Shown here: positions 1 through 64,000 of the stretch, piece after piece
How the letters are laid out: each line of letters begins with the position of its first letter
How positions within the stretch are numbered: position 1 is the stretch's first letter
Source of the DNA: Pseudoruegeria sp. HB172150
GTDB lineage: Bacteria > Pseudomonadota > Alphaproteobacteria > Rhodobacterales > Rhodobacteraceae
Assembly: GCF_013184805.1 (NCBI RefSeq)
Contig: NZ_JAATNG010000005.1
Location: 124,001-188,000, forward strand
Direction of reading: 5' to 3'
Length of the DNA stretch: 64,000 nucleotides
Translations under genes and position numbers: made by a program
The notes under the pieces: model-generated
The model's database searches: none
Told to the model about the DNA's origin: nothing
Seen by the model: only the letters and a program-made list of their open reading frames with translations

Positions 1-1511
1 TGCTGGAACATGACGCCGAAGGGCGACACTTTCTGATGCTCGGCTTGCAGGTCGAGATACATCTGTTTCCGCGTTTCAGTGTCGTTTTCCTGGACGGCGG
101 CAAGTGTCTTGTCGCTCATTTCGCCCGGATCCCAGGCATTCCGCCAGGCTAACAGCCCTGTTGCACCGGCCTCGTCCGAGTTGTCCGGGTTATAGGCGAA
201 GGTACCGGCGTTGGTGTTCGGGTCCGGATAATCCGGGCCCCAGGCGCCGAGATAGATGTCGTGCTCCCGCGCCCGGTAACGATCGAGTGTCTGGGCGCCG
301 GTGCCAACGATCAGTTCAATGTCACAGCCAAGCTGGCCCCAGGTGTTTTGCAGTGATTGGCCGATATCCATCCGTTCCTGTGCGTCGCGAACCGAGATCG
401 CGATCGGGCCGCAATCTGGATAGCCAGACTCCGCAAGCGCGGCCTTGGCTGCATCCATGTCGTAGCTGAACGGCTTGTCCTCCAGCGCGCCGAGGAAGGT
501 CAGCGGCAGGAAGGCCTGGTGCACAGTGTACTGACCCTTGAGGAATGAGTTCGCCATGCCTTCGTAATCGGTGGCGAATTTCAAAGCCTCGATCACCTTT
601 GGATCGGCCAGCATTTCTTTTTTCTGGTTGGCCGAGAAGTACATCAGGCGGCCGCGCAGTTCGTCGATGACCTTGACGCCTTCGACGTCGTCGAGACCGG
701 CGATGTCTTCGGGGGAAAGGTTCCGCGCCACGTCGATGTCACCACGTTCCAGAAGCAAGCGCTGCGTAGCCGACTCCTGGATGTGCTGAACGATGACCCG
801 TTCCATCGCCGGCGCTTCGCCGCCATAGCTCGGGTTCAGGTCCATCAGGACGCTTTCGTTCGGTTTCCACTCCACGACCTTGTAGGGACCGGAGCCGGCT
901 GTGTTGGTGCGCAACCAGGCATTGCCCATGTCACCGTCGGTCTCGTTGGCCATGACGGTTTCCATGTCGACAATGCCACCGATGGTTGCAGTCAGACAGT
1001 TCAGCACGAAGGACAGCGCATATTCTTTGTCCAGCGTGATCTGAAGTGTCATGTCGTCCGTAGCGACGATGGTGTCCTCAACGTTCTCGGGCGTGAAACC
1101 GAACTGGGTCAGGATAAACGATGGCGTCTTGTTCAGCAGCACCGCGCGGCGAAGCGAGAACTCGGCGTCCTTCGCGGTCACCGGGTTGCCGGAGGAAAAG
1201 ACGTGACCTTCGGCCATAGTGAAGGTGATGGTCTTGCCGTCTTCGCTGATTTCCCAGCTTGCAGCGAGTTGCGGGCCAAAGCCGGCGTCAAGGTCCATCG
1301 GGTCGAAGTTGACCAGCTTTTCATAGACATTGCGAGATACGTCGGCGCCCGCGAATTCAAAGCTTTCTGCCGGGTCGAAGGTCTTGATGTCGTCGATCCG
1401 GTTCGCGATCACCAGCATGTTTGGTGGCGTCTCTGCGAGGGCCGGCGCCATTGGGACCCCTGCCATCAGCGCCGCCACCGCGGCTGCGGTAAAGCATCGC
1501 ATTTGTTTCAT
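1..1511 (-). CDS. ABC transporter solute-binding protein, family 5 (peptide/opine type), C-terminus cut off by the window edge
   Basis: The minus-strand reading frame is open from the ATG at 1511 to the window edge, about 503 codons, so the C-terminus lies outside. It starts with a Sec-type signal peptide (MKQMRCFTAAAVAALMAG, cleavage likely after PALA). The mature part has the DppA/OppA-type features of SBP_bac_5: an early segment reading RIDDIKTFDPAESFEF, a LAASWEISEDGKT stretch, and the AGSGPYKVVEW motif in the middle. An AGGGAG ribosome site lies about 9 bases before the chosen ATG; the ATG five bases further upstream meets a stop at its third codon. These proteins bind oligopeptides, opines or similar solutes in the periplasm and hand them to an ABC permease. 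Permease genes are probably downstream, beyond position 1. The ligand cannot be told. An M19 dipeptidase lies directly upstream on the same strand. Confidence 0.88.
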   Translation of the reverse strand, partial: MKQMRCFTAAAVAALMAGVPMAPALAETPPNMLVIANRIDDIKTFDPAESFEFAGADVSRNVYEKLVNFDPMDLDAGFGPQLAASWEISEDGKTITFTMAEGHVFSSGNPVTAKDAEFSLRRAVLLNKTPSFILTQFGFTPENVEDTIVATDDMTLQITLDKEYALSFVLNCLTATIGGIVDMETVMANETDGDMGNAWLRTNTAGSGPYKVVEWKPNESVLMDLNPSYGGEAPAMERVIVQHIQESATQRLLLERGDIDVARNLSPEDIAGLDDVEGVKVIDELRGRLMYFSANQKKEMLADPKVIEALKFATDYEGMANSFLKGQYTVHQAFLPLTFLGALEDKPFSYDMDAAKAALAESGYPDCGPIAISVRDAQERMDIGQSLQNTWGQLGCDIELIVGTGAQTLDRYRAREHDIYLGAWGPDYPDPNTNAGTFAYNPDNSDEAGATGLLAWRNAWDPGEMSDKTLAAVQENDTETRKQMYLDLQAEHQKVSPFGVMFQ

Positions 1512-1580
1512 TTCATAAGCTCCCTGTTAGTTGTCAAAACTCGGAAAGTTGCCCGCTTTTCCCAGCGGGCTTTGAACCCA

Positions 1581-2651
1581 TCACTGTCCCCATGTCTTTC
1601 GAAGAACACGCAACCAGTTTCCATGTGTCAACTTGGTCATCAGTGCGTCATTTACCCCATGCTCCGCAAGCGCTGCCCGAAGATTGGGCAGGCCTGCGCA
1701 ATCGCCTATCGGTTTTGGCACAAGCGCACCGTCGAAGTCGGATCCAAGCCCGACACGGTCTTCACCCAAGATTTTTATCAGATGGTCAATGTGACGGAGC
1801 ATTACGTCAAGCCCGAAATCATCTTCCATTTTGCCGTCTGGACGCAGGAAAGCCGAGGCAAAGTTCAAACCGACCATTCCGTCGCTATCTGCGATCATCT
1901 GTAACTGGCGGTCGGTCAGGTTCCTTGCATGCGGACAGACTGTCCAGGCATTTGAGTGGGTGGCGACCAGCGGGGCATCGCTGATCTTGGCCACGTCGTC
2001 GACGCCTTTGCCGTTCAGGTGGCTGAGATCGATCATGATCTTAAGGCGGTTGCATTCCCTCACTAGGTCTTTGCCAGCATCGGTCAGCCCGTCGCCGGTA
2101 TCCGGGTCCGACGGATAGCGGAATGGAACGCCATGGCCAAAGATTGTCGGTCGGCTCCAGACTGGGCCCAGCGAGCGCAGTCCGCGGGCATGAAACTTCT
2201 CCAACTCCGAAAGATCGGGGCTAATCGCCTCGGCGCCCTCGATATGCATAACGGCGGCCATGAGGTCGCCTTTAAGCGCGGTTTCTAGTTCTGCGGCGGT
2301 GCGACATATGATGATGGCGCCGGCGGTCTCCAGCGCTTCCAGCGCCTCGAACCCGGACAGTGTTACATTCAGCGCCTCGTCGTGAGGCACCATATCCGGC
2401 AGCGGAAGGTCGTACTGTGGCTTCTGCATCTCCTCGTAACGGACAGATTTGTCAGCGGGGCTCGGTACGAAAATCGCAAAGAATCCGCCGCCGAATCCGC
2501 CCTTGCGGGCACGTGGCAGGTCGATATGGCCATCCTCTAGGCCTCCTACCACGTCCTCGGCACTGACCATTCCGCGGATCAGCCGCAAGACAAGATCGTT
2601 ATGCCCGTCAAAGACGGGCGGACCGGCAAACTCGATCTCGGACGGTGACAT
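1581..2651 (-). CDS. Membrane-dipeptidase-type (M19) zinc dipeptidase
   Basis: This 356-residue protein matches the renal dipeptidase (peptidase M19) family in length and motifs. Metal ligands visible are His17 and Asp19 in FDGHNDL, Glu138 in MHIEGAE, His211 in DLSHLNG and His232 in ATHSNAW. Family members hydrolyse dipeptides, often with D-residues at the C-terminal side, and some act on other amides. There is no signal peptide, so it is probably cytoplasmic. The start was placed at the ATG at 2651, preceded by GAGG six bases upstream; a GTG 33 bases earlier has no ribosome site. It is transcribed toward the peptide-type solute-binding protein with a 69-bp gap, which suggests uptake and cleavage of a peptide-like substrate in one operon. 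It is divergent from the TRAP operon. Confidence 0.9.
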   Translation of the reverse strand: MSPSEIEFAGPPVFDGHNDLVLRLIRGMVSAEDVVGGLEDGHIDLPRARKGGFGGGFFAIFVPSPADKSVRYEEMQKPQYDLPLPDMVPHDEALNVTLSGFEALEALETAGAIIICRTAAELETALKGDLMAAVMHIEGAEAISPDLSELEKFHARGLRSLGPVWSRPTIFGHGVPFRYPSDPDTGDGLTDAGKDLVRECNRLKIMIDLSHLNGKGVDDVAKISDAPLVATHSNAWTVCPHARNLTDRQLQMIADSDGMVGLNFASAFLRPDGKMEDDFGLDVMLRHIDHLIKILGEDRVGLGSDFDGALVPKPIGDCAGLPNLRAALAEHGVNDALMTKLTHGNWLRVLRKTWGQ

Positions 2652-3058
2652 GGAAACCTCATTGCTGACTGGCGGCAAGACCACCGCGCCAAGCTGCGCG
2701 ACATTTTGGCGGAGTCCAAGCCTTACCTTGCGGGAAATGAGTTGGCGGGTGATTCAGAGCATTTGATGTCTTCTCATCGGGCGTGCCGCCGTATTTCACG
2801 GCAGCTTGTTCGCGCAATCTGGGTCGAGAAGCAAAAGGTCACGCAAGACTTGCTCAATTGAAAAAGTATTATAAATTGGTGCCACTTGGGAGGATTTGGG
2901 AGCGATACAGCAAGCTGGCGGGTAGGCGAGAACTTGCTGAAACCAATGGATAAACAAGACCAAAAATCGAAGTTTCGGTAGGAAGATGGATATCATTTTC
3001 TTTTCCGCCGTAAAGCTACATCGCTGCCAATACCGTCCCGAACAACCGGGAGGAAATA
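2652..3058. other. Divergent intergenic region between the dipeptidase and TRAP operons
   Basis: This 407-bp stretch holds no convincing gene. It is clearly more AT-rich than its flanks, especially 2840-2880 and 2940-3000, as expected for two back-to-back promoters. A TATAAA lies at 2870-2875, but no well-spaced -35 element goes with it. A small CGAA-GT-TTCG dyad lies near 2969. No operator can be assigned with confidence. Confidence 0.5.
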
Positions 3059-4156
3059 ATGAACAAGTTCACTAATCGTCGTACAGCGCTGCGAACTCTT
3101 GCAGGCGTGGGCGCTGCAGGTCTTGCTGCGCCGCATATCGCCACAGCGCAGGGCGCGACAACGGCCTGGAAGATCCAGACATCCTGGCCCGGCGGAGCCG
3201 GCCTGCAGATCTTCAAGGACTGGTGCGCCACCATCGTCGAGAAAACGGGCGGCGAGTTGGCATTCACACCATTCGGCGCAAACGATGTGGTGGGCGACTT
3301 CCAGCTTTACGACGCGGTGAAGAACGGAGTGCTGGATGCGATCAACCCGTTTACCATCTACGGCCAAGGCATTGTGCCGGCGGCAACCTTCCTGACCAGC
3401 TATCCGCTGGGTCTGCGCAATCCGCACGAGTTCGACGTTTTCTACTATGGCCTCGGCGGCCTGGAGATCGCGCGCGAACTGTTCGCGGAGCAGGGGATGT
3501 ACTTTGTCGGTCCCGTCCACCACGGGCCAAACATCATCCATTCCAAGGTGCCGATCCGCTCCATCGACGACTTCCGCGGTCGCAAGATGCGCCTGCCGGG
3601 TGGTATGGTTGCAGAAGTGTTCACAGAGATCGGTGCGGAAACCACGGTACTGCCGGGGTCCGAGATTTTCCCGGCGCTGGAGAAGGGCACCATCGACGTG
3701 GCTGACTATGTTGGCCCGGCGGTGAACTACGCTCTCGGTTTCAGTCAGGTCACCAGCTACATCTCGATGGGCCCTCCGGGCTTCATGTCGCTGTACCAGC
3801 CGGTCGACCTGATGGACATCACCGTTGGCATGGACGCCTGGAACGCTCTGTCGCCGGAAATGCAGCAATTCGTCGAGATGGAGACGCACGTCTATTCCGA
3901 CCTGCATCACGCCGCGATTCAGGCCGCAGACCAGGAAGCCTGGAAGAAGTTCGAGGAGGACGGGACAGAGGTTACTCGTCTGTCCCAGGACGACGTCGAG
4001 CTGATGACCGAAGTCGCCGTGCCGATCTGGTTCAACTACGCCAACCGCGACCCGAACTCGGCGCGGATCTTCCAGATCCAGCTCGATTACATGATGTCGG
4101 GTTCGCTGGGCTATGTGACGCCGGACCTTGTGGAAGGCCTGGAGCTGAAGCTCTGA
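3059..4156 (+). CDS. dctP: TRAP transporter substrate-binding protein (DctP/TakP-like), Tat-exported
   Basis: This is a 365-residue periplasmic binding protein of the DctP family, in the TakP/FcbT1-like branch (mannitol/chloroaromatic or 2-oxoacid type). The N-terminus has a twin-arginine signal (Arg7-Arg8 in NRRTALRTL) followed by a hydrophobic stretch and an AxA-type cleavage site near residue 31. The family segment GSEIFPALEKGTIDVADYVG, which surrounds the ligand pocket in TakP-like proteins, is present. A GGAGG ribosome site lies just before the ATG. It heads a TRAP operon with the small (DctQ) and large (DctM) membrane subunits downstream, separated from them by a strong stem-loop. TRAP transporters use a sodium or proton gradient to import organic acids; the actual ligand is unknown. 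A cytoplasmic dipeptidase is divergent from it. Confidence 0.93.
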   Translation: MNKFTNRRTALRTLAGVGAAGLAAPHIATAQGATTAWKIQTSWPGGAGLQIFKDWCATIVEKTGGELAFTPFGANDVVGDFQLYDAVKNGVLDAINPFTIYGQGIVPAATFLTSYPLGLRNPHEFDVFYYGLGGLEIARELFAEQGMYFVGPVHHGPNIIHSKVPIRSIDDFRGRKMRLPGGMVAEVFTEIGAETTVLPGSEIFPALEKGTIDVADYVGPAVNYALGFSQVTSYISMGPPGFMSLYQPVDLMDITVGMDAWNALSPEMQQFVEMETHVYSDLHHAAIQAADQEAWKKFEEDGTEVTRLSQDDVELMTEVAVPIWFNYANRDPNSARIFQIQLDYMMSGSLGYVTPDLVEGLELKL

Positions 4157-4178
4157 CCCACTGACCGATAGAAAAGAC

Positions 4179-4209
4179 AACGGGCCCGTGCAGGACGCGC
4201 GGGCCCGTT
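4179..4209 (+). terminator. Intercistronic stem-loop after dctP
   Basis: A perfect 10-bp inverted repeat (AACGGGCCCG at 4179-4188, CGGGCCCGTT at 4200-4209) encloses an 11-base loop. No T-run follows. It lies between the binding-protein gene and the permease genes. Such hairpins commonly protect or terminate part of the message so that the binding protein is made in excess. Confidence 0.7.
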
Positions 4210-4251
4210 CACGGATGGACCGGGGGCGAACCCCGGCAGGAAGGGAGAGGT

Positions 4252-5646
4252 ATGCCGAGTCTCGATTTCACTTTGCCGCACTGGGCTTATTGGGTAGGTT
4301 TGATCGTCTTTCCGATCTTCGCCATGGCACTCGCGAACAGGCCGAAGCCCGAAGAGAAGCGATATTCTCTTGGACTTGGCTACTTCATCCTGATCACCGG
4401 CGGCATTCTCGGGCTGCATCGCTTCTACCTGAAAAGCCTTCTGGGCTTACTCTATATCCCGGTCTTCCTGTGCATCCTCTATGCCAACAGCCAGGGCCAT
4501 GATGCGCGGTCGGTCGTGTCCGACCTGGCGAATGCTGTCCGGATTGCGGAGCGCACGCTGGAGCGAGAGACGGAGCGGGTGGGAACGGCCGAAGCCGATC
4601 TTCCGGCGCTGCGAGAAGAGCTTGAGACCGCGAAAGTGCAGGAGGAGGAAGGCAGCTTCGTTATTCGCCGCGCAGAGCGCAATGTCGAGCGCGCGGAGGC
4701 GCGGGTCGAAGAAGGTCGCGTGCTGATCGTGGAGGCACAGGGGAACCTTGAAACTGCGCGGCCGCAGGTCGAGTCGGCACGTGCCGAAATGGCGAAATGG
4801 AACAATGTCGCGAAATACGCATTCTGGCTGATCCTAGCCGGGATGGCGCTGGACGCGTTGCTGCTGCCAATGCTGGTGAAACGAGCCAACGACCGGCTGC
4901 CGGCTCATGAGGAAATGAGCGAGACCGAGCGTGCATTGGCGGAACTGGAGGCGCGTGAGAGAAAGGACGATGCCGATCACGTCTCTGAAGGCTGGACCGG
5001 CTGGATCGACCGGCTGTCGCTGTTCTGCGGCGAGTTCGTCGCCTACTGGGCGGTAATCGCGGTCTTCGTCTATTACTTCGAGGTCATCAGCCGCTATGTC
5101 TTCGGAAGTCCGACGAATTGGGCGCACGAGGCAATGTACCTAATGTTTGGCATGCAGTACCTGGTCGCCGGTGCTTATGCGATGCTGACCGAAAGCCACG
5201 TACGGGTCGACATCTTTTATGCGCCGATGTCCCGACGCAACAAGGCGTGGGTCGACCTGTTGACATCGGTATTCTTCTTCATCTTCGCCGGAACGCTGTT
5301 GGTGACGTCGTGGATCTTCGCCTTCGACGCAATCTCGGTGCCTTCGGGCAATTCGCTGGTCTCGGATTGGGCGCGCGGGCGGATCGGGTTCGGCGAAATG
5401 GCTTCTGGCTGGAACATGGCGCAGTGGACCGATCCCAACATCCGATGGGGCGAGATTAGTTTTAACGAGTGGGAGGTGCCGCTCTGGCCGATGAAATGGG
5501 TAATGGTGATCGGCGGGCTGCTGCTTGTGCTTCAGGGGATCTCGAAGTTCGCGCAGGATCTTCGCAAGCTGTTTGCGGGGGATGATCCACCGAGCGCCCC
5601 CCCCGACCGGCCGGCCTCCGAGGCTGCGATGAGGGAGGCTGCCTGA
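4252..5646 (+). CDS. dctQ: TRAP small permease (DctQ) with an N-terminal TM2-like domain and coiled coil
   Basis: This 464-residue protein is more than twice the usual DctQ length of about 160-220. Residues 1-80 form a two-helix membrane module whose GGILGLHRFYLKSLLGLLY segment resembles the TM2 domain. Residues 88-185 are highly charged and heptad-like (ARSVVSDLANAV through AEMAKWNN), consistent with a long coiled coil. A further membrane helix follows at 188-210, then a charged linker. Residues 250-430 carry the DctQ core, with the conserved EVISRYVF, NWAHEAM and HVRVDIF segments. The protein should work with the large permease DctM encoded 1 base downstream. The role of the extra domains is unknown; they could link the transporter to a partner protein or set oligomeric state. 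The frame is uninterrupted, so this is one continuous gene. Confidence 0.9.
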   Translation: MPSLDFTLPHWAYWVGLIVFPIFAMALANRPKPEEKRYSLGLGYFILITGGILGLHRFYLKSLLGLLYIPVFLCILYANSQGHDARSVVSDLANAVRIAERTLERETERVGTAEADLPALREELETAKVQEEEGSFVIRRAERNVERAEARVEEGRVLIVEAQGNLETARPQVESARAEMAKWNNVAKYAFWLILAGMALDALLLPMLVKRANDRLPAHEEMSETERALAELEARERKDDADHVSEGWTGWIDRLSLFCGEFVAYWAVIAVFVYYFEVISRYVFGSPTNWAHEAMYLMFGMQYLVAGAYAMLTESHVRVDIFYAPMSRRNKAWVDLLTSVFFFIFAGTLLVTSWIFAFDAISVPSGNSLVSDWARGRIGFGEMASGWNMAQWTDPNIRWGEISFNEWEVPLWPMKWVMVIGGLLLVLQGISKFAQDLRKLFAGDDPPSAPPDRPASEAAMREAA

Positions 5647-5647
5647 G

Positions 5648-7003
5648 ATGGGACTTGAGATCGGAATCGAGTGGCTCACGCTCATCATGTTCGGCTCGCT
5701 GCTGGTCCTGCTGATGGCAGGGCTTCCGCTAGCTTTTGTCACGGGCGGTCTGGCCTGCGTGTTCCTGTTTGTCCTTGGTGACGAGCGCGCGCTGAACATT
5801 GTGCCCAGCCGGATCTTCCCGCTGATGACGAACTATCAGCTCAGCGCGATCCCGCTCTTTATCTTCATGGCTTCGATGCTGGAGAGGGCGGGAATCATCA
5901 ACGACATGTTCGATGTGATCTACAAAGTCCTCGGCGGGTTGAAGGGCGGGCTAGCGGCGGCGACGATCATCGCATCGACAGTTTTGGCCGCGATGGTCGG
6001 TGTGATTGGCGCAGCCGTGGTGACGATGGGAATCATCGCTCTGCCAGCGATGTTGAAGCGCGGTTACGATGCCAAGATCGCGATGGGCTCGATCATGGCT
6101 GGCGGAACGCTGGGCATCCTGATCCCGCCGTCGATCCTGGCGATCATCTATGCCGTCGTGGCCGAGCAGTCGGTGGGAGAACTGTTCATCGGGGCGGTTA
6201 TTCCGGGTCTTCTGCTGTCGGGCATGTACATCCTTTACGTTGTGATCCGCTGTTACATCGACCCGCGAAAAGGCCCGCCGATCCCGGAGGAAGAACGCAT
6301 CTCGACGCGAGAGAAGATCCAGCTGATGGGCAACATGGCGGCGCCGATCGCGCTGATCATCATCGTTCTGGGCGTGATCTTTTCCGGTGTGGCGACGCCG
6401 GTGGAGGCGGCCGGTATCGGAACCTTCGGGGCGATCATCGTGGCTGCGATCCACCGAAAGCTTGACTGGCAGACGCTGCGCGAGGCGTCGCTGACGACGC
6501 TGAAGGCCAGCGCGATGGTCATCTGGATCATGTTCGGCGCGACGATCTTTGTCGGGCTTTACGTTCTGGAAGGCGGCCAGCAATTCGTCCAGAACGCATT
6601 GGAAGCCACAGGTCTCGGGCCGTGGGGTATCCTGATCATCATGCAAGCCGTGCTTGTCATTCTTGGCATGTTCCTGGACTGGGTTGGCATCCTCCTTCTC
6701 TGCGTGCCGATCTTCGTCCCGATCATCAAGGCGATGGGCGCAATGTCCTTCGGGCTTACCGATCCCGAAGACCTCGTGCTGTGGTTCGGCGTACTCTACC
6801 TCGTCAACATGCAGATGAGCTTCTTGTCGCCGCCTTTCGGCTATGCGCTGTTTTACCTGCGAGGTGTCGCGCCGCCAGAGATACCGATGGGCGATATTTT
6901 CCGCTCTGCGCTACCTTTTCTGGCTCTGCAGATTGTTGGCCTGGTGCTGTGCATGGTGTTCCCAGAAATCATCATCTGGTTGCCGAGGTTGGTTTACGGA
7001 TGA
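5648..7003 (+). CDS. dctM: TRAP transporter large permease (DctM)
   Basis: This 451-residue multi-spanning membrane protein belongs to the DctM family. Characteristic segments are FIFMASMLERAGI, GGTLGILIPPSILAIIYA and FLDWVGILLLCVPIFVPI. It forms the sodium- or proton-coupled transport channel together with DctQ. The gene starts immediately after the dctQ stop (TGAG then ATG), so the two are translationally coupled. No clear terminator is seen in the 89 bp before the regulator gene downstream, so read-through into glxA-like is possible. Confidence 0.94.
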   Translation: MGLEIGIEWLTLIMFGSLLVLLMAGLPLAFVTGGLACVFLFVLGDERALNIVPSRIFPLMTNYQLSAIPLFIFMASMLERAGIINDMFDVIYKVLGGLKGGLAAATIIASTVLAAMVGVIGAAVVTMGIIALPAMLKRGYDAKIAMGSIMAGGTLGILIPPSILAIIYAVVAEQSVGELFIGAVIPGLLLSGMYILYVVIRCYIDPRKGPPIPEEERISTREKIQLMGNMAAPIALIIIVLGVIFSGVATPVEAAGIGTFGAIIVAAIHRKLDWQTLREASLTTLKASAMVIWIMFGATIFVGLYVLEGGQQFVQNALEATGLGPWGILIIMQAVLVILGMFLDWVGILLLCVPIFVPIIKAMGAMSFGLTDPEDLVLWFGVLYLVNMQMSFLSPPFGYALFYLRGVAPPEIPMGDIFRSALPFLALQIVGLVLCMVFPEIIIWLPRLVYG

Positions 7004-7092
7004 GCCGTTCGTGCTGATCTGCAGAGCCCACGCTAGGGCCCTGCCGCACTCTTCACGATTGCCAAGCACTTATCGCCGGGCGCAAATGGCTC

Positions 7093-8067
7093 ATGCGCCG
7101 AAATCCAGAGTTAGCTCCGATCAGGTATGGCATCGTCCTCTTCAGGAATTTTCCGATGATGGCTTTTTCGGCGTTGGTGGAGCCGTTGCGGGCGGCAAAC
7201 CAGATCTCCGGTCGGGAGCTCTATTCATGGAACTTAGTTAGCGCCGATGACGCACCTATCCGTGCGTCCAATGGCTTCGAACTGACGCCGACCAGGCGAT
7301 TTGACCATGATCCTGAAGTGGATCGCGTAGTTGTCTGTTCCGGCGGCGATGCCGAACGGCTCTTCGCGCGGGAGGCCATCGGTTGGATAAGAGGCCAACT
7401 GCGCCGCGGAGCCGACATCGGCGCCGTTGCCGACGCGGCCTTCGTGCTGGCACGGGCGGGCCTGCTGGACGGCTACCGCTGTACGCTGCACTGGACCAGC
7501 CAGCCGGCATTTTCCGAGACTTTTCCGAAGGTGCTGCTGGAACGGTCGCTGTTCGTCATAGACCGGGACCGGTTCACCTCGCTCGGCGGGGTCGGCAGCC
7601 TCGACATGCAGCTGGCGATGATCGAACGCGACTATTCGCTGGAACTCGCGCATGCTGTTGCCGACTGGTTTGCCCATGCCACCCTGCGCACACCCGACGC
7701 GCGGCGGCAGATGCCGTTGAACTTGCGGCGCGGTATCCGCAACCGGCTGGTGCTGGCCTGCGTGGCCGAAATCGAGGCGCGGCCGGACATGCCGTTTTCC
7801 GTGGCCGAATTGGCCGCAAGACAGCGGGTCTCGCCCGACACGCTGGAACGTGCGTTCCGCATCGAACTCGGGCAGCCGCCCGGTCAGTTCTTCCGCGGCC
7901 TCCGCCTGCGCCACGGGCGGTCGTTGATCGAACATTCGGACATGCCGATACGCGAGGTAGCTCTTGCCTGCGGCTACGCCGATCAGGCGGCATTCTCGCG
8001 CGCCTTTCGGTCGAAATTCGGGGTCGCGCCCGTCGAAGTCCGCGCCGGAGTCACAGTACTGCGGTAA
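7093..8067 (+). CDS. GlxA-family transcriptional regulator (DJ-1/PfpI-like domain plus AraC helix-turn-helix)
   Basis: This 324-residue protein has the two-domain GlxA layout. An N-terminal DJ-1/PfpI-like region (about residues 10-190) starts GIVLFRNFPMMAF and contains the DIGAVADAAFVLARAGLLDG segment. A C-terminal AraC DNA-binding region (about 225-320) has FSVAELAARQRVSPDTLERAFR and REVALACGYADQAAFSRAFRSKFG. Relatives such as GbdR, CdhR and SouR control catabolism of glycine betaine, carnitine, sarcosine and arginine-type compounds. The nucleophile cysteine of true DJ-1 hydrolases is not evident, as is usual for these regulators. The gene lies between the TRAP operon and the M24/isochorismatase genes and is likely their activator. 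A pair of direct repeats overlaps its stop codon. Confidence 0.9.
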   Translation: MRRNPELAPIRYGIVLFRNFPMMAFSALVEPLRAANQISGRELYSWNLVSADDAPIRASNGFELTPTRRFDHDPEVDRVVVCSGGDAERLFAREAIGWIRGQLRRGADIGAVADAAFVLARAGLLDGYRCTLHWTSQPAFSETFPKVLLERSLFVIDRDRFTSLGGVGSLDMQLAMIERDYSLELAHAVADWFAHATLRTPDARRQMPLNLRRGIRNRLVLACVAEIEARPDMPFSVAELAARQRVSPDTLERAFRIELGQPPGQFFRGLRLRHGRSLIEHSDMPIREVALACGYADQAAFSRAFRSKFGVAPVEVRAGVTVLR

Positions 8068-8096
8068 ACTGCAAAACCTTTGCGGGAAACCGCAAA
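8061..8096. promoter_or_regulatory. Candidate AraC-type operator: two 12-bp direct repeats 21 bp apart
   Basis: GCGGTAAACTGC (8061-8072) and GCGGGAAACCGC (8082-8093) agree at 10 of 12 positions, and both are followed by AAA. Their starts are 21 bp apart, two helical turns, the layout usual for AraC-family sites. The second copy sits in a perfect hairpin TTTGCGG-GAAA-CCGCAAA (8079-8096). The first copy overlaps the stop codon of the GlxA-type regulator. The M24 gene starts 56 bp after the second hairpin arm. Confidence 0.5.
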
Positions 8097-8152
8097 TAAG
8101 AATCGTGACAACTGCGAGAGAGTCGAAGGAATTCTTCCGAAGGACTCTACGC

Positions 8153-9460
8153 ATGAGCATCGTGGTTTTCGATCCCGACAGAACCGAAGACGTGGACTGG
8201 CGCGACCGGATGCGCCACCCGGCCGCCGACGACCCTTCCGGCGGCATGTGGCTGTCCGATACAGAACCGTCCTTTATCGACACCAGGCGCCTGCGCGCCG
8301 AACGCCTTGGCCGCCTGCGCGACTGGATGGCGCGTGAAAACTACGGCGCCGTGGTCCTGTTCGACCCCTACAACCAGCGCTACGCCACCGGCAGCCGCAA
8401 CATGTTCGGCTACTTCCTCCGCAACTCGACGCGATACTTTTTCGTACCTGTCGAAGGGCCGATCGTGCTGTTCGAATACCCGCAAAGCTACCATGTCTCA
8501 ATGGTGCTCGAGACGGTGGATGAGGCCCGCCCTTCGAAACTGGTCTGGTCCTCGGTCTCCGGCCGCGACAGCGAAACGGTCGATCCCTTTGCCAAGGAGA
8601 TAGCAGACCTCCTGATAACCCATGGCCAGGACTCGATGAAGGTCGGGATGGACCGCTGCAGCCACATCCAGGCCATGGCGCTTGAACGGCAGGGCTGCGA
8701 GGTGATCGACTGCGCCGGTGCGATCCTGACCGAGGTGCGCGCGGTGAAGACATCTGAGGAAATCAAATGCCTGATGGCCTCGATGGCCGGCGCGGAATCC
8801 GCTGTCGCCGCGGTTCGTGAAGCAATCAAGCCGGGCGTCAGCGAACAGGAACTGTTTGCCGTGATGTATCACGAGGTGATCCGCCAGGGCGGTGAATTCA
8901 TCGAAACCCGGCTCTTGACCTCCGGCCAGCGGACCAATCCATGGTTCAACGAGGCGTCGGGCCGCAAGGTTCGCCCCGGCGAACTGGTGGCGCTCGATAC
9001 CGACACCATCGGCTGTTACGGGTATTTCTCCGACTTCTCCCGCACCTTCCGCTGCGGACCGGGCTCTCCGACGCGCGAACAGAAGGAACTCTACCGCTTC
9101 GCCTTCGAACAGGTGCAGTACAATATGGACATTCTGAAGCCCGGCATGGAATTCCGCGAAATCGCTGAAAAAGCGTGGAAGATCCCCGATCGCTTCGTGG
9201 AGCAGCGCTATACCTCGGTTATGCACGGTGTCGGCATGCATGGAGAAACGCCGTTTATTGCCCACTCCATGGATTACGAGACTTATGGGCGCGACGGTGT
9301 GCTGGAACCGGGCATGTGCCTGTCGGTCGAAAGCTATATCGGTGAGAAGGGCGGCAACGAGGGCGTCAAGCTCGAGGACCAGGTGCTCATCACCGACACC
9401 GGTATCGAGCTGATGTCGCGTTTTCCCTACGAGGAAGACTTCCTGTCGGGCGAGTTGTAA
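8153..9460 (+). CDS. M24 (creatinase/Xaa-Pro peptidase) family metalloenzyme, DddP-like
   Basis: This 435-residue protein has a creatinase-like N-terminal domain and a pita-bread M24 catalytic domain. Metal ligands are Asp282, Asp284, Asp294, His358, Glu393 and Glu408. Their spacing (2, 10, 64, 35, 15) equals that recalled for the DMSP lyase DddP (Asp295, Asp297, Asp307, His371, Glu406, Glu421), and the stretch around GGEFIETRLLTSG and RTNPWF is also DddP-like. However, the position matching the proposed DddP catalytic Asp377 is Gly364 here (HGVGMHGETP), so DMSP lyase activity is doubtful. A peptidase, amidohydrolase or creatinase-like reaction is equally possible. The ATG at 8153 has GAAGGA eight bases upstream. 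It overlaps the isochorismatase gene by one base. Confidence 0.82.
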   Translation: MSIVVFDPDRTEDVDWRDRMRHPAADDPSGGMWLSDTEPSFIDTRRLRAERLGRLRDWMARENYGAVVLFDPYNQRYATGSRNMFGYFLRNSTRYFFVPVEGPIVLFEYPQSYHVSMVLETVDEARPSKLVWSSVSGRDSETVDPFAKEIADLLITHGQDSMKVGMDRCSHIQAMALERQGCEVIDCAGAILTEVRAVKTSEEIKCLMASMAGAESAVAAVREAIKPGVSEQELFAVMYHEVIRQGGEFIETRLLTSGQRTNPWFNEASGRKVRPGELVALDTDTIGCYGYFSDFSRTFRCGPGSPTREQKELYRFAFEQVQYNMDILKPGMEFREIAEKAWKIPDRFVEQRYTSVMHGVGMHGETPFIAHSMDYETYGRDGVLEPGMCLSVESYIGEKGGNEGVKLEDQVLITDTGIELMSRFPYEEDFLSGEL

Positions 9461-10143
9461 TGCACTCCGAGTTCGCCCTTCCGCCAGACCGTTTCGCACT
9501 CTTGCTGATCGACCTTCAGGAAGAGCATCGGCGCGATATCCGCTATCTAGTTGAGGGCTATGACCGTGTGCTGGACAATTCCGCGCGGCTACTTGCCTCG
9601 GCGCGAGGGTCAGGCGTGCCAGTCTTGCACGCAGCCTACGAGCGGGATTTTGGCAGAGTTCCGTTGCGACTGCACGAACCGGTCGGTGACAGCGGTGTGC
9701 CTCTGTTTTCAGTCCCGGGTGATCCGATAACCGCGATCTGTCCCGAAGTGGCACCGGAAAAGGACGAATATGTGCTGCGTAAGAACGACATGAGCTGTTT
9801 TTGCGAACCTGAGTTCGAAGGGAAGCTGCGAGAGACCGGTGCGGATTGGCTGGTAGTTGCCGGCGTGTGGACCGAAGCCTGCGTTGCCGCCACCGTGCGC
9901 GACGCAATGGCTCATGGGTTCCGGGTTGTTTTGGTCAAAGACGCCTGCGGCAGCGGCACCATCGCAATGCATCAAACCGCAATGATGCACATGGCCAACC
10001 GACTCTACGGCGGCGCAGTTGCCGCAACCGAAGGCGCGCTTGCCTTACTTACCGGCGAGACCAGGCATGTTTGGCAACTCGTCGGTTCTACACCTTTGAG
10101 ATTTGAGGCGGAAACCATCGAGTCGGTTTACGACGCAATTTGA
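9460..10143 (+). CDS. Isochorismatase-family cysteine hydrolase
   Basis: This 227-residue protein has the cysteine hydrolase triad of the isochorismatase superfamily: Asp18 in LLLIDLQEE, Lys108 in LRKNDMSCF and Cys141 in VAGVWTEACVAAT. Family members include nicotinamidase, N-carbamoylsarcosine amidase and ureidoacrylate hydrolase, which cleave amide or carbamoyl groups; isochorismate cleavage is less likely in this setting. The ATG shares its A with the stop of the M24 gene (TAATG), so the two are coupled and probably act in one pathway. A DNA hairpin follows the stop codon. The exact substrate is not determinable from sequence. Confidence 0.88.
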   Translation: MHSEFALPPDRFALLLIDLQEEHRRDIRYLVEGYDRVLDNSARLLASARGSGVPVLHAAYERDFGRVPLRLHEPVGDSGVPLFSVPGDPITAICPEVAPEKDEYVLRKNDMSCFCEPEFEGKLRETGADWLVVAGVWTEACVAATVRDAMAHGFRVVLVKDACGSGTIAMHQTAMMHMANRLYGGAVAATEGALALLTGETRHVWQLVGSTPLRFEAETIESVYDAI

Positions 10144-10149
10144 ACTGGA

Positions 10150-10167
10150 ACCCCTAGGGATAGGGGT
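10150..10167 (+). terminator. Small hairpin between the isochorismatase and solute-binding-protein genes
   Basis: A perfect 7-bp inverted repeat ACCCCTA (10150-10156) and TAGGGGT (10161-10167) has a GGGA loop and lies 7 bp after the stop codon. There is no T-run, so it may be an mRNA-stability element rather than a full terminator. Confidence 0.5.
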
Positions 10168-10188
10168 CGAAGCGACAGGGAAATAACG

Positions 10189-11829
10189 ATGAAATATATG
10201 CTCACAAACCGCAGACTGCACCCGATGGCACAGCCGCTCGCACGGAGTATCAAGGCCGGAAAGCTGTCCCGACGGGAGTTCCTGGCACAGGCTGCAGGCA
10301 TTGGCCTGACTACAGCGGGTGCCTGTGCGATCGGCGGCCTTCCGCGGCCGGCTATGGCGCAGGGCACCCCTGTGCAAGGCGGCAGCCTGAAAATCGGACA
10401 AGTGGTAAAGCCGTTTCGCGACCCGCGCACCTTCGACGGCACCGAAATGGCCAACGTAGCACGACAATGCAACGAGTATCTGGTGCGCTGGACCAGTGAC
10501 TTCACCTTCGAGCCGCAGCTACTGGAAAGCTGGGAAGCCTCGGACGATGCGATGACGCTGACGCTTCATCTGCGGCGTGGTATCACATGGTCGAACGGCG
10601 ATGCATTTAACGCCGATGACGTGGTATTCAATTTGATACGATGGTGTGAAAGCGCCGCCGAAGGCAATTCAATGGCCGGCCGGATGGGAGCTCTCGTTGA
10701 TGCGGCCACCGAGAAGGCGGTGGAAGGTGGCATCGAGAAAGTCGATGACATGACCGTTCGGTTGAACCTGCCAAAGCCGGACGTATCGTTGATCGCCGGA
10801 ATGGCGGACTATCCGGGAATGATTATGCACCGCTCCTATGATGGATCCGCAGACCCGATGTCGGCTCTCTCGATTACCACCGGTCCTTGTGAATTGCTGG
10901 AATACTCTCCTGGCGTCGGCGCGAAAGTCCGGCGAAAAGATGGGGAATGGTGGGGTGGTACCTACTGGCTCGATGAAGTGGAGTGGGTCGATCTCGGCAC
11001 CGACCCCGCAACGATGATCGCTGCTTTCGAGTCGGAAGAAATCGATGCGAACTACGAAACTCCGACGGAGTTCGTCGAGATACTGACCGCGTCCGAAGCC
11101 GAAACCGCCGAGATCGCCACTGGTTCGACCATCGTTGCGCGGATGAATGTCAGCGGCGCGCCCTACAACAACAAGGACTTGCGCCGTGCGGTTCAACTCG
11201 CCGTCGACAACGCCTTTGTGCTTGAACTGGGCATGGACAATGCAGGCGAAGTGGCCGCAAACCACCACGTCGGACCAATGCATATCGACTATGCTGACAT
11301 TGGCCCGGCAAAACAGGATCTGGATGCATCCGCGGAACTGCTCGCGGCGTCCGGCCATGCTGATTCTGAATTGGAAATCATATCCATTGACACCGACTGG
11401 CAGGCAAACACCGCGGATGCCATTGCAGCGCAGTTGCGCGACGCTGGGTTCGCGGTGAAGCGGTCGATTCTGCCGGGCAGTACTTTCTGGAATAATTGGT
11501 CCGAGTATCCCTTCTCTTTAACCGAATGGAACGGTCGGCCGCTCGGAATCCAAGTGCTGTCGCTCGCCTATCGTTCGGGCGCTGCCTGGAACGAAAGCGC
11601 CTATGCCAACCCAGATTTCGATGCGGCATTGGACGAGGCGCTGGCGACGCCGGATCCAGAAGCGCGCAGCGAAGTTATGGCACGGCTGGAAACTATGCTG
11701 CGCGAGGATGGGATCCTGATACAGCCGTACTGGCGGTCGATCTATCGCTCGGCGCGCAGCAAGGTAAGGGGTTTCGGCGCTCACCAGGCATTCGAGCAGC
11801 ACCTCGATACGGTTTGGATCGAGGAATGA
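10189..11829 (+). CDS. ABC transporter solute-binding protein, family 5, Tat-exported, without adjacent permease
   Basis: This 546-residue protein is a DppA/OppA-type periplasmic binding protein. Its long N-terminus carries a twin-arginine signal [18 protein letters not shown] near residues 27-44 and an AMAQG cleavage region near residue 55. Typical family segments are [47 protein letters not shown] (split by residues near 105-125), and [12 protein letters not shown]. It differs clearly from the binding protein at the left edge. No ABC permease or ATPase of the peptide type is next to it in this window, so it may feed the permease encoded left of position 1 or one elsewhere. The esterase gene starts five bases after its stop. 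Confidence 0.9.
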
Positions 11830-11833
11830 ACCA

Positions 11834-12649
11834 ATGAGCGGGTCGCCGGACTGGATTTCCGGTGATCCGTCAGAATTGCGCACCTGGCGGAACGCTCAGC
11901 CAGATGTGGTTGCGCCTGTGCTGCCGGACGCGGTTCGGATCGAGCCACTCGCCGGCGGTCTCGTGTGTTATCCCGAAGATCCGGATACCGGAGCAGTGCT
12001 GCATTTTCACGGTGGCGGCTTCGTGGTCGGGTCTCCGTACACACATCGGTGTGTCGGCGCGTGTATTGCGCAAACGCTGCGTCGTCCGGTTTGGCTATGC
12101 CCCTGGCCTCTGGCGCCGGAGCATGTACTGCCCCAGCAGAGCGAAGCCGCGGCACAAAGCTTGCGCGACGCCGTAGATATCTTTGGGTCGGATATCATCC
12201 TGTCCGGCGACAGCGCAGGTGCGCTGATGGCGCTTTGGGCATACTCCGCGTCGAACACGGTTATGCGTCATTCGGTCTCTGGAGCACTGTTGCTATATGG
12301 CGCGTTTGGTCAAATTCCCGCCACTGGATGCGAAACTGACGGTCTAGGTCCCAATTCTGTTGCAGCCATGTATCAAAAACTCGATCCGAATGGTTTGATG
12401 GCAGGGTGTCTCGAGCTTGATCCATTTGCGGAAGGTTTCCCTGTTCCGTGCAATACGATTGTCATCGCTGCACAGGACGACCCGTTGGCCGAGAACTCAG
12501 AGAAGTTCTGCATGCGCCACGCCAACAGCAAGCTTCTGGTTGCAAAGGGTTGCGGGCATGGTTTCCTGTCCGCAATTCAACCGTCCCCTGATGCGTTGGA
12601 AGCAGTTGAAGGTGCCGCTAGGCTAATTCTCGAATGCGGAACCCAATAG
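11834..12649 (+). CDS. Alpha/beta hydrolase of the hormone-sensitive-lipase type
   Basis: This 271-residue protein has the HSL-family oxyanion motif HGGGF (residues 59-63), nucleophile Ser127 in GDSAGAL, a probable acid at Asp215 or Asp216 in AAQDDP, and His242 in CGHGF. Such enzymes hydrolyse small esters, amides or carbamates in the cytoplasm. The gene follows the solute-binding protein gene by four bases and is the last gene of the plus-strand catabolic operon, so it probably acts on the imported compound or an intermediate. It faces rfbA tail-to-tail with only 24 bp between, and no strong terminator is visible there. Confidence 0.87.
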   Translation: MSGSPDWISGDPSELRTWRNAQPDVVAPVLPDAVRIEPLAGGLVCYPEDPDTGAVLHFHGGGFVVGSPYTHRCVGACIAQTLRRPVWLCPWPLAPEHVLPQQSEAAAQSLRDAVDIFGSDIILSGDSAGALMALWAYSASNTVMRHSVSGALLLYGAFGQIPATGCETDGLGPNSVAAMYQKLDPNGLMAGCLELDPFAEGFPVPCNTIVIAAQDDPLAENSEKFCMRHANSKLLVAKGCGHGFLSAIQPSPDALEAVEGAARLILECGTQ

Positions 12650-12673
12650 TAATATGCTCAGCTTCGGTCGGCC

Positions 12674-13543
12674 CTAAAGCAGCCGCGCAAGGTATCGACC
12701 ATACTCTGTTTTGCCGTACGTTTCCGCGTGTTCGCGGAGTTTGCCGGCGTCAATGTAGCGCATGTAGTAGGCGATCTCTTCGGGGCAACCAGTTTGCATG
12801 CCTTGGCGAACCGCCATGGTGCGAACGAAATTGCCAGCGTCAAGCAGGCTGGCATGGGTTCCAGTGTCGAGCCAAGCATAACCACGGCCCATTTTTTGCA
12901 CTGTCAGAGCGCCTTCCCGCAGATAGGTGTCGAGTAGCGATACAATTTCAAGCTCGCCACGGGCAGACGGCGTGATCTCCTTGGCGCGGTGGGGGGCGTC
13001 ACCGTCGAGGAAGTAGAGGCCGGTCACGGCGTAGTTGGAGGGCGCAACCTCAGGTTTCTCGACGATTTTTCTGACGTTGCCTGCCGAGTCGAAATCCACC
13101 ACGCCGTAACGTTCCGGGTCGGAAACGTGGTAGCCGAACACGGTGCCGCCGGACAGTTGTTTATCGGCTGTTGTCAGGATCTCGGGCAAGCCGTGGCCAA
13201 AGAAAATGTTATCGCCCAGTACCATAGCAGACGGTGCACCGGCCAAGAAGTCCTCGGCGAGGAGGTATGCTTGCGCCAACCCGTCTGGTGACGGTTGCAC
13301 GATGTAAGTGAAGGACAGACCCCATTGGCTGCCATCCTTCAAAAGCCGACGAAATTGCTTCTGGTCCTGCACCGTTGTGATGATGGCGATGTCGGTGATG
13401 CCAGTCAGCATAAGAACTGAGAGTGGGTAATAGATCATTGGCTTGTCGTAGACCGGCATTAGCTGCTTTGACACACCCAAAGTGATTGGATACAGGCGCG
13501 TGCCTGAACCACCGGCGAGGATGATGCCCTTGCGCTTAGACAT
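12674..13543 (-). CDS. rfbA: Glucose-1-phosphate thymidylyltransferase
   Basis: This 289-residue protein has the full length of RfbA/RmlA. The nucleotidyltransferase signature GIILAGGSGTRLYPIT is at residues 6-21, followed by KQLMPVYDKPMIYYP; VLGDNIFFGH and the GYAWLDTGTH segment near the C-terminus are also conserved. It makes dTDP-glucose from glucose-1-phosphate and dTTP, the first step to dTDP-rhamnose. The ATG at 13543 has CGGAG eight bases upstream; an extension of nine residues upstream has no support. Unusually, rfbB, rfbC and rfbD are not intact beside it: only a short rfbC start and a possible rfbD tail remain upstream, so the local pathway is broken. Confidence 0.95.
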   Translation of the reverse strand: MSKRKGIILAGGSGTRLYPITLGVSKQLMPVYDKPMIYYPLSVLMLTGITDIAIITTVQDQKQFRRLLKDGSQWGLSFTYIVQPSPDGLAQAYLLAEDFLAGAPSAMVLGDNIFFGHGLPEILTTADKQLSGGTVFGYHVSDPERYGVVDFDSAGNVRKIVEKPEVAPSNYAVTGLYFLDGDAPHRAKEITPSARGELEIVSLLDTYLREGALTVQKMGRGYAWLDTGTHASLLDAGNFVRTMAVRQGMQTGCPEEIAYYMRYIDAGKLREHAETYGKTEYGRYLARLL

Positions 13544-13604
13544 GAAATGGCTCCGGGTTTGATAGTACAAAGTTGAGATCCGCCATCGGGTAGGGGCGGC
13601 GAGG

Positions 13605-13730
13605 GCCGAGAGGCAAGAAGGTATCCCTTTTCAGCCGGGACTTCGCGGAGGGTATTGCTTGGCTCGGATAGGTCCAGGTTGGAGTGTGCTCCGCCTCAGT
13701 GGTGCGGCAGGTTTGATCGGAGATTTCACA
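13605..13730 (-). pseudogene. Possible remnant of the 3' end of rfbD (dTDP-4-dehydrorhamnose reductase)
   Basis: In one minus-strand frame the residues reading TWTYPSQAIPSAKSRLKRDTF resemble the RfbD C-terminal region, which usually reads like YPTPAxRPxNSRLDxxxF. The resemblance is weak and short. Its position directly before rfbA fits the common order rfbC-rfbB-rfbD-rfbA. Together with the truncated rfbC just upstream it suggests that an internal deletion removed most of rfbC, all of rfbB and most of rfbD. Confidence 0.35.
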
Positions 13731-13833
13731 TGTCAAATCGGCCCAGTTGATATGCGGCGATTCAAGAAAAAGAAAATTGGCGGAAAGTGACGGTTCTGCC
13801 GTCGGGTACTTCAAACCTGATGGGTGCATATCG

Positions 13834-13974
13834 TCATCTGACTGAATACATGAGAATTTCCGGCCGCGTCCACAGCGAACCAAAGCTCTCGCCAAACAAT
13901 TCGCGATGGTCGCCGAAGCGTTTTGGCGTGACAATCAGGACGCCGTCGAGTGTCGTCTTAGTGAATTCTGTCAT
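13834..13974 (-). pseudogene. rfbC: Truncated 5' end of rfbC (dTDP-4-dehydrorhamnose 3,5-epimerase)
   Basis: An ATG at 13974, with GGGAG about six bases upstream, opens a 46-codon frame that ends at 13834. Its first 30 residues (TTLDGVLIVTPKRFGDHREL and on) match the strongly conserved RfbC N-terminus, normally about 180 residues long. After residue 35 the similarity stops and the frame ends with MYSVR. None of the epimerase active-site region remains, so it cannot be functional. It lies upstream of rfbA on the same strand. Confidence 0.72.
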
Positions 13975-14457
13975 TCAGGTCTCCCGTCACGACTGTGCAG
14001 CCTGCGCACTGAAATTCGTTGTTTGCCATAGGTACGTAATTTCAAATCCTCTGTCGGACCGGGCCGTGCGGCCTGAGCGGGTAAACACGCAGTGGCAGTT
14101 GCGCCGCTCTGGATACGTTCGTCAAGGTCCCGTATCGGATTTAGCCGACTGAACTTCGAGCACACGACAATGACGCTGAAGAGGCTGCTACTGTGCCACT
14201 GCAGCAACCGTATTGAAATCAATCGACAGACTGCGGAAATCGAAAAATGGTACGAGTTCGAGTCCGGAGACTGAAAAGACTGATCCTTTCCATATTCTGC
14301 ACCACAAGCATTTCATGTTGAATTTCGTCAGTGGTGCCTTGCCCATCGACCGTTGGTCCAGAGCCGATAGCATGTACTGCGACGCTCATGTTGGTCTGCT
14401 GGATGTAAGGTGACCAGAAGCAACGTGTTTAGAGGCGCACCTAGACTCCAATGCGGA
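13975..14457. other. Intergenic region without a recognisable gene
   Basis: This 483-bp stretch lies between the rfbC remnant and the formamidase-like gene. GC content is lower than in the flanks and only short, unconvincing open frames occur. No terminator, tRNA or transposase remnant could be identified. Its position beside the rfb deletion scar suggests it is decayed sequence. Confidence 0.5.
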
Positions 14458-15255
14458 TCAATCCAGCAAGCGGCAGCAAAGCGGACTATTCTTATCCCGA
14501 AGTCCTTCGATGATATCGAAATGGTGCCGGCCGTCGTCGATCTGAACGATGCAGTTTGGCCAGGCTCCCGCAAGCAAGCGCGACTGCCGCAAGAACTCAG
14601 GGCGTTCGGAACTACCAACCCACGCGGTGACCGGTAGGCCGGTAACAGGCTTGTTGCGGACCGCACTCTCGCTTACCGCCACGGTGTCGTCGATCCGCAG
14701 CGTCGCGTTCATCTTCGTGTTGCGCAACGGCTCGAGGTCGTGCAGCCCGCTGATCGAGACCACGCCGGTCATCCGCTTCCGGACTTGTCCGGCGAGCGGC
14801 GAGTTCTCGCAGGCCATGCGGCTGACGAGATGTCCACCAGCCGAATGGCCCGACAGGCGGATGGGACCAGCTACCCGCTCGGCAGCTGCGGTCACTGCAG
14901 CGGCGATCTCCCGAGTTATCTGCGAAATTGACGCGTCCGGTGCCAATGTGTAACTGGGCAACGCCATCGCCCAGCCTGCATCTACCGAGCCTTGCGCCAG
15001 TTGGGACCAGGTCGATTTGTCGAACTTCATCCAGTAGCCACCGTGGACAAATACGGCGAGCCCCTTCGGTTCTTCGCCGGGAAGGAAAATGTCGAGATTG
15101 TTGCGCGCACCGGGCCCATACCGAAGATCAAGAATTGCGGATGGATGCGATGACCGAAACGCGTCCGCCTCGGTCTGCCATTTCCGCGGGTAGCTGGCGG
15201 CATCCAGAATGTGGCCGGAATTGTCATAGGCGTCGTCCCAGTCGAATGTCTTCAT
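14458..15255 (-). CDS. Alpha/beta hydrolase, kynurenine-formamidase (arylformamidase)-like
   Basis: This 265-residue protein carries the HGGYW motif (residues 71-75) characteristic of the kynurenine formamidase/BNA7-like branch of alpha/beta hydrolases, and nucleophile Ser138 in LSGHSAGGHL. A His pair in DGRHHFDI near the C-terminus probably supplies the catalytic base. Relatives hydrolyse N-formylkynurenine or other small amides and carbamates. The ATG at 15255 has GGGAG about nine bases upstream. No other tryptophan-degradation gene (kynA, kynU) is nearby, so the substrate may be different. The gene is divergent from the branched-chain-type ABC transporter with 221 bp between, which suggests the transporter imports its substrate. 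Confidence 0.85.
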   Translation of the reverse strand: MKTFDWDDAYDNSGHILDAASYPRKWQTEADAFRSSHPSAILDLRYGPGARNNLDIFLPGEEPKGLAVFVHGGYWMKFDKSTWSQLAQGSVDAGWAMALPSYTLAPDASISQITREIAAAVTAAAERVAGPIRLSGHSAGGHLVSRMACENSPLAGQVRKRMTGVVSISGLHDLEPLRNTKMNATLRIDDTVAVSESAVRNKPVTGLPVTAWVGSSERPEFLRQSRLLAGAWPNCIVQIDDGRHHFDIIEGLRDKNSPLCCRLLD

Positions 15256-15373
15256 GGTCCGCGGCTCCCGTCCGTCCTTCCCTCGCGCCAAACATGCGCG
15301 AAACGGCTCGTAGATAACGCAAATGCATCCAGGGACGCAAAACCCTTGCGCGCTCGTGATGTACATCGTGGCA

Positions 15374-15410
15374 GATTTGGTTATCGATATGGGGATCGAT
15401 TTGGTTGTCG
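15374..15410. promoter_or_regulatory. Candidate operator: GATTTGGTTRTCG direct repeats with ATCGAT dyads
   Basis: GATTTGGTTATCG (15374-15386) and GATTTGGTTGTCG (15398-15410) differ at one base, with starts 24 bp apart. Two ATCGAT palindromes (15383-15388, 15395-15400) overlap the arrangement. The site lies in the 221-bp divergent promoter region between the formamidase-like gene and the ABC transporter operon. No regulator gene is adjacent. Confidence 0.4.
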
Positions 15411-15476
15411 CATCTCCGGGCGAGACACCCGGCCGGCGGTGAACGTACAAAACACCAACAGACAGGGAGTTATAGA

Positions 15477-16610
15477 ATGTCCGTGAAGACGCTACTTGCT
15501 GCCGCAGGGCTTGTTGCCCTTGCTGCCGGAGCCCAGGCCCAGGTGAAGGTGGGAATGATCACTACGCTGTCGGGCGGCGGCGCGAGCCTTGGTATCGACA
15601 CGCGCGATGGTTTCATGTTGGCGATCGGGATGGCGGGACGTGACGACATCGATGTCATTGTCGAGGACGATCAGCAAAAACCGGACATCGCTGTACAGAT
15701 CTCCGATAAAATGATCCAGTCCGACAAGGTAGACGTGTTGACCGGAATAGTGTGGTCCAATCTTGCCATGGCCGTGGTCCCATCAGCGACGGCGCAAGGG
15801 CTGTTCTACCTTTCAACCAATGCGGCGCCGGCGCAATTGGCGGGCGCCGGGTGCAACCCGAACCACTTCTCGGTGTCGTACCAGAACGACAACCTGCATG
15901 AGGCAGCCGGCGCATATACGAAAAGCGCGGGATATACAAAACCGTTCATCCTGGCGCCAAACTATCCAGCGGGACATGACTCGTTGACCGGGTTCAAGCG
16001 GTTCTACGACGGCGAATTGGCGGGCGAGATCTATACCGAACTCGGTCAGACCGACTATGCCGCCGAGATCGCGCAGATCCGTGCGTCGGGCGCGGATAGC
16101 GTGTTCTTTTTTCTCCCCGGCGGTATGGGGATTTCCTTCCTGAAGCAATACGCAGAATCAGGGGTAGAACTGCCCTTGGTCGGTCCGGCCTTTTCCTTCG
16201 ATCAGAACATTCTTCAGGCAGTGGGTGACGCCGCCGTGGGCGTGAAGAACACCTCCACCTGGTCCAAAGATCTCGACAACGACGCGAACGCTGCCTTTGT
16301 CTCTGCTTACGAAGAAAAATACGGCCGCTTGCCATCGATCTATGCCGCACAGGGGTACGACACAGCAAACCTGCTTCTGTCGGCGATGGACAAGGCTGAC
16401 ATCTCCGATCCCGACGCCTTCCGCACTGCGCTGGAAGACGCTGATTTCGACAGCGTGCGGGGCGATTTCACCTTCGCTTCAAACCACCACCCAATTCAGG
16501 ACATCTATGTTCGGGAGGTGATCAAGGAAGGCGATATCTACACCAACAAGATCACCGATACTGCGATGGAAGATCGCGACAACGCCTATGTCGGCGAATG
16601 CTCGATGTAG
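15477..16610 (+). CDS. Branched-chain-type ABC transporter substrate-binding protein (LivK-like)
   Basis: This 377-residue protein starts with a Sec signal peptide (MSVKTLLAAAGLVALAAG, cleavage after AQA) and continues with the type I periplasmic binding fold of the Leu/Ile/Val family: VKVGMITTLSGGGASLGIDTRDGF and later ANYPAGHDSLTGFKRFYDGE and YAAQGYDTANLLLSAMDKA. The ATG at 15477 has AGGGAG seven bases upstream. Members of this family bind amino acids, amides, urea or aromatic acids. It heads a complete operon with two permeases and two ATPases. A hydrolase of the formamidase type is divergent, so an amide or aromatic ligand is a reasonable guess, not a conclusion. Confidence 0.93.
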   Translation: MSVKTLLAAAGLVALAAGAQAQVKVGMITTLSGGGASLGIDTRDGFMLAIGMAGRDDIDVIVEDDQQKPDIAVQISDKMIQSDKVDVLTGIVWSNLAMAVVPSATAQGLFYLSTNAAPAQLAGAGCNPNHFSVSYQNDNLHEAAGAYTKSAGYTKPFILAPNYPAGHDSLTGFKRFYDGELAGEIYTELGQTDYAAEIAQIRASGADSVFFFLPGGMGISFLKQYAESGVELPLVGPAFSFDQNILQAVGDAAVGVKNTSTWSKDLDNDANAAFVSAYEEKYGRLPSIYAAQGYDTANLLLSAMDKADISDPDAFRTALEDADFDSVRGDFTFASNHHPIQDIYVREVIKEGDIYTNKITDTAMEDRDNAYVGECSM

Positions 16611-16618
16611 CCTGACCG

Positions 16619-16641
16619 GAGCCCGGCCAAACGCCGGGCTC
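16619..16641 (+). terminator. Intercistronic stem-loop after the LivK-like gene
   Basis: A perfect 9-bp inverted repeat GAGCCCGGC (16619-16627) and GCCGGGCTC (16633-16641) has a CAAAC loop. No T-run follows. It begins nine bases after the binding-protein stop and precedes the permease gene, so it probably stabilises or partly terminates the message, as in the TRAP operon. Confidence 0.7.
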
Positions 16642-16658
16642 GAGTCGAGGCAGTTCCC

Positions 16659-17579
16659 ATGACCGCTATTTTGATCGCAGAGCAGGTCCTGAACGGCCTG
16701 CAATTCGGTGTCATGCTGTTTCTAATGGCGGCCGGCCTGACCCTGATCTTCGGGGTCATGGGGCTGATCAACCTGGCCCACGGGTCGCTATACATGGTGG
16801 GTGCCTTCGCTGCCGCCACAATAGCGGGCGCAACCGGCTCGTTCCTGCTCGCGCTCGCTGCGGCACTGATTTCTGCAGCTTTGGCAGGGGCGCTGGTTGA
16901 ACTGGTGGTGATACGGCGGCTCTATGACAGGGATCACCTCGACCAAGTGCTCGCAACCTTCGCGCTGATTTTGATCTTTTCGGAGGGCACGCGATGGCTA
17001 TTCGGATCGTTCCCGCTTTACCTCGACATCCCTGCCTGGTTGTCCGGGCCAGTCATGTTGCCGGGCGGAATCCAGTATCCGCTCTACCGCCTGGCGCTGA
17101 TCGTGCTGGGCCTTCTGATCGCTTTGGGATTATGGCTGCTGATCTCTCACACACGGATCGGGGTGCAGATCCGCGCCGGTGAGAACGACCGGGAGATGAT
17201 CGGGGCGCTGGGCGTGAATATCTCGCGGCTTTATACATTGGTCTTTGCTCTGGGCGCCGGGTTGGCGGGCCTAGCTGGTGCGTTAGTTGGCGCGATCCAG
17301 TCGGTGCAAGTCGGGATGGGAGAGCCGGTACTGATCCTTGCCTTCGTTGTCATCGTGATCGGAGGGATTGGCTCGATCAAAGGGGCGCTGATCGGCGCGC
17401 TTCTGGTCGGGTTGGCCGACACGCTCGGCGGCATTTTCTTACCCGAACTGCTTAAGCTGTTCACCGACCCTGCCAAGGCGACGGCTACAGGGTCGGCATT
17501 TGCGTCAATGGCGATCTACATTTTGATGGCGGTGGTGCTGGTCTGGAGGCCCACCGGGCTGTTCGGGGCCAGGGTATGA
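16659..17579 (+). CDS. livH: Branched-chain-type ABC transporter permease (LivH-like)
   Basis: This 306-residue membrane protein is of the LivH type. It opens with EQVLNGLQFGVMLFLMAAGLTLIFGVMGLINLAHG, broken here at conserved glycines near residues 10-40, and has the C-terminal VIVIGGIGSIKGALIGALLVG segment. It forms one half of the translocation channel. Its stop overlaps the next permease start by four bases, indicating translational coupling. Confidence 0.95.
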   Translation: MTAILIAEQVLNGLQFGVMLFLMAAGLTLIFGVMGLINLAHGSLYMVGAFAAATIAGATGSFLLALAAALISAALAGALVELVVIRRLYDRDHLDQVLATFALILIFSEGTRWLFGSFPLYLDIPAWLSGPVMLPGGIQYPLYRLALIVLGLLIALGLWLLISHTRIGVQIRAGENDREMIGALGVNISRLYTLVFALGAGLAGLAGALVGAIQSVQVGMGEPVLILAFVVIVIGGIGSIKGALIGALLVGLADTLGGIFLPELLKLFTDPAKATATGSAFASMAIYILMAVVLVWRPTGLFGARV

Positions 17580-18559
17580 GCCGTGAGGCTTTGGTCAATA
17601 GCGCCGCGCTCCTGCTGCTGGTCGCGGTGCCGGTATGGGCGCTCTGGGCGGACGAACCATTCACAATTACACTGGCGACGCGCGCAGTGATCTTCGCGCT
17701 GGCTGCGGCCGGCCTCAACATAGCGCTGGGTTGGGGAGGCATGGTGAGCTTGGGCCACGCGGTCTATTTCGGCCTTGGCGGCTACGCCATGGGAGTTCTG
17801 GCCTTTCATGCGCAGAACTACACACCCTTGATGGACTGGCCGTTCACCATAACCGGCACCAAGTCGATGCCGGTTATCTGGCTGGTGGCGATGATCTCTT
17901 CCGCCGTCGCGGCGCTTGTCATTGGGCTTCTCGCGCTTCGCACGTCGGGCGTCTATTTCATAATGATAACGCTGGCCTTCGGGCAGATGGTGTTTTTCTT
18001 CGCGATCTCCTGGCCCACCTATGGTGGCGAGGACGGGTTGTCGATCTATGTCCGCAATAGTTTTCCGGGGCTAAACACTCTCGTCCCGATCGAATTCTAC
18101 GGTCTATGCCTCAGTGTGCTCTGCGTCATTCTGTTCCTGAACGCGCGGCTGATCCGTTCACCCTTTGGCTTGGCGCTGAACGCCGCGCGGCAGGTGCCGC
18201 ACCGGGTCGAAACAGTCGGCATGAACCCGACTCGGCTGAAACTCTCGGCGCTGGTGATCTCAGGCGCAGTAACCGGGTTGGCGGGCGCACTCTTCGCCGA
18301 TCTAAATCGGTTTGTCAGCCCGACAATGCTGAGCTGGCAGATGTCGGGAGAGATCATGGTTTTCGTTATCATTGGTGGGGTCGGACGCCTGTTCGGCCCA
18401 GTCGTCGGCGCCTGCCTCTTTGTGCTGCTGGAGCATTTTCTGGGCGGTGTCAGCGAATACTGGCAGGTTTTCCTCGGTCTGGTCCTGTTGGGCATCGTGC
18501 TGTTCGGGCATGGGGGCGTGGTCGGAATGATCGCGGGGCGAGGCAGGACACATGACTGA
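17576..18559 (+). CDS. livM: Branched-chain-type ABC transporter permease (LivM-like)
   Basis: This 327-residue membrane protein is of the LivM type, with LNIALGWGGMVSLGHAVYFG near residues 47-66 and GEIMVFVIIGGVGRLFGPVVG toward the C-terminus. It pairs with the LivH-like subunit. The region between the first and second halves includes the SGVYFIMITLAFGQMVFF segment typical of the family. The gene overlaps its neighbours by four and eight bases. Confidence 0.95.
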   Translation: MSREALVNSAALLLLVAVPVWALWADEPFTITLATRAVIFALAAAGLNIALGWGGMVSLGHAVYFGLGGYAMGVLAFHAQNYTPLMDWPFTITGTKSMPVIWLVAMISSAVAALVIGLLALRTSGVYFIMITLAFGQMVFFFAISWPTYGGEDGLSIYVRNSFPGLNTLVPIEFYGLCLSVLCVILFLNARLIRSPFGLALNAARQVPHRVETVGMNPTRLKLSALVISGAVTGLAGALFADLNRFVSPTMLSWQMSGEIMVFVIIGGVGRLFGPVVGACLFVLLEHFLGGVSEYWQVFLGLVLLGIVLFGHGGVVGMIAGRGRTHD

Positions 18560-19301
18560 CGACGTCCTTGTCACGCATGATATTACCAAGAGCTTCGGTG
18601 CACTAAGGGCGAATGACGGCGTTTCCATCGACCTGAAGCGCGGTGAAGTGCATGCAATCATCGGGCCGAACGGCGCCGGAAAATCAACGCTGATTGCGCA
18701 GATTTGCGGCGGGCTGGCGCCCGATTCCGGGACCGTCCATTTCCTCGACCACGATGTGACAGCCGAAACGGTACGGGCTCGCGCAAGGATGGGACTGGCG
18801 CGGACCTTCCAAATCTCTGCGCTGGCGATGGAAGACACGGTCCTGCAGAACGCACTGCTGGGAGCTCTGGGTGCGGCGGGGCGGTCATGGCGGATGATGC
18901 GAAACGTGCTGAAAGACACCTACCTGTGCGGCGAAGCGTTGGCGGCTCTGGAGCGGGTCGGCCTGGCCGACCAAGCGGCAGCGCGCACAGCAGAACTGAG
19001 CCACGGCCAGCGTCGGCAGCTGGAGGTCGCAGTGGCGCTGACTCTGCAGCCGAGAGCCTTCGTCATGGATGAACCGATGGCCGGGCTGGGGAGTGAGGGA
19101 TCGAAACAGCTGACGGCGCTGTTGGACGAACTGCGCTGGCAGGCGCCGATCCTGCTGGTGGAGCATGACATGGACGCCGTCTTCGCTTTAGCAGACCGGA
19201 TCAGCGTGCTGGTCTATGGCCGGATCATAGCCACCGGAACCGTAGACGAGATCCGCGCCGATCCTGTAGTCCGCGAAGCCTATTTGGGAGAGGAGGCATG
19301 A
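18552..19301 (+). CDS. livG: Branched-chain-type ABC transporter ATPase (LivG-like)
   Basis: This 249-residue ATPase has Walker A GPNGAGKST near residue 38, the signature LSHGQRRQLEVA, Walker B with PRAFVMDEPMAGL, and the H-loop in LLVEHDMDAVF. These are complete, so it should hydrolyse ATP. It is one of the two ATPases of the transporter, encoded with an eight-base overlap to livM and a four-base overlap to livF. Confidence 0.95.
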   Translation: MTDDVLVTHDITKSFGALRANDGVSIDLKRGEVHAIIGPNGAGKSTLIAQICGGLAPDSGTVHFLDHDVTAETVRARARMGLARTFQISALAMEDTVLQNALLGALGAAGRSWRMMRNVLKDTYLCGEALAALERVGLADQAAARTAELSHGQRRQLEVAVALTLQPRAFVMDEPMAGLGSEGSKQLTALLDELRWQAPILLVEHDMDAVFALADRISVLVYGRIIATGTVDEIRADPVVREAYLGEEA

Positions 19302-19984
19302 CCCTGCTAACCCTGCAGAATGTCACCGCCACCTACGGCGCCAGCCAGGCCTTGTTCGGCGTAGACCTGGAAATCGGCGAGGGCCAGTCTGTGGGCTTTA
19401 TGGGCCGAAACGGCATGGGCAAGACCACGACCGTGAAAACGATCTGTCGGATGCTGCCCGCACGCGGCAAGATGCAGTTCGACGGCCAGGACCTCCAGCG
19501 GCTGCCTAGTCACCGTGCAGCGCGGCTGGGGATCGGGCTGGTGCCCGAGGGCAGGCGCTGTTTCCCGGATCTGACTGTGGAGGAAAACCTCGGCGCCGCG
19601 GCCCGGCGCGGTCATTGGGATCTGTCCAACGTCTACACCTTATTTCCGCGTCTGAAAGAGCGGAGACGACAGGTGGCCGCGTCGCTCTCTGGCGGAGAAC
19701 AGCAGATGCTGTCCATCGGCCGGGCGCTGACGACCAATCCGCGCCTGTTGATCCTCGACGAGGCGACAGAGGGGCTGGCGCCGATCGTCCGGCAGGAGAT
19801 CTGGACCGCAATTGCGACGCTGAAGCACGAGACCGGCATGGCCCTGCTGGTGATCGACAAGACGCTCAAGGAGATGCGTGGCGCCTGCGACCGTGCTGTT
19901 CTGCTGGAACGGGGTAGGACCGTCTGGGCCGGGCCGATGGACGACCTGACCCTTGAGTTAACAGAGACCTACCTGGGCGTGTAA
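19298..19984 (+). CDS. livF: Branched-chain-type ABC transporter ATPase (LivF-like)
   Basis: This 228-residue ATPase has Walker A GRNGMGKTT, the signature LSGGEQQMLSIGRAL and Walker B LLILDEATEGLAP. The H-loop position reads LLVIDKTLKEM, without the histidine found in many ABC ATPases, a feature also seen in some LivF-type proteins. It completes the five-gene transporter and ends ten bases before a convergent lipoprotein gene. Confidence 0.95.
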   Translation: MTLLTLQNVTATYGASQALFGVDLEIGEGQSVGFMGRNGMGKTTTVKTICRMLPARGKMQFDGQDLQRLPSHRAARLGIGLVPEGRRCFPDLTVEENLGAAARRGHWDLSNVYTLFPRLKERRRQVAASLSGGEQQMLSIGRALTTNPRLLILDEATEGLAPIVRQEIWTAIATLKHETGMALLVIDKTLKEMRGACDRAVLLERGRTVWAGPMDDLTLELTETYLGV

Positions 19985-19994
19985 GCTCACGAGG

Positions 19995-20369
19995 TCAGCC
20001 GACGACGCGATAGCCGCGTCCGCGCATGCAGTTGCGAATGATCGCTTCCTTGTTCGCCTGCTGTTGCAGCGCACCTCCGGCCACACCTGCGGCCGCGCCG
20101 ATCAGGGCGGCATCACGGACATTAGTACCTTCATTGGCGAAGATCGCCGTTCCGCCACCCGCGACGGCGGCGCCTGTCGCAGCGGCGGCGCCCGTGTTGC
20201 TGTCGAATGCGCCCTGTTGCGCGGCGAGGTTCTGGCAAGCGGCCAAATCGGCATTGAAATTCGGGCCGACCGGACCGTCGATCACCGGTGTGTAGTTGGC
20301 GCCGGAATTCGCGCAGGCGGCGATCAGCCCGATCAGCGGCAATACGGCAATTGTCTTTGGTCTAAGCAT
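19995..20369 (-). CDS. Glycine-zipper lipoprotein
   Basis: This 124-residue protein has a lipoprotein signal peptide with the lipobox LIAAC (Cys25 as the lipid-modified residue) and a Gly/Ala-rich central segment (NTGAAAATGAAVAGGGTAIF and AALIGAAAGVAGGALQQQ) of the glycine-zipper type. It ends with CMRGRGYRVVG, a tail common in small outer-membrane lipoproteins of alphaproteobacteria. The ATG at 20369 has AGAGGG six bases upstream; a start six codons earlier is less likely. It probably sits in the outer membrane as a structural lipoprotein. It is convergent with livF. Confidence 0.8.
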   Translation of the reverse strand: MLRPKTIAVLPLIGLIAACANSGANYTPVIDGPVGPNFNADLAACQNLAAQQGAFDSNTGAAAATGAAVAGGGTAIFANEGTNVRDAALIGAAAGVAGGALQQQANKEAIIRNCMRGRGYRVVG

Positions 20370-20706
20370 GGTGGTCCCTCTCGGCACTAGTTGTCTACAC
20401 GGTATGCGGCGCGTCCGGATGCTGCTCCCGCTGTAGGGAAACTAGCATTCCGTCGAGGCAAGGCAACGTTGCCGGAACGCGGCAGGGATGACGCCGGGTA
20501 AGTTTATGTTTCGGCACGAAAACTCGACTGTGGGATGTTTGCAACGCCGGTTCATCAACCTGTGCAGATTTGGTGCATGCATTGTGCAGGCGGCCGAAAT
20601 TTACATAACAAGGTAACTGGCTGAGGCGGTGTTCGCTTGGGGAATCGTGTGCATGTTGTGGGACATGGCCGGCCACAGTCATTCAGGCAGGCAGGGGATA
20701 CAGGCC
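20370..20706. other. Promoter region between the lipoprotein and the autotransporter-like gene
   Basis: This 337-bp divergent region has no gene. The half next to the autotransporter-like gene is AT-rich (about 20500-20620) with a TGCATGCA palindrome near 20574. No clear -35/-10 pair or known operator can be named. Confidence 0.45.
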
Positions 20707-23700
20707 ATGAGACGACTCTTGAGACGTGTGATTTCGGCAGTGGTTGGTTCGTGTTTGCTTGGTGTACCTTCGGCTGTGTTTGCTTTGGATGGAAGCCTTA
20801 ATGGCAACGTTGTGCCGAACGGTTTAAGTTGTTCCTTCAGTTACTATAGTGTTGATAATGCAGCCGCCTACGTGTATCTGCCTTATTCAGGCGTCCAAAT
20901 GGCGGGAGGCGCTTATTGGGCCAACAGTACGTATAACTATAGTGGTTATTCTGATATCAGTTCAGCGGAAATCGAGGCGGCCTGCGGACTGACGTCCGTA
21001 ACGATCCTGTCGCAAAACGGTGCCGATGCGGCCAGTCTGGCCGCAGAAGACTATCTGGGTATCAAATTCAGTGGCAGCTTGGATGGCGGCACCACATTCC
21101 ACGAGTGGGAAGTTGCCGTTTCGGGCGTCACTGGCACCACCCTGATCAACACAACAGACTATGTTCCTAACGCAGCGCCCACGGCCGATGCTGGTCCGGA
21201 CCAGACAGTCGCATCTGCGGCCAACGTGTCACTGGACGGCTCCGGCTCGAGCGACGGTGACAGTGACCCGCTGACCTATGCCTGGACGCAGACCAGCGGA
21301 ACGACGGTCACCCTGGACGATTCCACGTCCGCCTCTCCGAGCTTCACCGCGCCTACCCTGGCGACCAACGGGTCCGACGAGGATCTCGTGTTCCAGCTTA
21401 TCGTGAACGACGGCACGGTGGACTCCGCCGCTGACACGGTGACGATCAGCGTGGAGGCGCCCACCAACGTTGCACCGACGGCCGACGCGGGCCCGAACCA
21501 GACTGTCGACTCCGGTGAGGCGGTGACACTGGACGGAACCGGTTCTTCCGATCCGGAATCGGACCCGCTGACCTATGCCTGGACGCAGACCAGCGGCACG
21601 ACGGTCACGCTGGACGATTCCACTGCTGCCTCCCCCGGCTTCACCGCGCCGACCCTACCGATCAACGGGTCCGACGAGGATCTCGTGTTCCAGCTGATCG
21701 TGAACGATGGCTTCACGGATTCCGCTGCCGACACGGTGACGATCAGCGTGGAAGCGCCCACCAACGCAGCGCCCACGGCCGATGCTGGTCCGGACCAGAC
21801 AGTCGCATCTGCGGCCACCGTGTCACTGGACGGCTCCGGCTCGAGCGACGGTGACAGTGACCCGCTAACCTATGCCTGGACGCAGACCAGCGGAACGACG
21901 GTCACCCTGGACGATCCGTCGGCCGCCTCGCCCGGCTTCACCGCGCCGACCCTGGCGACGAACGGGTCCGACGAAGACCTTGTGTTCCAGCTGATCGTGA
22001 ATGACGGCACGGTGGACTCCGCCGCTGACACCGTGACGATCACCGTGGAGGCGCCGGTGTCCCTTGCGCCGACGGCCGATGCGGGCCCGAACCAGACCGT
22101 CGCCTCGGAAGCAACGGTCACGCTGGACGGCACCGGTTCGACCGATCCGGAATCTGACCCGCTGACCTACGCGTGGACGCAGACCAGCGGAACGGCGGTG
22201 ACGCTGGACGATCCCGCCTCCGCCACGCCGGGCTTCACTGCGCCGGCCCTGCCGACCAACGGGTCCGACGAAGACCTTGTGTTCCAGCTGATCGTGAACG
22301 ACGGCTTCACGGATTCGGCGGCCGATACGGTGACGATCAGCGTGGGCGCCCCTGTCTCCGCCGCGCCGACCGCCGATGCCGGGCCGAACCAGACGGTGGA
22401 TGCGGGGGCGTCGGTGTCGCTGGACGGCACCGGGTCCACCGACCCCGAGGATGACCCGCTGACCTATGCCTGGACCCAGACCAGCGGCACCGCGGTCACG
22501 CTGGACGACCCCTCTGCCGCCACGCCGGTCTTCACCGCGCCGGAGCTCGACTTCAACGCGGACGACATCACGCTTGTCTTCCAGCTGATCGTGAATGACG
22601 GCTTCACCGACTCCTCCGCGGACACGGTGACCATCACCGTAGCGGCCCCCACCGACGTCACGAAACCGGAGGTTGTCATCCTCGACGCGCCGGAGCAGAT
22701 CGTCGACGGGTCTCCGTTCCAGGTGACCGTGCGGTTCAGCGAGGACGTGACCGGCTTCGAGGCGTCGGACCTTACACTCACCGGCGCTTCCGCCACCGGC
22801 CTTGCCGGGAGCGGTGCCGAGTATGAGGTGACGATCGATCCGGTCGGCGGCCAGGACGTGACCATCGCGGTTCCGGCCGGCGTCGCAATCGACGCGGCGG
22901 GGAACAGCAACACGGCCTCCGCGACCGTCGCGATCATCTATGTGCCCGTCGAGGAAACCGAGAAATTCATCGCAGAGTCGATGGCGGCCCGTGGCCGAGC
23001 CCTGATCTCCACGCAGCCGAAACTCGGGCGACTTCTGTCCGGCAACGGCGGCGGATTCGTCGATGCCGGCGTCAGCCAGGGGCGGCAGTTCTTCGATCTC
23101 GAAACCTCGACCGATGCGCTGATCTGGCTGCAGGCCACCGGCTACTGGTCGACCTCCGGCGATCTGGACGCGGGCTATTACAACGCGATCCTCGGGGCGA
23201 ACCTCTATCGTGGCGAAGACATCCGGCTGGGTGTCATGCTGCAGGGCGACCGTTTCGCGGCCGATGATGGCCAGTTCGAGTTCGACGGCAACGGCTGGCT
23301 GGTCGGTCCCTACGCGGTCTATCGCCTGCCCACCCATCCGCTGATCTTCTCGGCCTCCTACCTGGAAGGGCGCGCGCAGAACACCGTCTCGGGCCTGGCC
23401 GGCGGCGATTTCGAGAGCCGCCGCTCGCTGCTGACCCTCGGCGTCGAGGGCGAGGTCGCGCTGGACGGGATCACCCTGATGCCGCGGCTCGATTACGCGC
23501 GGGCCACGGACCGGCATGACGGCTATACCGCGACCGCCGGCGTTCCGGTCTCGGGAGAGAGCGTGACCATCCAGGAAGCGTTGCTCGGGGTGGATTTCGA
23601 GATGCCGCTGACGGGGTTCGGGCCGAACCTGATGCTGACCGGCGGTGTCGGCGGGATCTTCTCCCGCGAGGAGACGTCGCTGGGCACCGACGAGAGCTCC

Positions 23701-23835
23701 CGCGCAAGGCTGGCGCTCGGTCTGGAACAGGTCACCCTCAACGGCAGCGTCATCCATGTCAGCACCTTCGCCGAAGGCCTCGGCGGCGGGCTGGACGCAT
23801 ACGGTGCCGAGCTCAGCTGGCAGTTGAAGTTCTGA
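20707..23835 (+). CDS. Large autotransporter-like surface protein with five PKD/REJ-type repeats and a C-terminal beta-barrel
   Basis: This 1042-residue protein starts at the ATG at 20707, with a signal peptide (RRLLRRVISAVVGSCLLG, cleavage near AVFA). Domain order: a unique N-terminal region (about residues 28-155, rich in Tyr, Ser and Asn); five 99-residue repeats beginning APTADAGP and containing DPLTYAWTQTSGT (about 156-650), like PKD/REJ or K319-type Ig folds; one bacterial Ig-like domain with VTVRFSEDVTGFEASDLTL (about 655-750); then about 280 residues of amphipathic beta structure ending in aromatic QLKF, consistent with an outer-membrane barrel. It is probably an adhesin displayed on the surface. 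No export partner gene is nearby. The N-terminal coding region has lower GC and different codon use from the repeats and barrel, which suggests a mosaic origin. Confidence 0.85.
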   Translation: MRRLLRRVISAVVGSCLLGVPSAVFALDGSLNGNVVPNGLSCSFSYYSVDNAAAYVYLPYSGVQMAGGAYWANSTYNYSGYSDISSAEIEAACGLTSVTILSQNGADAASLAAEDYLGIKFSGSLDGGTTFHEWEVAVSGVTGTTLINTTDYVPNAAPTADAGPDQTVASAANVSLDGSGSSDGDSDPLTYAWTQTSGTTVTLDDSTSASPSFTAPTLATNGSDEDLVFQLIVNDGTVDSAADTVTISVEAPTNVAPTADAGPNQTVDSGEAVTLDGTGSSDPESDPLTYAWTQTSGTTVTLDDSTAASPGFTAPTLPINGSDEDLVFQLIVNDGFTDSAADTVTISVEAPTNAAPTADAGPDQTVASAATVSLDGSGSSDGDSDPLTYAWTQTSGTTVTLDDPSAASPGFTAPTLATNGSDEDLVFQLIVNDGTVDSAADTVTITVEAPVSLAPTADAGPNQTVASEATVTLDGTGSTDPESDPLTYAWTQTSGTAVTLDDPASATPGFTAPALPTNGSDEDLVFQLIVNDGFTDSAADTVTISVGAPVSAAPTADAGPNQTVDAGASVSLDGTGSTDPEDDPLTYAWTQTSGTAVTLDDPSAATPVFTAPELDFNADDITLVFQLIVNDGFTDSSADTVTITVAAPTDVTKPEVVILDAPEQIVDGSPFQVTVRFSEDVTGFEASDLTLTGASATGLAGSGAEYEVTIDPVGGQDVTIAVPAGVAIDAAGNSNTASATVAIIYVPVEETEKFIAESMAARGRALISTQPKLGRLLSGNGGGFVDAGVSQGRQFFDLETSTDALIWLQATGYWSTSGDLDAGYYNAILGANLYRGEDIRLGVMLQGDRFAADDGQFEFDGNGWLVGPYAVYRLPTHPLIFSASYLEGRAQNTVSGLAGGDFESRRSLLTLGVEGEVALDGITLMPRLDYARATDRHDGYTATAGVPVSGESVTIQEALLGVDFEMPLTGFGPNLMLTGGVGGIFSREETSLGTDESSRARLALGLEQVTLNGSVIHVSTFAEGLGGGLDAYGAELSWQLKF
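21172..22656 (+). repeat. Five tandem 297-bp coding repeats
   Basis: Repeat units start at 21172, 21469, 21766, 22063 and 22360, each exactly 297 bp or 99 codons. Units 1 and 3 are nearly identical over their first 150 bp (two differences seen), closer to each other than to unit 2 between them. This suggests recent duplication or gene conversion, and the copy number may vary between strains. Confidence 0.93.
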
Positions 23836-23838
23836 TCC

Positions 23839-23865
23839 AAGCCGGGGGTTACAGGCCCCCGGCTT
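23839..23865 (+). terminator. Rho-independent-type terminator after the autotransporter-like gene
   Basis: A perfect 10-bp inverted repeat AAGCCGGGGG (23839-23848) and CCCCCGGCTT (23856-23865) has a seven-base loop, beginning four bases after the stop codon and followed by TTC. The remaining bases up to the CE2 esterase start at 24163 contain no recognisable gene. Confidence 0.8.
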
Positions 23866-24162
23866 TCGCCATGGGCAAGCAGAGCATCATTTTGTAGGCA
23901 GACACTGAACACGTCAGTGAGCATAGGCGAGAGCGACAGGTCCAGTCGCCAAGCGAAGTGAGCTGGACACTTTGGTTACACTTCCGTCTTTACTTTGGAT
24001 TATCTGTCTGCCTCACCTATTGGCTGAAAAGTCTCCCGACTGCTGAACTCTTTGGCGGGAACTCCCCGAGGGACGTGTAGTCTCGGCAAGAACTCACCAA
24101 AAACTGCGCGCCTGGCACGCTATGGTTGTGCTTGTTCCGCAGGGTCATGCTACTTCGCGATC

Positions 24163-25170
24163 ATGCGCCAGTGCCTAGTGTTCCGGGTCTTCTTATCCGT
24201 TCTGACCGTCCCCGCGGGGCTGGCAGGACCGTCCCTTGCCGACACGACGGACACGCCGAGCCGCTGGATTGGCGAGGCGGTGGAGCCGGGAGGCCGATTT
24301 TCCTGGTCCGGCAGCGGGCCGGTCTTCCTCTTCGAAGGCACCACCCTGTCGGTTACTCTGGAAGATGATGGTAACAACAGCCTGATGGTAGAGCTTGATG
24401 GCGAGGCAAAGCGGCTGGACCTGCTGCCTGGGCAGCAGACCTACGATGTCGCCACAGAGCTCACGCCGGGGCCACACAACATCCGCCTGGTGCGCCGGAC
24501 GGAGCGACCCATCGGACCAACCCGCATGGTTTCCGCAGAGACGGACGGTCGGTTCTTGCCCACGGAGACCCCGGAGCGGCGGATACTGGTCGTCGGAGAC
24601 TCGATTTCCGCGGGCTACGGCATCGAAGGTGCGAACCAGAAATGCGGCTTTACGCCGAGAACCCAGAACCAATACCTGACCCACGCCGCGGTGGCTGCTC
24701 GCCGGCTGGGAGCAGAAGTGTTGACAATGGCCATTTCCGGCATAGGCGTGGCGCGTAACTACAACGGCTCCACGCACCGAACCATGCCCAACCTGATCGT
24801 CCGATCGGAGGCAGACGTGATCCTGGTGCATCTGGGTACGAACGATTTCACCGGCGGCCACCGTCCCGCCGATTTCTCCGACCGCTACGCCGAATTGCTC
24901 CGCCGGTTGCGGGAATGGAACCCGGGCGCGTTGATCTACACGGCGATTGGCCCGATGCTTGGAACGGAAGACCGCGCCGCAGCCTCCGAGGCCATCGCTC
25001 AGGCGGTTGGTCAGCGCGAAGCCGAAGGTGACACAGCCATCCGAACCATCGACTTTCGCGTGCCCGCCGGCGAAGTCGGCTGCAACTGGCATCCGAATGT
25101 TCTTGCCCACGAGTACATGGCCGATACCCTTACCGAGGCAATCGCCGACGACCTGGGCTGGAACCAATGA
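24163..25170 (+). CDS. SGNH/GDSL esterase, carbohydrate esterase family 2-like, secreted
   Basis: This 335-residue protein starts with a signal peptide (MRQCLVFRVFLSVLTVPAG, cleavage near SLA). A beta-rich N-terminal domain (about 30-135) precedes the SGNH domain. Catalytic Ser147 is in VVGDSISAGYGIEG, the oxyanion Asn is in HLGTNDFTGG, and the Asp/His pair position reads CNWHPN. This layout matches CE2 acetyl esterases, which remove acetyl groups from sugars. The start was chosen because the signal peptide begins there; no good ribosome site is seen, so the start is less certain. The gene overlaps the acyltransferase gene by four bases, suggesting that one adds and the other removes or transfers acyl groups on a polysaccharide. 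Confidence 0.82.
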   Translation: MRQCLVFRVFLSVLTVPAGLAGPSLADTTDTPSRWIGEAVEPGGRFSWSGSGPVFLFEGTTLSVTLEDDGNNSLMVELDGEAKRLDLLPGQQTYDVATELTPGPHNIRLVRRTERPIGPTRMVSAETDGRFLPTETPERRILVVGDSISAGYGIEGANQKCGFTPRTQNQYLTHAAVAARRLGAEVLTMAISGIGVARNYNGSTHRTMPNLIVRSEADVILVHLGTNDFTGGHRPADFSDRYAELLRRLREWNPGALIYTAIGPMLGTEDRAAASEAIAQAVGQREAEGDTAIRTIDFRVPAGEVGCNWHPNVLAHEYMADTLTEAIADDLGWNQ

Positions 25171-26237
25171 GCGGCGCAACACCGAAGCCCCAGCTTCCCG
25201 CACTGCAGATCCTGCGTTTCCTTGCCGCGTTCACAGTAGTGCTGTTCCATGTCGGGAGCGGGCTGGCCTTGGAGTACCCCGGCATCCCGAACCCCTTTGC
25301 CTTCGGCTATTTCGGGGTCGACGTGTTTTTCGTCCTTTCCGGATTCATCATGGCCTACGCCACCAACCCCGACCATGGCAGCCTGCATTTTGCTGTGCGC
25401 CGGATCGCCCGCATTGTTCCGCTCTACTGGTTTCTGACCCTCGCGCTCGTGGTCGTGGCAATGGCATTGCCTCAGCTCCTGAATTCGACCGAAGTGTCCG
25501 CCGAGTCGCTGGCGAAATCGCTTCTGTTCATCCCCTACGAGAAGCCCAGCGGTGCCATGCAACCGATCTTATTTCTGGGCTGGACGCTTTGCTACGAGAT
25601 GTTCTTTTACGCAATCTATTGCGTAGCCCTGAATGCCGGACGCATGACGATTCCGGTAGTATCGGCCACGCTGTTAGGTGTTGTGGTATATGGCTGGATC
25701 TGGCCACCCGACACGCCGCTAGGCCAATTCTACACCGCGCCAATACTGATCGAGTTCATCTTGGGAATGGGCCTTTACTCGGTCTACATTCGCATGAGGC
25801 CGGTGCCCACGATCTTTTTGTCCGCCGCATTCGCGTTCGCCGCTGCCAGTCTATACTTCTTGCTCGCCGGGCACAGCAGGTTCATCGCCGTCGGCCTGCC
25901 TGCGGCCGCCATAGTCGCCGCCTTCCTCTGTTTGCCCTACAGCAGCGGGCGTGTTACCGGGCAATTGGTGCTTCTGGGCAACGCGTCTTATTCGCTGTAC
26001 CTTAGTCACCCCTATATTATTCAACTGCCGATCAAGGTTCTCAGCGACCGCTTCAGCCTTCCGGTCACGGCTGTCGCGGCATCGATGGCGGCTGTGGTTG
26101 CAATTCTGGTTTCGGTGGCGCTTTTCTTCCTCATCGAGAAACCGGCGCAGCGGGCCATCCTTCGGCGTTTCTCATGGGTATCGGATACCGGCGGGCACCC
26201 AGCCCGGCCCGCACAAGGCGCCGGAAATCCTCCATGA
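25167..26237 (+). CDS. Acyltransferase-3 family membrane protein (OafA/ExoZ-like)
   Basis: This 356-residue integral membrane protein has about ten hydrophobic segments and the family motifs: ALQILRFLAAFTVVLFHVG near the start with the conserved Arg and His, YFGVDVFFVLSGFIMAY, and RRIARIVPLYWF. Members transfer acetyl or other acyl groups from a cytoplasmic donor to surface or exported sugars. The start overlaps the CE2-type esterase by four bases (ATGA), so both are made together. The glycan target is unknown; the rfbA gene and surface protein nearby give only loose context. Confidence 0.9.
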   Translation: MSGATPKPQLPALQILRFLAAFTVVLFHVGSGLALEYPGIPNPFAFGYFGVDVFFVLSGFIMAYATNPDHGSLHFAVRRIARIVPLYWFLTLALVVVAMALPQLLNSTEVSAESLAKSLLFIPYEKPSGAMQPILFLGWTLCYEMFFYAIYCVALNAGRMTIPVVSATLLGVVVYGWIWPPDTPLGQFYTAPILIEFILGMGLYSVYIRMRPVPTIFLSAAFAFAAASLYFLLAGHSRFIAVGLPAAAIVAAFLCLPYSSGRVTGQLVLLGNASYSLYLSHPYIIQLPIKVLSDRFSLPVTAVAASMAAVVAILVSVALFFLIEKPAQRAILRRFSWVSDTGGHPARPAQGAGNPP

Positions 26238-26402
26238 CGGTCATAGCGCCGCCGCTCGCAGCTGCCAAATGGCAAGAAGCTTCGAGTAGTATTGTGAGTA
26301 TGCTTCCAGGACGGGCAGTAAAGCGCTAAATGAAATGCTGACATTCCAACGAACTGAAGACACGTTCCAAACATTTAGATCTTCGTTCTGTTTGGAAGGA
26401 TT

Positions 26403-26478
<76 letters not shown>

Positions 26479-26553
26479 TTGCGGCGACCCTGGTTCGGAT
26501 CGCTCGCCGGTCATATGGATTCGCACCCGCCAGTTCAAGCGGAAAATGCGAGA

Positions 26554-26877
26554 TCAGCTGTCGTCGTCTTCCGACGCCACGTCGGCGATGTCGTCGAGCG
26601 AGACATCATCGCTATCGTCATCGTCATCGAGGATGTCATCATCCAGATCGACATCGGAGTTGTCGTCATCATCCAGATCGACATCCGAGTCGTCGACAAG
26701 CTCCATCTCTTTTTCCTTGTCCGCCTTGTCGGCGATCGCGGTGCGAGACTTGGTGCCGGTATCCAGGCTTACAACCTCACCCGTATAAGGGCTGACGATC
26801 GGGTTCTTGTTCAGGTCGTAGAACCGTTTGCCGGTCGTCGGGCAGACCCGCTTGGTCCCCCATTCTTCCTTGGGCAT
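26554..26877 (-). CDS. FYDLN-acid-domain protein (TIGR02300-like)
   Basis: This 107-residue protein begins MPKEEWGTKRVCPTTGKRFYDLN, the conserved N-terminus of the alphaproteobacterial family named for its FYDLN motif, followed by PIVSPYTGEVV. The C-terminal half is extremely acidic (runs of Asp with Ser and Val) and of low complexity. The function is unknown; the single Cys with other conserved residues recalls a degenerate zinc-ribbon. The ATG at 26877 has AGAGGA six bases upstream. The gene lies 75 bp upstream of tRNA-Ala on the same strand. Confidence 0.85.
   Translation of the reverse strand: MPKEEWGTKRVCPTTGKRFYDLNKNPIVSPYTGEVVSLDTGTKSRTAIADKADKEKEMELVDDSDVDLDDDDNSDVDLDDDILDDDDDSDDVSLDDIADVASEDDDS
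26635..26694. repeat. Two tandem 30-bp units in the acidic tail of the FYDLN protein
   Basis: Units 26635-26664 and 26665-26694 differ at two bases and encode ten-residue Asp-rich repeats around SDVDLDD. This is a small slippage-type duplication that keeps the frame. Confidence 0.85.
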
Positions 26878-27034
26878 GCGTTTCCTCTTTGCAGCTGGTG
26901 CAGCATCTGTTCGAATTGCGGTCCCCTGCCACAAGCTTACGCTGCTGTCAAAGCCTTTCGGCCGGCGATTTTCGCCATGGCCACAAGGCGGCGGCACAGG
27001 CTATTCTAAGCGCAAGGCAAGGTGAGACAGCGAT

Positions 27035-27727
27035 ATGGGGCAGGCAGTCCTTCCCGGCAACCCTCCGGTGGAAATTACTTTGCGCCGCTCGCGACGGGCG
27101 CGGCGGGTGTCGCTGCGCGTTTCGGCGCTGGACGGGCGGGTGACACTGTCGATGCCAGCGGGGATGGACCCGGCCGAGGCGCTGGCTTTCGCCGAAGAAA
27201 AATCCGGCTGGATACGCGGTCACCTTGCGAAACAGGAGGCAGGAATCGAGGTAGGCATCGGTGCGCCTCTGATGTTTCGCGGCACGGAGTACACGGTTGT
27301 GGCCGGTCCCGTGCGTCGGGCGGAACTGCGCGGCGCAGCGATCATGGTGCCTCAGGCACCGGCAATGGCACCGGCGCGTCTGAAGGCGTTTTTGAGACTG
27401 GAAGCAAGGCATCGGCTGCAAGAAGCGTCCGAGCGCTACGGGCACCTTGCCGGGCGCTCGCCAGGTCGGATCACCTTGCGAGATACTCGGTCCCGCTGGG
27501 GGTCGTGCACAGCAAACGGCGACCTAAACTATTCCTGGCGGCTGGCGATGGCTCCGCCGGCGGTCCTCGACTATGTTGCCGCGCATGAGGTGGCGCATCT
27601 GGTGGAGCTGAACCACTCACCGGCCTACTGGCGGGTAGTGGAACGGATATGCCCCGACTACCGCGCGCCGCGCCGCTGGCTCAAGCAGAACGGCCAGTTA
27701 CTGCACCGCTACCGTTTCGGCGATTGA
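27035..27727 (+). CDS. YgjP-like (DUF45, M48-type) zinc metallopeptidase
   Basis: This 230-residue protein has the zinc-peptidase motif AAHEVAHLVELNHSPAYW with His184, Glu185, His188 and third ligand His194. Upstream are RDTRSRWGSCTANGDLNYSW and the C-terminal VVERICPDYRAPRRWLK, all typical of the YgjP/DUF45 family. It is cytoplasmic, without a signal peptide. The substrate is unknown for most members. The gene is followed 31 bp later by a GntR regulator on the same strand. Confidence 0.88.
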   Translation: MGQAVLPGNPPVEITLRRSRRARRVSLRVSALDGRVTLSMPAGMDPAEALAFAEEKSGWIRGHLAKQEAGIEVGIGAPLMFRGTEYTVVAGPVRRAELRGAAIMVPQAPAMAPARLKAFLRLEARHRLQEASERYGHLAGRSPGRITLRDTRSRWGSCTANGDLNYSWRLAMAPPAVLDYVAAHEVAHLVELNHSPAYWRVVERICPDYRAPRRWLKQNGQLLHRYRFGD

Positions 27728-27758
27728 CCGGCGCGATGATCGTCCGCACGATGAAGAT

Positions 27759-28412
27759 ATGCTGATCCAGCCCCGCCCCGGAGAGGCCACGCAACAGGCC
27801 GCCCATGACCAGGTGTACCGCCACCTGCGCACGCGCATCATGCATGGCGAACTTGAGCCGGGAACGGCGCTGACCCTGCGCGGGATCGGCAAGGAATACG
27901 GCGTGTCGATGACGCCTGCGCGCGAGGCCGTGCGGCGGCTGGCGGCGGAGGGCGCGCTGACGCTGTCCTCTTCAGGTCGGGTGTCGACGCCGGAACTGTC
28001 GAACGAGCGGATCGAGGAACTGGCCGCGCTGCGCGCGCTGATCGAGACGGAGCTGGCAAGCCGTGCCCTGCCGCGTGCACATATCGCGCTGATCGACCGG
28101 CTGAACGCGATCAACGGCCAGATCGCCGAGGCGGTCGCGAAGCAGGATGCTGTGGCCTATATCCGCACTAACCTGGAGTTCCACCGAACGCTGTATCTGC
28201 GGGCGCAGGCGCCGGCGATGCTGGCCCTGGTCGAGACTGTGTGGTTGCAGCTTGGCCCGACGATGCGCAAGCTTTACGGGCGGTTGCAGCGGACCGAGGT
28301 ACCGCAACAGCACAAGCTGATCGTTGCTGCGCTTAGGGCCGGAGACGAGCCGGGGCTTCGGCTGTCTGTAAGGACCGACGTGACCCAGGGCCTCAGGATG
28401 CTGGTGGCATGA
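27759..28412 (+). CDS. GntR-family transcriptional regulator, FCD (FadR-type) subfamily
   Basis: This 217-residue protein has an N-terminal winged helix (about residues 10-75: ALTLRGIGKEYGVSMTPAREAVRRLAAEGAL) and an all-helical FCD ligand-binding domain (about 80-215). FadR-type regulators usually respond to organic acids or acyl-CoA compounds. It overlaps the downstream DHFR-like gene by four bases. No obvious operator could be identified near it. Whether it recognises the palindromes of the TCA operons is unknown. Confidence 0.88.
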   Translation: MLIQPRPGEATQQAAHDQVYRHLRTRIMHGELEPGTALTLRGIGKEYGVSMTPAREAVRRLAAEGALTLSSSGRVSTPELSNERIEELAALRALIETELASRALPRAHIALIDRLNAINGQIAEAVAKQDAVAYIRTNLEFHRTLYLRAQAPAMLALVETVWLQLGPTMRKLYGRLQRTEVPQQHKLIVAALRAGDEPGLRLSVRTDVTQGLRMLVA

Positions 28413-28957
28413 CAACCGGGCACGTGTTTATCGCGGTATCGCTTGATGGCTATATCGCCCGGCCGGATGGAAGCCTCGACTGGCTGACCGGCGCGCCGGA
28501 CGGACCGTCCGCGCCCGAGGGCGAGGATTTCGGTTACGCGGCTTTCATCGAGCGGATGGACGGGCTGGTGATGGGGCGCGGGACTTTCGATGTCGTCGCG
28601 GGCTTCGACCCGTGGCCCTATGCGATACCCGTGGTCGTCCTGAGCAGCTCGATGCAGAACGATGACGTGCCCGAGGCGCTGCGCGACAAGGTGCGGGTGA
28701 AGCAGGGCGCGCCGCGCGAGGTGATGGATGCGCTTGGGCGTGAAGGCTGGACACGGGCCTATATCGATGGCGGCAAGGTGATCCAAAGTTTTCTTCGGGA
28801 AGGCCTGATCGAGGACATGGTGATCAGCCGCCTGCCGGTTCTGATCGGGTCAGGGTTGCCGCTATTCGGCGCGGTGGACGGCGATGTCCGGTTGGAGCAC
28901 GAGGCAACGCGGACCTATCCCGGTGGAATGGTCCAGTCACGTTACGGGGTCGGCTGA
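28409..28957 (+). CDS. Dihydrofolate-reductase-fold protein (RibD C-terminal-like)
   Basis: This 182-residue protein begins GHVFIAVSLDGYIARPDGSLDWL, the start typical of the RibD_C/DHFR-like family, and includes GLVMGRGTFDVV and YIDGGKVIQSFLREGLIEDMVI. Members bind NADPH; most stand-alone ones have unknown substrates. The start overlaps the GntR gene by four bases. The 3' end overlaps the convergent DUF4336 gene by 16 bases. Confidence 0.88.
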   Translation: MTTGHVFIAVSLDGYIARPDGSLDWLTGAPDGPSAPEGEDFGYAAFIERMDGLVMGRGTFDVVAGFDPWPYAIPVVVLSSSMQNDDVPEALRDKVRVKQGAPREVMDALGREGWTRAYIDGGKVIQSFLREGLIEDMVISRLPVLIGSGLPLFGAVDGDVRLEHEATRTYPGGMVQSRYGVG

Positions 28958-29637
28958 TCCAGCCAGCTCATCGCTTTGCGGAAGAATTCCTTGCCGCCGG
29001 TATCGACCGGAACCGAGTGCGGAAGCAGGATTCGGTCGAACTCCCATGACAGGATGCGGTCGCGGGCCGCGCGTGCGGCGTCTCGGTCGCGGAAGGACAT
29101 GCGGATGTCCGGAGGGACGCGGCCGCCAGGAGCCATTATGCCGAAGGCGCCCTTGATCATGCGCCAAAGGAAGGGCTCGCGCGTGGGGTCGTGGCGTTGG
29201 AGGATGTCGGTGATGATCAGCGTGTCGGAGGGTCGGTGCAGAAAGACCATGTCGTCGATCGCCTTGCTGCCTGCGAAATGGCACTGGTCAATGGTGGCGG
29301 CCCAGTCGGGTGGAGCCTCGTCCGTCAAAACCGCATAACAGGCGATGTCCGCGTGTTTGCGCGGAAACAGCGGCGAGACCCAGACTTTTGCGTCCGGCGC
29401 CAGCGCGGCCCATTGTTCCGTATAGGCGCCGTGGATCAGGTTCGGCGCGATGATGTGGGCGATGGGGCCGAGTGCGGTGATCTCGGCCACGCGTTCGTCG
29501 GTAGGGCTGACGGGGGAGTGAAGCCAGAGCGTGCCATCCGGCAGCCGCACGATGACGCCGCGCGTGTCGAAGGGGATGCCGTGAAAGCGGATGCGGTCGC
29601 CGTCCTGGGTCCAGATATCCTTGGCGATCTGTTTCAT
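28942..29637 (-). CDS. DUF4336 family protein
   Basis: This 231-residue protein matches DUF4336 in layout, with WLHSPVSPTDERV, PNLIHGAY and DMVFLHRPSDTLIITDIL, which recall a metallo-beta-lactamase-like fold with partial metal sites. The biochemical role is unknown. Its ATG overlaps the upstream SH3-type gene stop by four bases, forming the tail of a series starting at lpd. Confidence 0.82.
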   Translation of the reverse strand: MKQIAKDIWTQDGDRIRFHGIPFDTRGVIVRLPDGTLWLHSPVSPTDERVAEITALGPIAHIIAPNLIHGAYTEQWAALAPDAKVWVSPLFPRKHADIACYAVLTDEAPPDWAATIDQCHFAGSKAIDDMVFLHRPSDTLIITDILQRHDPTREPFLWRMIKGAFGIMAPGGRVPPDIRMSFRDRDAARAARDRILSWEFDRILLPHSVPVDTGGKEFFRKAMSWLDQPTP

Positions 29638-29978
29638 GATACGTCGTCTTCGTCGAAGCAGGATAGCGGCACCCAGCCGGTCGTGCCATCCGACGAGCGG
29701 CAGAGCGCCCAGCCGAGTTGCCGGGCCTGGATGTCGAGTTCGTCACCGGGGGACACCGTCAATTCGCACGTGTCGAAGGCGTGAAGCGCCTGTCCAGGCC
29801 CGGGTTCCGTCGTGCTGAGCACTTCAGCCGGAACCCATCCGCCCAGACCATCGGCATTCTCGCACCAGGTCCATCCGGGGAATTCATCGTCTCCGGCTCC
29901 GACCGTCACCGTCTCTCCGGCCCTGAGCCTCAGGGCCGGATCGTAGCTTTGTTTCCAGGGTCTTGCGACCCGGACCAT
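29634..29978 (-). CDS. Small protein with two variant SH3-like repeats
   Basis: This 114-residue protein has two SH3-like halves. The first contains LRAGETVTVG and WTWCENADGLGGWVPAEVL; the second contains VSPGDELDIQ and WALCRSSDGTTGWVPLSCF. It has no signal peptide or membrane segment. Such variant-SH3 proteins may bind peptides, but the role is unknown. Its ATG shares a base with the lpd stop (TGATG), so it is coupled to lpd. Confidence 0.78.
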   Translation of the reverse strand: MVRVARPWKQSYDPALRLRAGETVTVGAGDDEFPGWTWCENADGLGGWVPAEVLSTTEPGPGQALHAFDTCELTVSPGDELDIQARQLGWALCRSSDGTTGWVPLSCFDEDDVS

Positions 29979-31366
29979 CAGGAATGGATCGGTCCGTCGC
30001 CGCAGGCCAGCGCCGCTTCGCGCACCGCCTCGGAGAGCGTCGGGTGCGCGTGGCAGGTGCGCGCCACGTCTTCCGCCGCCGCGCCGAATTCCATCGCGAC
30101 GCAGATCTCGTGGATCAGTTCGCCCGCCTGCGGGCCAATGATATGGGCGCCGAGGATGCGGTCGGATTCCTTGTCGGCGAGGATCTTGACGAAGCCGTCG
30201 CCTGCGAAGATGGCCTTGGCGCGGCCGTTGCCCATGAAGGAGAATTTGCCGACCTTGTAAGCGCGGCCATCCTGCTTCAGTTGTTCCTCGCTGGCGCCGA
30301 CGGCGGCGACTTCGGGCCAGGTGTAGATGACGGATGGAATGACGCCGTAGTTCACGTGACCGGCCTGGCCGGCGATGATCTCGGCACAGGCAAAGCCTTC
30401 ATCCTCGGCCTTGTGGGCCAGCATCGGGCCGGGGATGCAGTCACCGATGGCGTAAATCCCCTTGATGTTGGTGGCGAAGTGGCTGTCGGTCTTGACTACG
30501 CCGCGGTCAGTCATCTCGACGCCCAGTTCTTTCAGGCCCAGACCGTCGGTAAAGGCGCGGCGGCCGGTGGCGACGAGGACAACATCCGCGTCGAGCGTCA
30601 CCTCGCTGTCGTCGTTCTTCAGCTTGTAGGTGACCTTGGCCTTTGTCTTGGTCGCATCCACGCCCTGCACGGCAGCGCCGAGGATGAACTCGAGCCCTTG
30701 TTTCTTCAGTGTTCTCTGGAACACCTTCGATACCTCGGCATCCATGCCGGGTGTGATGGCATCGAGGTACTCGACCACCGTCACCTCGGACCCCAGCCGC
30801 TTGTAGACCGAGCCCAACTCCAGCCCGATTACGCCGGCGCCGATGACCACCAGCTTTTTCGGGACCTTGCCGAGTTCCAGCGCGCCGGTAGAGGTGACGA
30901 CGACCTTCTCGTCGATCTCGACTCCCGGCAGCGAGGACGCTTCGGAGCCCGATGCGATGATGATGTTCTTCGCCTCGTGAACCTCGTCGCCGACCTTGAC
31001 CTTGCCGGCTTCGGGGATCGAACCCCAGCCCTTGAGCCAGTCGATCTTGTTCTTCTTGAACAGAAACTCGATGCCCTTTGTGTTCTGGCCGATGACGTCA
31101 TCCTTGTAGGACAGCATCTGTTTCCAGTCGACCGAGGGCGCCTTGCCCTTGAGGCCCATCTTGGCGAAATTATCCTCTGCCTCGTGCAACTGGTGGCTGG
31201 CGTGCAAGAGCGCCTTAGACGGGATGCAGCCGACGTTCAGGCAGGTGCCTCCAAGCGTTTCCCGCGCCTCGACACAGGCGGTTTTCAGGCCGAGCTGGGC
31301 GCAGCGGATCGCGGCGACATAGCCGCCGGGACCGGCGCCGATTACGATGACGTCATAGCTGGACAT
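29978..31366 (-). CDS. lpd: Dihydrolipoyl dehydrogenase (E3)
   Basis: This 462-residue flavoprotein has the FAD motif [16 protein letters not shown], the redox-active pair Cys42 and Cys47 in [13 protein letters not shown], the NAD motif [15 protein letters not shown], and the C-terminal His-Glu in [10 protein letters not shown]. It reoxidises the lipoyl groups of 2-oxoglutarate dehydrogenase. The ATG at 31366 has AAGGAG six bases upstream. It lies downstream of sucA and sucB on the same strand but is separated by four small genes. Confidence 0.96.
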
Positions 31367-31493
31367 GGGGTCTCCTTGGCTTTTTCGGCGGTACGCCGGG
31401 TGTAGACAGGGCGTACACGGTTTGTCAGGGCGCGCAAACGGGGCCCAGCCCCTGCGCTGCGGCCTTCTCCGGAATATGTTCGCAGGAAAGGCA

Positions 31494-31904
31494 TCACAGC
31501 ACCGCGGCGATAAGCATGAGGGTAGTGGCGGCAAAGCCCACGAACCACGCGACAGACCGCCAGGGGGACAGGCCGAAGACGTAGCAGGGGATATAGACGA
31601 CGCGGGCGGCCAGGTAGATCCAGGCGCAGGCGGCGGTGAAAGCGGTGGACTGTCCGGACAGCGTGACCACCGTCACCGCGATGGTGAGCAGGATCAGCCC
31701 CTCGAAATGGTTGTTCATGGCGCGGTGCAGCCGGGCCGTGCGGGGGCTGAGCTGCGAGGCCAGCGTTCCGCCCAGAGCCTCGGGATCGCGGGGACCGAGC
31801 GTCTTTTTTGTGCCCAGCTCGAGATTGGCGGGCACGGCCATCAGGCAGACCTGGAACACCTGCAGCAGCGCGGCGAGGGTGAGGGCGGTGAGTTCGGGTG
31901 TCAC
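31494..31904 (-). CDS. MAPEG-family membrane protein
   Basis: This 136-residue protein has four hydrophobic segments and the MAPEG pattern, including [19 protein letters not shown] and [20 protein letters not shown] proteins in bacteria are mostly uncharacterised; eukaryotic ones are glutathione-linked enzymes. It is followed by lpd and preceded by a second MAPEG gene. Confidence 0.85.
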
Positions 31905-31944
31905 GCGGGCCTCGTTTGGCGGGATATGCGGGGTGCGGCCGTCA

Positions 31945-32334
31945 TCAGAGGGCCAGGAAGTAGAGGAAGAAGATGGCGATCAGTGCGATCAGCCAGACCA
32001 GCGTGCGCAGGCCGGTGATACGGAACATGTAGGCCGGGAAATAGATCGTGCGGGCGGCGAGGAAGATCTGCGCCGCGAGGATCGAGTGCGCCGAGGACTG
32101 GTCGCGGATCGCGATGACAAGTATAGGCGGCGTTACCAACGCCATGGCGATGACCGAGTTGTTGATCGCCCGGTCCATGCGGCCGAGCATGCCTTCGAGC
32201 GAGCGGTTCTCGTCGCGGGAGGACAAGAGGTAGCCCATGTCGAACTGAGTCAGCATGCCGGTGGTCTTCAGGACCAGTACGACGGCCATTAGAAGGCCAT
32301 AGAGCAACAGGATCGAGAGTTCGTCGTTCAGCAC
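31945..32334 (-). CDS. MAPEG-family membrane protein (second copy)
   Basis: This 129-residue protein also has four hydrophobic segments and the MAPEG-type central region RMDRAINNSVIAMALVTPP and FLAARTIYFPAYMFRITGL. It is only distantly similar to the neighbour, so this is an old duplication or separate acquisition. It sits in the sucB-lpd interval on the same strand. Confidence 0.82.
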   Translation of the reverse strand: MLNDELSILLLYGLLMAVVLVLKTTGMLTQFDMGYLLSSRDENRSLEGMLGRMDRAINNSVIAMALVTPPILVIAIRDQSSAHSILAAQIFLAARTIYFPAYMFRITGLRTLVWLIALIAIFFLYFLAL

Positions 32335-32438
32335 GGGGCGATGCCCTCCGTGGCGATGCGGTCCTCAATATCTAATGCAATCGGTTCGATCCTTGAACAG
32401 GCGGCTGGGGCGATCTCGGCATTAGTGTCGGCCATGGG

Positions 32439-32702
32439 TCAGATCGTCTCCAGAAAATGGTACTCGCCATCCGTGACACCGGCGCGGTCGCCGAGAAGGC
32501 GGGCATGGTCGCCGTCCATGTAGGCCTGTGCCTTGTCGTGGTCGTTGACCTCGAGAAGATACCAGACAGTGCGGGGCACGTCGGAATCGCGCCAGACCTG
32601 CAGGAGGGTGAGGCCGGCAGTCATCCGGCTCTCGGCATCGCCGTCGAAGGCAGATTTCCAGGTGTCGTAGTTCTGGAAGGCGTTGCGGACTAGGAGTTGC
32701 AT
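32439..32702 (-). CDS. Conserved hypothetical small protein, possibly ferredoxin-like alpha/beta fold
   Basis: This 87-residue protein has no signal peptide or membrane segment. Its pattern (MQLLVRNAFQNYDTWKSAFDG, LLQVWRDSDVPRTVWYLLEV and DHDKAQAYMDGD) resembles small monooxygenase/cyclase-like dimers, such as those of the antibiotic biosynthesis monooxygenase fold. This is a suggestion from pattern only. It lies between the MAPEG genes and sucB. Confidence 0.65.
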   Translation of the reverse strand: MQLLVRNAFQNYDTWKSAFDGDAESRMTAGLTLLQVWRDSDVPRTVWYLLEVNDHDKAQAYMDGDHARLLGDRAGVTDGEYHFLETI

Positions 32703-32750
32703 GGGGCGAGTTCCTGCTTCACTTAGCCTAGGCTTTTCAGTCTTCGTACG

Positions 32751-33107
32751 TCATTCGCGGACCCGCGTCTTCCACACCAGATAGGCCCACTGGAACAGCC
32801 GGAAGATAGGAAGTAGCCAACCCAAAAGGGCAAAGAGAATGAGCCCGCCCGCTCGCCTTCCGCCTCTCAGATCGAAGAATGAGATGCAGAGTACGAACAG
32901 CGCCAGACAACCTAACCACAGCCCGATTTCTAACAGGAACTTCTTGCCCGGATGCAGCTTGTGGTAGCTTTGCCATGACTTCCTTCGGTCCTCGTCCTGT
33001 TTCTTCCTGCGTTGCTCTCGGCGCTCGCGCCACGCGATCCGTTGGAATGGGCGTGTCGGCGGAAGACCGTCGTAGATCTTTCGTTCTACGCGCGGTTTCT
33101 CCGCCAC
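32751..33107 (-). CDS. Hypothetical small membrane protein with basic N-terminus
   Basis: This 118-residue protein has a strongly basic N-terminal half (RREQRRKKQDEDRRK) and two hydrophobic segments (about 57-77 and 88-108). No family is recognised. It starts 12 bp after the stop of sucB on the same strand and may be cotranscribed. Confidence 0.55.
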   Translation of the reverse strand: MAEKPRVERKIYDGLPPTRPFQRIAWRERREQRRKKQDEDRRKSWQSYHKLHPGKKFLLEIGLWLGCLALFVLCISFFDLRGGRRAGGLILFALLGWLLPIFRLFQWAYLVWKTRVRE

Positions 33108-33119
33108 TGAGTCAGGTCC

Positions 33120-34673
<1,554 letters not shown>

Positions 34674-34682
34674 GTCGGTCTC

Positions 34683-37637
34683 TTACCCTTCGATTCCCAG
34701 CGCGGAGTTCACCAGCGCCTGCTGTTCTGCCTTGTGTTGCGATGCTAGCCCGGTGGCCGGGGAGGCCGAGGCATGGCGGCCGGCATATTGCGGACGGCTG
34801 TGCTTGGCGCCGATGCGAGTCAGCACCCATTCGATGTTCGGTTCGATGAACGTCCAGGCGCCCTGATTCTTGGGCTCTTCCTGACACCAGATCACCTCCG
34901 CATCCTTGAAGCGTTCGAGCTCCTTGACGAGGCTAAGCGCCGGGAAGGGATAGAATTGTTCCAGACGCATCAGGTAGACGTCATCGATGCCTTCGGCGTC
35001 CCGCTTTTCGAGGAGGTCGTAATAGACTTTGCCGGAGGAGATGACGACGCGTTTGATCTTGTCGTCGGGGGCAAGCTGCAGGTCGGAGTGGCCCTTTTCG
35101 GCATCGTCCCAAAGCACCCGGTGGAAGGAGCTGCCGGTGGTGAAATCCTCGGCATCCGAGATCGCGAACTTGTGGCGCAAGAGCGACTTTGGTGTCATCA
35201 GAACCAACGGCTTGCGGTAGGAGCGGTGCAACTGGCGACGCAGGATGTGGAAATAGTTCGCCGGCGTCGAGCAGTTGGCGACGATCCAGTTATCCTCGGC
35301 GCACATCTGCAGGAAGCGTTCGAGGCGGGCAGAGCTATGCTCCGGCCCCTGACCCTCAAAGCCATGAGGCAGCAGCATGACGAGGCCCGACATCCGCAGC
35401 CATTTGCGTTCGCCGGACGAGATGAACTGGTCGAACATGATCTGCGCGCCGTTGGCGAAATCGCCGAACTGCGCCTCCCACATCACCAGCGCGTTGGGTT
35501 CGGCTAGCGAATAGCCGTATTCGAAGCCCAGCACCGCATATTCCGAAAGCATCGAGTCGATGACCTCGTATTGTGCTTGCCCATCGCGGACATGGTTCAG
35601 CGGGTAGAAACGTTCCTCATTCTCTTGGCTGATGAAGCCGGAATGCCGCTGGCTAAAGGTGCCGCGGGTAGAGTCCTGGCCAGCCAGTCGGACCGGATAG
35701 CCCTCGGTCAGCAGCGAGCCGAAGGCCAGCGCCTCGGCAGTAGCCCAGTCAAAGCCCTTGCCGGTGCTGAACATCTCGGCCTTTGCTTCCAAAAGCCGTC
35801 CGACGGTGCGGTGCAGCGGGAAGCCTTCCGGTGTTGTGGTCAGCGCCTTGCCGACTTGTTCCAGCGTTTCCGGCGCGATGGCGGTTTCGCCCCGCTGGTA
35901 TTTCTCTCCCTCGCGGTCGAGATGGCTCCAGCGCCCGTCGAGCCAGTCGGCCTTGTTCGGGCGGTATTCCTTACCGGCCTCGAATTCCTCGTTGAGGTGC
36001 GCCTGGAACGACGCCTTCAGATCCTCGATCTCTCCCTCGGGGATCAGGCCGTCTTTTACCAACCGGTCAGTGTAAAGAGACAAGGTTGTTTTGTGGCCCT
36101 TGATCTTCTTGTACATGATCGGGTTGGTGAACATCGGCTCGTCGCCTTCGTTGTGACCGAAGCGGCGGTAGCAGAAGATGTCGATCACAACGTCCTTGTG
36201 GAATTTCTGTCGGAATTCGGTGGCGACCTTGGCGGCGTGAACCACGGCCTCCGGGTCATCGCCGTTGACGTGGAAGATCGGCGCTTCGACCATCAGCGCG
36301 ATATCGGTCGGGTAGGGGGACGAGCGCGAGAAATGCGGCGCCGTCGTAAAGCCGATCTGGTTGTTTACGACGATATGGATCGTGCCCCCGGTACGGTGGC
36401 CGCGCAAGCCTGAGAGGCCGAAGCATTCCGCTACCACGCCCTGACCCGCAAAGGCCGCGTCGCCATGCAGCAGAATCGGCAAAACCGCCGTACGGTCGCG
36501 GTCGTTCAACTGGTCCTGCTTGGCGCGGGCCTTGCCGATCACCACGGGGTTCACTGCCTCGAGGTGCGAGGGGTTCGCCGTAAGCGACAGGTGCACGGTG
36601 TTGCCGTCGAATTCACGGTCGGAGGAGGCGCCGAGGTGATATTTCACGTCGCCGGAACCATCGACATCCTCGGGCTTGAAGCTGCCGCCCTGGAACTCGT
36701 TGAAGATAGCCTTGTAGGGTTTCTGCAACACGTTCGCCAATACGCTCAGCCGGCCACGGTGCGGCATGCCGATGACAATCTCTTTGACGCCGAGATTGCC
36801 GCCCCGTTTGATGATCTGTTCCATCGCGGGGATCAGCGCCTCGCCACCATCAAGGCCGAACCGCTTCGTTCCCATATATTTGACGTGCAAGAATTTTTCG
36901 AAGCCTTCGGCCTCGACCAGCTTGTTCAGGATCGCGCGGCGGCCTTCGCGGGTGAACTGGATTTCCTTGCCGAAACCTTCGATCCGTTCCTTCAGCCAGG
37001 AAGCTTCTTCCGGATTGGAGATGTGCATGTACTGCAGCGCGAAGGTGCCGCAATAGGTGCGCTTCACGATCGCCAGGATCTCGCGCAGAGAGCCGAATTC
37101 CAGTCCCAGCACGTTGTCGAGGAAAATCGGACGGTCATAATCGGATTCGGTGAAGCCATACGATTTCGGATCAAGCTCGGGGTGCGGGGTTTCCTCGCGC
37201 ATGCCGAGCGGATCGAGTTCGGCGACGAGGTGGCCACGGATCCGGTAGGCGCGGATCAGCATCAGCGCGCGCAGGCTGTCCAGTACGGCGCGCTTGATCG
37301 CTTCGTCTGAGACCTTGACGCCTTTGTCTTCGGCCTTGGCGGCGATTTTCTTGCCGGCATCCTTCAGCTCTTCCTTGGCCCATTGGCCGTCGAGCGCGGA
37401 TGTCAGCTCGTCAGACGGTGCCGGCGGCCAGTCAAGTCGTGCCCAACTGGGGCCCGCGGCCTCCTGCTTCACCGCGACTTCGTCGTCGCCCATCTGCTTG
37501 AAGAAGTCGGCCCAGGCCGCATCGACCGAGCCCGGGTCGTTGGCATAGCGGGCGTAAAGCTGTTCAAGGTAATCTGCGTTATGCCCCTGTAGGAAGCTGG
37601 AGGCATGGAAAAGGTCGTTTGGGCTTTGTTCGGTCAT
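34683..37637 (-). CDS. sucA: 2-Oxoglutarate dehydrogenase E1
   Basis: This 984-residue protein is full length for OdhA/SucA. The conserved N-terminus includes NADYLEQLYARYANDP. The thiamine-diphosphate region has GMPHRGRLSVLANVL and HGDAAFAGQGVVAE; FCYRRFGHNEGDEP and the C-terminal transketolase-type region (YPVRLAGQDSTRGTFSQRH) are also present. It decarboxylates 2-oxoglutarate and passes succinyl to the E2 lipoyl arms. The region of 110 bp to the DUF805 gene upstream has no clear promoter. Confidence 0.97.
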   Translation of the reverse strand: MTEQSPNDLFHASSFLQGHNADYLEQLYARYANDPGSVDAAWADFFKQMGDDEVAVKQEAAGPSWARLDWPPAPSDELTSALDGQWAKEELKDAGKKIAAKAEDKGVKVSDEAIKRAVLDSLRALMLIRAYRIRGHLVAELDPLGMREETPHPELDPKSYGFTESDYDRPIFLDNVLGLEFGSLREILAIVKRTYCGTFALQYMHISNPEEASWLKERIEGFGKEIQFTREGRRAILNKLVEAEGFEKFLHVKYMGTKRFGLDGGEALIPAMEQIIKRGGNLGVKEIVIGMPHRGRLSVLANVLQKPYKAIFNEFQGGSFKPEDVDGSGDVKYHLGASSDREFDGNTVHLSLTANPSHLEAVNPVVIGKARAKQDQLNDRDRTAVLPILLHGDAAFAGQGVVAECFGLSGLRGHRTGGTIHIVVNNQIGFTTAPHFSRSSPYPTDIALMVEAPIFHVNGDDPEAVVHAAKVATEFRQKFHKDVVIDIFCYRRFGHNEGDEPMFTNPIMYKKIKGHKTTLSLYTDRLVKDGLIPEGEIEDLKASFQAHLNEEFEAGKEYRPNKADWLDGRWSHLDREGEKYQRGETAIAPETLEQVGKALTTTPEGFPLHRTVGRLLEAKAEMFSTGKGFDWATAEALAFGSLLTEGYPVRLAGQDSTRGTFSQRHSGFISQENEERFYPLNHVRDGQAQYEVIDSMLSEYAVLGFEYGYSLAEPNALVMWEAQFGDFANGAQIMFDQFISSGERKWLRMSGLVMLLPHGFEGQGPEHSSARLERFLQMCAEDNWIVANCSTPANYFHILRRQLHRSYRKPLVLMTPKSLLRHKFAISDAEDFTTGSSFHRVLWDDAEKGHSDLQLAPDDKIKRVVISSGKVYYDLLEKRDAEGIDDVYLMRLEQFYPFPALSLVKELERFKDAEVIWCQEEPKNQGAWTFIEPNIEWVLTRIGAKHSRPQYAGRHASASPATGLASQHKAEQQALVNSALGIEG

Positions 37638-37747
37638 CGGGTTTCACCCTGGGGTTCAGGATTGGGTTGCGTTGGCGGCTGCAGTCGGTCGGAGGGGCGT
37701 CCTGGCGGCGTGGACGCAGCTGTTGTGCATATAGGTATTGCGGTTGT

Positions 37748-38278
37748 TCATTGCGTCACCCGAACCGGTGGCGGGCCCCATTCGTTGGTTTCGGGCTGGG
37801 TCGGACGCGACAGCCACCACAGCACCAGAAACGGCGAGAGAAAAAAGACGATTATCGCCAAGATCAGGATCAGGCTGGCGCCACCTTCGAACAGCGTGTC
37901 GATTTGGCCGTCGGTAAAAACGCCGAAGCCATGGAACAGGCCGACATAGGTGAAGATCCCGACCATCACGATCAGCGGGTAGAACAGGAAAAGGCCGGAG
38001 CGTCCGGTGTCGTGCATGCGGCGCCACCCTGCTGCAATGGACGGTATGAAAGTGGCCAAGCCGAAAAGACCGCCGAGCACAGAGTTGGTCCTGTACTCCG
38101 TCTCGCCCGGCCGAATCTCGACTTCGGACATGCCGAACAGGGCAGCATCAATAATGCCGAGCAGGAAGCTGGCGACGAGGATGAACAGGAAGAACCACCA
38201 GTACTCCGGGCGCGAGGCGCGGCCCGAGAAGGTGAAATACTTGGAGAAGCAGGTGCGGACCGACTGTGAGAAGGTCAT
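37748..38278 (-). CDS. DUF805 membrane protein
   Basis: This 176-residue protein has the DUF805 start (FSKYFTFSGRASRPEYWWFFLF) and four hydrophobic segments, with RRMHDTGRSGLFLFYPLI between helices. Function is unknown. It overlaps the second DUF805 gene by four bases, showing translational coupling of the pair. Both lie between sucD and sucA. Confidence 0.88.
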   Translation of the reverse strand: MTFSQSVRTCFSKYFTFSGRASRPEYWWFFLFILVASFLLGIIDAALFGMSEVEIRPGETEYRTNSVLGGLFGLATFIPSIAAGWRRMHDTGRSGLFLFYPLIVMVGIFTYVGLFHGFGVFTDGQIDTLFEGGASLILILAIIVFFLSPFLVLWWLSRPTQPETNEWGPPPVRVTQ

Positions 38279-38790
38279 GCGACCGCATCCTGCGTAGGGT
38301 TCGGGCCGTGGCGGTTGGGGCCGGGTTCGGATGGAATGGCCATGTGCCCAAAGAGCGAGGCGCCGCTAAGGAGACCGAAGTAGAAGGTCGTCACGATGAA
38401 CAACGGCGTCACCAGGAGGAGCGGCATAGACACAAGGAACAGCTCGAACCCCGCTCCTGTCGTGGCCCATTTTAAGAAACGGGCATACACCACGAGTTCC
38501 AACAAAAAGAGCATCAGTGCGGTCGCGGGCGGCCCGACGTCGCGCGCATCGAAGCCGGCGTCGTTCATCCGCCGCGCGGTGACGGCGGCGAGCGGGACCA
38601 GCAGCAATGCGGACAGTGCCAGCCGCTCCGTCCCAAGCGCGGGCCATTCGAGGTGGCGCAGCGCCAACCAGCCGGAGACCGGCAGCAGCAGCCCGAACGG
38701 CAGGAAGCCCCAGTACTCGGTTCGCGAGGCGCGACCCGAGAAGGTGAAGCTGTGTCCGAGACAGCGCAATATGGCCGCTGGCATGCGCAT
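38275..38790 (-). CDS. DUF805 membrane protein (paralogue)
   Basis: This 171-residue protein has the same DUF805 start (LGHSFTFSGRASRTEYWGF) and a shared RRMNDAGFDARDVG segment. It is a diverged tandem duplicate of its neighbour. The gene begins four bases downstream of the sucD stop, so it probably shares the suc message. Confidence 0.85.
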   Translation of the reverse strand: MRMPAAILRCLGHSFTFSGRASRTEYWGFLPFGLLLPVSGWLALRHLEWPALGTERLALSALLLVPLAAVTARRMNDAGFDARDVGPPATALMLFLLELVVYARFLKWATTGAGFELFLVSMPLLLVTPLFIVTTFYFGLLSGASLFGHMAIPSEPGPNRHGPNPTQDAVA

Positions 38791-38794
38791 CAGG

Positions 38795-39676
38795 TCATCC
38801 GATGGCCTTCAGTACCGCCTCGCCCAGGCCCGCGGGGCTTTCGGCGACGACGATCCCGGCGCATTGCATCGCCTCGATCTTGTCCTCGGCACCGCCCTTG
38901 CCGCCGGCGACAATGGCGCCGGCATGGCCCATGCGGCGACCCGGAGGGGCGGTACGGCCGGCGATGAAGCCGGCAGTCGGCTTCCAACGGCCGTTTTTCT
39001 TTTCGTCGGCGAGGAACTGGGCGGCCTCTTCCTCGGCGGAGCCGCCGATTTCGCCGATCATGATGATCGCCTCGGTCTCGTCATCGGCAAGGAACCATTC
39101 GAGTACGTCAATATGCTCGGTTCCCTTGATGGGGTCACCGCCGATGCCGACGCAGGTCGACTGGCCGAGCCCGACGTCGGTTGTCTGTTTTACAGCCTCG
39201 TAGGTCAGGGTGCCCGAGCGGGAAACGACGCCGACCGAGCCGCGTTTGTGGATGTGGCCGGGCATGATGCCAATCTTGCAGGCGTCGGGCGTGATGACAC
39301 CGGGGCAGTTCGGGCCGATCAGGGTGGTTTTGGAGTTCTCCAGCACCCGTTTGACTTTCATCATATCGAGGACAGGGATGCCCTCGGTAATGCAGACCAC
39401 AAGCGGGATCTCGGCGTCGATGGCTTCGAGGATCGAATCCGCTGCGAATGGGGGCGGGACGTAGATGACGCTGGCATTGGCGCCGGTCTTTTCGACGGCC
39501 TCAAAGCAGGAGTTGAAGACCGGCAGGCCCAGATGCTCCTGCCCGCCCTTGCCGGGGGTCACGCCGCCGACCATCTTGGTGCCGTAGGCGATGGCCTGCT
39601 CGGAGTGGAACGTCCCCTGCGAGCCTGTGAAGCCCTGACAGATGACCTTGGTGTTTTCGTCTACGAGGACTGCCAT
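38795..39676 (-). CDS. sucD: Succinyl-CoA synthetase alpha subunit
   Basis: This 293-residue protein has the CoA-binding Rossmann start [20 protein letters not shown], the [10 protein letters not shown] segment and the phosphorylated His in [16 protein letters not shown] near the C-terminus. It forms the enzyme with SucC and interconverts succinyl-CoA and succinate with nucleotide triphosphate formation. Unlike the usual direct sucC-sucD pair, two small genes lie between sucC and sucD here. Confidence 0.97.
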
Positions 39677-39691
39677 GTCTGTCCCTTTTGC

Positions 39692-40216
39692 TTACATGTT
39701 CAAGATTATGGCGCTGCTGCCGTCATCGACGCATTCGCCGGAATTGCCGGCCTGCGCATAATGGAGCCAGATGAGAGATTGCGGGGCGAAGATCGACAGG
39801 CCGTCGCAGGGCGAACCCATGCCGCGCTCCGGGTGGCCTTCCTGGATCATGCCGGGGAAGAGGGTATTGGCGAGGTCGGTGCCCATCGCTTTCGCATCGG
39901 CCAGCGGTAAGTCGCGTGACTGGAAAGTGCAGTAAAGCTCCGATGGGGCAGCGATGCCCCAGAGACCGGGGCCGGAGACGTCGTAGGAATCTGCGTCCAT
40001 TCCGGGGGCGAGCGTGAGCCCGGCGGCCTCGAGCGCGCCGGGGATGTCATCGGGCGTGCGGTAGTTGCGCAGGCACGCCTCCGTTGCCGCGCGCATCAGC
40101 TCGGCGGGCGCGGGCGCCTCAGGTTCGAGAGCCGGTTCGGGGGCACCGATCTGGCTCGACTTGCCCTGCGCGGCCACACTGGTAGCAGCCGCCGAAATGG
40201 CCAGTGCGCAGATCAG
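39692..40216 (-). CDS. Hypothetical secreted protein between sucC and sucD, start codon unclear
   Basis: The frame ends at 39692. The sequence [20 protein letters not shown], just after 40216, looks like a signal peptide, so translation should begin near there. No ATG, GTG or TTG is in frame at that place; a CTG (40214-40216) overlaps the TGA of the upstream gene as CTGA and may be the start. Alternatively a start far upstream inside the neighbouring gene or an assembly error must be assumed. The mature part (about 150 residues) has four Cys residues and no recognised domain. It is probably periplasmic. Read from start to end it is likely cotranscribed with sucC and sucD. Confidence 0.6.
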   Translation of the reverse strand: MICALAISAAATSVAAQGKSSQIGAPEPALEPEAPAPAELMRAATEACLRNYRTPDDIPGALEAAGLTLAPGMDADSYDVSGPGLWGIAAPSELYCTFQSRDLPLADAKAMGTDLANTLFPGMIQEGHPERGMGSPCDGLSIFAPQSLIWLHYAQAGNSGECVDDGSSAIILNM

Positions 40217-40548
40217 CGACGAGAGGCGACCTCGTCCAGCAGGCGCGTGATCAAGATTGCTCCGCCGGCGATCACCATCGAGCGGCCGATCGTGACGCCA
40301 AGGTTCCCCGGCGCGATCTTGCTGACACCGTCGCGCGATTTGCGCGCCGCTCGCTGCATAAAGCCCGGATCCTTCAGATCCTCTAGCGGCGCCGGATCGG
40401 GGATCTCCAGCGCGCTCGGCCTGGCGCGCCACAGCAGCGCGCCCGCCGTCAGCAGGCCGGCGGCAATCGCCACCGGCACAATGCGCTCGGTGGCAGGCAT
40501 GCTCTCGGGCATTTGGGGCTTGGGCAGGGTCGGCAGTTTCATGTCCAT
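40213..40548 (-). CDS. Hypothetical membrane protein between sucC and sucD
   Basis: This 111-residue protein has a hydrophobic segment (about 24-42, [18 protein letters not shown]) and a second near the C-terminus (about 85-103, [17 protein letters not shown]), with a basic stretch between. No family is recognised. It follows sucC by 97 bp and overlaps the secreted hypothetical protein, so it is part of the suc operon. Confidence 0.65.
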
Positions 40549-40645
40549 TGGCTTGTTCTCCGTTTGAAAGAGAACACGCAGGGACCGCCGCGGGTTCCGC
40601 GGCGATCGTTTCCGAACTGTTATGCCGTCTGCCGAAGGGCACGCT

Positions 40646-41839
40646 TCAGCCCTTGACCGCTTTCACGATCTTCTCGGCGCCGTCCTTCAGGTCGTCCGCC
40701 GCGATCACGTTGAGGCCCGAGCCCGCGATGATCTCCTTGCCCTTCTCGACGTTGGTGCCTTCGAGACGGACCACCAGCGGCACCTGCAGGCCCACTTCCT
40801 TCACAGCTGCAATCACGCCTTCGGCGATGATATCGCAGCGCATGATGCCGCCGAAGATGTTGACGAGTATGCCCTTCACATTCGGGTCCGAGGTGATGAT
40901 CTTGAAAGCCTCTGTCACCTTTTCCTTTGTGGCGCCGCCGCCGACGTCCAGGAAGTTTGCCGGTTCGGCGCCGTACAGCTTGATGATGTCCATCGTCGCC
41001 ATGGCGAGACCGGCGCCGTTTACCATGCAGCCGATTTCACCGTCGAGGGCGATGTAGTTCAGGTCGTGCTTTGAGGCAGCGAGTTCCTTGGGGTCTTCCT
41101 CGGTCTCGTCGCGGAGGCCGACGATATCGGGGTGGCGATACAGAGCGTTGCCGTCGAAACCGGCCTTGCAGTCAAGGCATTTCAGATCGCCGCTGTCGGT
41201 CACGATCAGCGGATTGATCTCGAGCATTTCCATGTCTTTCTCGACAAAGATCTTGTAGAGCGTGCCCATCAGCGCGGCGCATTGCTTGACCTGCTTGCCC
41301 TCCAGCCCAAGCGCGAAGGCGATGCGGCGGCCGTGGAAGCCCTGGTAGCCGACGGCCGGGTCGACGGAGAAGGACAGGATCTTTTCGGGAGTCTTGGCGG
41401 CGACCTCCTCGATGTCCATGCCGCCCTCGGTCGAGCAGACGAAGGAGATGCGCGAGGAACCGCGGTCGACCAGCAGCGCGAGGTAAAGCTCGCGTTCGAT
41501 ATCCGAGCCGTCCTCGATATAGACGCGGTTGACCTGCTTGCCGACGGGGCCTGTCTGATGCGTGACCAATGTGCTGCCGAGCATCCGGTTGGCTTCCTGC
41601 GCGGCTTCCTCGACTGACTTGGCGAGGCGAACGCCACCCTTTTCACCGGCTTCGGTTTCCTTGAAGTGGCCCTTACCGCGGCCGCCCGCGTGGATCTGCG
41701 CCTTCACCACCCAGAGCGGGCCGTCGAGCTCGCCCGCGGCTGTCTTTGCCTCATTGGCGCTCAGCACGACGCGGCCGTCGCTGACCGGAGCCCCGTAGGA
41801 GCGCAGCAGCGCCTTTGCCTGGTACTCATGAATGTTCAT
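40646..41839 (-). CDS. sucC: Succinyl-CoA synthetase beta subunit
   Basis: This 397-residue protein begins [16 protein letters not shown], the highly conserved SucC N-terminus, and has an ATP-grasp fold with [16 protein letters not shown] and the C-terminal [16 protein letters not shown]. Length equals the family norm. The start at 41839 excludes a 20-residue upstream extension that lacks homology. A 33-bp twin palindrome lies 109 bp upstream and is shared with the sdh operon. Confidence 0.97.
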
Positions 41840-41948
41840 GAAAGCTGTCCCTTCGCCTGTGACGTTGCCGTTGTCCTTGGCACGATATCGCGGCCACATT
41901 AAACAGAAATTACACTTGTTTGCGGGAACAGGCGGGAAAATGCGGGTT

Positions 41949-41981
41949 TTGTGATCACACGCGAAAATCGTGTGATCACAA
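41949..41981. promoter_or_regulatory. Twin palindrome upstream of sucC (TTGTGATCAC-N13-GTGATCACAA)
   Basis: Two TGTGATCACA palindromes have centres 21 bp apart. Including flanks, the 14-bp arms at 41948-41961 and 41969-41982 are perfect inverted copies. It lies 109 bp upstream of the sucC ATG and 179 bp upstream of the divergent esterase gene. The same arrangement occurs upstream of sdhC (50526-50558), with identical arms and spacing. Confidence 0.85.
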
Positions 41982-42101
41982 ATTTGGCGATACGACGCGC
42001 CGGCTAATGAGTCGGGGCTGAGTCGGCGCCGTATTCAGTGCAAAGATAGTCACGCGCGAGTCGCCATAACGCCGGCTGCCGCGCCTGCGAAGGTTTCGTT
42101 G

Positions 42102-42158
42102 ACCGGTCCCGACCGCCCAGCTATCCCTGCGGGCATTATCCTTCGGTCGGGAGCCGGT
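42102..42158 (+). promoter_or_regulatory. 5'-leader hairpin covering the ribosome site of the DUF900-type gene
   Basis: ACCGGTCCCGACCG (42102-42115) is complementary, with one bulged base, to CGGTCGGGAGCCGGT (42144-42158). The GGGAG ribosome site at 42149-42153 lies inside the right arm and the ATG is at 42161. Together with the twin palindrome this accounts for the 321-bp sucC-esterase gap, which contains no gene. Confidence 0.5.
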
Positions 42159-42160
42159 CC

Positions 42161-43528
42161 ATGTGGAAGAAGATATTACTCGTTATCGTGGTTCTGGCTG
42201 TCGGCATCTCCGCCTATTTCATTATCTACCACCCGCCGGTCCGGCTGATGCCGCCGCCGGTGGTCTTCGAACTCGAAGGCGAACGGATCATCGAAGCGGC
42301 GCCGACGCTGGTCGAAGACGACGAGATAGAGATCTTCTACGCCACCAACCGCATGCCCGTCGGCGGATCCTATACTATCGCACCTGACCGGTCGCTGCGG
42401 GTCGGTACAGGGACGCTTCGGATCGGCGAAGAGGGCACGACGCTCGACCAGCTCAAGGAATGGACCACCCGGGGCGATTCCGGCGACCGGCCCTATCTGC
42501 ACCTCGTCGATGTGAACGAGATGGCGGTGCTCGAGGAGGACTCGGACCCTTCGGTCGCGGCAGGCTGGTTCGCACAAATCAATGCCGCCTTGGACGCCAG
42601 TCTCGGCAAGGACATCATGATCTTCATCCACGGTGCCAACACGACCGTGGAACGCGCCGCGGGCCATGCCTCTCAGCTGCAGCACTATTCAGGGCGTGAG
42701 GCCGTGGTCGTGCTGTTCACCTGGCCGACGATGGAGAACTTTCTGCGCTACTTCCGGGATATTCGGAACGCGTCGGACAGCGCCAAGCACCTCGCCCGGC
42801 TGGTCGAGCTGCTTACGAGTCAGACCTCGGCAGAGCGGATCGACATCTTTTCCTACAGCTCGGGCGGTACGGTGGCGAGTGACGGACTGGGCCTGCTGGC
42901 GCGCGAGGATGCAGAGGCGGCCGACAAGCTGGGCGAAGTCGTGCATGTGGCACCGGACGCGGACTTCCAGCAGTTCGTCGAGGACCTGAAGCTGTACGCG
43001 CCGCTGGCGGACAGCGTAACCACAATTCTGAACCTGGGCGACAGTACACTCAGGCTGGCGCAGGTCATCAACCGGGAATCGCGCGCCGGGCGCCCCGACC
43101 TGCGCGAATTGACCGAGGAAGAGGCGGCGTGGATCCTTGAAGCGGCGGACGAGAACCTGCTGGACGTCATACAGATCCGGCCCGAGGACCTGCCCAATGT
43201 GACAACGACGTCGCACACCTTCTGGTATGACAGTTCCTGGGTCGGGAACGACCTGATCCTGAACATCATGCTGGGCATTCCGATCGCGAACCGGGTTCTG
43301 ACAGAAGCGACCGCGCCGAGCGGAACGCGGTACTGGACGTTCCCGCCGGACTATCCCGAGGCATTCGCCGCGGCGCTGGATGCGCTGGCCGCGGAGGTTG
43401 GTGGAGCGACCGGCGGTGACGGCGCAGCGGAGACGAATGCGGATAACGCCGCCGGAGAAGCTGAAGACAGCGACGCCACGGAAACTGAAGCCGAAGATGC
43501 CGCTCCGGAGGCGCCGGCATCGGAGTAG
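42161..43528 (+). CDS. DUF900-type alpha/beta hydrolase, membrane-anchored
   Basis: This 455-residue protein has an N-terminal hydrophobic anchor (KKILLVIVVLAVGISAYFII). It carries the DUF900 features IFYATNRMPVGG, IMIFIHGANTTVERAA and nucleophile region IDIFSYSSGGTVASDG, with a possible acid in HVAPDAD and His in TTSHTFWYD. The C-terminal 60 residues are Ala/Glu/Asp-rich and disordered. It probably sits at the cytoplasmic membrane facing the periplasm. Members of this family are poorly characterised esterases. It is divergent from sucC and convergent with a secreted lipase-like gene only ten bases away. Confidence 0.85.
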   Translation: MWKKILLVIVVLAVGISAYFIIYHPPVRLMPPPVVFELEGERIIEAAPTLVEDDEIEIFYATNRMPVGGSYTIAPDRSLRVGTGTLRIGEEGTTLDQLKEWTTRGDSGDRPYLHLVDVNEMAVLEEDSDPSVAAGWFAQINAALDASLGKDIMIFIHGANTTVERAAGHASQLQHYSGREAVVVLFTWPTMENFLRYFRDIRNASDSAKHLARLVELLTSQTSAERIDIFSYSSGGTVASDGLGLLAREDAEAADKLGEVVHVAPDADFQQFVEDLKLYAPLADSVTTILNLGDSTLRLAQVINRESRAGRPDLRELTEEEAAWILEAADENLLDVIQIRPEDLPNVTTTSHTFWYDSSWVGNDLILNIMLGIPIANRVLTEATAPSGTRYWTFPPDYPEAFAAALDALAAEVGGATGGDGAAETNADNAAGEAEDSDATETEAEDAAPEAPASE

Positions 43529-43538
43529 CCGCCGCCGG

Positions 43539-44333
43539 TCAGATCCGTTCGCGGATCCGCCGGATCAGCGCGCGCCAGTCGGTAAGTTCGTGGTCGAAGG
43601 CGCCGGTCCGCAGAAAGCTGATCACCTGCGCGATGACCATCGGGTTGTTCATCATGAACGTGTGGCTCGTCGGCAGAACGATGTGATCCGTCATGCCTTC
43701 GATTTTGGTGCTTTCGACCGAGACGGTGCCATCATCCTTGCCGGGGATCATCGGCGAGAAGACCGGGTTCAGCGAGACGTTCCCAGCGATAATGCCGAGG
43801 TCGAAATCGATGGGCGGCAGCAGGTTGACGATGCCGTCGGTGCCAAGCTCGGTGCCTGCCGGGCCGGTCAGGATCTCGAACAGGTCGAGCCGCGAAAGCT
43901 TGTCGACCACCTCCGAGCCTTGGTTCGGCGGTGCCAGCATCACGACACGACCCATGTTTTTCGGAGTGTTCAGCGCCAGCCACATGCGGGCAAGGATGCC
44001 GCCCATGGAGTGGGTGACGAAATTGACCGTCTCATCGCCGCATTGCTCGACCGCCTCGTCGACGTATCCGAGCAGATCCTCGATACCTGTTTCTCTCGAC
44101 GGGTAGCCCAGGTTGACGAGGTGGAAGTTCGCGCTTTCGAGCATCTGTTCAAGGACGATCAGCGAGCTGTCGCTGCGACCGAGCCCATGCAGAAGGACGA
44201 CACATTCACGCTCTGGCTGGGTGTCTTGCGCCATGGCCGGCAGAGTCCAGGTAGCGGCGAGAAGTGCCACGAAAAAAGCCGCCAGGCGCTCTGCGCGTCC
44301 GGCGGCCCGTTTTTTCGTCCGTTGGGTGATCAT
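43539..44333 (-). CDS. Secreted lipase-like alpha/beta hydrolase
   Basis: This 264-residue protein has a signal peptide (about 1-36, ending PAMAQ). Motifs are [13 protein letters not shown] for the oxyanion loop, [10 protein letters not shown] for the nucleophile Ser, and a likely Asp in GKDDGTVS and His in [11 protein letters not shown]. It resembles bacterial extracellular triacylglycerol lipase/PGAP1-type enzymes. It ends ten bases from the convergent DUF900-type gene and starts 61 bp after the mdh stop. Confidence 0.86.
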
Positions 44334-44394
44334 GACGGCCCCCTGTTCACTGGCGCCGCACCGGGCAGCGCCTCACACGGGTCGTTGTATCCCC

Positions 44395-45396
<1,002 letters not shown>

Positions 45397-45522
45397 CTAA
45401 GCCCTCGGGATGCGCGGTGCAAGGCGGTGGCGCGGAAGGCACAACCGTATGCGACGGAATGCCGAAAAGGCAGCGCGACAGTAACTGGCTGAGAAACAAA
45501 GAAAAAGAATTGCGAGAAGGGA

Positions 45523-46275
45523 ATGGAGCTTGATCTGGCCTTTTTCGCGCTGGCGGTTCCGGCGGTGCTGTTCGCGGGTGTTTCTAAGGGCGGCTTCGGC
45601 TCTGGCGTGGCCTTTGCCGCGACCCCGATGCTGGCGCTGATTCTTGAACCAGGACAGGCGATTGGCCTGATGCTGCCGCTGTTGATGCTGATGGATCTGG
45701 CGCTGCTGCGGCCCTATTGGCGGCAATGGCACTGGGCATCGGCGCGGGCGCTGATGATCGGCTCGGTTCCTGGTGTGGCGCTTGGTGTCGTGCTGTGGCG
45801 GGTGGCCGATCCCGATATGTTTCGGCTGCTGATCGGGCTGGTCGCGATTGGTTTCGTCGCGTTTCAAGCGGCAACCGCTTCGGGTTTCCTGCAGTCGCCG
45901 GCACGGCCGATGTCAGACGGGGCCGGAATGGGCATGGGCGGTCTTGCCGGGCTGACGAGTTTCATCAGCCATGCAGGGGGTCCGCCCGCTGCGGTCTACC
46001 TGCTGTCGCGAAAGCTGGAGAAAACTGAATACCAGGCCACGACGGTGCTGGTGTTTTGGGCGATCAATATCCTGAAGTTTCCGCCCTATGCGGCTCTGGG
46101 TATCTTTACCCGGCCTTCGTTGATCGCAGACCTGATCCTGGTACCTGTTGCCTTTGCCGGAGTCGCGCTGGGTGTCTGGCTGCACCGGCGCGTGTCGGGG
46201 CGATTGTTCTTCGCCCTGACATATCTGTTCCTGACCTGCGCCGGAGCCAAGTTGATCTGGGACGCGCTGACCTGA
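45523..46275 (+). CDS. TSUP (TauE/SafE) family membrane transporter
   Basis: This 250-residue protein has about seven hydrophobic segments and the TSUP motif GVSKGGFGSGVAFAATPMLAL near residues 18-38, plus ISHAGGPPAAVYLLSRKLEKT in the second half. These proteins export sulfite or sulfoacetate, or move other organic sulfonates. The substrate here is unknown. Its stop faces a small secreted-protein gene seven bases away. Confidence 0.88.
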   Translation: MELDLAFFALAVPAVLFAGVSKGGFGSGVAFAATPMLALILEPGQAIGLMLPLLMLMDLALLRPYWRQWHWASARALMIGSVPGVALGVVLWRVADPDMFRLLIGLVAIGFVAFQAATASGFLQSPARPMSDGAGMGMGGLAGLTSFISHAGGPPAAVYLLSRKLEKTEYQATTVLVFWAINILKFPPYAALGIFTRPSLIADLILVPVAFAGVALGVWLHRRVSGRLFFALTYLFLTCAGAKLIWDALT

Positions 46276-46282
46276 TCGGCTG

Positions 46283-46597
46283 CTAAAGTTGCACACCCGC
46301 CGGTCTCGGCTCCTCGTCCAGACGCTCAAAAGACTGGCCGGAGGCGACGAGGCAGGTCGTTCCGTCCGGCATGGTCACCGTGATCGTCCAAGTGCCGGTT
46401 TCGGTCGATGCGAAGATCTCGACAAGCGCGTTGTTGGCACCCATGCCAACGGATTGCCGGCTTTCACCGTAGCCGTCCGCCAGCCGCTGGACGACGGTTT
46501 CCCGGTCGGCGCAATTGCGGCTTTGGGCCGTGGCTTGCTCGACGGCAAGGACGCTGGCGCCGACACCGAGAGAGAGTGCAAGAAACATGCGTTTCAT
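46283..46597 (-). CDS. Hypothetical small secreted protein
   Basis: This 104-residue protein has a signal peptide (MKRMFLALSLGVGASVLA, cleavage near ATA) and a short mature part with two Cys, which may form a disulfide (NCADRETVVQRLADGYGES and TTCLVASGQSF). No family is named with confidence; similar small proteins occur in Rhodobacteraceae. It is convergent with the TSUP gene. Confidence 0.7.
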   Translation of the reverse strand: MKRMFLALSLGVGASVLAVEQATAQSRNCADRETVVQRLADGYGESRQSVGMGANNALVEIFASTETGTWTITVTMPDGTTCLVASGQSFERLDEEPRPAGVQL

Positions 46598-46917
46598 TCT
46601 GTCTTTCCCTTTCTCTGCCGGGCGCTTCCCGTCCTGGCCTGCCGCATACCGGCGGTCGGGCGCACCCTTGATTCAAAATATTGCCCGCCCATCGAAACCT
46701 GTTGTGCGGTGGTTTGCCTTTCCGGCCCTCCCCGGCTGCGGGCGTGGGAAAAGACTGGGCGCCAAACCCGAAAAAAATGGTTAACGCAGCGCGCGCCGTG
46801 CCAGTCAAATAGGTAAATGCCTGAATTGTCGGTACTTCTGCGGCGCGGCACATCGCCCCTTGTCTGGCGCTCGTGGCCGTGGTCGGTTTCTTCAGGTCAG
46901 CAACGAAGGCGAGAATC
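46598..46917. other. Divergent intergenic region upstream of mcl2
   Basis: This 320-bp stretch contains no convincing gene. The part just upstream of mcl2 (about 46765-46825) is relatively AT-rich and may hold its promoter. The TTGTGATCAC twin palindrome of the suc and sdh operons is not present here. Confidence 0.5.
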
Positions 46918-47778
46918 ATGCCCGACGCAGCGCGCCCGTACCGCTCGGTTCTCTATATCCCCGGCTCAAAGGAACGCGCGCTGGACAAGGTGCGGGGGTT
47001 GAAGGCAGACGCAATCATCTTCGATCTTGAGGATGCCGTTGCCGCTGACGAGAAGGTGAACGCCCGTTCACTGCTGGTGCGGGAGCTGGAAAAGGGCGGT
47101 TACGGACAGCGCGGGCGGATCGTGCGGGTGAACGCACTGGATACAGAGTGGGGGCAGGAAGACGTCGCCGCTGTGGTGTCTGCGAAACCGGATGCGATCC
47201 TGCTGCCCAAAGTGGGGTCCGCCGCCGATCTGGACGAACTGGCCGGGCTGGCGGGCGATATCGACCTGTGGGCGATGATCGAGACGCCGCTTGGCATTCT
47301 GCATGCCGAGGAAATCGCCGCGCACCCGTACCTGACCGGGATGGTGATGGGCACCAATGACCTCGCGAAGGACCTTAATTGCCGGACGCGGCCCGACCGG
47401 ATGCCGCTGATCACCAGCCTGCAAGTCGCTCTTCTCGCGGCGCGGGCGCATGGGGTGATTATCGTCGACGGGGTTTACAACGCCTTCAAGGACGAGGACG
47501 GGCTGCGTGCCGAATGTGAACAGGGCCGCGACATGGGGTTCGACGGCAAGACGCTTATCCATCCGGCGCAGATCGACATCGCGAACGCCGCTTTCGCGCC
47601 AAGTGAAGAAGAGATCGACCTTGCGCAGCGCCAGATCGACGCCTTCGAAGCTGCAGAGGCCGAGGGGCAGGGCGTGGCCGTGGTCGACGGACGCATTGTC
47701 GAGAACCTTCACGTTGTCACTGCACGCGCTACCCTGGCGCGGGCCGCCGCAATCACAGCCCTGGAGATGGCGCAATGA
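46918..47778 (+). CDS. mcl2: HpcH/HpaI-type CoA ester lyase, probably (3S)-malyl-CoA thioesterase
   Basis: This 286-residue protein belongs to the CitE-like/HpcH family. Conserved parts are RSVLYIPGSKERALDKV, DAIIFDLEDAVAADEK, the metal-binding Glu in MIETPLGILHAEEIA and GFDGKTLIHPAQI. In Rhodobacter sphaeroides the Mcl2 homologue hydrolyses (S)-malyl-CoA to malate in the ethylmalonyl-CoA pathway, and its gene is also near mch and the TCA genes. The same setting here supports that assignment. The ATG at 46918 has GAAGGCGAG upstream; a start 15 codons earlier is less likely. It overlaps the NnrU-like gene by four bases. Confidence 0.87.
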   Translation: MPDAARPYRSVLYIPGSKERALDKVRGLKADAIIFDLEDAVAADEKVNARSLLVRELEKGGYGQRGRIVRVNALDTEWGQEDVAAVVSAKPDAILLPKVGSAADLDELAGLAGDIDLWAMIETPLGILHAEEIAAHPYLTGMVMGTNDLAKDLNCRTRPDRMPLITSLQVALLAARAHGVIIVDGVYNAFKDEDGLRAECEQGRDMGFDGKTLIHPAQIDIANAAFAPSEEEIDLAQRQIDAFEAAEAEGQGVAVVDGRIVENLHVVTARATLARAAAITALEMAQ

Positions 47779-48335
47779 TCCTTCTTGTCCTTGGTATCGC
47801 CCTGTGGTGGGCGGCGCACCTGTTCAAACGCCTTGCTCCCGGGCCGCGCGCGGCAATGGAGACGAAGATGGGCAACGGCGCAAAGGGCGTCGTGGCGCTG
47901 GCGCTGTTGATCTCTGTCGTGCTCATGGTGATCGGTTTCCGGACCAGCGATTTCATCGACGTCTACTACCCGCCAAGCTGGGGCATTCACCTGAACAACC
48001 TGCTGATGCTCATCGCGGTGGTGCTGTTCGGGCTGGGGAATTCCAAGAGCCGGCTGCGCGGTAAGATGCGGCATCCGATGCTGACGGGTATGCTGACTTG
48101 GGCGGTGGCGCACCTGCTGGTGAATGGCGACCTTTCGTCAGTACTGCTTTTCGGGCTGCTGGGTGTCTGGGCCATCGTCGAGATGCTGGTGATCAATGGG
48201 GCCGAGCGGGATTATTCCTCCTGGGAGGGCGGTAGCCTCGCTGGGGATATCCGGCTGGCGGTCATTACTCTGGTGGTCTTTGCCCTGATCGCTGGGATAC
48301 ATACTTGGCTGGGTTACTACCCCTTCCCGCAATAG
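47775..48335 (+). CDS. NnrU-family membrane protein
   Basis: This 186-residue protein has about five hydrophobic segments. Segments such as WWAAHLFKRLAPGPR near the N-terminus and GKMRHPMLTGMLTWAVAHLLVNGDL, with conserved His residues, are typical of NnrU. NnrU-type proteins are linked to nitrite and nitric oxide metabolism in denitrifiers, but copies near mcl2 and mch occur without denitrification genes. The role is uncertain. The start overlaps mcl2. Confidence 0.88.
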   Translation: MILLVLGIALWWAAHLFKRLAPGPRAAMETKMGNGAKGVVALALLISVVLMVIGFRTSDFIDVYYPPSWGIHLNNLLMLIAVVLFGLGNSKSRLRGKMRHPMLTGMLTWAVAHLLVNGDLSSVLLFGLLGVWAIVEMLVINGAERDYSSWEGGSLAGDIRLAVITLVVFALIAGIHTWLGYYPFPQ

Positions 48336-48343
48336 AGAGTGAC

Positions 48344-48547
48344 ATGAAAGCCTACCGACTGCTTACCGAAGACGACACCTCCGCCTTTTGCCACAAGGTC
48401 ACGCTGGCGCTGTCGAAGGGGTGGGAGCTATATGGCTCGCCCGCCTATGGGTTCGATGCCGAGACCGGCAAGATGCGCTGCGCGCAGGCGGTGGTGAAGG
48501 AGGTTGAGGGCGAATACTCGCCCGACGTGAAGCTGGGGCAGCTTTAG
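48344..48547 (+). CDS. DUF1737 small protein
   Basis: This 67-residue protein (MKAYRLLTEDDTSAFCHKVT with LSKGWELYGSPAYGFD) matches the DUF1737 pattern. It is cytoplasmic and its function is unknown. The ATG at 48344 lies eight bases after the NnrU-like stop with GAGAG upstream, and mch follows two bases after its stop. Confidence 0.85.
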   Translation: MKAYRLLTEDDTSAFCHKVTLALSKGWELYGSPAYGFDAETGKMRCAQAVVKEVEGEYSPDVKLGQL

Positions 48548-48549
48548 TC

Positions 48550-49578
48550 ATGGCGAAGACCTTTGCCGGGCGGTTCTTCGAGGATTACGCACCGGGACAG
48601 GTCATCGAGCATGCGGTGCCGCGGACTTTGTCGGGGGGCGAGCGGGCGCTTTATCACGCGCTCTACCCGGCGCGGCATGCGCTGCAGTCTTCGGACGAGT
48701 TCGCGCGGGCCTGCGGGCTGAAGGCCTCGCCTTTCGACGATCTGATCCTGTTTCATACGGTGTTCGGCAAGACGGTGCCGGATGTGTCGCTGAATGCGGT
48801 GGCGAACCTTGGGTATGCCGGGGGGCGGTGGCTGGGGCTGGCTTATCCCGGCGATACGCTGACGGCGGTGTCGGAGGTGATCGGGGTCAAGCAGAACTCC
48901 AGCGGCAAGTCGGGCGTGGTCTGGGTTCGGACCACGGGGCGGAACCAGCGGGGAGAGGCGGTGCTGGAATACGTCCGCTGGGTGATGGTGCGGAAGCGGG
49001 ACGTGGAGGCGCCGGCGCCGGAGACGGTGGTGCCGGAGCTGGCTGAGGCTGTGGCGCCCGCGGATCTGGTGGTGCCGGCGGGGCTGGATTTTTCCGCCTA
49101 TGATTTCGGGCTGGCGGGGGAGCCGCATCGGTGGGGGGATTACGAGGTCGGCGAGAGGATCGACCACGTCGACGGGGTGACCGTCGAGGAGGCCGAGCAC
49201 ATGCTGGCGACGCGGCTGTGGCAGAACACGGCCAAGGTCCATTTCGATGCGACCCAGAGGCCGGACGGGAAGCGGCTGATCTATGGGGGGCACGTGATCT
49301 CGCTGGCCAGGGCGCTGAGCTTCAACGGGCTGGCCAATGCCCAGCTGATCGTGGGGCTGAACGGGGGGGCGCATGCCAATCCGTGCTTCGCGGGGGATAC
49401 GGTGAGGGCCTGGTCGGAGGTGCTGGACAAGGCGGAGACTGGGGCGCCGGGGGTGGGGGCGATACGGCTGCGGCTGGTGGCGACGAAGGGTGAGGCGTTC
49501 GGGCTGAAGGGGGCGGACGGGAAGTACCTGCCGGAGGTTCTGCTGGACCTCGATTATTGGGCCCTGATGCCCCTCTGA
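48550..49578 (+). CDS. mch: Mesaconyl-CoA hydratase (MaoC-type, double hot-dog)
   Basis: This 342-residue protein has the features of the Mch family: GRFFEDYAPGQVIEHAVPR at the start and a second MaoC-like half around YEVGERIDHVDGVTVEEAEH with NTAKVHFDATQRPDGKRLIYGG. Mch converts mesaconyl-CoA to beta-methylmalyl-CoA in the ethylmalonyl-CoA pathway of acetate assimilation. It is directly preceded by mcl2, NnrU-like and DUF1737 genes, as in Rhodobacter. Coding sequence in the 3' half is strongly G-rich on the plus strand. Confidence 0.92.
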   Translation: MAKTFAGRFFEDYAPGQVIEHAVPRTLSGGERALYHALYPARHALQSSDEFARACGLKASPFDDLILFHTVFGKTVPDVSLNAVANLGYAGGRWLGLAYPGDTLTAVSEVIGVKQNSSGKSGVVWVRTTGRNQRGEAVLEYVRWVMVRKRDVEAPAPETVVPELAEAVAPADLVVPAGLDFSAYDFGLAGEPHRWGDYEVGERIDHVDGVTVEEAEHMLATRLWQNTAKVHFDATQRPDGKRLIYGGHVISLARALSFNGLANAQLIVGLNGGAHANPCFAGDTVRAWSEVLDKAETGAPGVGAIRLRLVATKGEAFGLKGADGKYLPEVLLDLDYWALMPL

Positions 49579-49601
49579 AAAGGGGCGTCCCCATGGGGAC
49601 G
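49569..49601 (+). terminator. Stem-loops at the end of mch
   Basis: GCCCCT (49569-49574) pairs with AGGGGC (49581-49586) around the stop codon, and a 16-bp perfect palindrome CGTCCCCATGGGGACG follows at 49586-49601. No T-run is seen. The two hairpins overlap at one base and could be alternatives. Confidence 0.5.
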
Positions 49602-49732
49602 GGGGGTCAAGTGATTGATTTCAGGCGTGTTAGCGCTAACCTACGTGTGGGGACACACTGCGGCGGGATCGTCCCCGGATACGCCCGGTTCACCCTTGAC
49701 CGAAAGCCTTGTGCTGCCCTTAATCTTGCAAC

Positions 49733-50476
49733 ATGAAACGGCTTCTTGCACTCGTTCTGGCGCTTGGACTGGCGATACCCGCGCAGGCGGCGCGGCTGCG
49801 CGACGGGTCGCATGAATACCTGGCCGCCAACCTGCTGGCGATCTTCTATCACGAGTTCGGCCACGCCCTGATCGACATCCTGAAACTGCCGATATTCGGG
49901 CAGGAGGAAGACGCCGCAGACGTGTTGTCGGTGTTCATGATCGACGCGCTGTTCGATGGCGAGACGGCAGTGGATATGGCCTATCACACCGCCTACGGTT
50001 TCCTTGGCGAGGCCAAGAACAGTTCGGGCGACGAACCCGCCTACTGGGATGTGCACGGGCCGGACCTGCAGCGGTATTATACGTTCGTCTGCCTATTCTA
50101 TGGCGCCGATCCGGATAACCGCAGGCGCGTTGCCGAAGATCTGGAATTGCCGGATGCAAGGCGCATGACCTGTGTCGATGAATACGAAAAGGCGGCGGAG
50201 AGCTGGGGGCCGGTCGTCACGTCGCTGTACGACAACGGGCCGGGGCGCAGTATCCGGTTTCTGACCGATCATCATGTGGACGAGTACGGCCGTTTCACCG
50301 CCAAGGTCCTGCAGGAAGAAGTCGACGCGATGAACACCAAGCTATCGCTGCCCAAGCGGATGCTTGTCCGTGTCGAGGAGTGCGGAACCGCCAACGCATT
50401 CTATGACGCCAAGACGCGCGAGATCATCATATGCGCCGAATTCGCCCGCTACCTGGCGGATCTGGAACCGCGTTAG
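49733..50476 (+). CDS. DUF4344 putative zinc metallopeptidase, secreted
   Basis: This 247-residue protein has a signal peptide (MKRLLALVLALGLAIPAQA) and the zinc motif FYHEFGHALID (His40, Glu41, His44) followed by a DAAD pair as possible third ligand region. A second part has CGTANAFYDAKTREIIICAEF, also typical of DUF4344. It may be an active periplasmic protease, but no substrate is known. It is followed by the sdh promoter region. Confidence 0.86.
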   Translation: MKRLLALVLALGLAIPAQAARLRDGSHEYLAANLLAIFYHEFGHALIDILKLPIFGQEEDAADVLSVFMIDALFDGETAVDMAYHTAYGFLGEAKNSSGDEPAYWDVHGPDLQRYYTFVCLFYGADPDNRRRVAEDLELPDARRMTCVDEYEKAAESWGPVVTSLYDNGPGRSIRFLTDHHVDEYGRFTAKVLQEEVDAMNTKLSLPKRMLVRVEECGTANAFYDAKTREIIICAEFARYLADLEPR

Positions 50477-50525
50477 GATCGCGGATTCGGGTAACAATGG
50501 ATTGTGGGAGGCTGAAGGGCGAATT

Positions 50526-50558
50526 TTGTGATCACGCGCTAAATAGCTGTGATCACAA
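50526..50558. promoter_or_regulatory. Twin palindrome upstream of sdhC (TTGTGATCAC-N13-GTGATCACAA)
   Basis: Arms at 50526-50535 and 50549-50558 are the same 10-mers, in the same order and spacing, as those upstream of sucC. Palindrome centres are again 21 bp apart. The site lies 128 bp before the sdhC ATG. A single TTGTGATCACAC also occurs inside sdhD (51392-51403), possibly by chance. Confidence 0.85.
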
Positions 50559-50686
50559 CGCGGGACGGATCGGGAAAAATCTGCCGCGATCAGTGTCCAA
50601 CCTGCCCCTTTCCCCCGTGACTTGCACGATTTCTTTAGGCTATGGGAGAATGAGCTGATGCTGCACCGCGATATACAGGAGCTGAC

Positions 50687-51076
50687 ATGCCAGACATGAA
50701 ACCCGTGGAACGGCCACTCTCCCCCTTCATGCTGGGGCAGTATTACAGGCTCCAGATGACATCGGTCAGTTCGCTTCTGACGCGGATCACCGGCAACGCG
50801 CTGATCGCGCCATTCATCCTTGGTGTCTGGTGGCTGCTGGCCGCGGCGACCGGCCCGGACAGTTTCGCCTGCATCAACTGGCTGGTCACGTCATGGATCG
50901 GCGACATCATTTTCGCCCTGTCGTGCTGGGCAGTCTGGTACCACTATCTGGCGGGACTACGGCACTTCGTGTTCGACGCGGGCCGCATGCTGGAGGTCGA
51001 AACAGCCGAAAAACTGGGCTGGGGCTGCGTGATAGGCTCTGTCGTCCTGACCATCATCACAATCATCATCGTCTGA
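50687..51076 (+). CDS. sdhC: Succinate dehydrogenase cytochrome b556 subunit
   Basis: This 129-residue protein has three transmembrane segments. The conserved RPLSPFMLGQYYRLQMTSVSS-like start (about residues 7-26) and the heme-ligand region around WYHYLAGLRHFVFD near residue 84 are present. It anchors the SdhAB dimer to the membrane and passes electrons to ubiquinone. It is the first gene of the sdh operon, eleven bases before sdhD. Confidence 0.95.
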   Translation: MPDMKPVERPLSPFMLGQYYRLQMTSVSSLLTRITGNALIAPFILGVWWLLAAATGPDSFACINWLVTSWIGDIIFALSCWAVWYHYLAGLRHFVFDAGRMLEVETAEKLGWGCVIGSVVLTIITIIIV

Positions 51077-51087
51077 CGGAGGCCGCC

Positions 51088-51459
51088 ATGCGTTATCTGA
51101 CCGCCCGCAAGCGCGCCGAAGGCAAAGGCGCTTCGCATACCGGAACCGAGCATCACTGGTACATGACCGTCAGCGGCGCCGGGCTGGCGTTCCTGATGCC
51201 GGTTTTCATGTTCATCTTCGGCAGCGCCCTTGGCGGCACGCACGAAGAAGTCGTGGCGACCTTCGGGCGCCCGTTCCCGGCGATCATCACCGGCCTGGTG
51301 CTGGTCGTGGGTCTTCAGCATTTCATCAAGGGCTTCACCATGATGATCGAGGACTACACCCAGGGAACCGCTCGCAAGGTGCTTGAGATCCTTGTGATCA
51401 CACTCTGCTACTTCCTGATGGCCGCGGGTCTCTTCGCGCTGGCCAAACTTGCACTCTGA
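51088..51459 (+). CDS. sdhD: Succinate dehydrogenase membrane anchor subunit
   Basis: This 123-residue protein has three transmembrane segments and the pattern [20 protein letters not shown] typical of alphaproteobacterial SdhD near residue 7. His residues in the second helix region ([15 protein letters not shown]) are placed for heme or quinone binding. The ATG at 51088 has GGAGG upstream. It is followed ten bases later by sdhA. Confidence 0.93.
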
Positions 51460-51469
51460 GGAAAAACAC

Positions 51470-53278
51470 ATGGCCGCTTACGACTACGAGACGCATGATT
51501 ATGACGTCGTGGTGATTGGCGCCGGCGGGTCCGGGCTTCGGGCGACGCTGGGCATGGCCGAGCAGGGGCTGCGCACCGCCTGCGTGACCAAGGTCTTCCC
51601 GACCCGCTCTCACACCGTCGCGGCGCAGGGCGGCATCGCCGCCAGCCTCGGCAACATGGGGCCGGACCACTGGCAGTGGCACATGTACGACACCGTGAAG
51701 GGGTCGGACTGGCTGGGCGATACCGACGCGATGGAATACCTCGCGCGGTCCGCCCCCGCCGCCGTCTACGAGCTGGAACATTACGGCGTGCCGTTCTCTC
51801 GCACCGAGGAAGGCAAGATCTATCAGCGGCCGTTCGGCGGCCACACGACCGAGTTCGGCGAAGGCCCCCCGGTGCAGCGCACCTGCGCCGCCGCCGACCG
51901 GACCGGCCATGCGATCCTGCACACTCTGTACGGCCAGTCGCTGAAAAACAACGCCGAGTTCTACATCGAGTATTTCGCGATCGACCTGATCATGTCGGAA
52001 GACGGCGTGTGCCAGGGCGTTCTGGCGTGGAAGCTGGACGACGGTACGATGCATGTCTTCAACGCGAAGATGACGGTGCTGGCGACGGGCGGCTACGGCC
52101 GCGCCTATTTCTCGGCGACTTCGGCGCATACCTGCACCGGCGACGGCGGCGGGATGGTGGCGCGGGCCGGGCTGCCGCTGCAGGACATGGAGTTCGTGCA
52201 GTTCCACCCGACCGGGATTTACGGTTCGGGCTGCCTGATCACCGAGGGCGCGCGCGGCGAGGGCGGCTATCTGACCAATTCGGAAGGCGAGCGGTTCATG
52301 GAACGCTATGCTCCGACCTACAAGGACCTTGCGTCGCGCGACGTGGTTTCGCGCTGCATGACGATGGAGATCCGCGAGGGCCGTGGCGTTGGCCCGGACA
52401 AGGACCATATCCACCTGCACCTGAACCACCTGCCGCCGGAAACGCTGCATGAACGGCTGCCGGGGATTTCGGAATCGGCGCGCATCTTTGCCGGTGTCGA
52501 CCTGACGAAAGAGCCGATCCCGGTGCTGCCGACGGTGCATTACAACATGGGCGGCATTCCGACGAACTACTGGGGCGAGGTGCTGAACGCCGATGCAGAG
52601 AACCCGGAGCGGATCGCGCCGGGGCTTATGGCGGTTGGCGAGGCGGGCTGCGCCTCTGTCCACGGGGCGAACCGGCTGGGGTCGAACTCGCTGATCGACC
52701 TCGTGGTGTTCGGCCGCGCCGCGGCGATCCGCGCCGGCGAGGTGGTCGATGCGGCGGCGTCCCCAGCGGAGGCGAACAAGGCGTCTATCGACAAGGCGCT
52801 GGACCGGTTCGACCATTACCGCAACGCCGATGGCGGTACCCCGACGGCGGATCTGCGCGACGAGATGCAGCGCACGATGCAGGCGGATGCGGCGGTGTTC
52901 CGCACTGACAAGACGCTCGCCGAGGGTGTCGAGAAGATGTACGCGGTCGCCGACAAGATGGCGGACCTGAAGGTGACGGACCGGTCGCTGGTCTGGAACT
53001 CGGACCTGATGGAGACGCTGGAGCTGACCAACCTGATGCCGAACGCGCTGACGACGATCGTCGGGGCCGAAGCGCGGAAGGAGTCGCGCGGAGCGCATGC
53101 GCATGAGGATTACCCGGACCGCGACGACAAGACCTGGCGCAAGCACACGCTGAGCTGGGTCGGCGCGGATAACCGGGTGACGCTGGACTACCGGCCGGTG
53201 CATCTGGATCCGCTGACGAAGGCGAAGGAAGGCGGTATCGAGCTGAAGAAGATCGCGCCCAAGGCGCGGGTCTACTGA
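51470..53278 (+). CDS. sdhA: Succinate dehydrogenase flavoprotein subunit
   Basis: This 602-residue protein has the FAD motif [20 protein letters not shown], the covalently flavinylated His48 in [11 protein letters not shown], the [20 protein letters not shown] segment and active-site [17 protein letters not shown] near the C-terminus. It oxidises succinate to fumarate. Start ATG at 51470 has GAGGAAAA upstream. Unusually for many bacteria, three genes lie between sdhA and sdhB. Confidence 0.97.
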
Positions 53279-53309
53279 CGATGCGCGGGCGGTCGGCAGG
53301 CGGGGCCGG

Positions 53310-53334
53310 GGCAGGGCGGTTGACCGCCCCTGCC
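53310..53334 (+). terminator. GC-rich hairpin after sdhA
   Basis: GGCAGGGCG (53310-53318) pairs with CGCCCCTGCC (53325-53334), with one bulged C and a short GTTGAC loop. No T-run follows. It lies 31 bp after the sdhA stop, before the FkbM gene, and may process or attenuate the sdh message ahead of the inserted genes. Confidence 0.55.
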
Positions 53335-53365
53335 GGTGCTTGGCCCGTGGACCGGGGCTAGGGCG

Positions 53366-54070
53366 ATGGTCGCGCCGGAGATCACCGCCGCTTTGCAGTC
53401 CGAGGGGCTGAAGCCCGTGCGGATCAAGCATCGCGCGCAGTATCTGCGGCGCTACGGGTTCCGGCCGGATATCGTGGTGGACGTGGGCGTCTATCGCGGG
53501 ACGGACTGGCTTTACAGTGCGTATGGGGACGCCGATTTCCTGCTGGTCGATCCGCTGGCCGAGACCGAGGCGCTGGTCGCCGCGCGGGCGCCGGCGGACT
53601 ACGAGTTCCTTCCCGTCGCGCTGGGCGAGGCGGAGGGGGAACTGGTGCTGAACGTGCCGCGCACGAAGACCGGCGGCGGCAATCTGGCGGGGTTCCATGC
53701 GCGGATCGACGTGTCGCGGACGTGGTACAGCGAGGCGGAGCCGCGGGTGGTGCCGGTCAGGACACTGGACGCGGTGATGCGCGACCGGCCGGGGAGCGTG
53801 GGTCTGAAGATCGATACCGAGGGGCATGAGGTGGCGGTGCTGGCGGGTGCGAAAGAGACGCTGAAGCGGTGCCTGTTCGTGGTGGCCGAGGTTTCTGTGT
53901 CGCGCCGGTTCGCGGATACGCCGCTGCCCTCGGCGCTGATCGCGCGGCTGGCGGCGGCGGGGCTGGAACTGCGCGACGTGATCGACATGGCGCCGCCGGA
54001 AGGCGACCTGCCGAGGCACATGGACCTGCTGTTCACGCGCTGGGCGGATGCACAGGAGGGGGCGGCATGA
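53366..54070 (+). CDS. FkbM-family methyltransferase
   Basis: This 234-residue protein has an SAM-dependent methyltransferase fold of the FkbM type: PDIVVDVGVYRGTDWLYSAY for motif I, PVALGEAEGELVLNV, and GLKIDTEGHEVAVLAGAKE. Such enzymes O-methylate sugars or natural products. It has no signal peptide. It overlaps the downstream lipoprotein gene by four bases. Its position between sdhA and sdhB suggests an inserted envelope-modification unit rather than a role in respiration. Confidence 0.87.
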   Translation: MVAPEITAALQSEGLKPVRIKHRAQYLRRYGFRPDIVVDVGVYRGTDWLYSAYGDADFLLVDPLAETEALVAARAPADYEFLPVALGEAEGELVLNVPRTKTGGGNLAGFHARIDVSRTWYSEAEPRVVPVRTLDAVMRDRPGSVGLKIDTEGHEVAVLAGAKETLKRCLFVVAEVSVSRRFADTPLPSALIARLAAAGLELRDVIDMAPPEGDLPRHMDLLFTRWADAQEGAA

Positions 54071-54387
54071 GAGTTTGGTCTGTCCGGACCGGTCTGGCGC
54101 TGGCGGGTCTGCCCGTTCTGCTGTCTGCCTGCGCGCCCACGCCGATGACGCTGGAGCGCGCCGAGCGGCAGTGCCGCGAAGAGGCGCGGCTTTCGGACGG
54201 GGTGGCCGGCAACGTGCGCGTCGGTGTCGGGTCGCGGGGGCCGAGCGCGGGCGGTAGCGTTACCGTGACGAATCGTATCCTTTCGCCGCAAAGCCAGGGC
54301 GACTTCATGCAGGAATGCATTGCGCGCACGATGCGCGGGGAACCAAGGCCGACGACAGTGGGCATTACCATCGGGGCGAGCCGGTGA
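54067..54387 (+). CDS. Small hypothetical lipoprotein
   Basis: This 106-residue protein has a lipoprotein signal with lipobox LLSAC (lipidated Cys at residue 22). The mature part has a Gly-rich central segment (GVGSRGPSAGGSVTV) and one pair of Cys that could form a disulfide. No family is recognised. It overlaps both neighbouring genes by four bases (ATGA and GTGA), so the three are translationally coupled. Confidence 0.75.
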   Translation: MRVWSVRTGLALAGLPVLLSACAPTPMTLERAERQCREEARLSDGVAGNVRVGVGSRGPSAGGSVTVTNRILSPQSQGDFMQECIARTMRGEPRPTTVGITIGASR

Positions 54388-55193
54388 CGGTGGCGCCGCA
54401 GGAAAAACATATCGTCTTTCATCTCGGTCCAAGGAAGACCGGAACGACGACAATCCAGGCGATGCTGGAGCAGAATGAAGAGATTCTGGCGCCAGACATC
54501 GCCGTCTTTCCACGCCACCGGCTGACCTATCGCTGGCGTCTGCGGGCCTCGCATTTCAAGGACGGCCGCACGACGCCGCGCGATCCTTCCGTGCGACGTG
54601 CGGCGACACGGGTGGCCCGGCGCATTGCGAGCCTGTCCGCCCGCACAGTGATTATCTCGGACGAGAACCTTGCCGGTTCCGCAGTGGCCAGGCCGCAAGG
54701 CGAGACCATGATGGATTGGATCCGGGGCACGATCGAGTTGATCGAGGATGTCTTTGCAGGCTTCCGCCTTAGCTATGTTCTCTACTACCGTGACGAGGAC
54801 CGATGGTTTCGCAGTTGCTACAATCAGGACGTCAAGAACAAGGCCTGTCCCCTGACCTATGACGACTGGCGCGGCCGCTATCCCGCCGAGATCGGTCTGG
54901 AAGCGGCGGCACGCGAATTGGCTGCACGCTTCGACGGCCGCGTCACGGTTGTCCGGATGGAGGACGAGGCGCGCGCCGGCCGGTTGGGAACCGCCGTTCT
55001 GGAAGTGGCAGGTGTCGAACGCGAAACCCTGCAACGGATCGTCTTTCCAGCGCCACAGAATGAAAGTCTGGGACCGTCGCTGCTGGAATTCGTCCGGCAA
55101 CTCAACGGCCTGCCGATGAAGCAGTCACACCGGCAGCGGATCGTCGATCTAGCGAGGGCCCATTCCGACCAATTCGACGGCAGGAGGACCTGA
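54384..55193 (+). CDS. Sulfotransferase-like P-loop protein, GTG start
   Basis: This 269-residue protein has an N-terminal PAPS-type P-loop (HLGPRKTGTTTIQ, about residues 13-25) and a later SYVLYYRDEDRWFRSCYNQ segment like the 3'-phosphate loop (RDPxxRxxS-type) of sulfotransferases. The GTG start overlaps the lipoprotein stop (GTGA). Similar proteins in Roseobacters are often near polysaccharide genes. The acceptor is unknown. Followed by about 100 bp before sdhB. Confidence 0.75.
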   Translation: MTVAPQEKHIVFHLGPRKTGTTTIQAMLEQNEEILAPDIAVFPRHRLTYRWRLRASHFKDGRTTPRDPSVRRAATRVARRIASLSARTVIISDENLAGSAVARPQGETMMDWIRGTIELIEDVFAGFRLSYVLYYRDEDRWFRSCYNQDVKNKACPLTYDDWRGRYPAEIGLEAAARELAARFDGRVTVVRMEDEARAGRLGTAVLEVAGVERETLQRIVFPAPQNESLGPSLLEFVRQLNGLPMKQSHRQRIVDLARAHSDQFDGRRT

Positions 55194-55292
55194 CGATGCC
55201 AACAATCCCGCCGACGCCATTCCAGGTGTTAAAAGCCACCAGCCGTACGCGCCCGTCCCGGCGCCGCCTCAGCCAAGGGCAAGGAGACTGAC

Positions 55293-56075
55293 ATGGTCCA
55301 ACTCACGCTTCCGAAAAACTCCCGCATCCGGACGGGCAATACCTGGCCGAAGCCCGAGAGCGCGACCAACATCCGCGAGTTCAAGATCTATCGCTGGAAC
55401 CCCGATGACGGAGAGAACCCGCGCGTCGACACCTATTTCGTCGACATGGACACATGCGGGCCGATGGTTCTGGACGCGCTGATCAAGATCAAGAACGAGA
55501 TCGACCCGACGCTGACCTTCCGCCGATCCTGCCGCGAGGGGATCTGCGGATCCTGCGCGATGAACATCGACGGGATCAACACGCTGGCCTGCATCTACGG
55601 CATGGACGAGATCAGCACGCCGGTGGTCAAGATCTACCCGCTGCCGCACATGTCGGTGGTCAAGGACCTGATCCCGGACCTGACGCATTTCTACGCCCAG
55701 CATGCCAGCATCATGCCGTGGCTGGAGACCAAGACGAACCGGCCGCAGAAGGAGTGGCGCCAGTCCATCGAGGACCGCAAGAAGCTGGATGGCCTTTACG
55801 AATGCGTGATGTGCGCGTCCTGCTCCACCGCCTGCCCGAGCTACTGGTGGAACTCGGACCGCTACCTTGGCCCCGCCGCGCTGCTGCACGCGTATCGCTG
55901 GATCATCGACAGCCGCGACGAGGCCACGGGCGAGCGGCTGGACGATCTGGAAGATCCGTTCAAGCTGTATCGCTGCCACACGATCATGAACTGCGCCAAG
56001 ACCTGCCCCAAGGGGCTGAACCCGGCGAAGGCGATTGCAGAGATCAAGCGGATGCTGGTGAACCGGGTGGTCTGA
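55293..56075 (+). CDS. sdhB: Succinate dehydrogenase iron-sulfur subunit
   Basis: This 260-residue protein has the 2Fe-2S ligands in [18 protein letters not shown] and CIYG, the first 4Fe-4S motif [16 protein letters not shown] and the last cluster motif [17 protein letters not shown]. All cysteines expected are present. It passes electrons from SdhA to the membrane subunits. It has an AAGGAGA ribosome site. It is separated from sdhA by 2.0 kb that hold three unrelated genes. Confidence 0.97.
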
Positions 56076-56082
56076 GCCCGGT

Positions 56083-56274
56083 TTGATCCTCTTCCTTTTT
56101 CTTGCCATCGGCACTTTCGCCTATCTCTGGTGGAAGTGGCACCACACGACGCTTACCCGGGAATGCCGCTGGCGGCAGGACCGGACGGCGGGTGACTGGT
56201 ATTGCGTGCATTGCGGCGGGCGCACCGTGACCGACGGCGGAAAACCGCCGAAAATCTGCGTTCGCGGCGCCTGA
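56083..56274 (+). CDS. Small membrane protein with CxxC motif, TTG start
   Basis: This 63-residue frame starts with TTG at 56083, seven bases after the sdhB stop. It has one N-terminal hydrophobic segment (LFLFLAIGTFAYLWWKW) and a CVHC pair near the C-terminus with another Cys in between, recalling a small zinc or redox motif. No family is recognised. Being directly after sdhB, it may be cotranscribed; the start is less certain because TTG is rare and the ribosome site weak. Confidence 0.5.
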   Translation: MILFLFLAIGTFAYLWWKWHHTTLTRECRWRQDRTAGDWYCVHCGGRTVTDGGKPPKICVRGA

Positions 56275-56401
56275 CAGAAGACAATTTCCGGTGGATCCAG
56301 CTATTGGTCTGGTATCCCTTACTTGGCGTAAGGCCGACGGATCGGCTACGCCATTACGTATTAAAAAATATGTGGAATTTGAGATGTTTGAGCCAAGACA
56401 T

Positions 56402-56662
56402 ATGACCCGACATTTTTCGCGCGGGCGTCCCGTGCACGTGAATCACGGCTACGACGAAGAGGCGCTTCGCCTCAAGTGGGGCGCGATCTACGCCCTGTGC
56501 CAGCCTTCGGAACTCGACGCAGAGGAACATCGGCTGGATCGGGAGCTACAGGCGCTGGCAGAGCAGGACGACCTGGGCAGCTATGCCCATCGCCTGAACT
56601 CCCTGCGGCAGTCGCTTTTGCGGCAGCGGCGCGACACGATGCGGCGCAACCGCGGGCTGTGA
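56402..56662 (+). CDS. Hypothetical small protein
   Basis: The frame ends at 56662. Starts are possible at GTG 56291 and ATG 56384 or 56402. The sequence 56330-56400 is AT-rich, more like a promoter than coding sequence, so the ATG at 56402 (86 residues) was preferred. The protein is charged and helical (LDAEEHRLDRELQALAEQDD), with no membrane segment and no recognised family. It precedes the DUF1989 gene by 72 bp. Confidence 0.5.
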   Translation: MTRHFSRGRPVHVNHGYDEEALRLKWGAIYALCQPSELDAEEHRLDRELQALAEQDDLGSYAHRLNSLRQSLLRQRRDTMRRNRGL

Positions 56663-56734
56663 GCCCCGCTGGACCTTCGGAGAGACCTCCTGTTTGATCG
56701 TCCCGACCCCGGGACGTGACGACAGGAGACGACT

Positions 56735-57577
56735 ATGACCAATGCCCCCGCGGATGCAGCCGCGCGCCGCGCCGTTGCGCCTGTGATCGTTTATCCCGAC
56801 GACTCGCTTATTCCGGCCGATCTTGCGTCCTATGGCCGGGCACGGGCCACGGCGCGGAAGGTGGAGGAGGTCATGATTGCCCCGCGCGACGGTGGGTGCT
56901 TTCGGGTGCGCGCGGGGCAATTCTTTCGCATCAGCTCGGTCGAGGGACCGCAGGTCGGGGACCTGAACCTCTGGGCCGCGGATGATCTGGGCGAGCGGTT
57001 CTTTTCCGGCAAGACGCGGGCGCTGCACGGCACGCATGTGTCGACGGGCGACCGGCTGTGGTCCTGTTTGCCGTACCTGCGGCCGATGGCGACCGTGGTG
57101 GCGGATACGCTGGACTGGTACGGCGCGGATGCTTTCGGCGGGCGCGTCCATGACGTGATCGGCACGCGCTGCGATCCCTATACGCACCGGCTGCTGGACG
57201 GGGGCGAGTATCATCATTGCTGCCATTCGAACCTGTCGCGGGCTTTGGCGGCGGCGACGGGGCTACCGGTGCGGGAGGCGGAGCTGCATGTTCATGACGT
57301 GCTGAACGTCTTCATGTGCACCGGGTTCACGCGGGACACGGGGCAGTATTTCATGAAGGCGAGCCCGGTGCGGCCGGGGGATTACATCGAGTTCTTCGCC
57401 GAGATCGACCTGCTGGGGGCGCTGTCGGCCTGCCCGGGCGGCGACTGTTCCGCGACGCATTCCAGCGATGCGGCGGCGTGCTATCCGCTGAAGGTGGAGG
57501 TGTTCGCGCCGGAGGAACCGCCGGAAGGCTGGGCGCCGCCACAGGTCAACGGGTATTCGCGGGGGCATGGGGTTTAG
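56735..57577 (+). CDS. DUF1989 (urea carboxylase-associated) family protein
   Basis: This 280-residue protein matches DUF1989, with ARKVEEVMIAPRDGGCFRVRAGQFFRI (split near residue 50), VGDLNLWAADDLGERFFSG and HCCHSNLSRAL. Two proteins of this family form carboxyguanidine deiminase in guanidine degradation next to urea carboxylase-type enzymes. No carboxylase or second DUF1989 gene is near here, so that function cannot be assumed. Conserved Cys and His residues (CHSN, ECxxTHSS-type CSATHSSDAAACYP) probably bind metal. It is convergent with the LOV-kinase gene, fifteen bases apart. Confidence 0.85.
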   Translation: MTNAPADAAARRAVAPVIVYPDDSLIPADLASYGRARATARKVEEVMIAPRDGGCFRVRAGQFFRISSVEGPQVGDLNLWAADDLGERFFSGKTRALHGTHVSTGDRLWSCLPYLRPMATVVADTLDWYGADAFGGRVHDVIGTRCDPYTHRLLDGGEYHHCCHSNLSRALAAATGLPVREAELHVHDVLNVFMCTGFTRDTGQYFMKASPVRPGDYIEFFAEIDLLGALSACPGGDCSATHSSDAAACYPLKVEVFAPEEPPEGWAPPQVNGYSRGHGV

Positions 57578-57592
57578 GCCGCGGTCGCGTGG

Positions 57593-58711
57593 CTAGTGGT
57601 CGTGGCGGTCGGGCGTGGCGCCGGCCGGGTCGAAATCCAGCGTGATGATCGTGCCGCGCTTCGGTCTGGTGACTTCCAGCGTCGCGTCGAGCGACTGGGT
57701 CAGCGCCGCGACGATGCTGCCGCCGACGCCGGGTTTCTTGCCGTGGCCGGTGGTGTCGAGCGTGCCCTTGTCCGATTTCGCGCGGTCGTGCTGGCGCTCG
57801 ATGCTGAGAGCGCCGAAGGGCCAGTCGCTGCCTTCGGGCATGCCGATGCCGTCATCCTCGATCGACAGGCGGATGGTGCCGTCGCTGAGACGGAAGAAGC
57901 GGACCTCGACGAAGCCGCTGTCGCGGTCTTCGAAGGCGTGTTCGAGCGCGTTGGTGAGGAATTCCGAAAGCAGAAGGCCGAGCCGCGCCGCGTTGTCGAG
58001 GGGCAGGGCGATGTCGTCGCATTCCACGTTCACGCGGATCGCGCCGCGCGCCTGCAGACCCGAGACGACCGAGGCGATGCGGCTGAGATAGGCGCCGGCG
58101 GCGATGGATTTCCTGCCGTTGCCGTTTCCTTTCGTCTGCAGGAGTTCCTCGTAGAGCAGGGCCAGCGCCTCGATCCGGCGGCTGACGGCCTTGAGGGAGT
58201 CCGGCGTGACCTCGCGCCGGGCCTGGATGCGGATCATGCTGACGATCATCGACAGGTGGTTCTTCACCCGGTGCTGAAGCTCGCGCAGGAGGGCGAGGCT
58301 ATCATCCTCAGGGTCGTCCTGGCTGACGCTTCCGTTCAGGTCGCGCTGCAGACCGAAATAGGCGCAAAGCTCGCCGTCGGCGTCGTGGATCGGCGCGATC
58401 AGGAGCTGGTTGCGGAACGGCGTGCCGTCGGCCCGGTGATTGACGAGGGTGACCTGGAATTCCTTCTCCGAGCGCAGGCCGCTCCTAATCTTTTCTATAT
58501 CCTGCGGATCGGTGTCAGGCCCCTGCAGGAACCGACAATTGCGACCCAGGGCGAAGTCCCGGCTGTAGAGCGTTGTGGACTGGAACGCGTCGTTCACATA
58601 GGTGATCGGATTGTCGTCCAGTCGCGGGTCGGTGATGATGATCGAGAACGGCGAATGGCGGATCGCCGTCTGCAGCATTGTTTCCCCGCCCAGTTCCCCT
58701 GGAATCGCCAT
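57593..58711 (-). CDS. LOV-domain sensor histidine kinase (HisKA_2/HWE type), blue-light sensor
   Basis: This 372-residue protein has an N-terminal LOV/PAS domain (about 12-125) with the flavin-adduct motif GRNCRFLQG (Cys59) and Gln122 in YFGLQRD, the flavin-contact glutamine. Next is a HisKA_2 segment with phospho-acceptor His147 in LLRELQHRVKNHLSMI. The ATPase domain has SEFLTNALEHAF, EDDGIGMPEG and a G2 loop in KKPGVGGSIVAAL. It should autophosphorylate in response to blue light. No response regulator gene is next to it, so the partner is elsewhere. It is cytoplasmic. A Crp/Fnr-type regulator lies 113 bp upstream on the same strand. Confidence 0.93.
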   Translation of the reverse strand: MAIPGELGGETMLQTAIRHSPFSIIITDPRLDDNPITYVNDAFQSTTLYSRDFALGRNCRFLQGPDTDPQDIEKIRSGLRSEKEFQVTLVNHRADGTPFRNQLLIAPIHDADGELCAYFGLQRDLNGSVSQDDPEDDSLALLRELQHRVKNHLSMIVSMIRIQARREVTPDSLKAVSRRIEALALLYEELLQTKGNGNGRKSIAAGAYLSRIASVVSGLQARGAIRVNVECDDIALPLDNAARLGLLLSEFLTNALEHAFEDRDSGFVEVRFFRLSDGTIRLSIEDDGIGMPEGSDWPFGALSIERQHDRAKSDKGTLDTTGHGKKPGVGGSIVAALTQSLDATLEVTRPKRGTIITLDFDPAGATPDRHDH

Positions 58712-58824
58712 TTACCTTCACCGTCCCATGCTGCCGGCACGCCATGGGCGACACGCCTTTCGGGATACTAGTTAAGGACCTGGCGGATGCTTGTCGGTAC
58801 GGTTCCGTACGCAAGCACGGCAAA

Positions 58825-59538
58825 TCAGGTATCTTCAACGCGATCGGGCAAGAGCGAGGCATATGCCTCGCGAACAAGCTGGTAGCATTCGCAGCTTGTC
58901 TTTTGCAGACCGCTGCGGTTGCGGATTCTGACCCGGCCGCGCGCGTACTGGATCAGCCCCTGTGCCTGCATTTCCGACGCGGCTTCGGAAACGGTGGCGC
59001 GGCGCACGCCCAGCATTTCCGCCAGAAAGTCCTGTGTCAGCCGCATCGAGTCCGACCCGTTGCGGTCGGCCATGGTCAGCAGCCAGCGCGCCAGCCGCTG
59101 CTTGGCCAGATGCGCCCCGTTGCATGCGCCGGAGACCATGATCTGGTAGAAGACGGCCTGAACCGTCGAGAGCAAAGAGTTTTCGAAGTCCGGCAGTTCC
59201 TGTTTCAGCCGCAGGAATGCCTCGGCCGGCATCTCCAGGGCCCCGCCGCCGAGTTGCACCTCGTTTGTGTTCAACTGCTGCGAATGGCCGAGGATCAGCC
59301 CGATCCCAGTACAGGCCTCGCGCCCGATATTCGCCATTTCGATGCTGCTGCCGTCCTTGTAGGTGGCGACTGTCGAGATGACAGCGGTTTCTGGGAAATG
59401 GACCGAGGCGGTGTGCTCGCCGACGCGGTCGAGGATCGTGCGTGCTTCAAGGTCCACCCGCTCGCATTCCTGCAGAACAGCTTCGCGGCTCTCTTTCGAA
59501 AGGGATCGTAAAACAAGGTTGTTGGTCGCCTGTGCCAT
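58825..59538 (-). CDS. Crp/Fnr-family transcriptional regulator
   Basis: This 237-residue protein has a cyclic-nucleotide-binding-like fold (about 10-130) and a C-terminal winged helix with MRLTQDFLAEMLGVRRATVSE (split near residue 175) and ASEMQAQGLIQYARG. The cysteines needed for an FNR iron-sulfur cluster are not in the expected N-terminal positions, and the cAMP-contact arginine of CRP is not obvious. It may be one of the ligand-poor Crp-like regulators common in alphaproteobacteria. It lies upstream of the LOV kinase on the same strand. Confidence 0.86.
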   Translation of the reverse strand: MAQATNNLVLRSLSKESREAVLQECERVDLEARTILDRVGEHTASVHFPETAVISTVATYKDGSSIEMANIGREACTGIGLILGHSQQLNTNEVQLGGGALEMPAEAFLRLKQELPDFENSLLSTVQAVFYQIMVSGACNGAHLAKQRLARWLLTMADRNGSDSMRLTQDFLAEMLGVRRATVSEAASEMQAQGLIQYARGRVRIRNRSGLQKTSCECYQLVREAYASLLPDRVEDT

Positions 59539-59742
59539 ATGGATGTAACGCAGCTGCCGCCGCCTTTGTTCACGGCAGGCGTTGGTGATAGCGGGTCAGC
59601 CGGCTGCATGCGGGTGCGAAGAGGACGATTTATGCCCGGTCCATAGCCGGGGTCCCGGTTTAACACGGGCGGAGAGGGCTGATCGCAAAACGGCAGGTTT
59701 TACTCTTTTTTCAGCCGGTTAACCAATGGGCATGGCGTGGTC

Positions 59743-60447
59743 CTAGGCGAATGCCGCCTGCAGCGCGACCTCGACCATGTCGCCGAAGGATTTCTCGCGA
59801 TCGTCGGACGGCAGGTCTTCGCCGGTCAGCAGGTGGTCCGAGATCGTCAGCACCGACAGTGCGCGGGCGCCGTAGCGGGCCGCAAGGGTGTAGAGTTCCG
59901 CCGTTTCCATCTCCACCGCCAGCACGCCGTGGCGAACCAGCGCCTCGTTCAGGTCGGGGCGCTCGTCATAGAAGACGTCGGAGCTGTAGATGCCGCCCAC
60001 GTGATGCGGCATGCCCCGGGCCTCTGCCGCAGCGACGGCAGCGCGCAGCAAACCGAAATCGGCGGAGGGGGCGAAGTTCAACTCGCGGAAGAAGCCCAGC
60101 GAGGGCGTCGACAGGCTGGTCGCCGTCATCGCGAACACCAGATCGCGCATCGCCACCGATTCCTGCATCGCTCCGGCGGAGCCGATCCGGATGATGGTTT
60201 TCGCGCCGTAATCGCGAATGAGTTCGTTCACGTAAATCGAGAGCGAGGGCATGCCCATGCCGGAGCCGTGGACCGTAACCGGCTGACCCATCCAGGTGCC
60301 GGTGTACCCCAGCATCCCGCGCACTTCGTTGACGCAGCGTGGTGCGTCAAGAAACGTGTTGGCCGCCCATTCGGCACGCCGGGGATCGCCCGGCAGAAGG
60401 ACGGTTTCCGCGATGTCGCCGGGTTCGGCGCCGATATGGATGGTCAT
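59743..60447 (-). CDS. deoD: Purine-nucleoside phosphorylase (DeoD type)
   Basis: This 234-residue protein begins [26 protein letters not shown], broken here at conserved Gly/Asp residues, and has the [17 protein letters not shown] and [10 protein letters not shown] segments and the [16 protein letters not shown] segment with the catalytic Glu. Length equals the hexameric DeoD norm. It splits purine nucleosides with phosphate. The ATG at 60447 has GGGAG upstream. It is divergent from the excalibur-domain gene with 77 bp between. Confidence 0.95.
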
Positions 60448-60524
60448 GGAGGACTCCCTTTTCTGCCTGGCGAACTTAACGGAGCCGCCCAGAGGACGCC
60501 ATATTCCGCGGCTAGTCCGATCCC

Positions 60525-60938
60525 ATGGAAATGACCCGTAAGGATCGCCGCCGCGCTCGCCGCGAGGCGCAAGCATTGGAACTGCGCCGCCGTGCGCTGT
60601 CGCCGGTGCGGATAGCCTTCAAGCTCGCTTCGGTTCCGGTTGTGGCGGCTTGCGTCACGGTGTCGGTCTATGTCCGGACCTCCGATTATCCGCCGGGCGA
60701 CGCGATGCGGCACCTTGTTGCGATGTCCGGCTGCCGGGGTGCGGCCGCTGTGGCGCTGGCGCCAGCGATGCGGGGTCACATCGGCTATCACCTGCGAAAC
60801 GACCCGGATGGCGACGGCATCGCCTGCGGTCCGGCGCGGCGTGGCGAGGCGGCCGTGGCGGCGAACCCGCCGGGTCAGGAAATGCCGGTGTCGGACGCGC
60901 CGCGAATGGTCGGCGGCGCGAAGTTCCTTCGCCACTGA
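60525..60938 (+). CDS. Membrane-anchored excalibur-domain protein
   Basis: This 137-residue protein has a basic N-terminus, one hydrophobic segment (about 30-50) and then an extracytoplasmic part with the excalibur calcium-binding motif [10 protein letters not shown], plus Cys in SGCRGAA that could pair with it. Excalibur domains occur in nuclease-like and secreted proteins; no nuclease domain is present here. Function unknown. It is divergent from deoD. Confidence 0.8.
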
Positions 60939-61115
60939 GAACCTGATTTTGTTGGGTTTCGACAAGCCTCGGGCGAGAGTTGTCGCTTTCTTGCAACTTG
61001 CCGCTGCGTCATAAACTCTATACTCGCTCATGATTTGATGGTGCGAAGTTAACTGGTATCCTATCGCTCAGGTGGCCGGACCCGGCTGCGTGGCGGATGC
61101 ACAAAGGCGGTCGGA

Positions 61116-62054
61116 ATGACAAAGAAGAAATTAGTTGGCCTAGGATCGGTCGGCGTAGCGTCCATTGGTTTTACGGTAGTTTCCCTGGGGCTCGGCCAGG
61201 CGAGCCCTCTGGAAGAAGCGAACCAGGGACTGGTGATGGCCGGGCAATCCTCGGCCCGTTTGGTTTTCGGAAATATTCCACGTGATGTGACGACCGGGAT
61301 GGCCGGCGTCTCGAGAGATGCGGTGGCTTTCCGCTACTCGGGCAGCGGCATGTCGGGTGGCATCGGCGTTACCGTCTGGGGTGCGATCTCTGGCATGCGG
61401 GTGCATGAGGATTTCGACGGCGGCGGCAAGGAAACGGCCTTTGGGGTCGGTTATGACTTTGGCGATGTCGAGGTCGGCGTGGTCAAGAGCTTCTCGGACC
61501 ACTTCTATTACACGCCCTCCGGCACGGTTTCGACCGAGAGCGACCAGTGGGGCGCCTATGTCGGCTGGGACTTCGGTGCCGACTGGCATGTCGACGGCCT
61601 GCTGCTGTTCGGCGATACCGAAGCCGTTTCGGGCAACGTCGCGGAAGGCGACCGCTTTGCCGCCGTGGCCAGCGTCAGCAAGACCCTGATCTACAGCGGG
61701 TTCGAGATCGAACCGTTCGCGTCCTTCGCGCATGTGTCCGAGGAATACTCGGCCGGCAGCTTTGGCGGCACAACCGTCGGGGCGCATACGATCAGTTCCT
61801 ACACCGCGGCACTCGGGTCGAAGGCAACCTATATCGGCGAAGGCATCGTGCATCCTTACGTGAGCCTCGCCGCGGAGTTCACCGGCTATGACGACGGTCT
61901 TGGCAGCAGCGGGGATCATTTCTCGCCGCGGTTCGGGGCGGGATTCGAGATCGACGGCTCGATGGCGGACGTTCACGCCGGATATTCCGCCGGCTCGATG
62001 ATCGACGGTACCTGGGACGAGTCGGTCGGGGTCAGCCTGAGCCTGGATTTCTGA
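61116..62054 (+). CDS. Outer-membrane beta-barrel protein, autotransporter-barrel-like
   Basis: This 312-residue protein has a signal peptide (KKKLVGLGSVGVASIGFTVV and on, cleavage near GQA) and a Gly-rich pattern of alternating hydrophobic strands ending in LSLDF, typical of an outer-membrane barrel of about twelve strands. A short region before the barrel (about 30-75) could be a plug. It resembles the barrel part of autotransporters without a long passenger. Function unknown. A strong terminator follows 41 bp after its stop. Confidence 0.78.
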   Translation: MTKKKLVGLGSVGVASIGFTVVSLGLGQASPLEEANQGLVMAGQSSARLVFGNIPRDVTTGMAGVSRDAVAFRYSGSGMSGGIGVTVWGAISGMRVHEDFDGGGKETAFGVGYDFGDVEVGVVKSFSDHFYYTPSGTVSTESDQWGAYVGWDFGADWHVDGLLLFGDTEAVSGNVAEGDRFAAVASVSKTLIYSGFEIEPFASFAHVSEEYSAGSFGGTTVGAHTISSYTAALGSKATYIGEGIVHPYVSLAAEFTGYDDGLGSSGDHFSPRFGAGFEIDGSMADVHAGYSAGSMIDGTWDESVGVSLSLDF

Positions 62055-62095
62055 GCTGGCCGCGGTTGATCGGCCGCAGTTTTTGAGCATTGACG

Positions 62096-62122
62096 GGCGC
62101 GCCGGATGGTTTCCGGCGCGCC
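62096..62122 (+). terminator. Strong terminator after the beta-barrel gene
   Basis: A perfect 11-bp inverted repeat GGCGCGCCGGA (62096-62106) and TCCGGCGCGCC (62112-62122) has a TGGTT loop and is followed by TTGCTTTT. A weaker hairpin GGCCG/CGGCC followed by TTTTT lies just before it, at about 62059-62084. Confidence 0.85.
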
Positions 62123-62206
62123 TTGCTTTTCAGGGGTGCGGCAGGGGCTACGCGATGCGGGCTCCTTCAGAGCAACCAGCGTTAGCTCAAGCCATTAGCG
62201 GCTGAC

Positions 62207-62545
62207 TCAGGTAAAGCGGACCAGCAGGACGATCGCGGTGATCGCGCAGAGGATGCCGAGCGCTTCGCGCAGTCCGATCGTCTCGCCGAAAAACACCGCG
62301 CCGATGGCGCAGAGGGCGAGCAGACTGAACATCGTGTAGGCGACGCCGGCCTGGGCCAGCGAGATGTGCCGCATGGCGAGGAACCACGCGATGGCCGAGA
62401 CGGCGTAAAGGACGGTACCGGCGGCGACATGGGGGGAGGGGAGGCCGTGGCCCTTTTCGGCGGCGAGCTTGAGGATGGTGTCGCCGAGGATGACGATCAG
62501 GGCACAGGCCAGGGCGAACAGATAGCCGGCTGAATTCTGCAACAT
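62207..62545 (-). CDS. Small four-helix transporter (SMR/EamA-like)
   Basis: This 112-residue protein has four hydrophobic helices (AGYLFALACALIVILGDTIL, TVLYAVSAIAWFLAM, VAYTMFSLLALCAIGAVFF and EALGILCAITAIVLLVRF) and resembles small multidrug-resistance or half-EamA transporters. The Glu in FFGETIGLREALG is placed in the last loop as in the SMR/EamA group, not in helix one as in EmrE, so the function is probably not classic drug efflux. The ATG at 62545 has AAAGG upstream. No partner half-transporter is adjacent. Confidence 0.75.
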   Translation of the reverse strand: MLQNSAGYLFALACALIVILGDTILKLAAEKGHGLPSPHVAAGTVLYAVSAIAWFLAMRHISLAQAGVAYTMFSLLALCAIGAVFFGETIGLREALGILCAITAIVLLVRFT

Positions 62546-62763
62546 GGGGGGCACCTTTCAGGAAATGCACAGGTCTTGGAAATCAGTTTCGAATAATTCC
62601 GTAAGGATACCAGAAAACACCCGAAAAGACAACGGAATCGGGATGTTAGGCGACCGCTTGCCTTCGGTGCGGGCAGGCTTGGACAAGTGGTTTGACGCGC
62701 TAGGTTTTCTGGAAAGGGAGCGGAAGTGGCACCGTTCCCGGAAAGGCCGATAAGGAGCGAAAG

Positions 62764-63036
62764 ATGGAAGAGTTTCTGGGGGCCCTCGGGACGCTGGCGG
62801 TGATCCTGATGGCGGTTGTGGGGTTGCTGGCAGGATGGATTGCCGGCCTGATCGCGGGCAGAAACATGTTGCTTTACATGGTGCTGGGGGTCGTCGGCGC
62901 CTTTGTGCTGCCGTTCCTGCTGGCGCTGGCAGGGCTGGGGGCGCTGGCCGCCTACGGGGTGGTGATGATCCTGATCGTGGCGGCGATAGGGGCCGTGTTC
63001 GTGCTGCTGGTGGGCAAGCTGCTGTTCGACCGGTAG
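62764..63036 (+). CDS. Small hydrophobic membrane protein, GlsB/YeaQ/YmgE-like
   Basis: This 90-residue protein has three hydrophobic segments and Gly-rich turns (LLAGWIAGLIAGRNMLLYMVLGVVG), the pattern of the GlsB/YeaQ/YmgE stress-linked membrane family. It is cytoplasmic-membrane localised and its function is unknown. An AAGGAGCGAAAG ribosome region precedes the ATG. It is convergent with the DUF1344-like gene. Confidence 0.75.
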   Translation: MEEFLGALGTLAVILMAVVGLLAGWIAGLIAGRNMLLYMVLGVVGAFVLPFLLALAGLGALAAYGVVMILIVAAIGAVFVLLVGKLLFDR

Positions 63037-63041
63037 CAGGC

Positions 63042-63061
63042 GGGCGGGAGCGGTCCCGCCC
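63042..63061. terminator. Bidirectional terminator hairpin
   Basis: GGGCGGGA (63042-63049) and TCCCGCCC (63054-63061) form a perfect 8-bp stem with a GCGG loop between two convergent genes. There is no T-run on either side. Confidence 0.6.
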
Positions 63062-63076
63062 GGCCGCAACTTCGGA

Positions 63077-63349
63077 TCAGCCGCCGGTGCCGGGGCGTGC
63101 CTCGGTCCGCAGCACGGTGAGGATCTTGCCCCAGCCGTTGTCGGAGTTCGTGACATAGGTGATCGCCACCGCGTCGCCGGGCTGGATGCTGGCGGGCATG
63201 GTGACGCTGGCGGGCAGGTACCAGACGGTGTTGTCGGTGAAGGTCAGCTGGTTGGTGGCCGCGTCATAGGCGGCGACGGTTCCGGTGGTCTGGTCCGCGA
63301 ACGCGGGACCGGCGAGCACCAGCAGGGACGCGGCGAGAATTGCGCGCAT
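63077..63349 (-). CDS. Small secreted DUF1344-like protein
   Basis: This 90-residue protein has a signal peptide (MRAILAASLLVLAGPAFA) and a short beta-rich mature part (DQTTGTVAAYDAATNQLTF, then NTVWYLPASVTMPASIQPGD), resembling DUF1344 proteins, which are small periplasmic beta-barrel-type domains. The function is unknown. The ATG at 63349 was chosen because the signal peptide begins there. Confidence 0.75.
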   Translation of the reverse strand: MRAILAASLLVLAGPAFADQTTGTVAAYDAATNQLTFTDNTVWYLPASVTMPASIQPGDAVAITYVTNSDNGWGKILTVLRTEARPGTGG

Positions 63350-64000
63350 GATGTTGTCTCGGAAGAGGGGGTGGCCCTGGGGGAAACCCTTGCGGCGGCC
63401 GTGCGGAGCCTCGCGCCCCGGCTGGCGGTGAATATGGGGCAGGTGCCCGAGTCGGACAAGGGGCATGCTTGGCGGCAGGCGGTGGCGGGGCCTCGGTGTT
63501 GCTTGCCAGTGTGGAAAAGACCGCGATGCGTGCAAGCACGCACCCTACGGAGGGCGACGCTGGCTGGCTTGATCCGTTTTCGGTTGCGTGGCTGGCTGTC
63601 TGGCTGGGCGTGCGCCTGGCGGGATGGCTCGCTGCGACCGAAAGCGGATCTGGCTTGCTTTCGCGTCTTGGGGATGGATAGCGCGGAACCGGGAGGGGTG
63701 TAAAGCTGAAAGTGTAGGGAAATCAAGTAGTTGAGTAGTTTTGTCGGGTTTGGGTTTGGAGTGGGTAATCGGGAGTGGGCACTTCGCTTTGACTTGGCCC
63801 AATTCATTATACCTTTCTTAGGGATCACCTGTCCCCATGAATGGTTGAGGCAGGTCACTTTCGCCGCGCAAATTGTTGGTCTCTTGCTCGTACTAAAAAA
63901 CCTCAAAAAGCGTCTCGATTATTGAGCATGGAGGAGTAAGACTTTCAAAAAAAAATTGAAAAAGGGCCGGCATGGACGAGGGAATTCGAAGAATTTTAAA
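63350..64000. other. Gene-poor right edge
   Basis: This 651-bp stretch holds no convincing gene. 63350-63680 is GC-rich with imperfect GGCTGG-type repetition near 63560-63640; 63690-64000 is markedly AT-rich, with an A9 run near 63957 and ending in TTTTAAA. On the minus strand TATAAT (63806-63811) with GGGACA 18 bp upstream (63830-63835) could be a promoter. An ATG at 63972 opens a frame that runs off the edge; it cannot be judged. Confidence 0.5.

Follow-up and report, generated by a model that had tools for sequence, protein, structure and literature searches.

The window, by which we mean the whole 64-kb stretch of DNA analysed here, carries two clusters of TCA-cycle genes on opposite strands. 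On the minus strand lies a sucCD-sucAB cluster, headed by sucC (40646-41839; PF08442 and PF00549; start codon placed from the N-terminal sequence MNIHEYQ) and continued by sucD (38795-39676; PF02629 and PF00549), sucA, encoding 2-oxoglutarate dehydrogenase E1 (34683-37637; PF00676 and PF16870), and sucB, encoding a dihydrolipoamide acyltransferase (33120-34673; PF00198 and PF00364). The plus strand holds the sdh operon, with sdhC as its first gene (50687-51076; PF01127, E=1.7e-19), sdhA (51449-53278; PF00890 and PF02910), and sdhB (55293-56075; PF13085 plus 4Fe-4S families). The same 33-bp element, TTGTGATCAC-N13-GTGATCACAA, precedes the first gene of each cluster and by exact match has two copies in the window: at 41949-41981 on the minus strand, upstream of sucC, and at 50526-50558 on the plus strand, upstream of sdhC. 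Each is a predicted twin operator made of two GTGATCAC palindromes whose centres are 21 bp apart; all 20 arm bases are identical between the two loci, and the 13-bp spacers read ACGCGAAAATCGT and GCGCTAAATAGCT, that of the sucC copy being A/T-rich. The distance from the twin site to the ATG is 109 bp for sucC (41839, minus strand) and 128 bp for sdhC (50687). At the former locus the element sits between the start of sucC and that of a divergent ORF at 42161.

All of these measures (coordinates, arms, 13-bp spacers, centre distance, and distances to the start codons) agree with a preliminary description of this DNA, which also held that chance recurrence of such an element was very unlikely. 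None of 100 shuffled versions of the window contained the 33-bp element with up to three mismatches allowed, and the genome of 5,055,836 bases has two copies at the same tolerance, both in the window. Exact GTGATCAC occurs five times in the window, four times as an arm of a twin site and once unpaired at 51394. Our genome-wide survey of single sites used the 12-mer TTGTGATCACAA, and thus covers GTGATCAC with those flanks only; with at most one mismatch it returned 11 places, three of them within the twin sites. The other eight were considered as further targets; six of them contain exact GTGATCAC, all in open frames (L003, L005, L006, L007, L009, and L013), and two have a mismatch within the core (L004 and L008). 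No site with one mismatch or fewer occurs in the 400 bp before three ORFs, those at 46873 (HpcH/HpaI aldolase), 45523, and 43380; before the ORF for mesaconyl-CoA hydratase at 48550 there is a single site, with one mismatch, at -361. A consensus scan found no sigma-70-type promoter around either twin site of the window, and the position of the sites relative to the core promoter is therefore uncertain.

Conservation was assessed in 149 genomes from the window's order, every one of them from the same family. The preliminary description had counted absence of the element from close relatives as a reason to abandon it; instead, exact GTGATCAC pairs (spacing 3 to 33) are present in 147 of the 149, while a control pattern matched in a single genome (G097). 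Two exact pairs per genome is the usual number (110 genomes); 12 genomes have one, 25 have three or more, and two have none. The form with the 13-bp spacer, at three mismatches or fewer, was recovered from 146 of the 149, and G133, which is without it, has a 12-bp pair adjoining sucC. Among the 75 pairs listed, from 37 genomes, the spacing is 13 bp in 65 and 12 bp in five, the rest being spaced by 5, 5, 8, 19, and 28 bp. Among 20 listed genomes of the 25 with three or more pairs, the third stands at the regulator's own gene (discussed below) in G015, G114, and G112; of five further extra pairs inspected, four lie within open frames (L413, L417, L426, and L430) and one, with 12-bp spacing, between frames (L419). 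Upstream of sucC in G046 there are three palindromes in 21-bp steps. Exact pairs are rare outside the family: in a wider alphaproteobacterial draw they were found in 29 of 385 genomes, five of these belonging to the window's own family, and with mixed spacing.

A second sample consisted of at least 119 public contig stretches that were chosen by exact match to the element; they are mostly labelled Rhodobacteraceae or Rhodobacterales or with genera that belong there, and the label is a different or broader one for five (L036, L045, L074, L106, and L122). The 119 stretches listed contain 131 paired sites with spacers of 11-15 bp, of which 91 precede sucC, 33 precede sdhC, and seven lie elsewhere; a sucC or sdhC site was seen in 116 of the 119. 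Five of the seven other pairs are within about 320 bases of a stretch end, with their target out of view, and the remaining two are a pair before sucA (L120) and an assembly duplicate next to NN (L114).

The distribution of the element bears on whether it is a binding site at all. As a whole it also forms an inverted repeat, and a hairpin is possible, which could speak for a DNA or RNA structure (cruciform, hairpin, or terminator) or for a dispersed repeat. We regard either as scarcely credible. The copy number is two here, and 110 of the 149 relatives likewise have exactly two, for the most part at the same pair of genes; the outer bases vary one-sidedly, so that the cross-arm pair is broken (e.g., in G023 and G099); and the sucC element, standing between the divergent starts of sucC and ORF 42161, is not where a terminator would be expected. 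An intrinsic terminator or structured RNA was rejected, no GC-rich stem with a run of T behind it being found around either site of the window, and a REP-like dispersed repeat was rejected on the count of two copies in 5.06 Mb at three mismatches or fewer.

Nearly every sucC spacer is different (89 distinct among the 91 listed), and they are A/T-rich, with a GC fraction of 0.38 vs 0.51 in the 60 bp upstream. AAA or TTT occurs in 83 of the 91 listed, the maximum in 200 shuffles being 53; for the sdhC spacers of 13 bp the corresponding values are 22 of the 30 listed, with a shuffled maximum of 20 in 200, and a GC fraction of 0.43 vs 0.52. The site ends 107-113 bp before the sucC start in 63 of the 91 cases listed (range 96-157) and 114-204 bp before the sdhC start in the 33 cases listed, and conserved A/T blocks lie between site and gene. 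Such an architecture would suit a pair of dimers that sit upstream of the core promoter on the same side of the helix, joined by DNA that can bend.

A candidate for the binding protein is encoded in the same window, in spite of the earlier statement that no adjacent regulator gene is seen. The gene at 27759-28412 (plus strand), 13.5 kb from the sucC site, specifies a protein of 217 aa with a GntR winged helix (PF00392, E=4.7e-15) and an FCD domain (PF07729, E=2.5e-19), and is likely an AkgR-type regulator and the protein that binds the twin sites. A search of its own genome for FCD domains gave 20 matches, of which this is the one in the window. Its closest solved sequence relative is McbR (PDB 4p9f; E=1.3e-20 over residues 18-211), likewise of the GntR family, but this is another regulator and the sequence similarity is remote. 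Orthologues with 66-92% identity are present in 146 of the 149 order genomes, this genome included, whereas G023, G110, and G141 have weaker matches only. Among 190 genomes of the class, searched with E up to 1e-30, identities of at least 79% were confined to the three family members, the other matches falling at 34-41%. For the 36 listed genomes with the orthologue, the distance from the gene to a pair with 12-13 bp spacing is at most 25 kb in 22; in six the gene is farther away on the same contig, and in eight it is on another contig.

G110 and G141 are the only ones of the 149 order genomes without an exact pair, and both also lack the orthologue; they retain sucC (78-79% identity), and the 4.2 kb around it contains no GTGATCAC. 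Hypergeometric arithmetic puts this overlap of pair loss and orthologue loss at 3/11026, a value uncorrected for relatedness and obtained for this FCD regulator alone of the 20. The exception is G023, in whose 80-contig assembly pairs are present and no orthologue was found. G110 has no pair but does have a GntR protein of 48-49% identity, whose aligned first codon is preceded by GTGATCAC at a distance of 32 bp, so that the joint loss of regulator and site is not perfectly clean. Outside the family, six of eight pair loci that were opened belong to other families: at two of them the paired GTGATCAC adjoins a GntR gene, lying upstream of it in L214 (27% identity) and behind it in L237 (39%), and at the other four (L213, L235, L238, and L240) no such GntR gene was seen by eye.

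The preliminary description could name no known regulator for the site. One does exist, namely AkgR, which we take to be RSP_0981 and which, according to a study of 2015, is said to activate TCA genes directly. Motif, regulator class, and activator role are all drawn from papers and refer to Rhodobacter sphaeroides: GTGATCAC is a reported motif of AkgR, a GntR-family transcriptional activator of that species (PMC6365646), and RSP_0981, of the GntR family, is predicted to control RSP_0967-6, RSP_0974-6, and RSP_0965-62, i.e., succinyl-CoA synthetase, succinate dehydrogenase, and 2-oxoglutarate dehydrogenase (PMC4344238). The present locus resembles that system. Four exact copies in two pairs match the motif; the sites precede sucC and sdhC, and the AkgR targets are sucCD-sucAB-lpd and sdh; the regulators share the GntR family, the FCD domain having been seen in the window protein; and RSP_0981 is numbered close to RSP_0962 to RSP_0976, much as the GntR gene here lies near the sucC site. 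Judged by operator motif, target genes, protein family, and genomic surroundings, the regulator of the window is likely of the AkgR type. A possible difference from the R. sphaeroides system lies in three features that we describe from sequence: twin sites spaced by 12-13 bp, an A-tract in the spacer, and a palindrome at the start of the regulator gene itself. A further difference is that the window's regulator gene is without an exact palindrome.

The same palindrome has been met in a second system. PS417_07240, a GntR-like protein from a deoxyribonate cluster of Pseudomonas with 32% identity to AkgR, has GTGATCAC as its proposed operator at -47 to -40 of its own gene (PMC6365646); it thus shares the palindrome close upstream of the regulator gene, but differs in its targets (deoxyribonate oxidation), in the single palindrome described, and in belonging to another class of Proteobacteria. 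A literature search at the level of paper listings and the first lines of abstracts produced no other regulator for GTGATCAC. At that level, with the main AkgR paper outside its scope, it likewise showed no account of the spacing rule for twin sites, of the A-tract in the spacer, or of the own-start palindrome.

The AkgR-type regulator is not the only conceivable binder: a protein of the CRP/FNR type might recognise the element in its place, or RSP_1663 (CceR), which is of LacI type. The halves TGTGA and TCACA resemble CRP half-sites. CRP and FNR operators are arranged as TGTGA-N6-TCACA or TTGAT-N4-ATCAA; here the half-sites abut, with neither the six bases required between CRP half-sites nor an N4 gap, and on this consensus a CRP/FNR operator was rejected. 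CceR parallels the AkgR regulon in its predicted control of succinate dehydrogenase together with other central carbon genes of R. sphaeroides, and both it and NtrC are predicted to act on sdh, but it is of the LacI and not of the GntR family (PMC4344238). Judged from the distribution of the GntR regulator across genomes, a different binder is in our view very improbable: the two genomes without pairs are also without the GntR orthologue, and the palindrome recurs at the GntR gene itself in most orthologues.

The latter point emerged when the upstream DNA of all 146 orthologues was compared. In 112 of them GTGATCAC falls within the interval from -120 to +21 relative to the aligned first codon, and a reversed control word was found in the same region of none of the 146. 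The order TTGAC-N10..16-GTGATCAC-N6..14-start applies to 109 of the 146. A stricter anchor could place 138 of the 146; sites are present in 106 of these, 110 in all, and 95 of the 110 stop 8-10 bp short of the first in-frame start. The consensus before 102 such sites consists of gaTTGACg, nine free bases, ttT, and the palindrome. In G147, whose regulator gene stands well away from the suc cluster, the same place is taken by two palindromes with 5 bp between them. The relatives' palindrome would cover the expected -10, which is a repressor position, and would leave little room for a leader; given this position over the -10 of its own TTGAC promoter, the regulator probably represses itself in most relatives. 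An exact operator is missing at the regulator gene in 34 of the 146 orthologues, and the window's is one of these: a promoter/operator remnant, TTGACC-N12-GTCCGCAC-N9-ATG, was recognised at 27724-27758 (plus strand) by comparison of sequence and register. GTCCGCAC has three mismatches in the palindrome, and its register matches that of TTGAC-N-GTGATCAC-N8..10-ATG in the relatives, which suggests a decayed operator. With these three mismatches, self-control through that site has probably been lost in this genome.

Since the own-gene site lies over the expected -10, the same regulator might also act as a repressor on the twin sites, holding down sucC and sdhC until relieved by a TCA intermediate. 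Many proteins of the GntR/FCD group, to which the regulator belongs, are repressors relieved in this manner. The twin sites, however, end far upstream of the genes (107-113 bp for most listed sucC cases, 114-204 bp for sdhC) as against the 8-10 bp typical of the own gene, and AkgR has been named a transcriptional activator (PMC6365646). Repression of the two clusters is therefore unlikely, though less so than a different binder.

We thus interpret the twin elements, with a probability of roughly 0.9, as operators through which the AkgR-type GntR regulator encoded at 27759-28412 activates the suc and sdh clusters. Each GTGATCAC palindrome would take one regulator dimer, and the centre distance of 21 bp, equal to two helical turns, would bring two neighbouring dimers onto the same side of the double helix, with the A-tract spacer between them serving as a bendable segment. 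Paired in this way, and placed upstream of the weak core promoters of sucC and sdhC, the dimers would help RNA polymerase, and succinyl-CoA synthetase/2-oxoglutarate dehydrogenase and succinate dehydrogenase would be raised together, presumably in response to a ligand. In most relatives the single palindrome over the expected -10 of the regulator's TTGAC promoter would bring about self-repression, whereas in this genome that third site, at the regulator gene, would have decayed. The preliminary proposal of an operator at which a regulator docks as two paired dimers to govern two TCA operons has been strengthened as to its operator and its targets, by the conservation at the same two promoters, the 12-13 bp spacing, and the co-occurrence with the GntR/FCD gene; the pairing of dimers is the part that we infer.

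A further, tentative reading, to which we give somewhat less than even odds, is that the number of in-register palindromes sets the role of the protein. Twin or triple sites phased at 21 bp, with an A-tract hinge, would be bound by a dimer of dimers and lead to activation of the TCA genes, and at the promoter of the regulator gene itself, which is probably leaderless, one dimer alone, covering the -10, would repress; the result would be a self-limiting TCA controller conserved in the family, its self-control arm being sometimes lost, as here.

The AkgR-type system is already known in outline, and with the GTGATCAC motif, a GntR regulator, and the sucC and sdh targets all as in the papers, what we describe is probably the AkgR regulon in a new genome. 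The near-fixed spacing of two turns with A-tract spacers, the triple array of G046, and the single operator over the regulator's expected -10 are possibly new. If the spacing rule and the own-gene palindrome are indeed unpublished, they provide a testable model of one GntR/FCD protein acting both as activator and as repressor. A previously unexplained element can now be assigned to a named type of regulator whose gene lies in the same window, and a rule follows for reading the TCA regulon in the genomes of most family members: sucC and sdhC are each preceded by two GTGATCAC at a distance of about 21 bp, and usually one GTGATCAC stands just before the regulator start. Judged from sequence comparison, an AkgR-type regulator most likely docks at the paired palindrome, and two clusters of energy metabolism are probably placed under its joint control throughout the family.

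The gene for the AkgR-type GntR/FCD regulator, the presumed binder of the twin site as judged from sequence, retains in its promoter and operator region (window 27724-27758) the TTGAC and the spacing of its relatives, while the position of the palindrome reads GTCCGCAC, with three mismatches. The exact palindrome is also absent at the regulator gene of the sole congener sampled (G087, L154).

Two records that bear the names of other lineages, Nocardioides marinus (L106, JAHVJD010000010.1) and Robiginitomaculum (L045), hold a sucC that is 84-85% identical to that of the window, with the twin site ahead of each; these assemblies are probably mislabelled or contaminated. In another record (L114, 1642-2060) the twin site is duplicated, the copies lying 390 bp apart with the same spacers in both, and this looks like an assembly join because the shared stretch of the second copy begins immediately after NN. 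By sequence search, the sucC match in genome G147 (L278) shows one in-frame TGA.

Before sucC of genome G046 (L281, 2801-2850) stand three GTGATCAC palindromes in exact 21-bp steps, an array that carries the two-turn spacing on to a third palindrome. A GTGATCAC pair with 12-bp spacing lies between open frames in genome G126 (L419, 1501-1528); the frame about 150 bp past it resembles a membrane protein and is a possible extra target. Finally, a single, AT-rich record has the twin site ahead of sucA (L120, 596-624), 137 bp from the sucA open frame, and thus a separate copy for the sucAB genes there.
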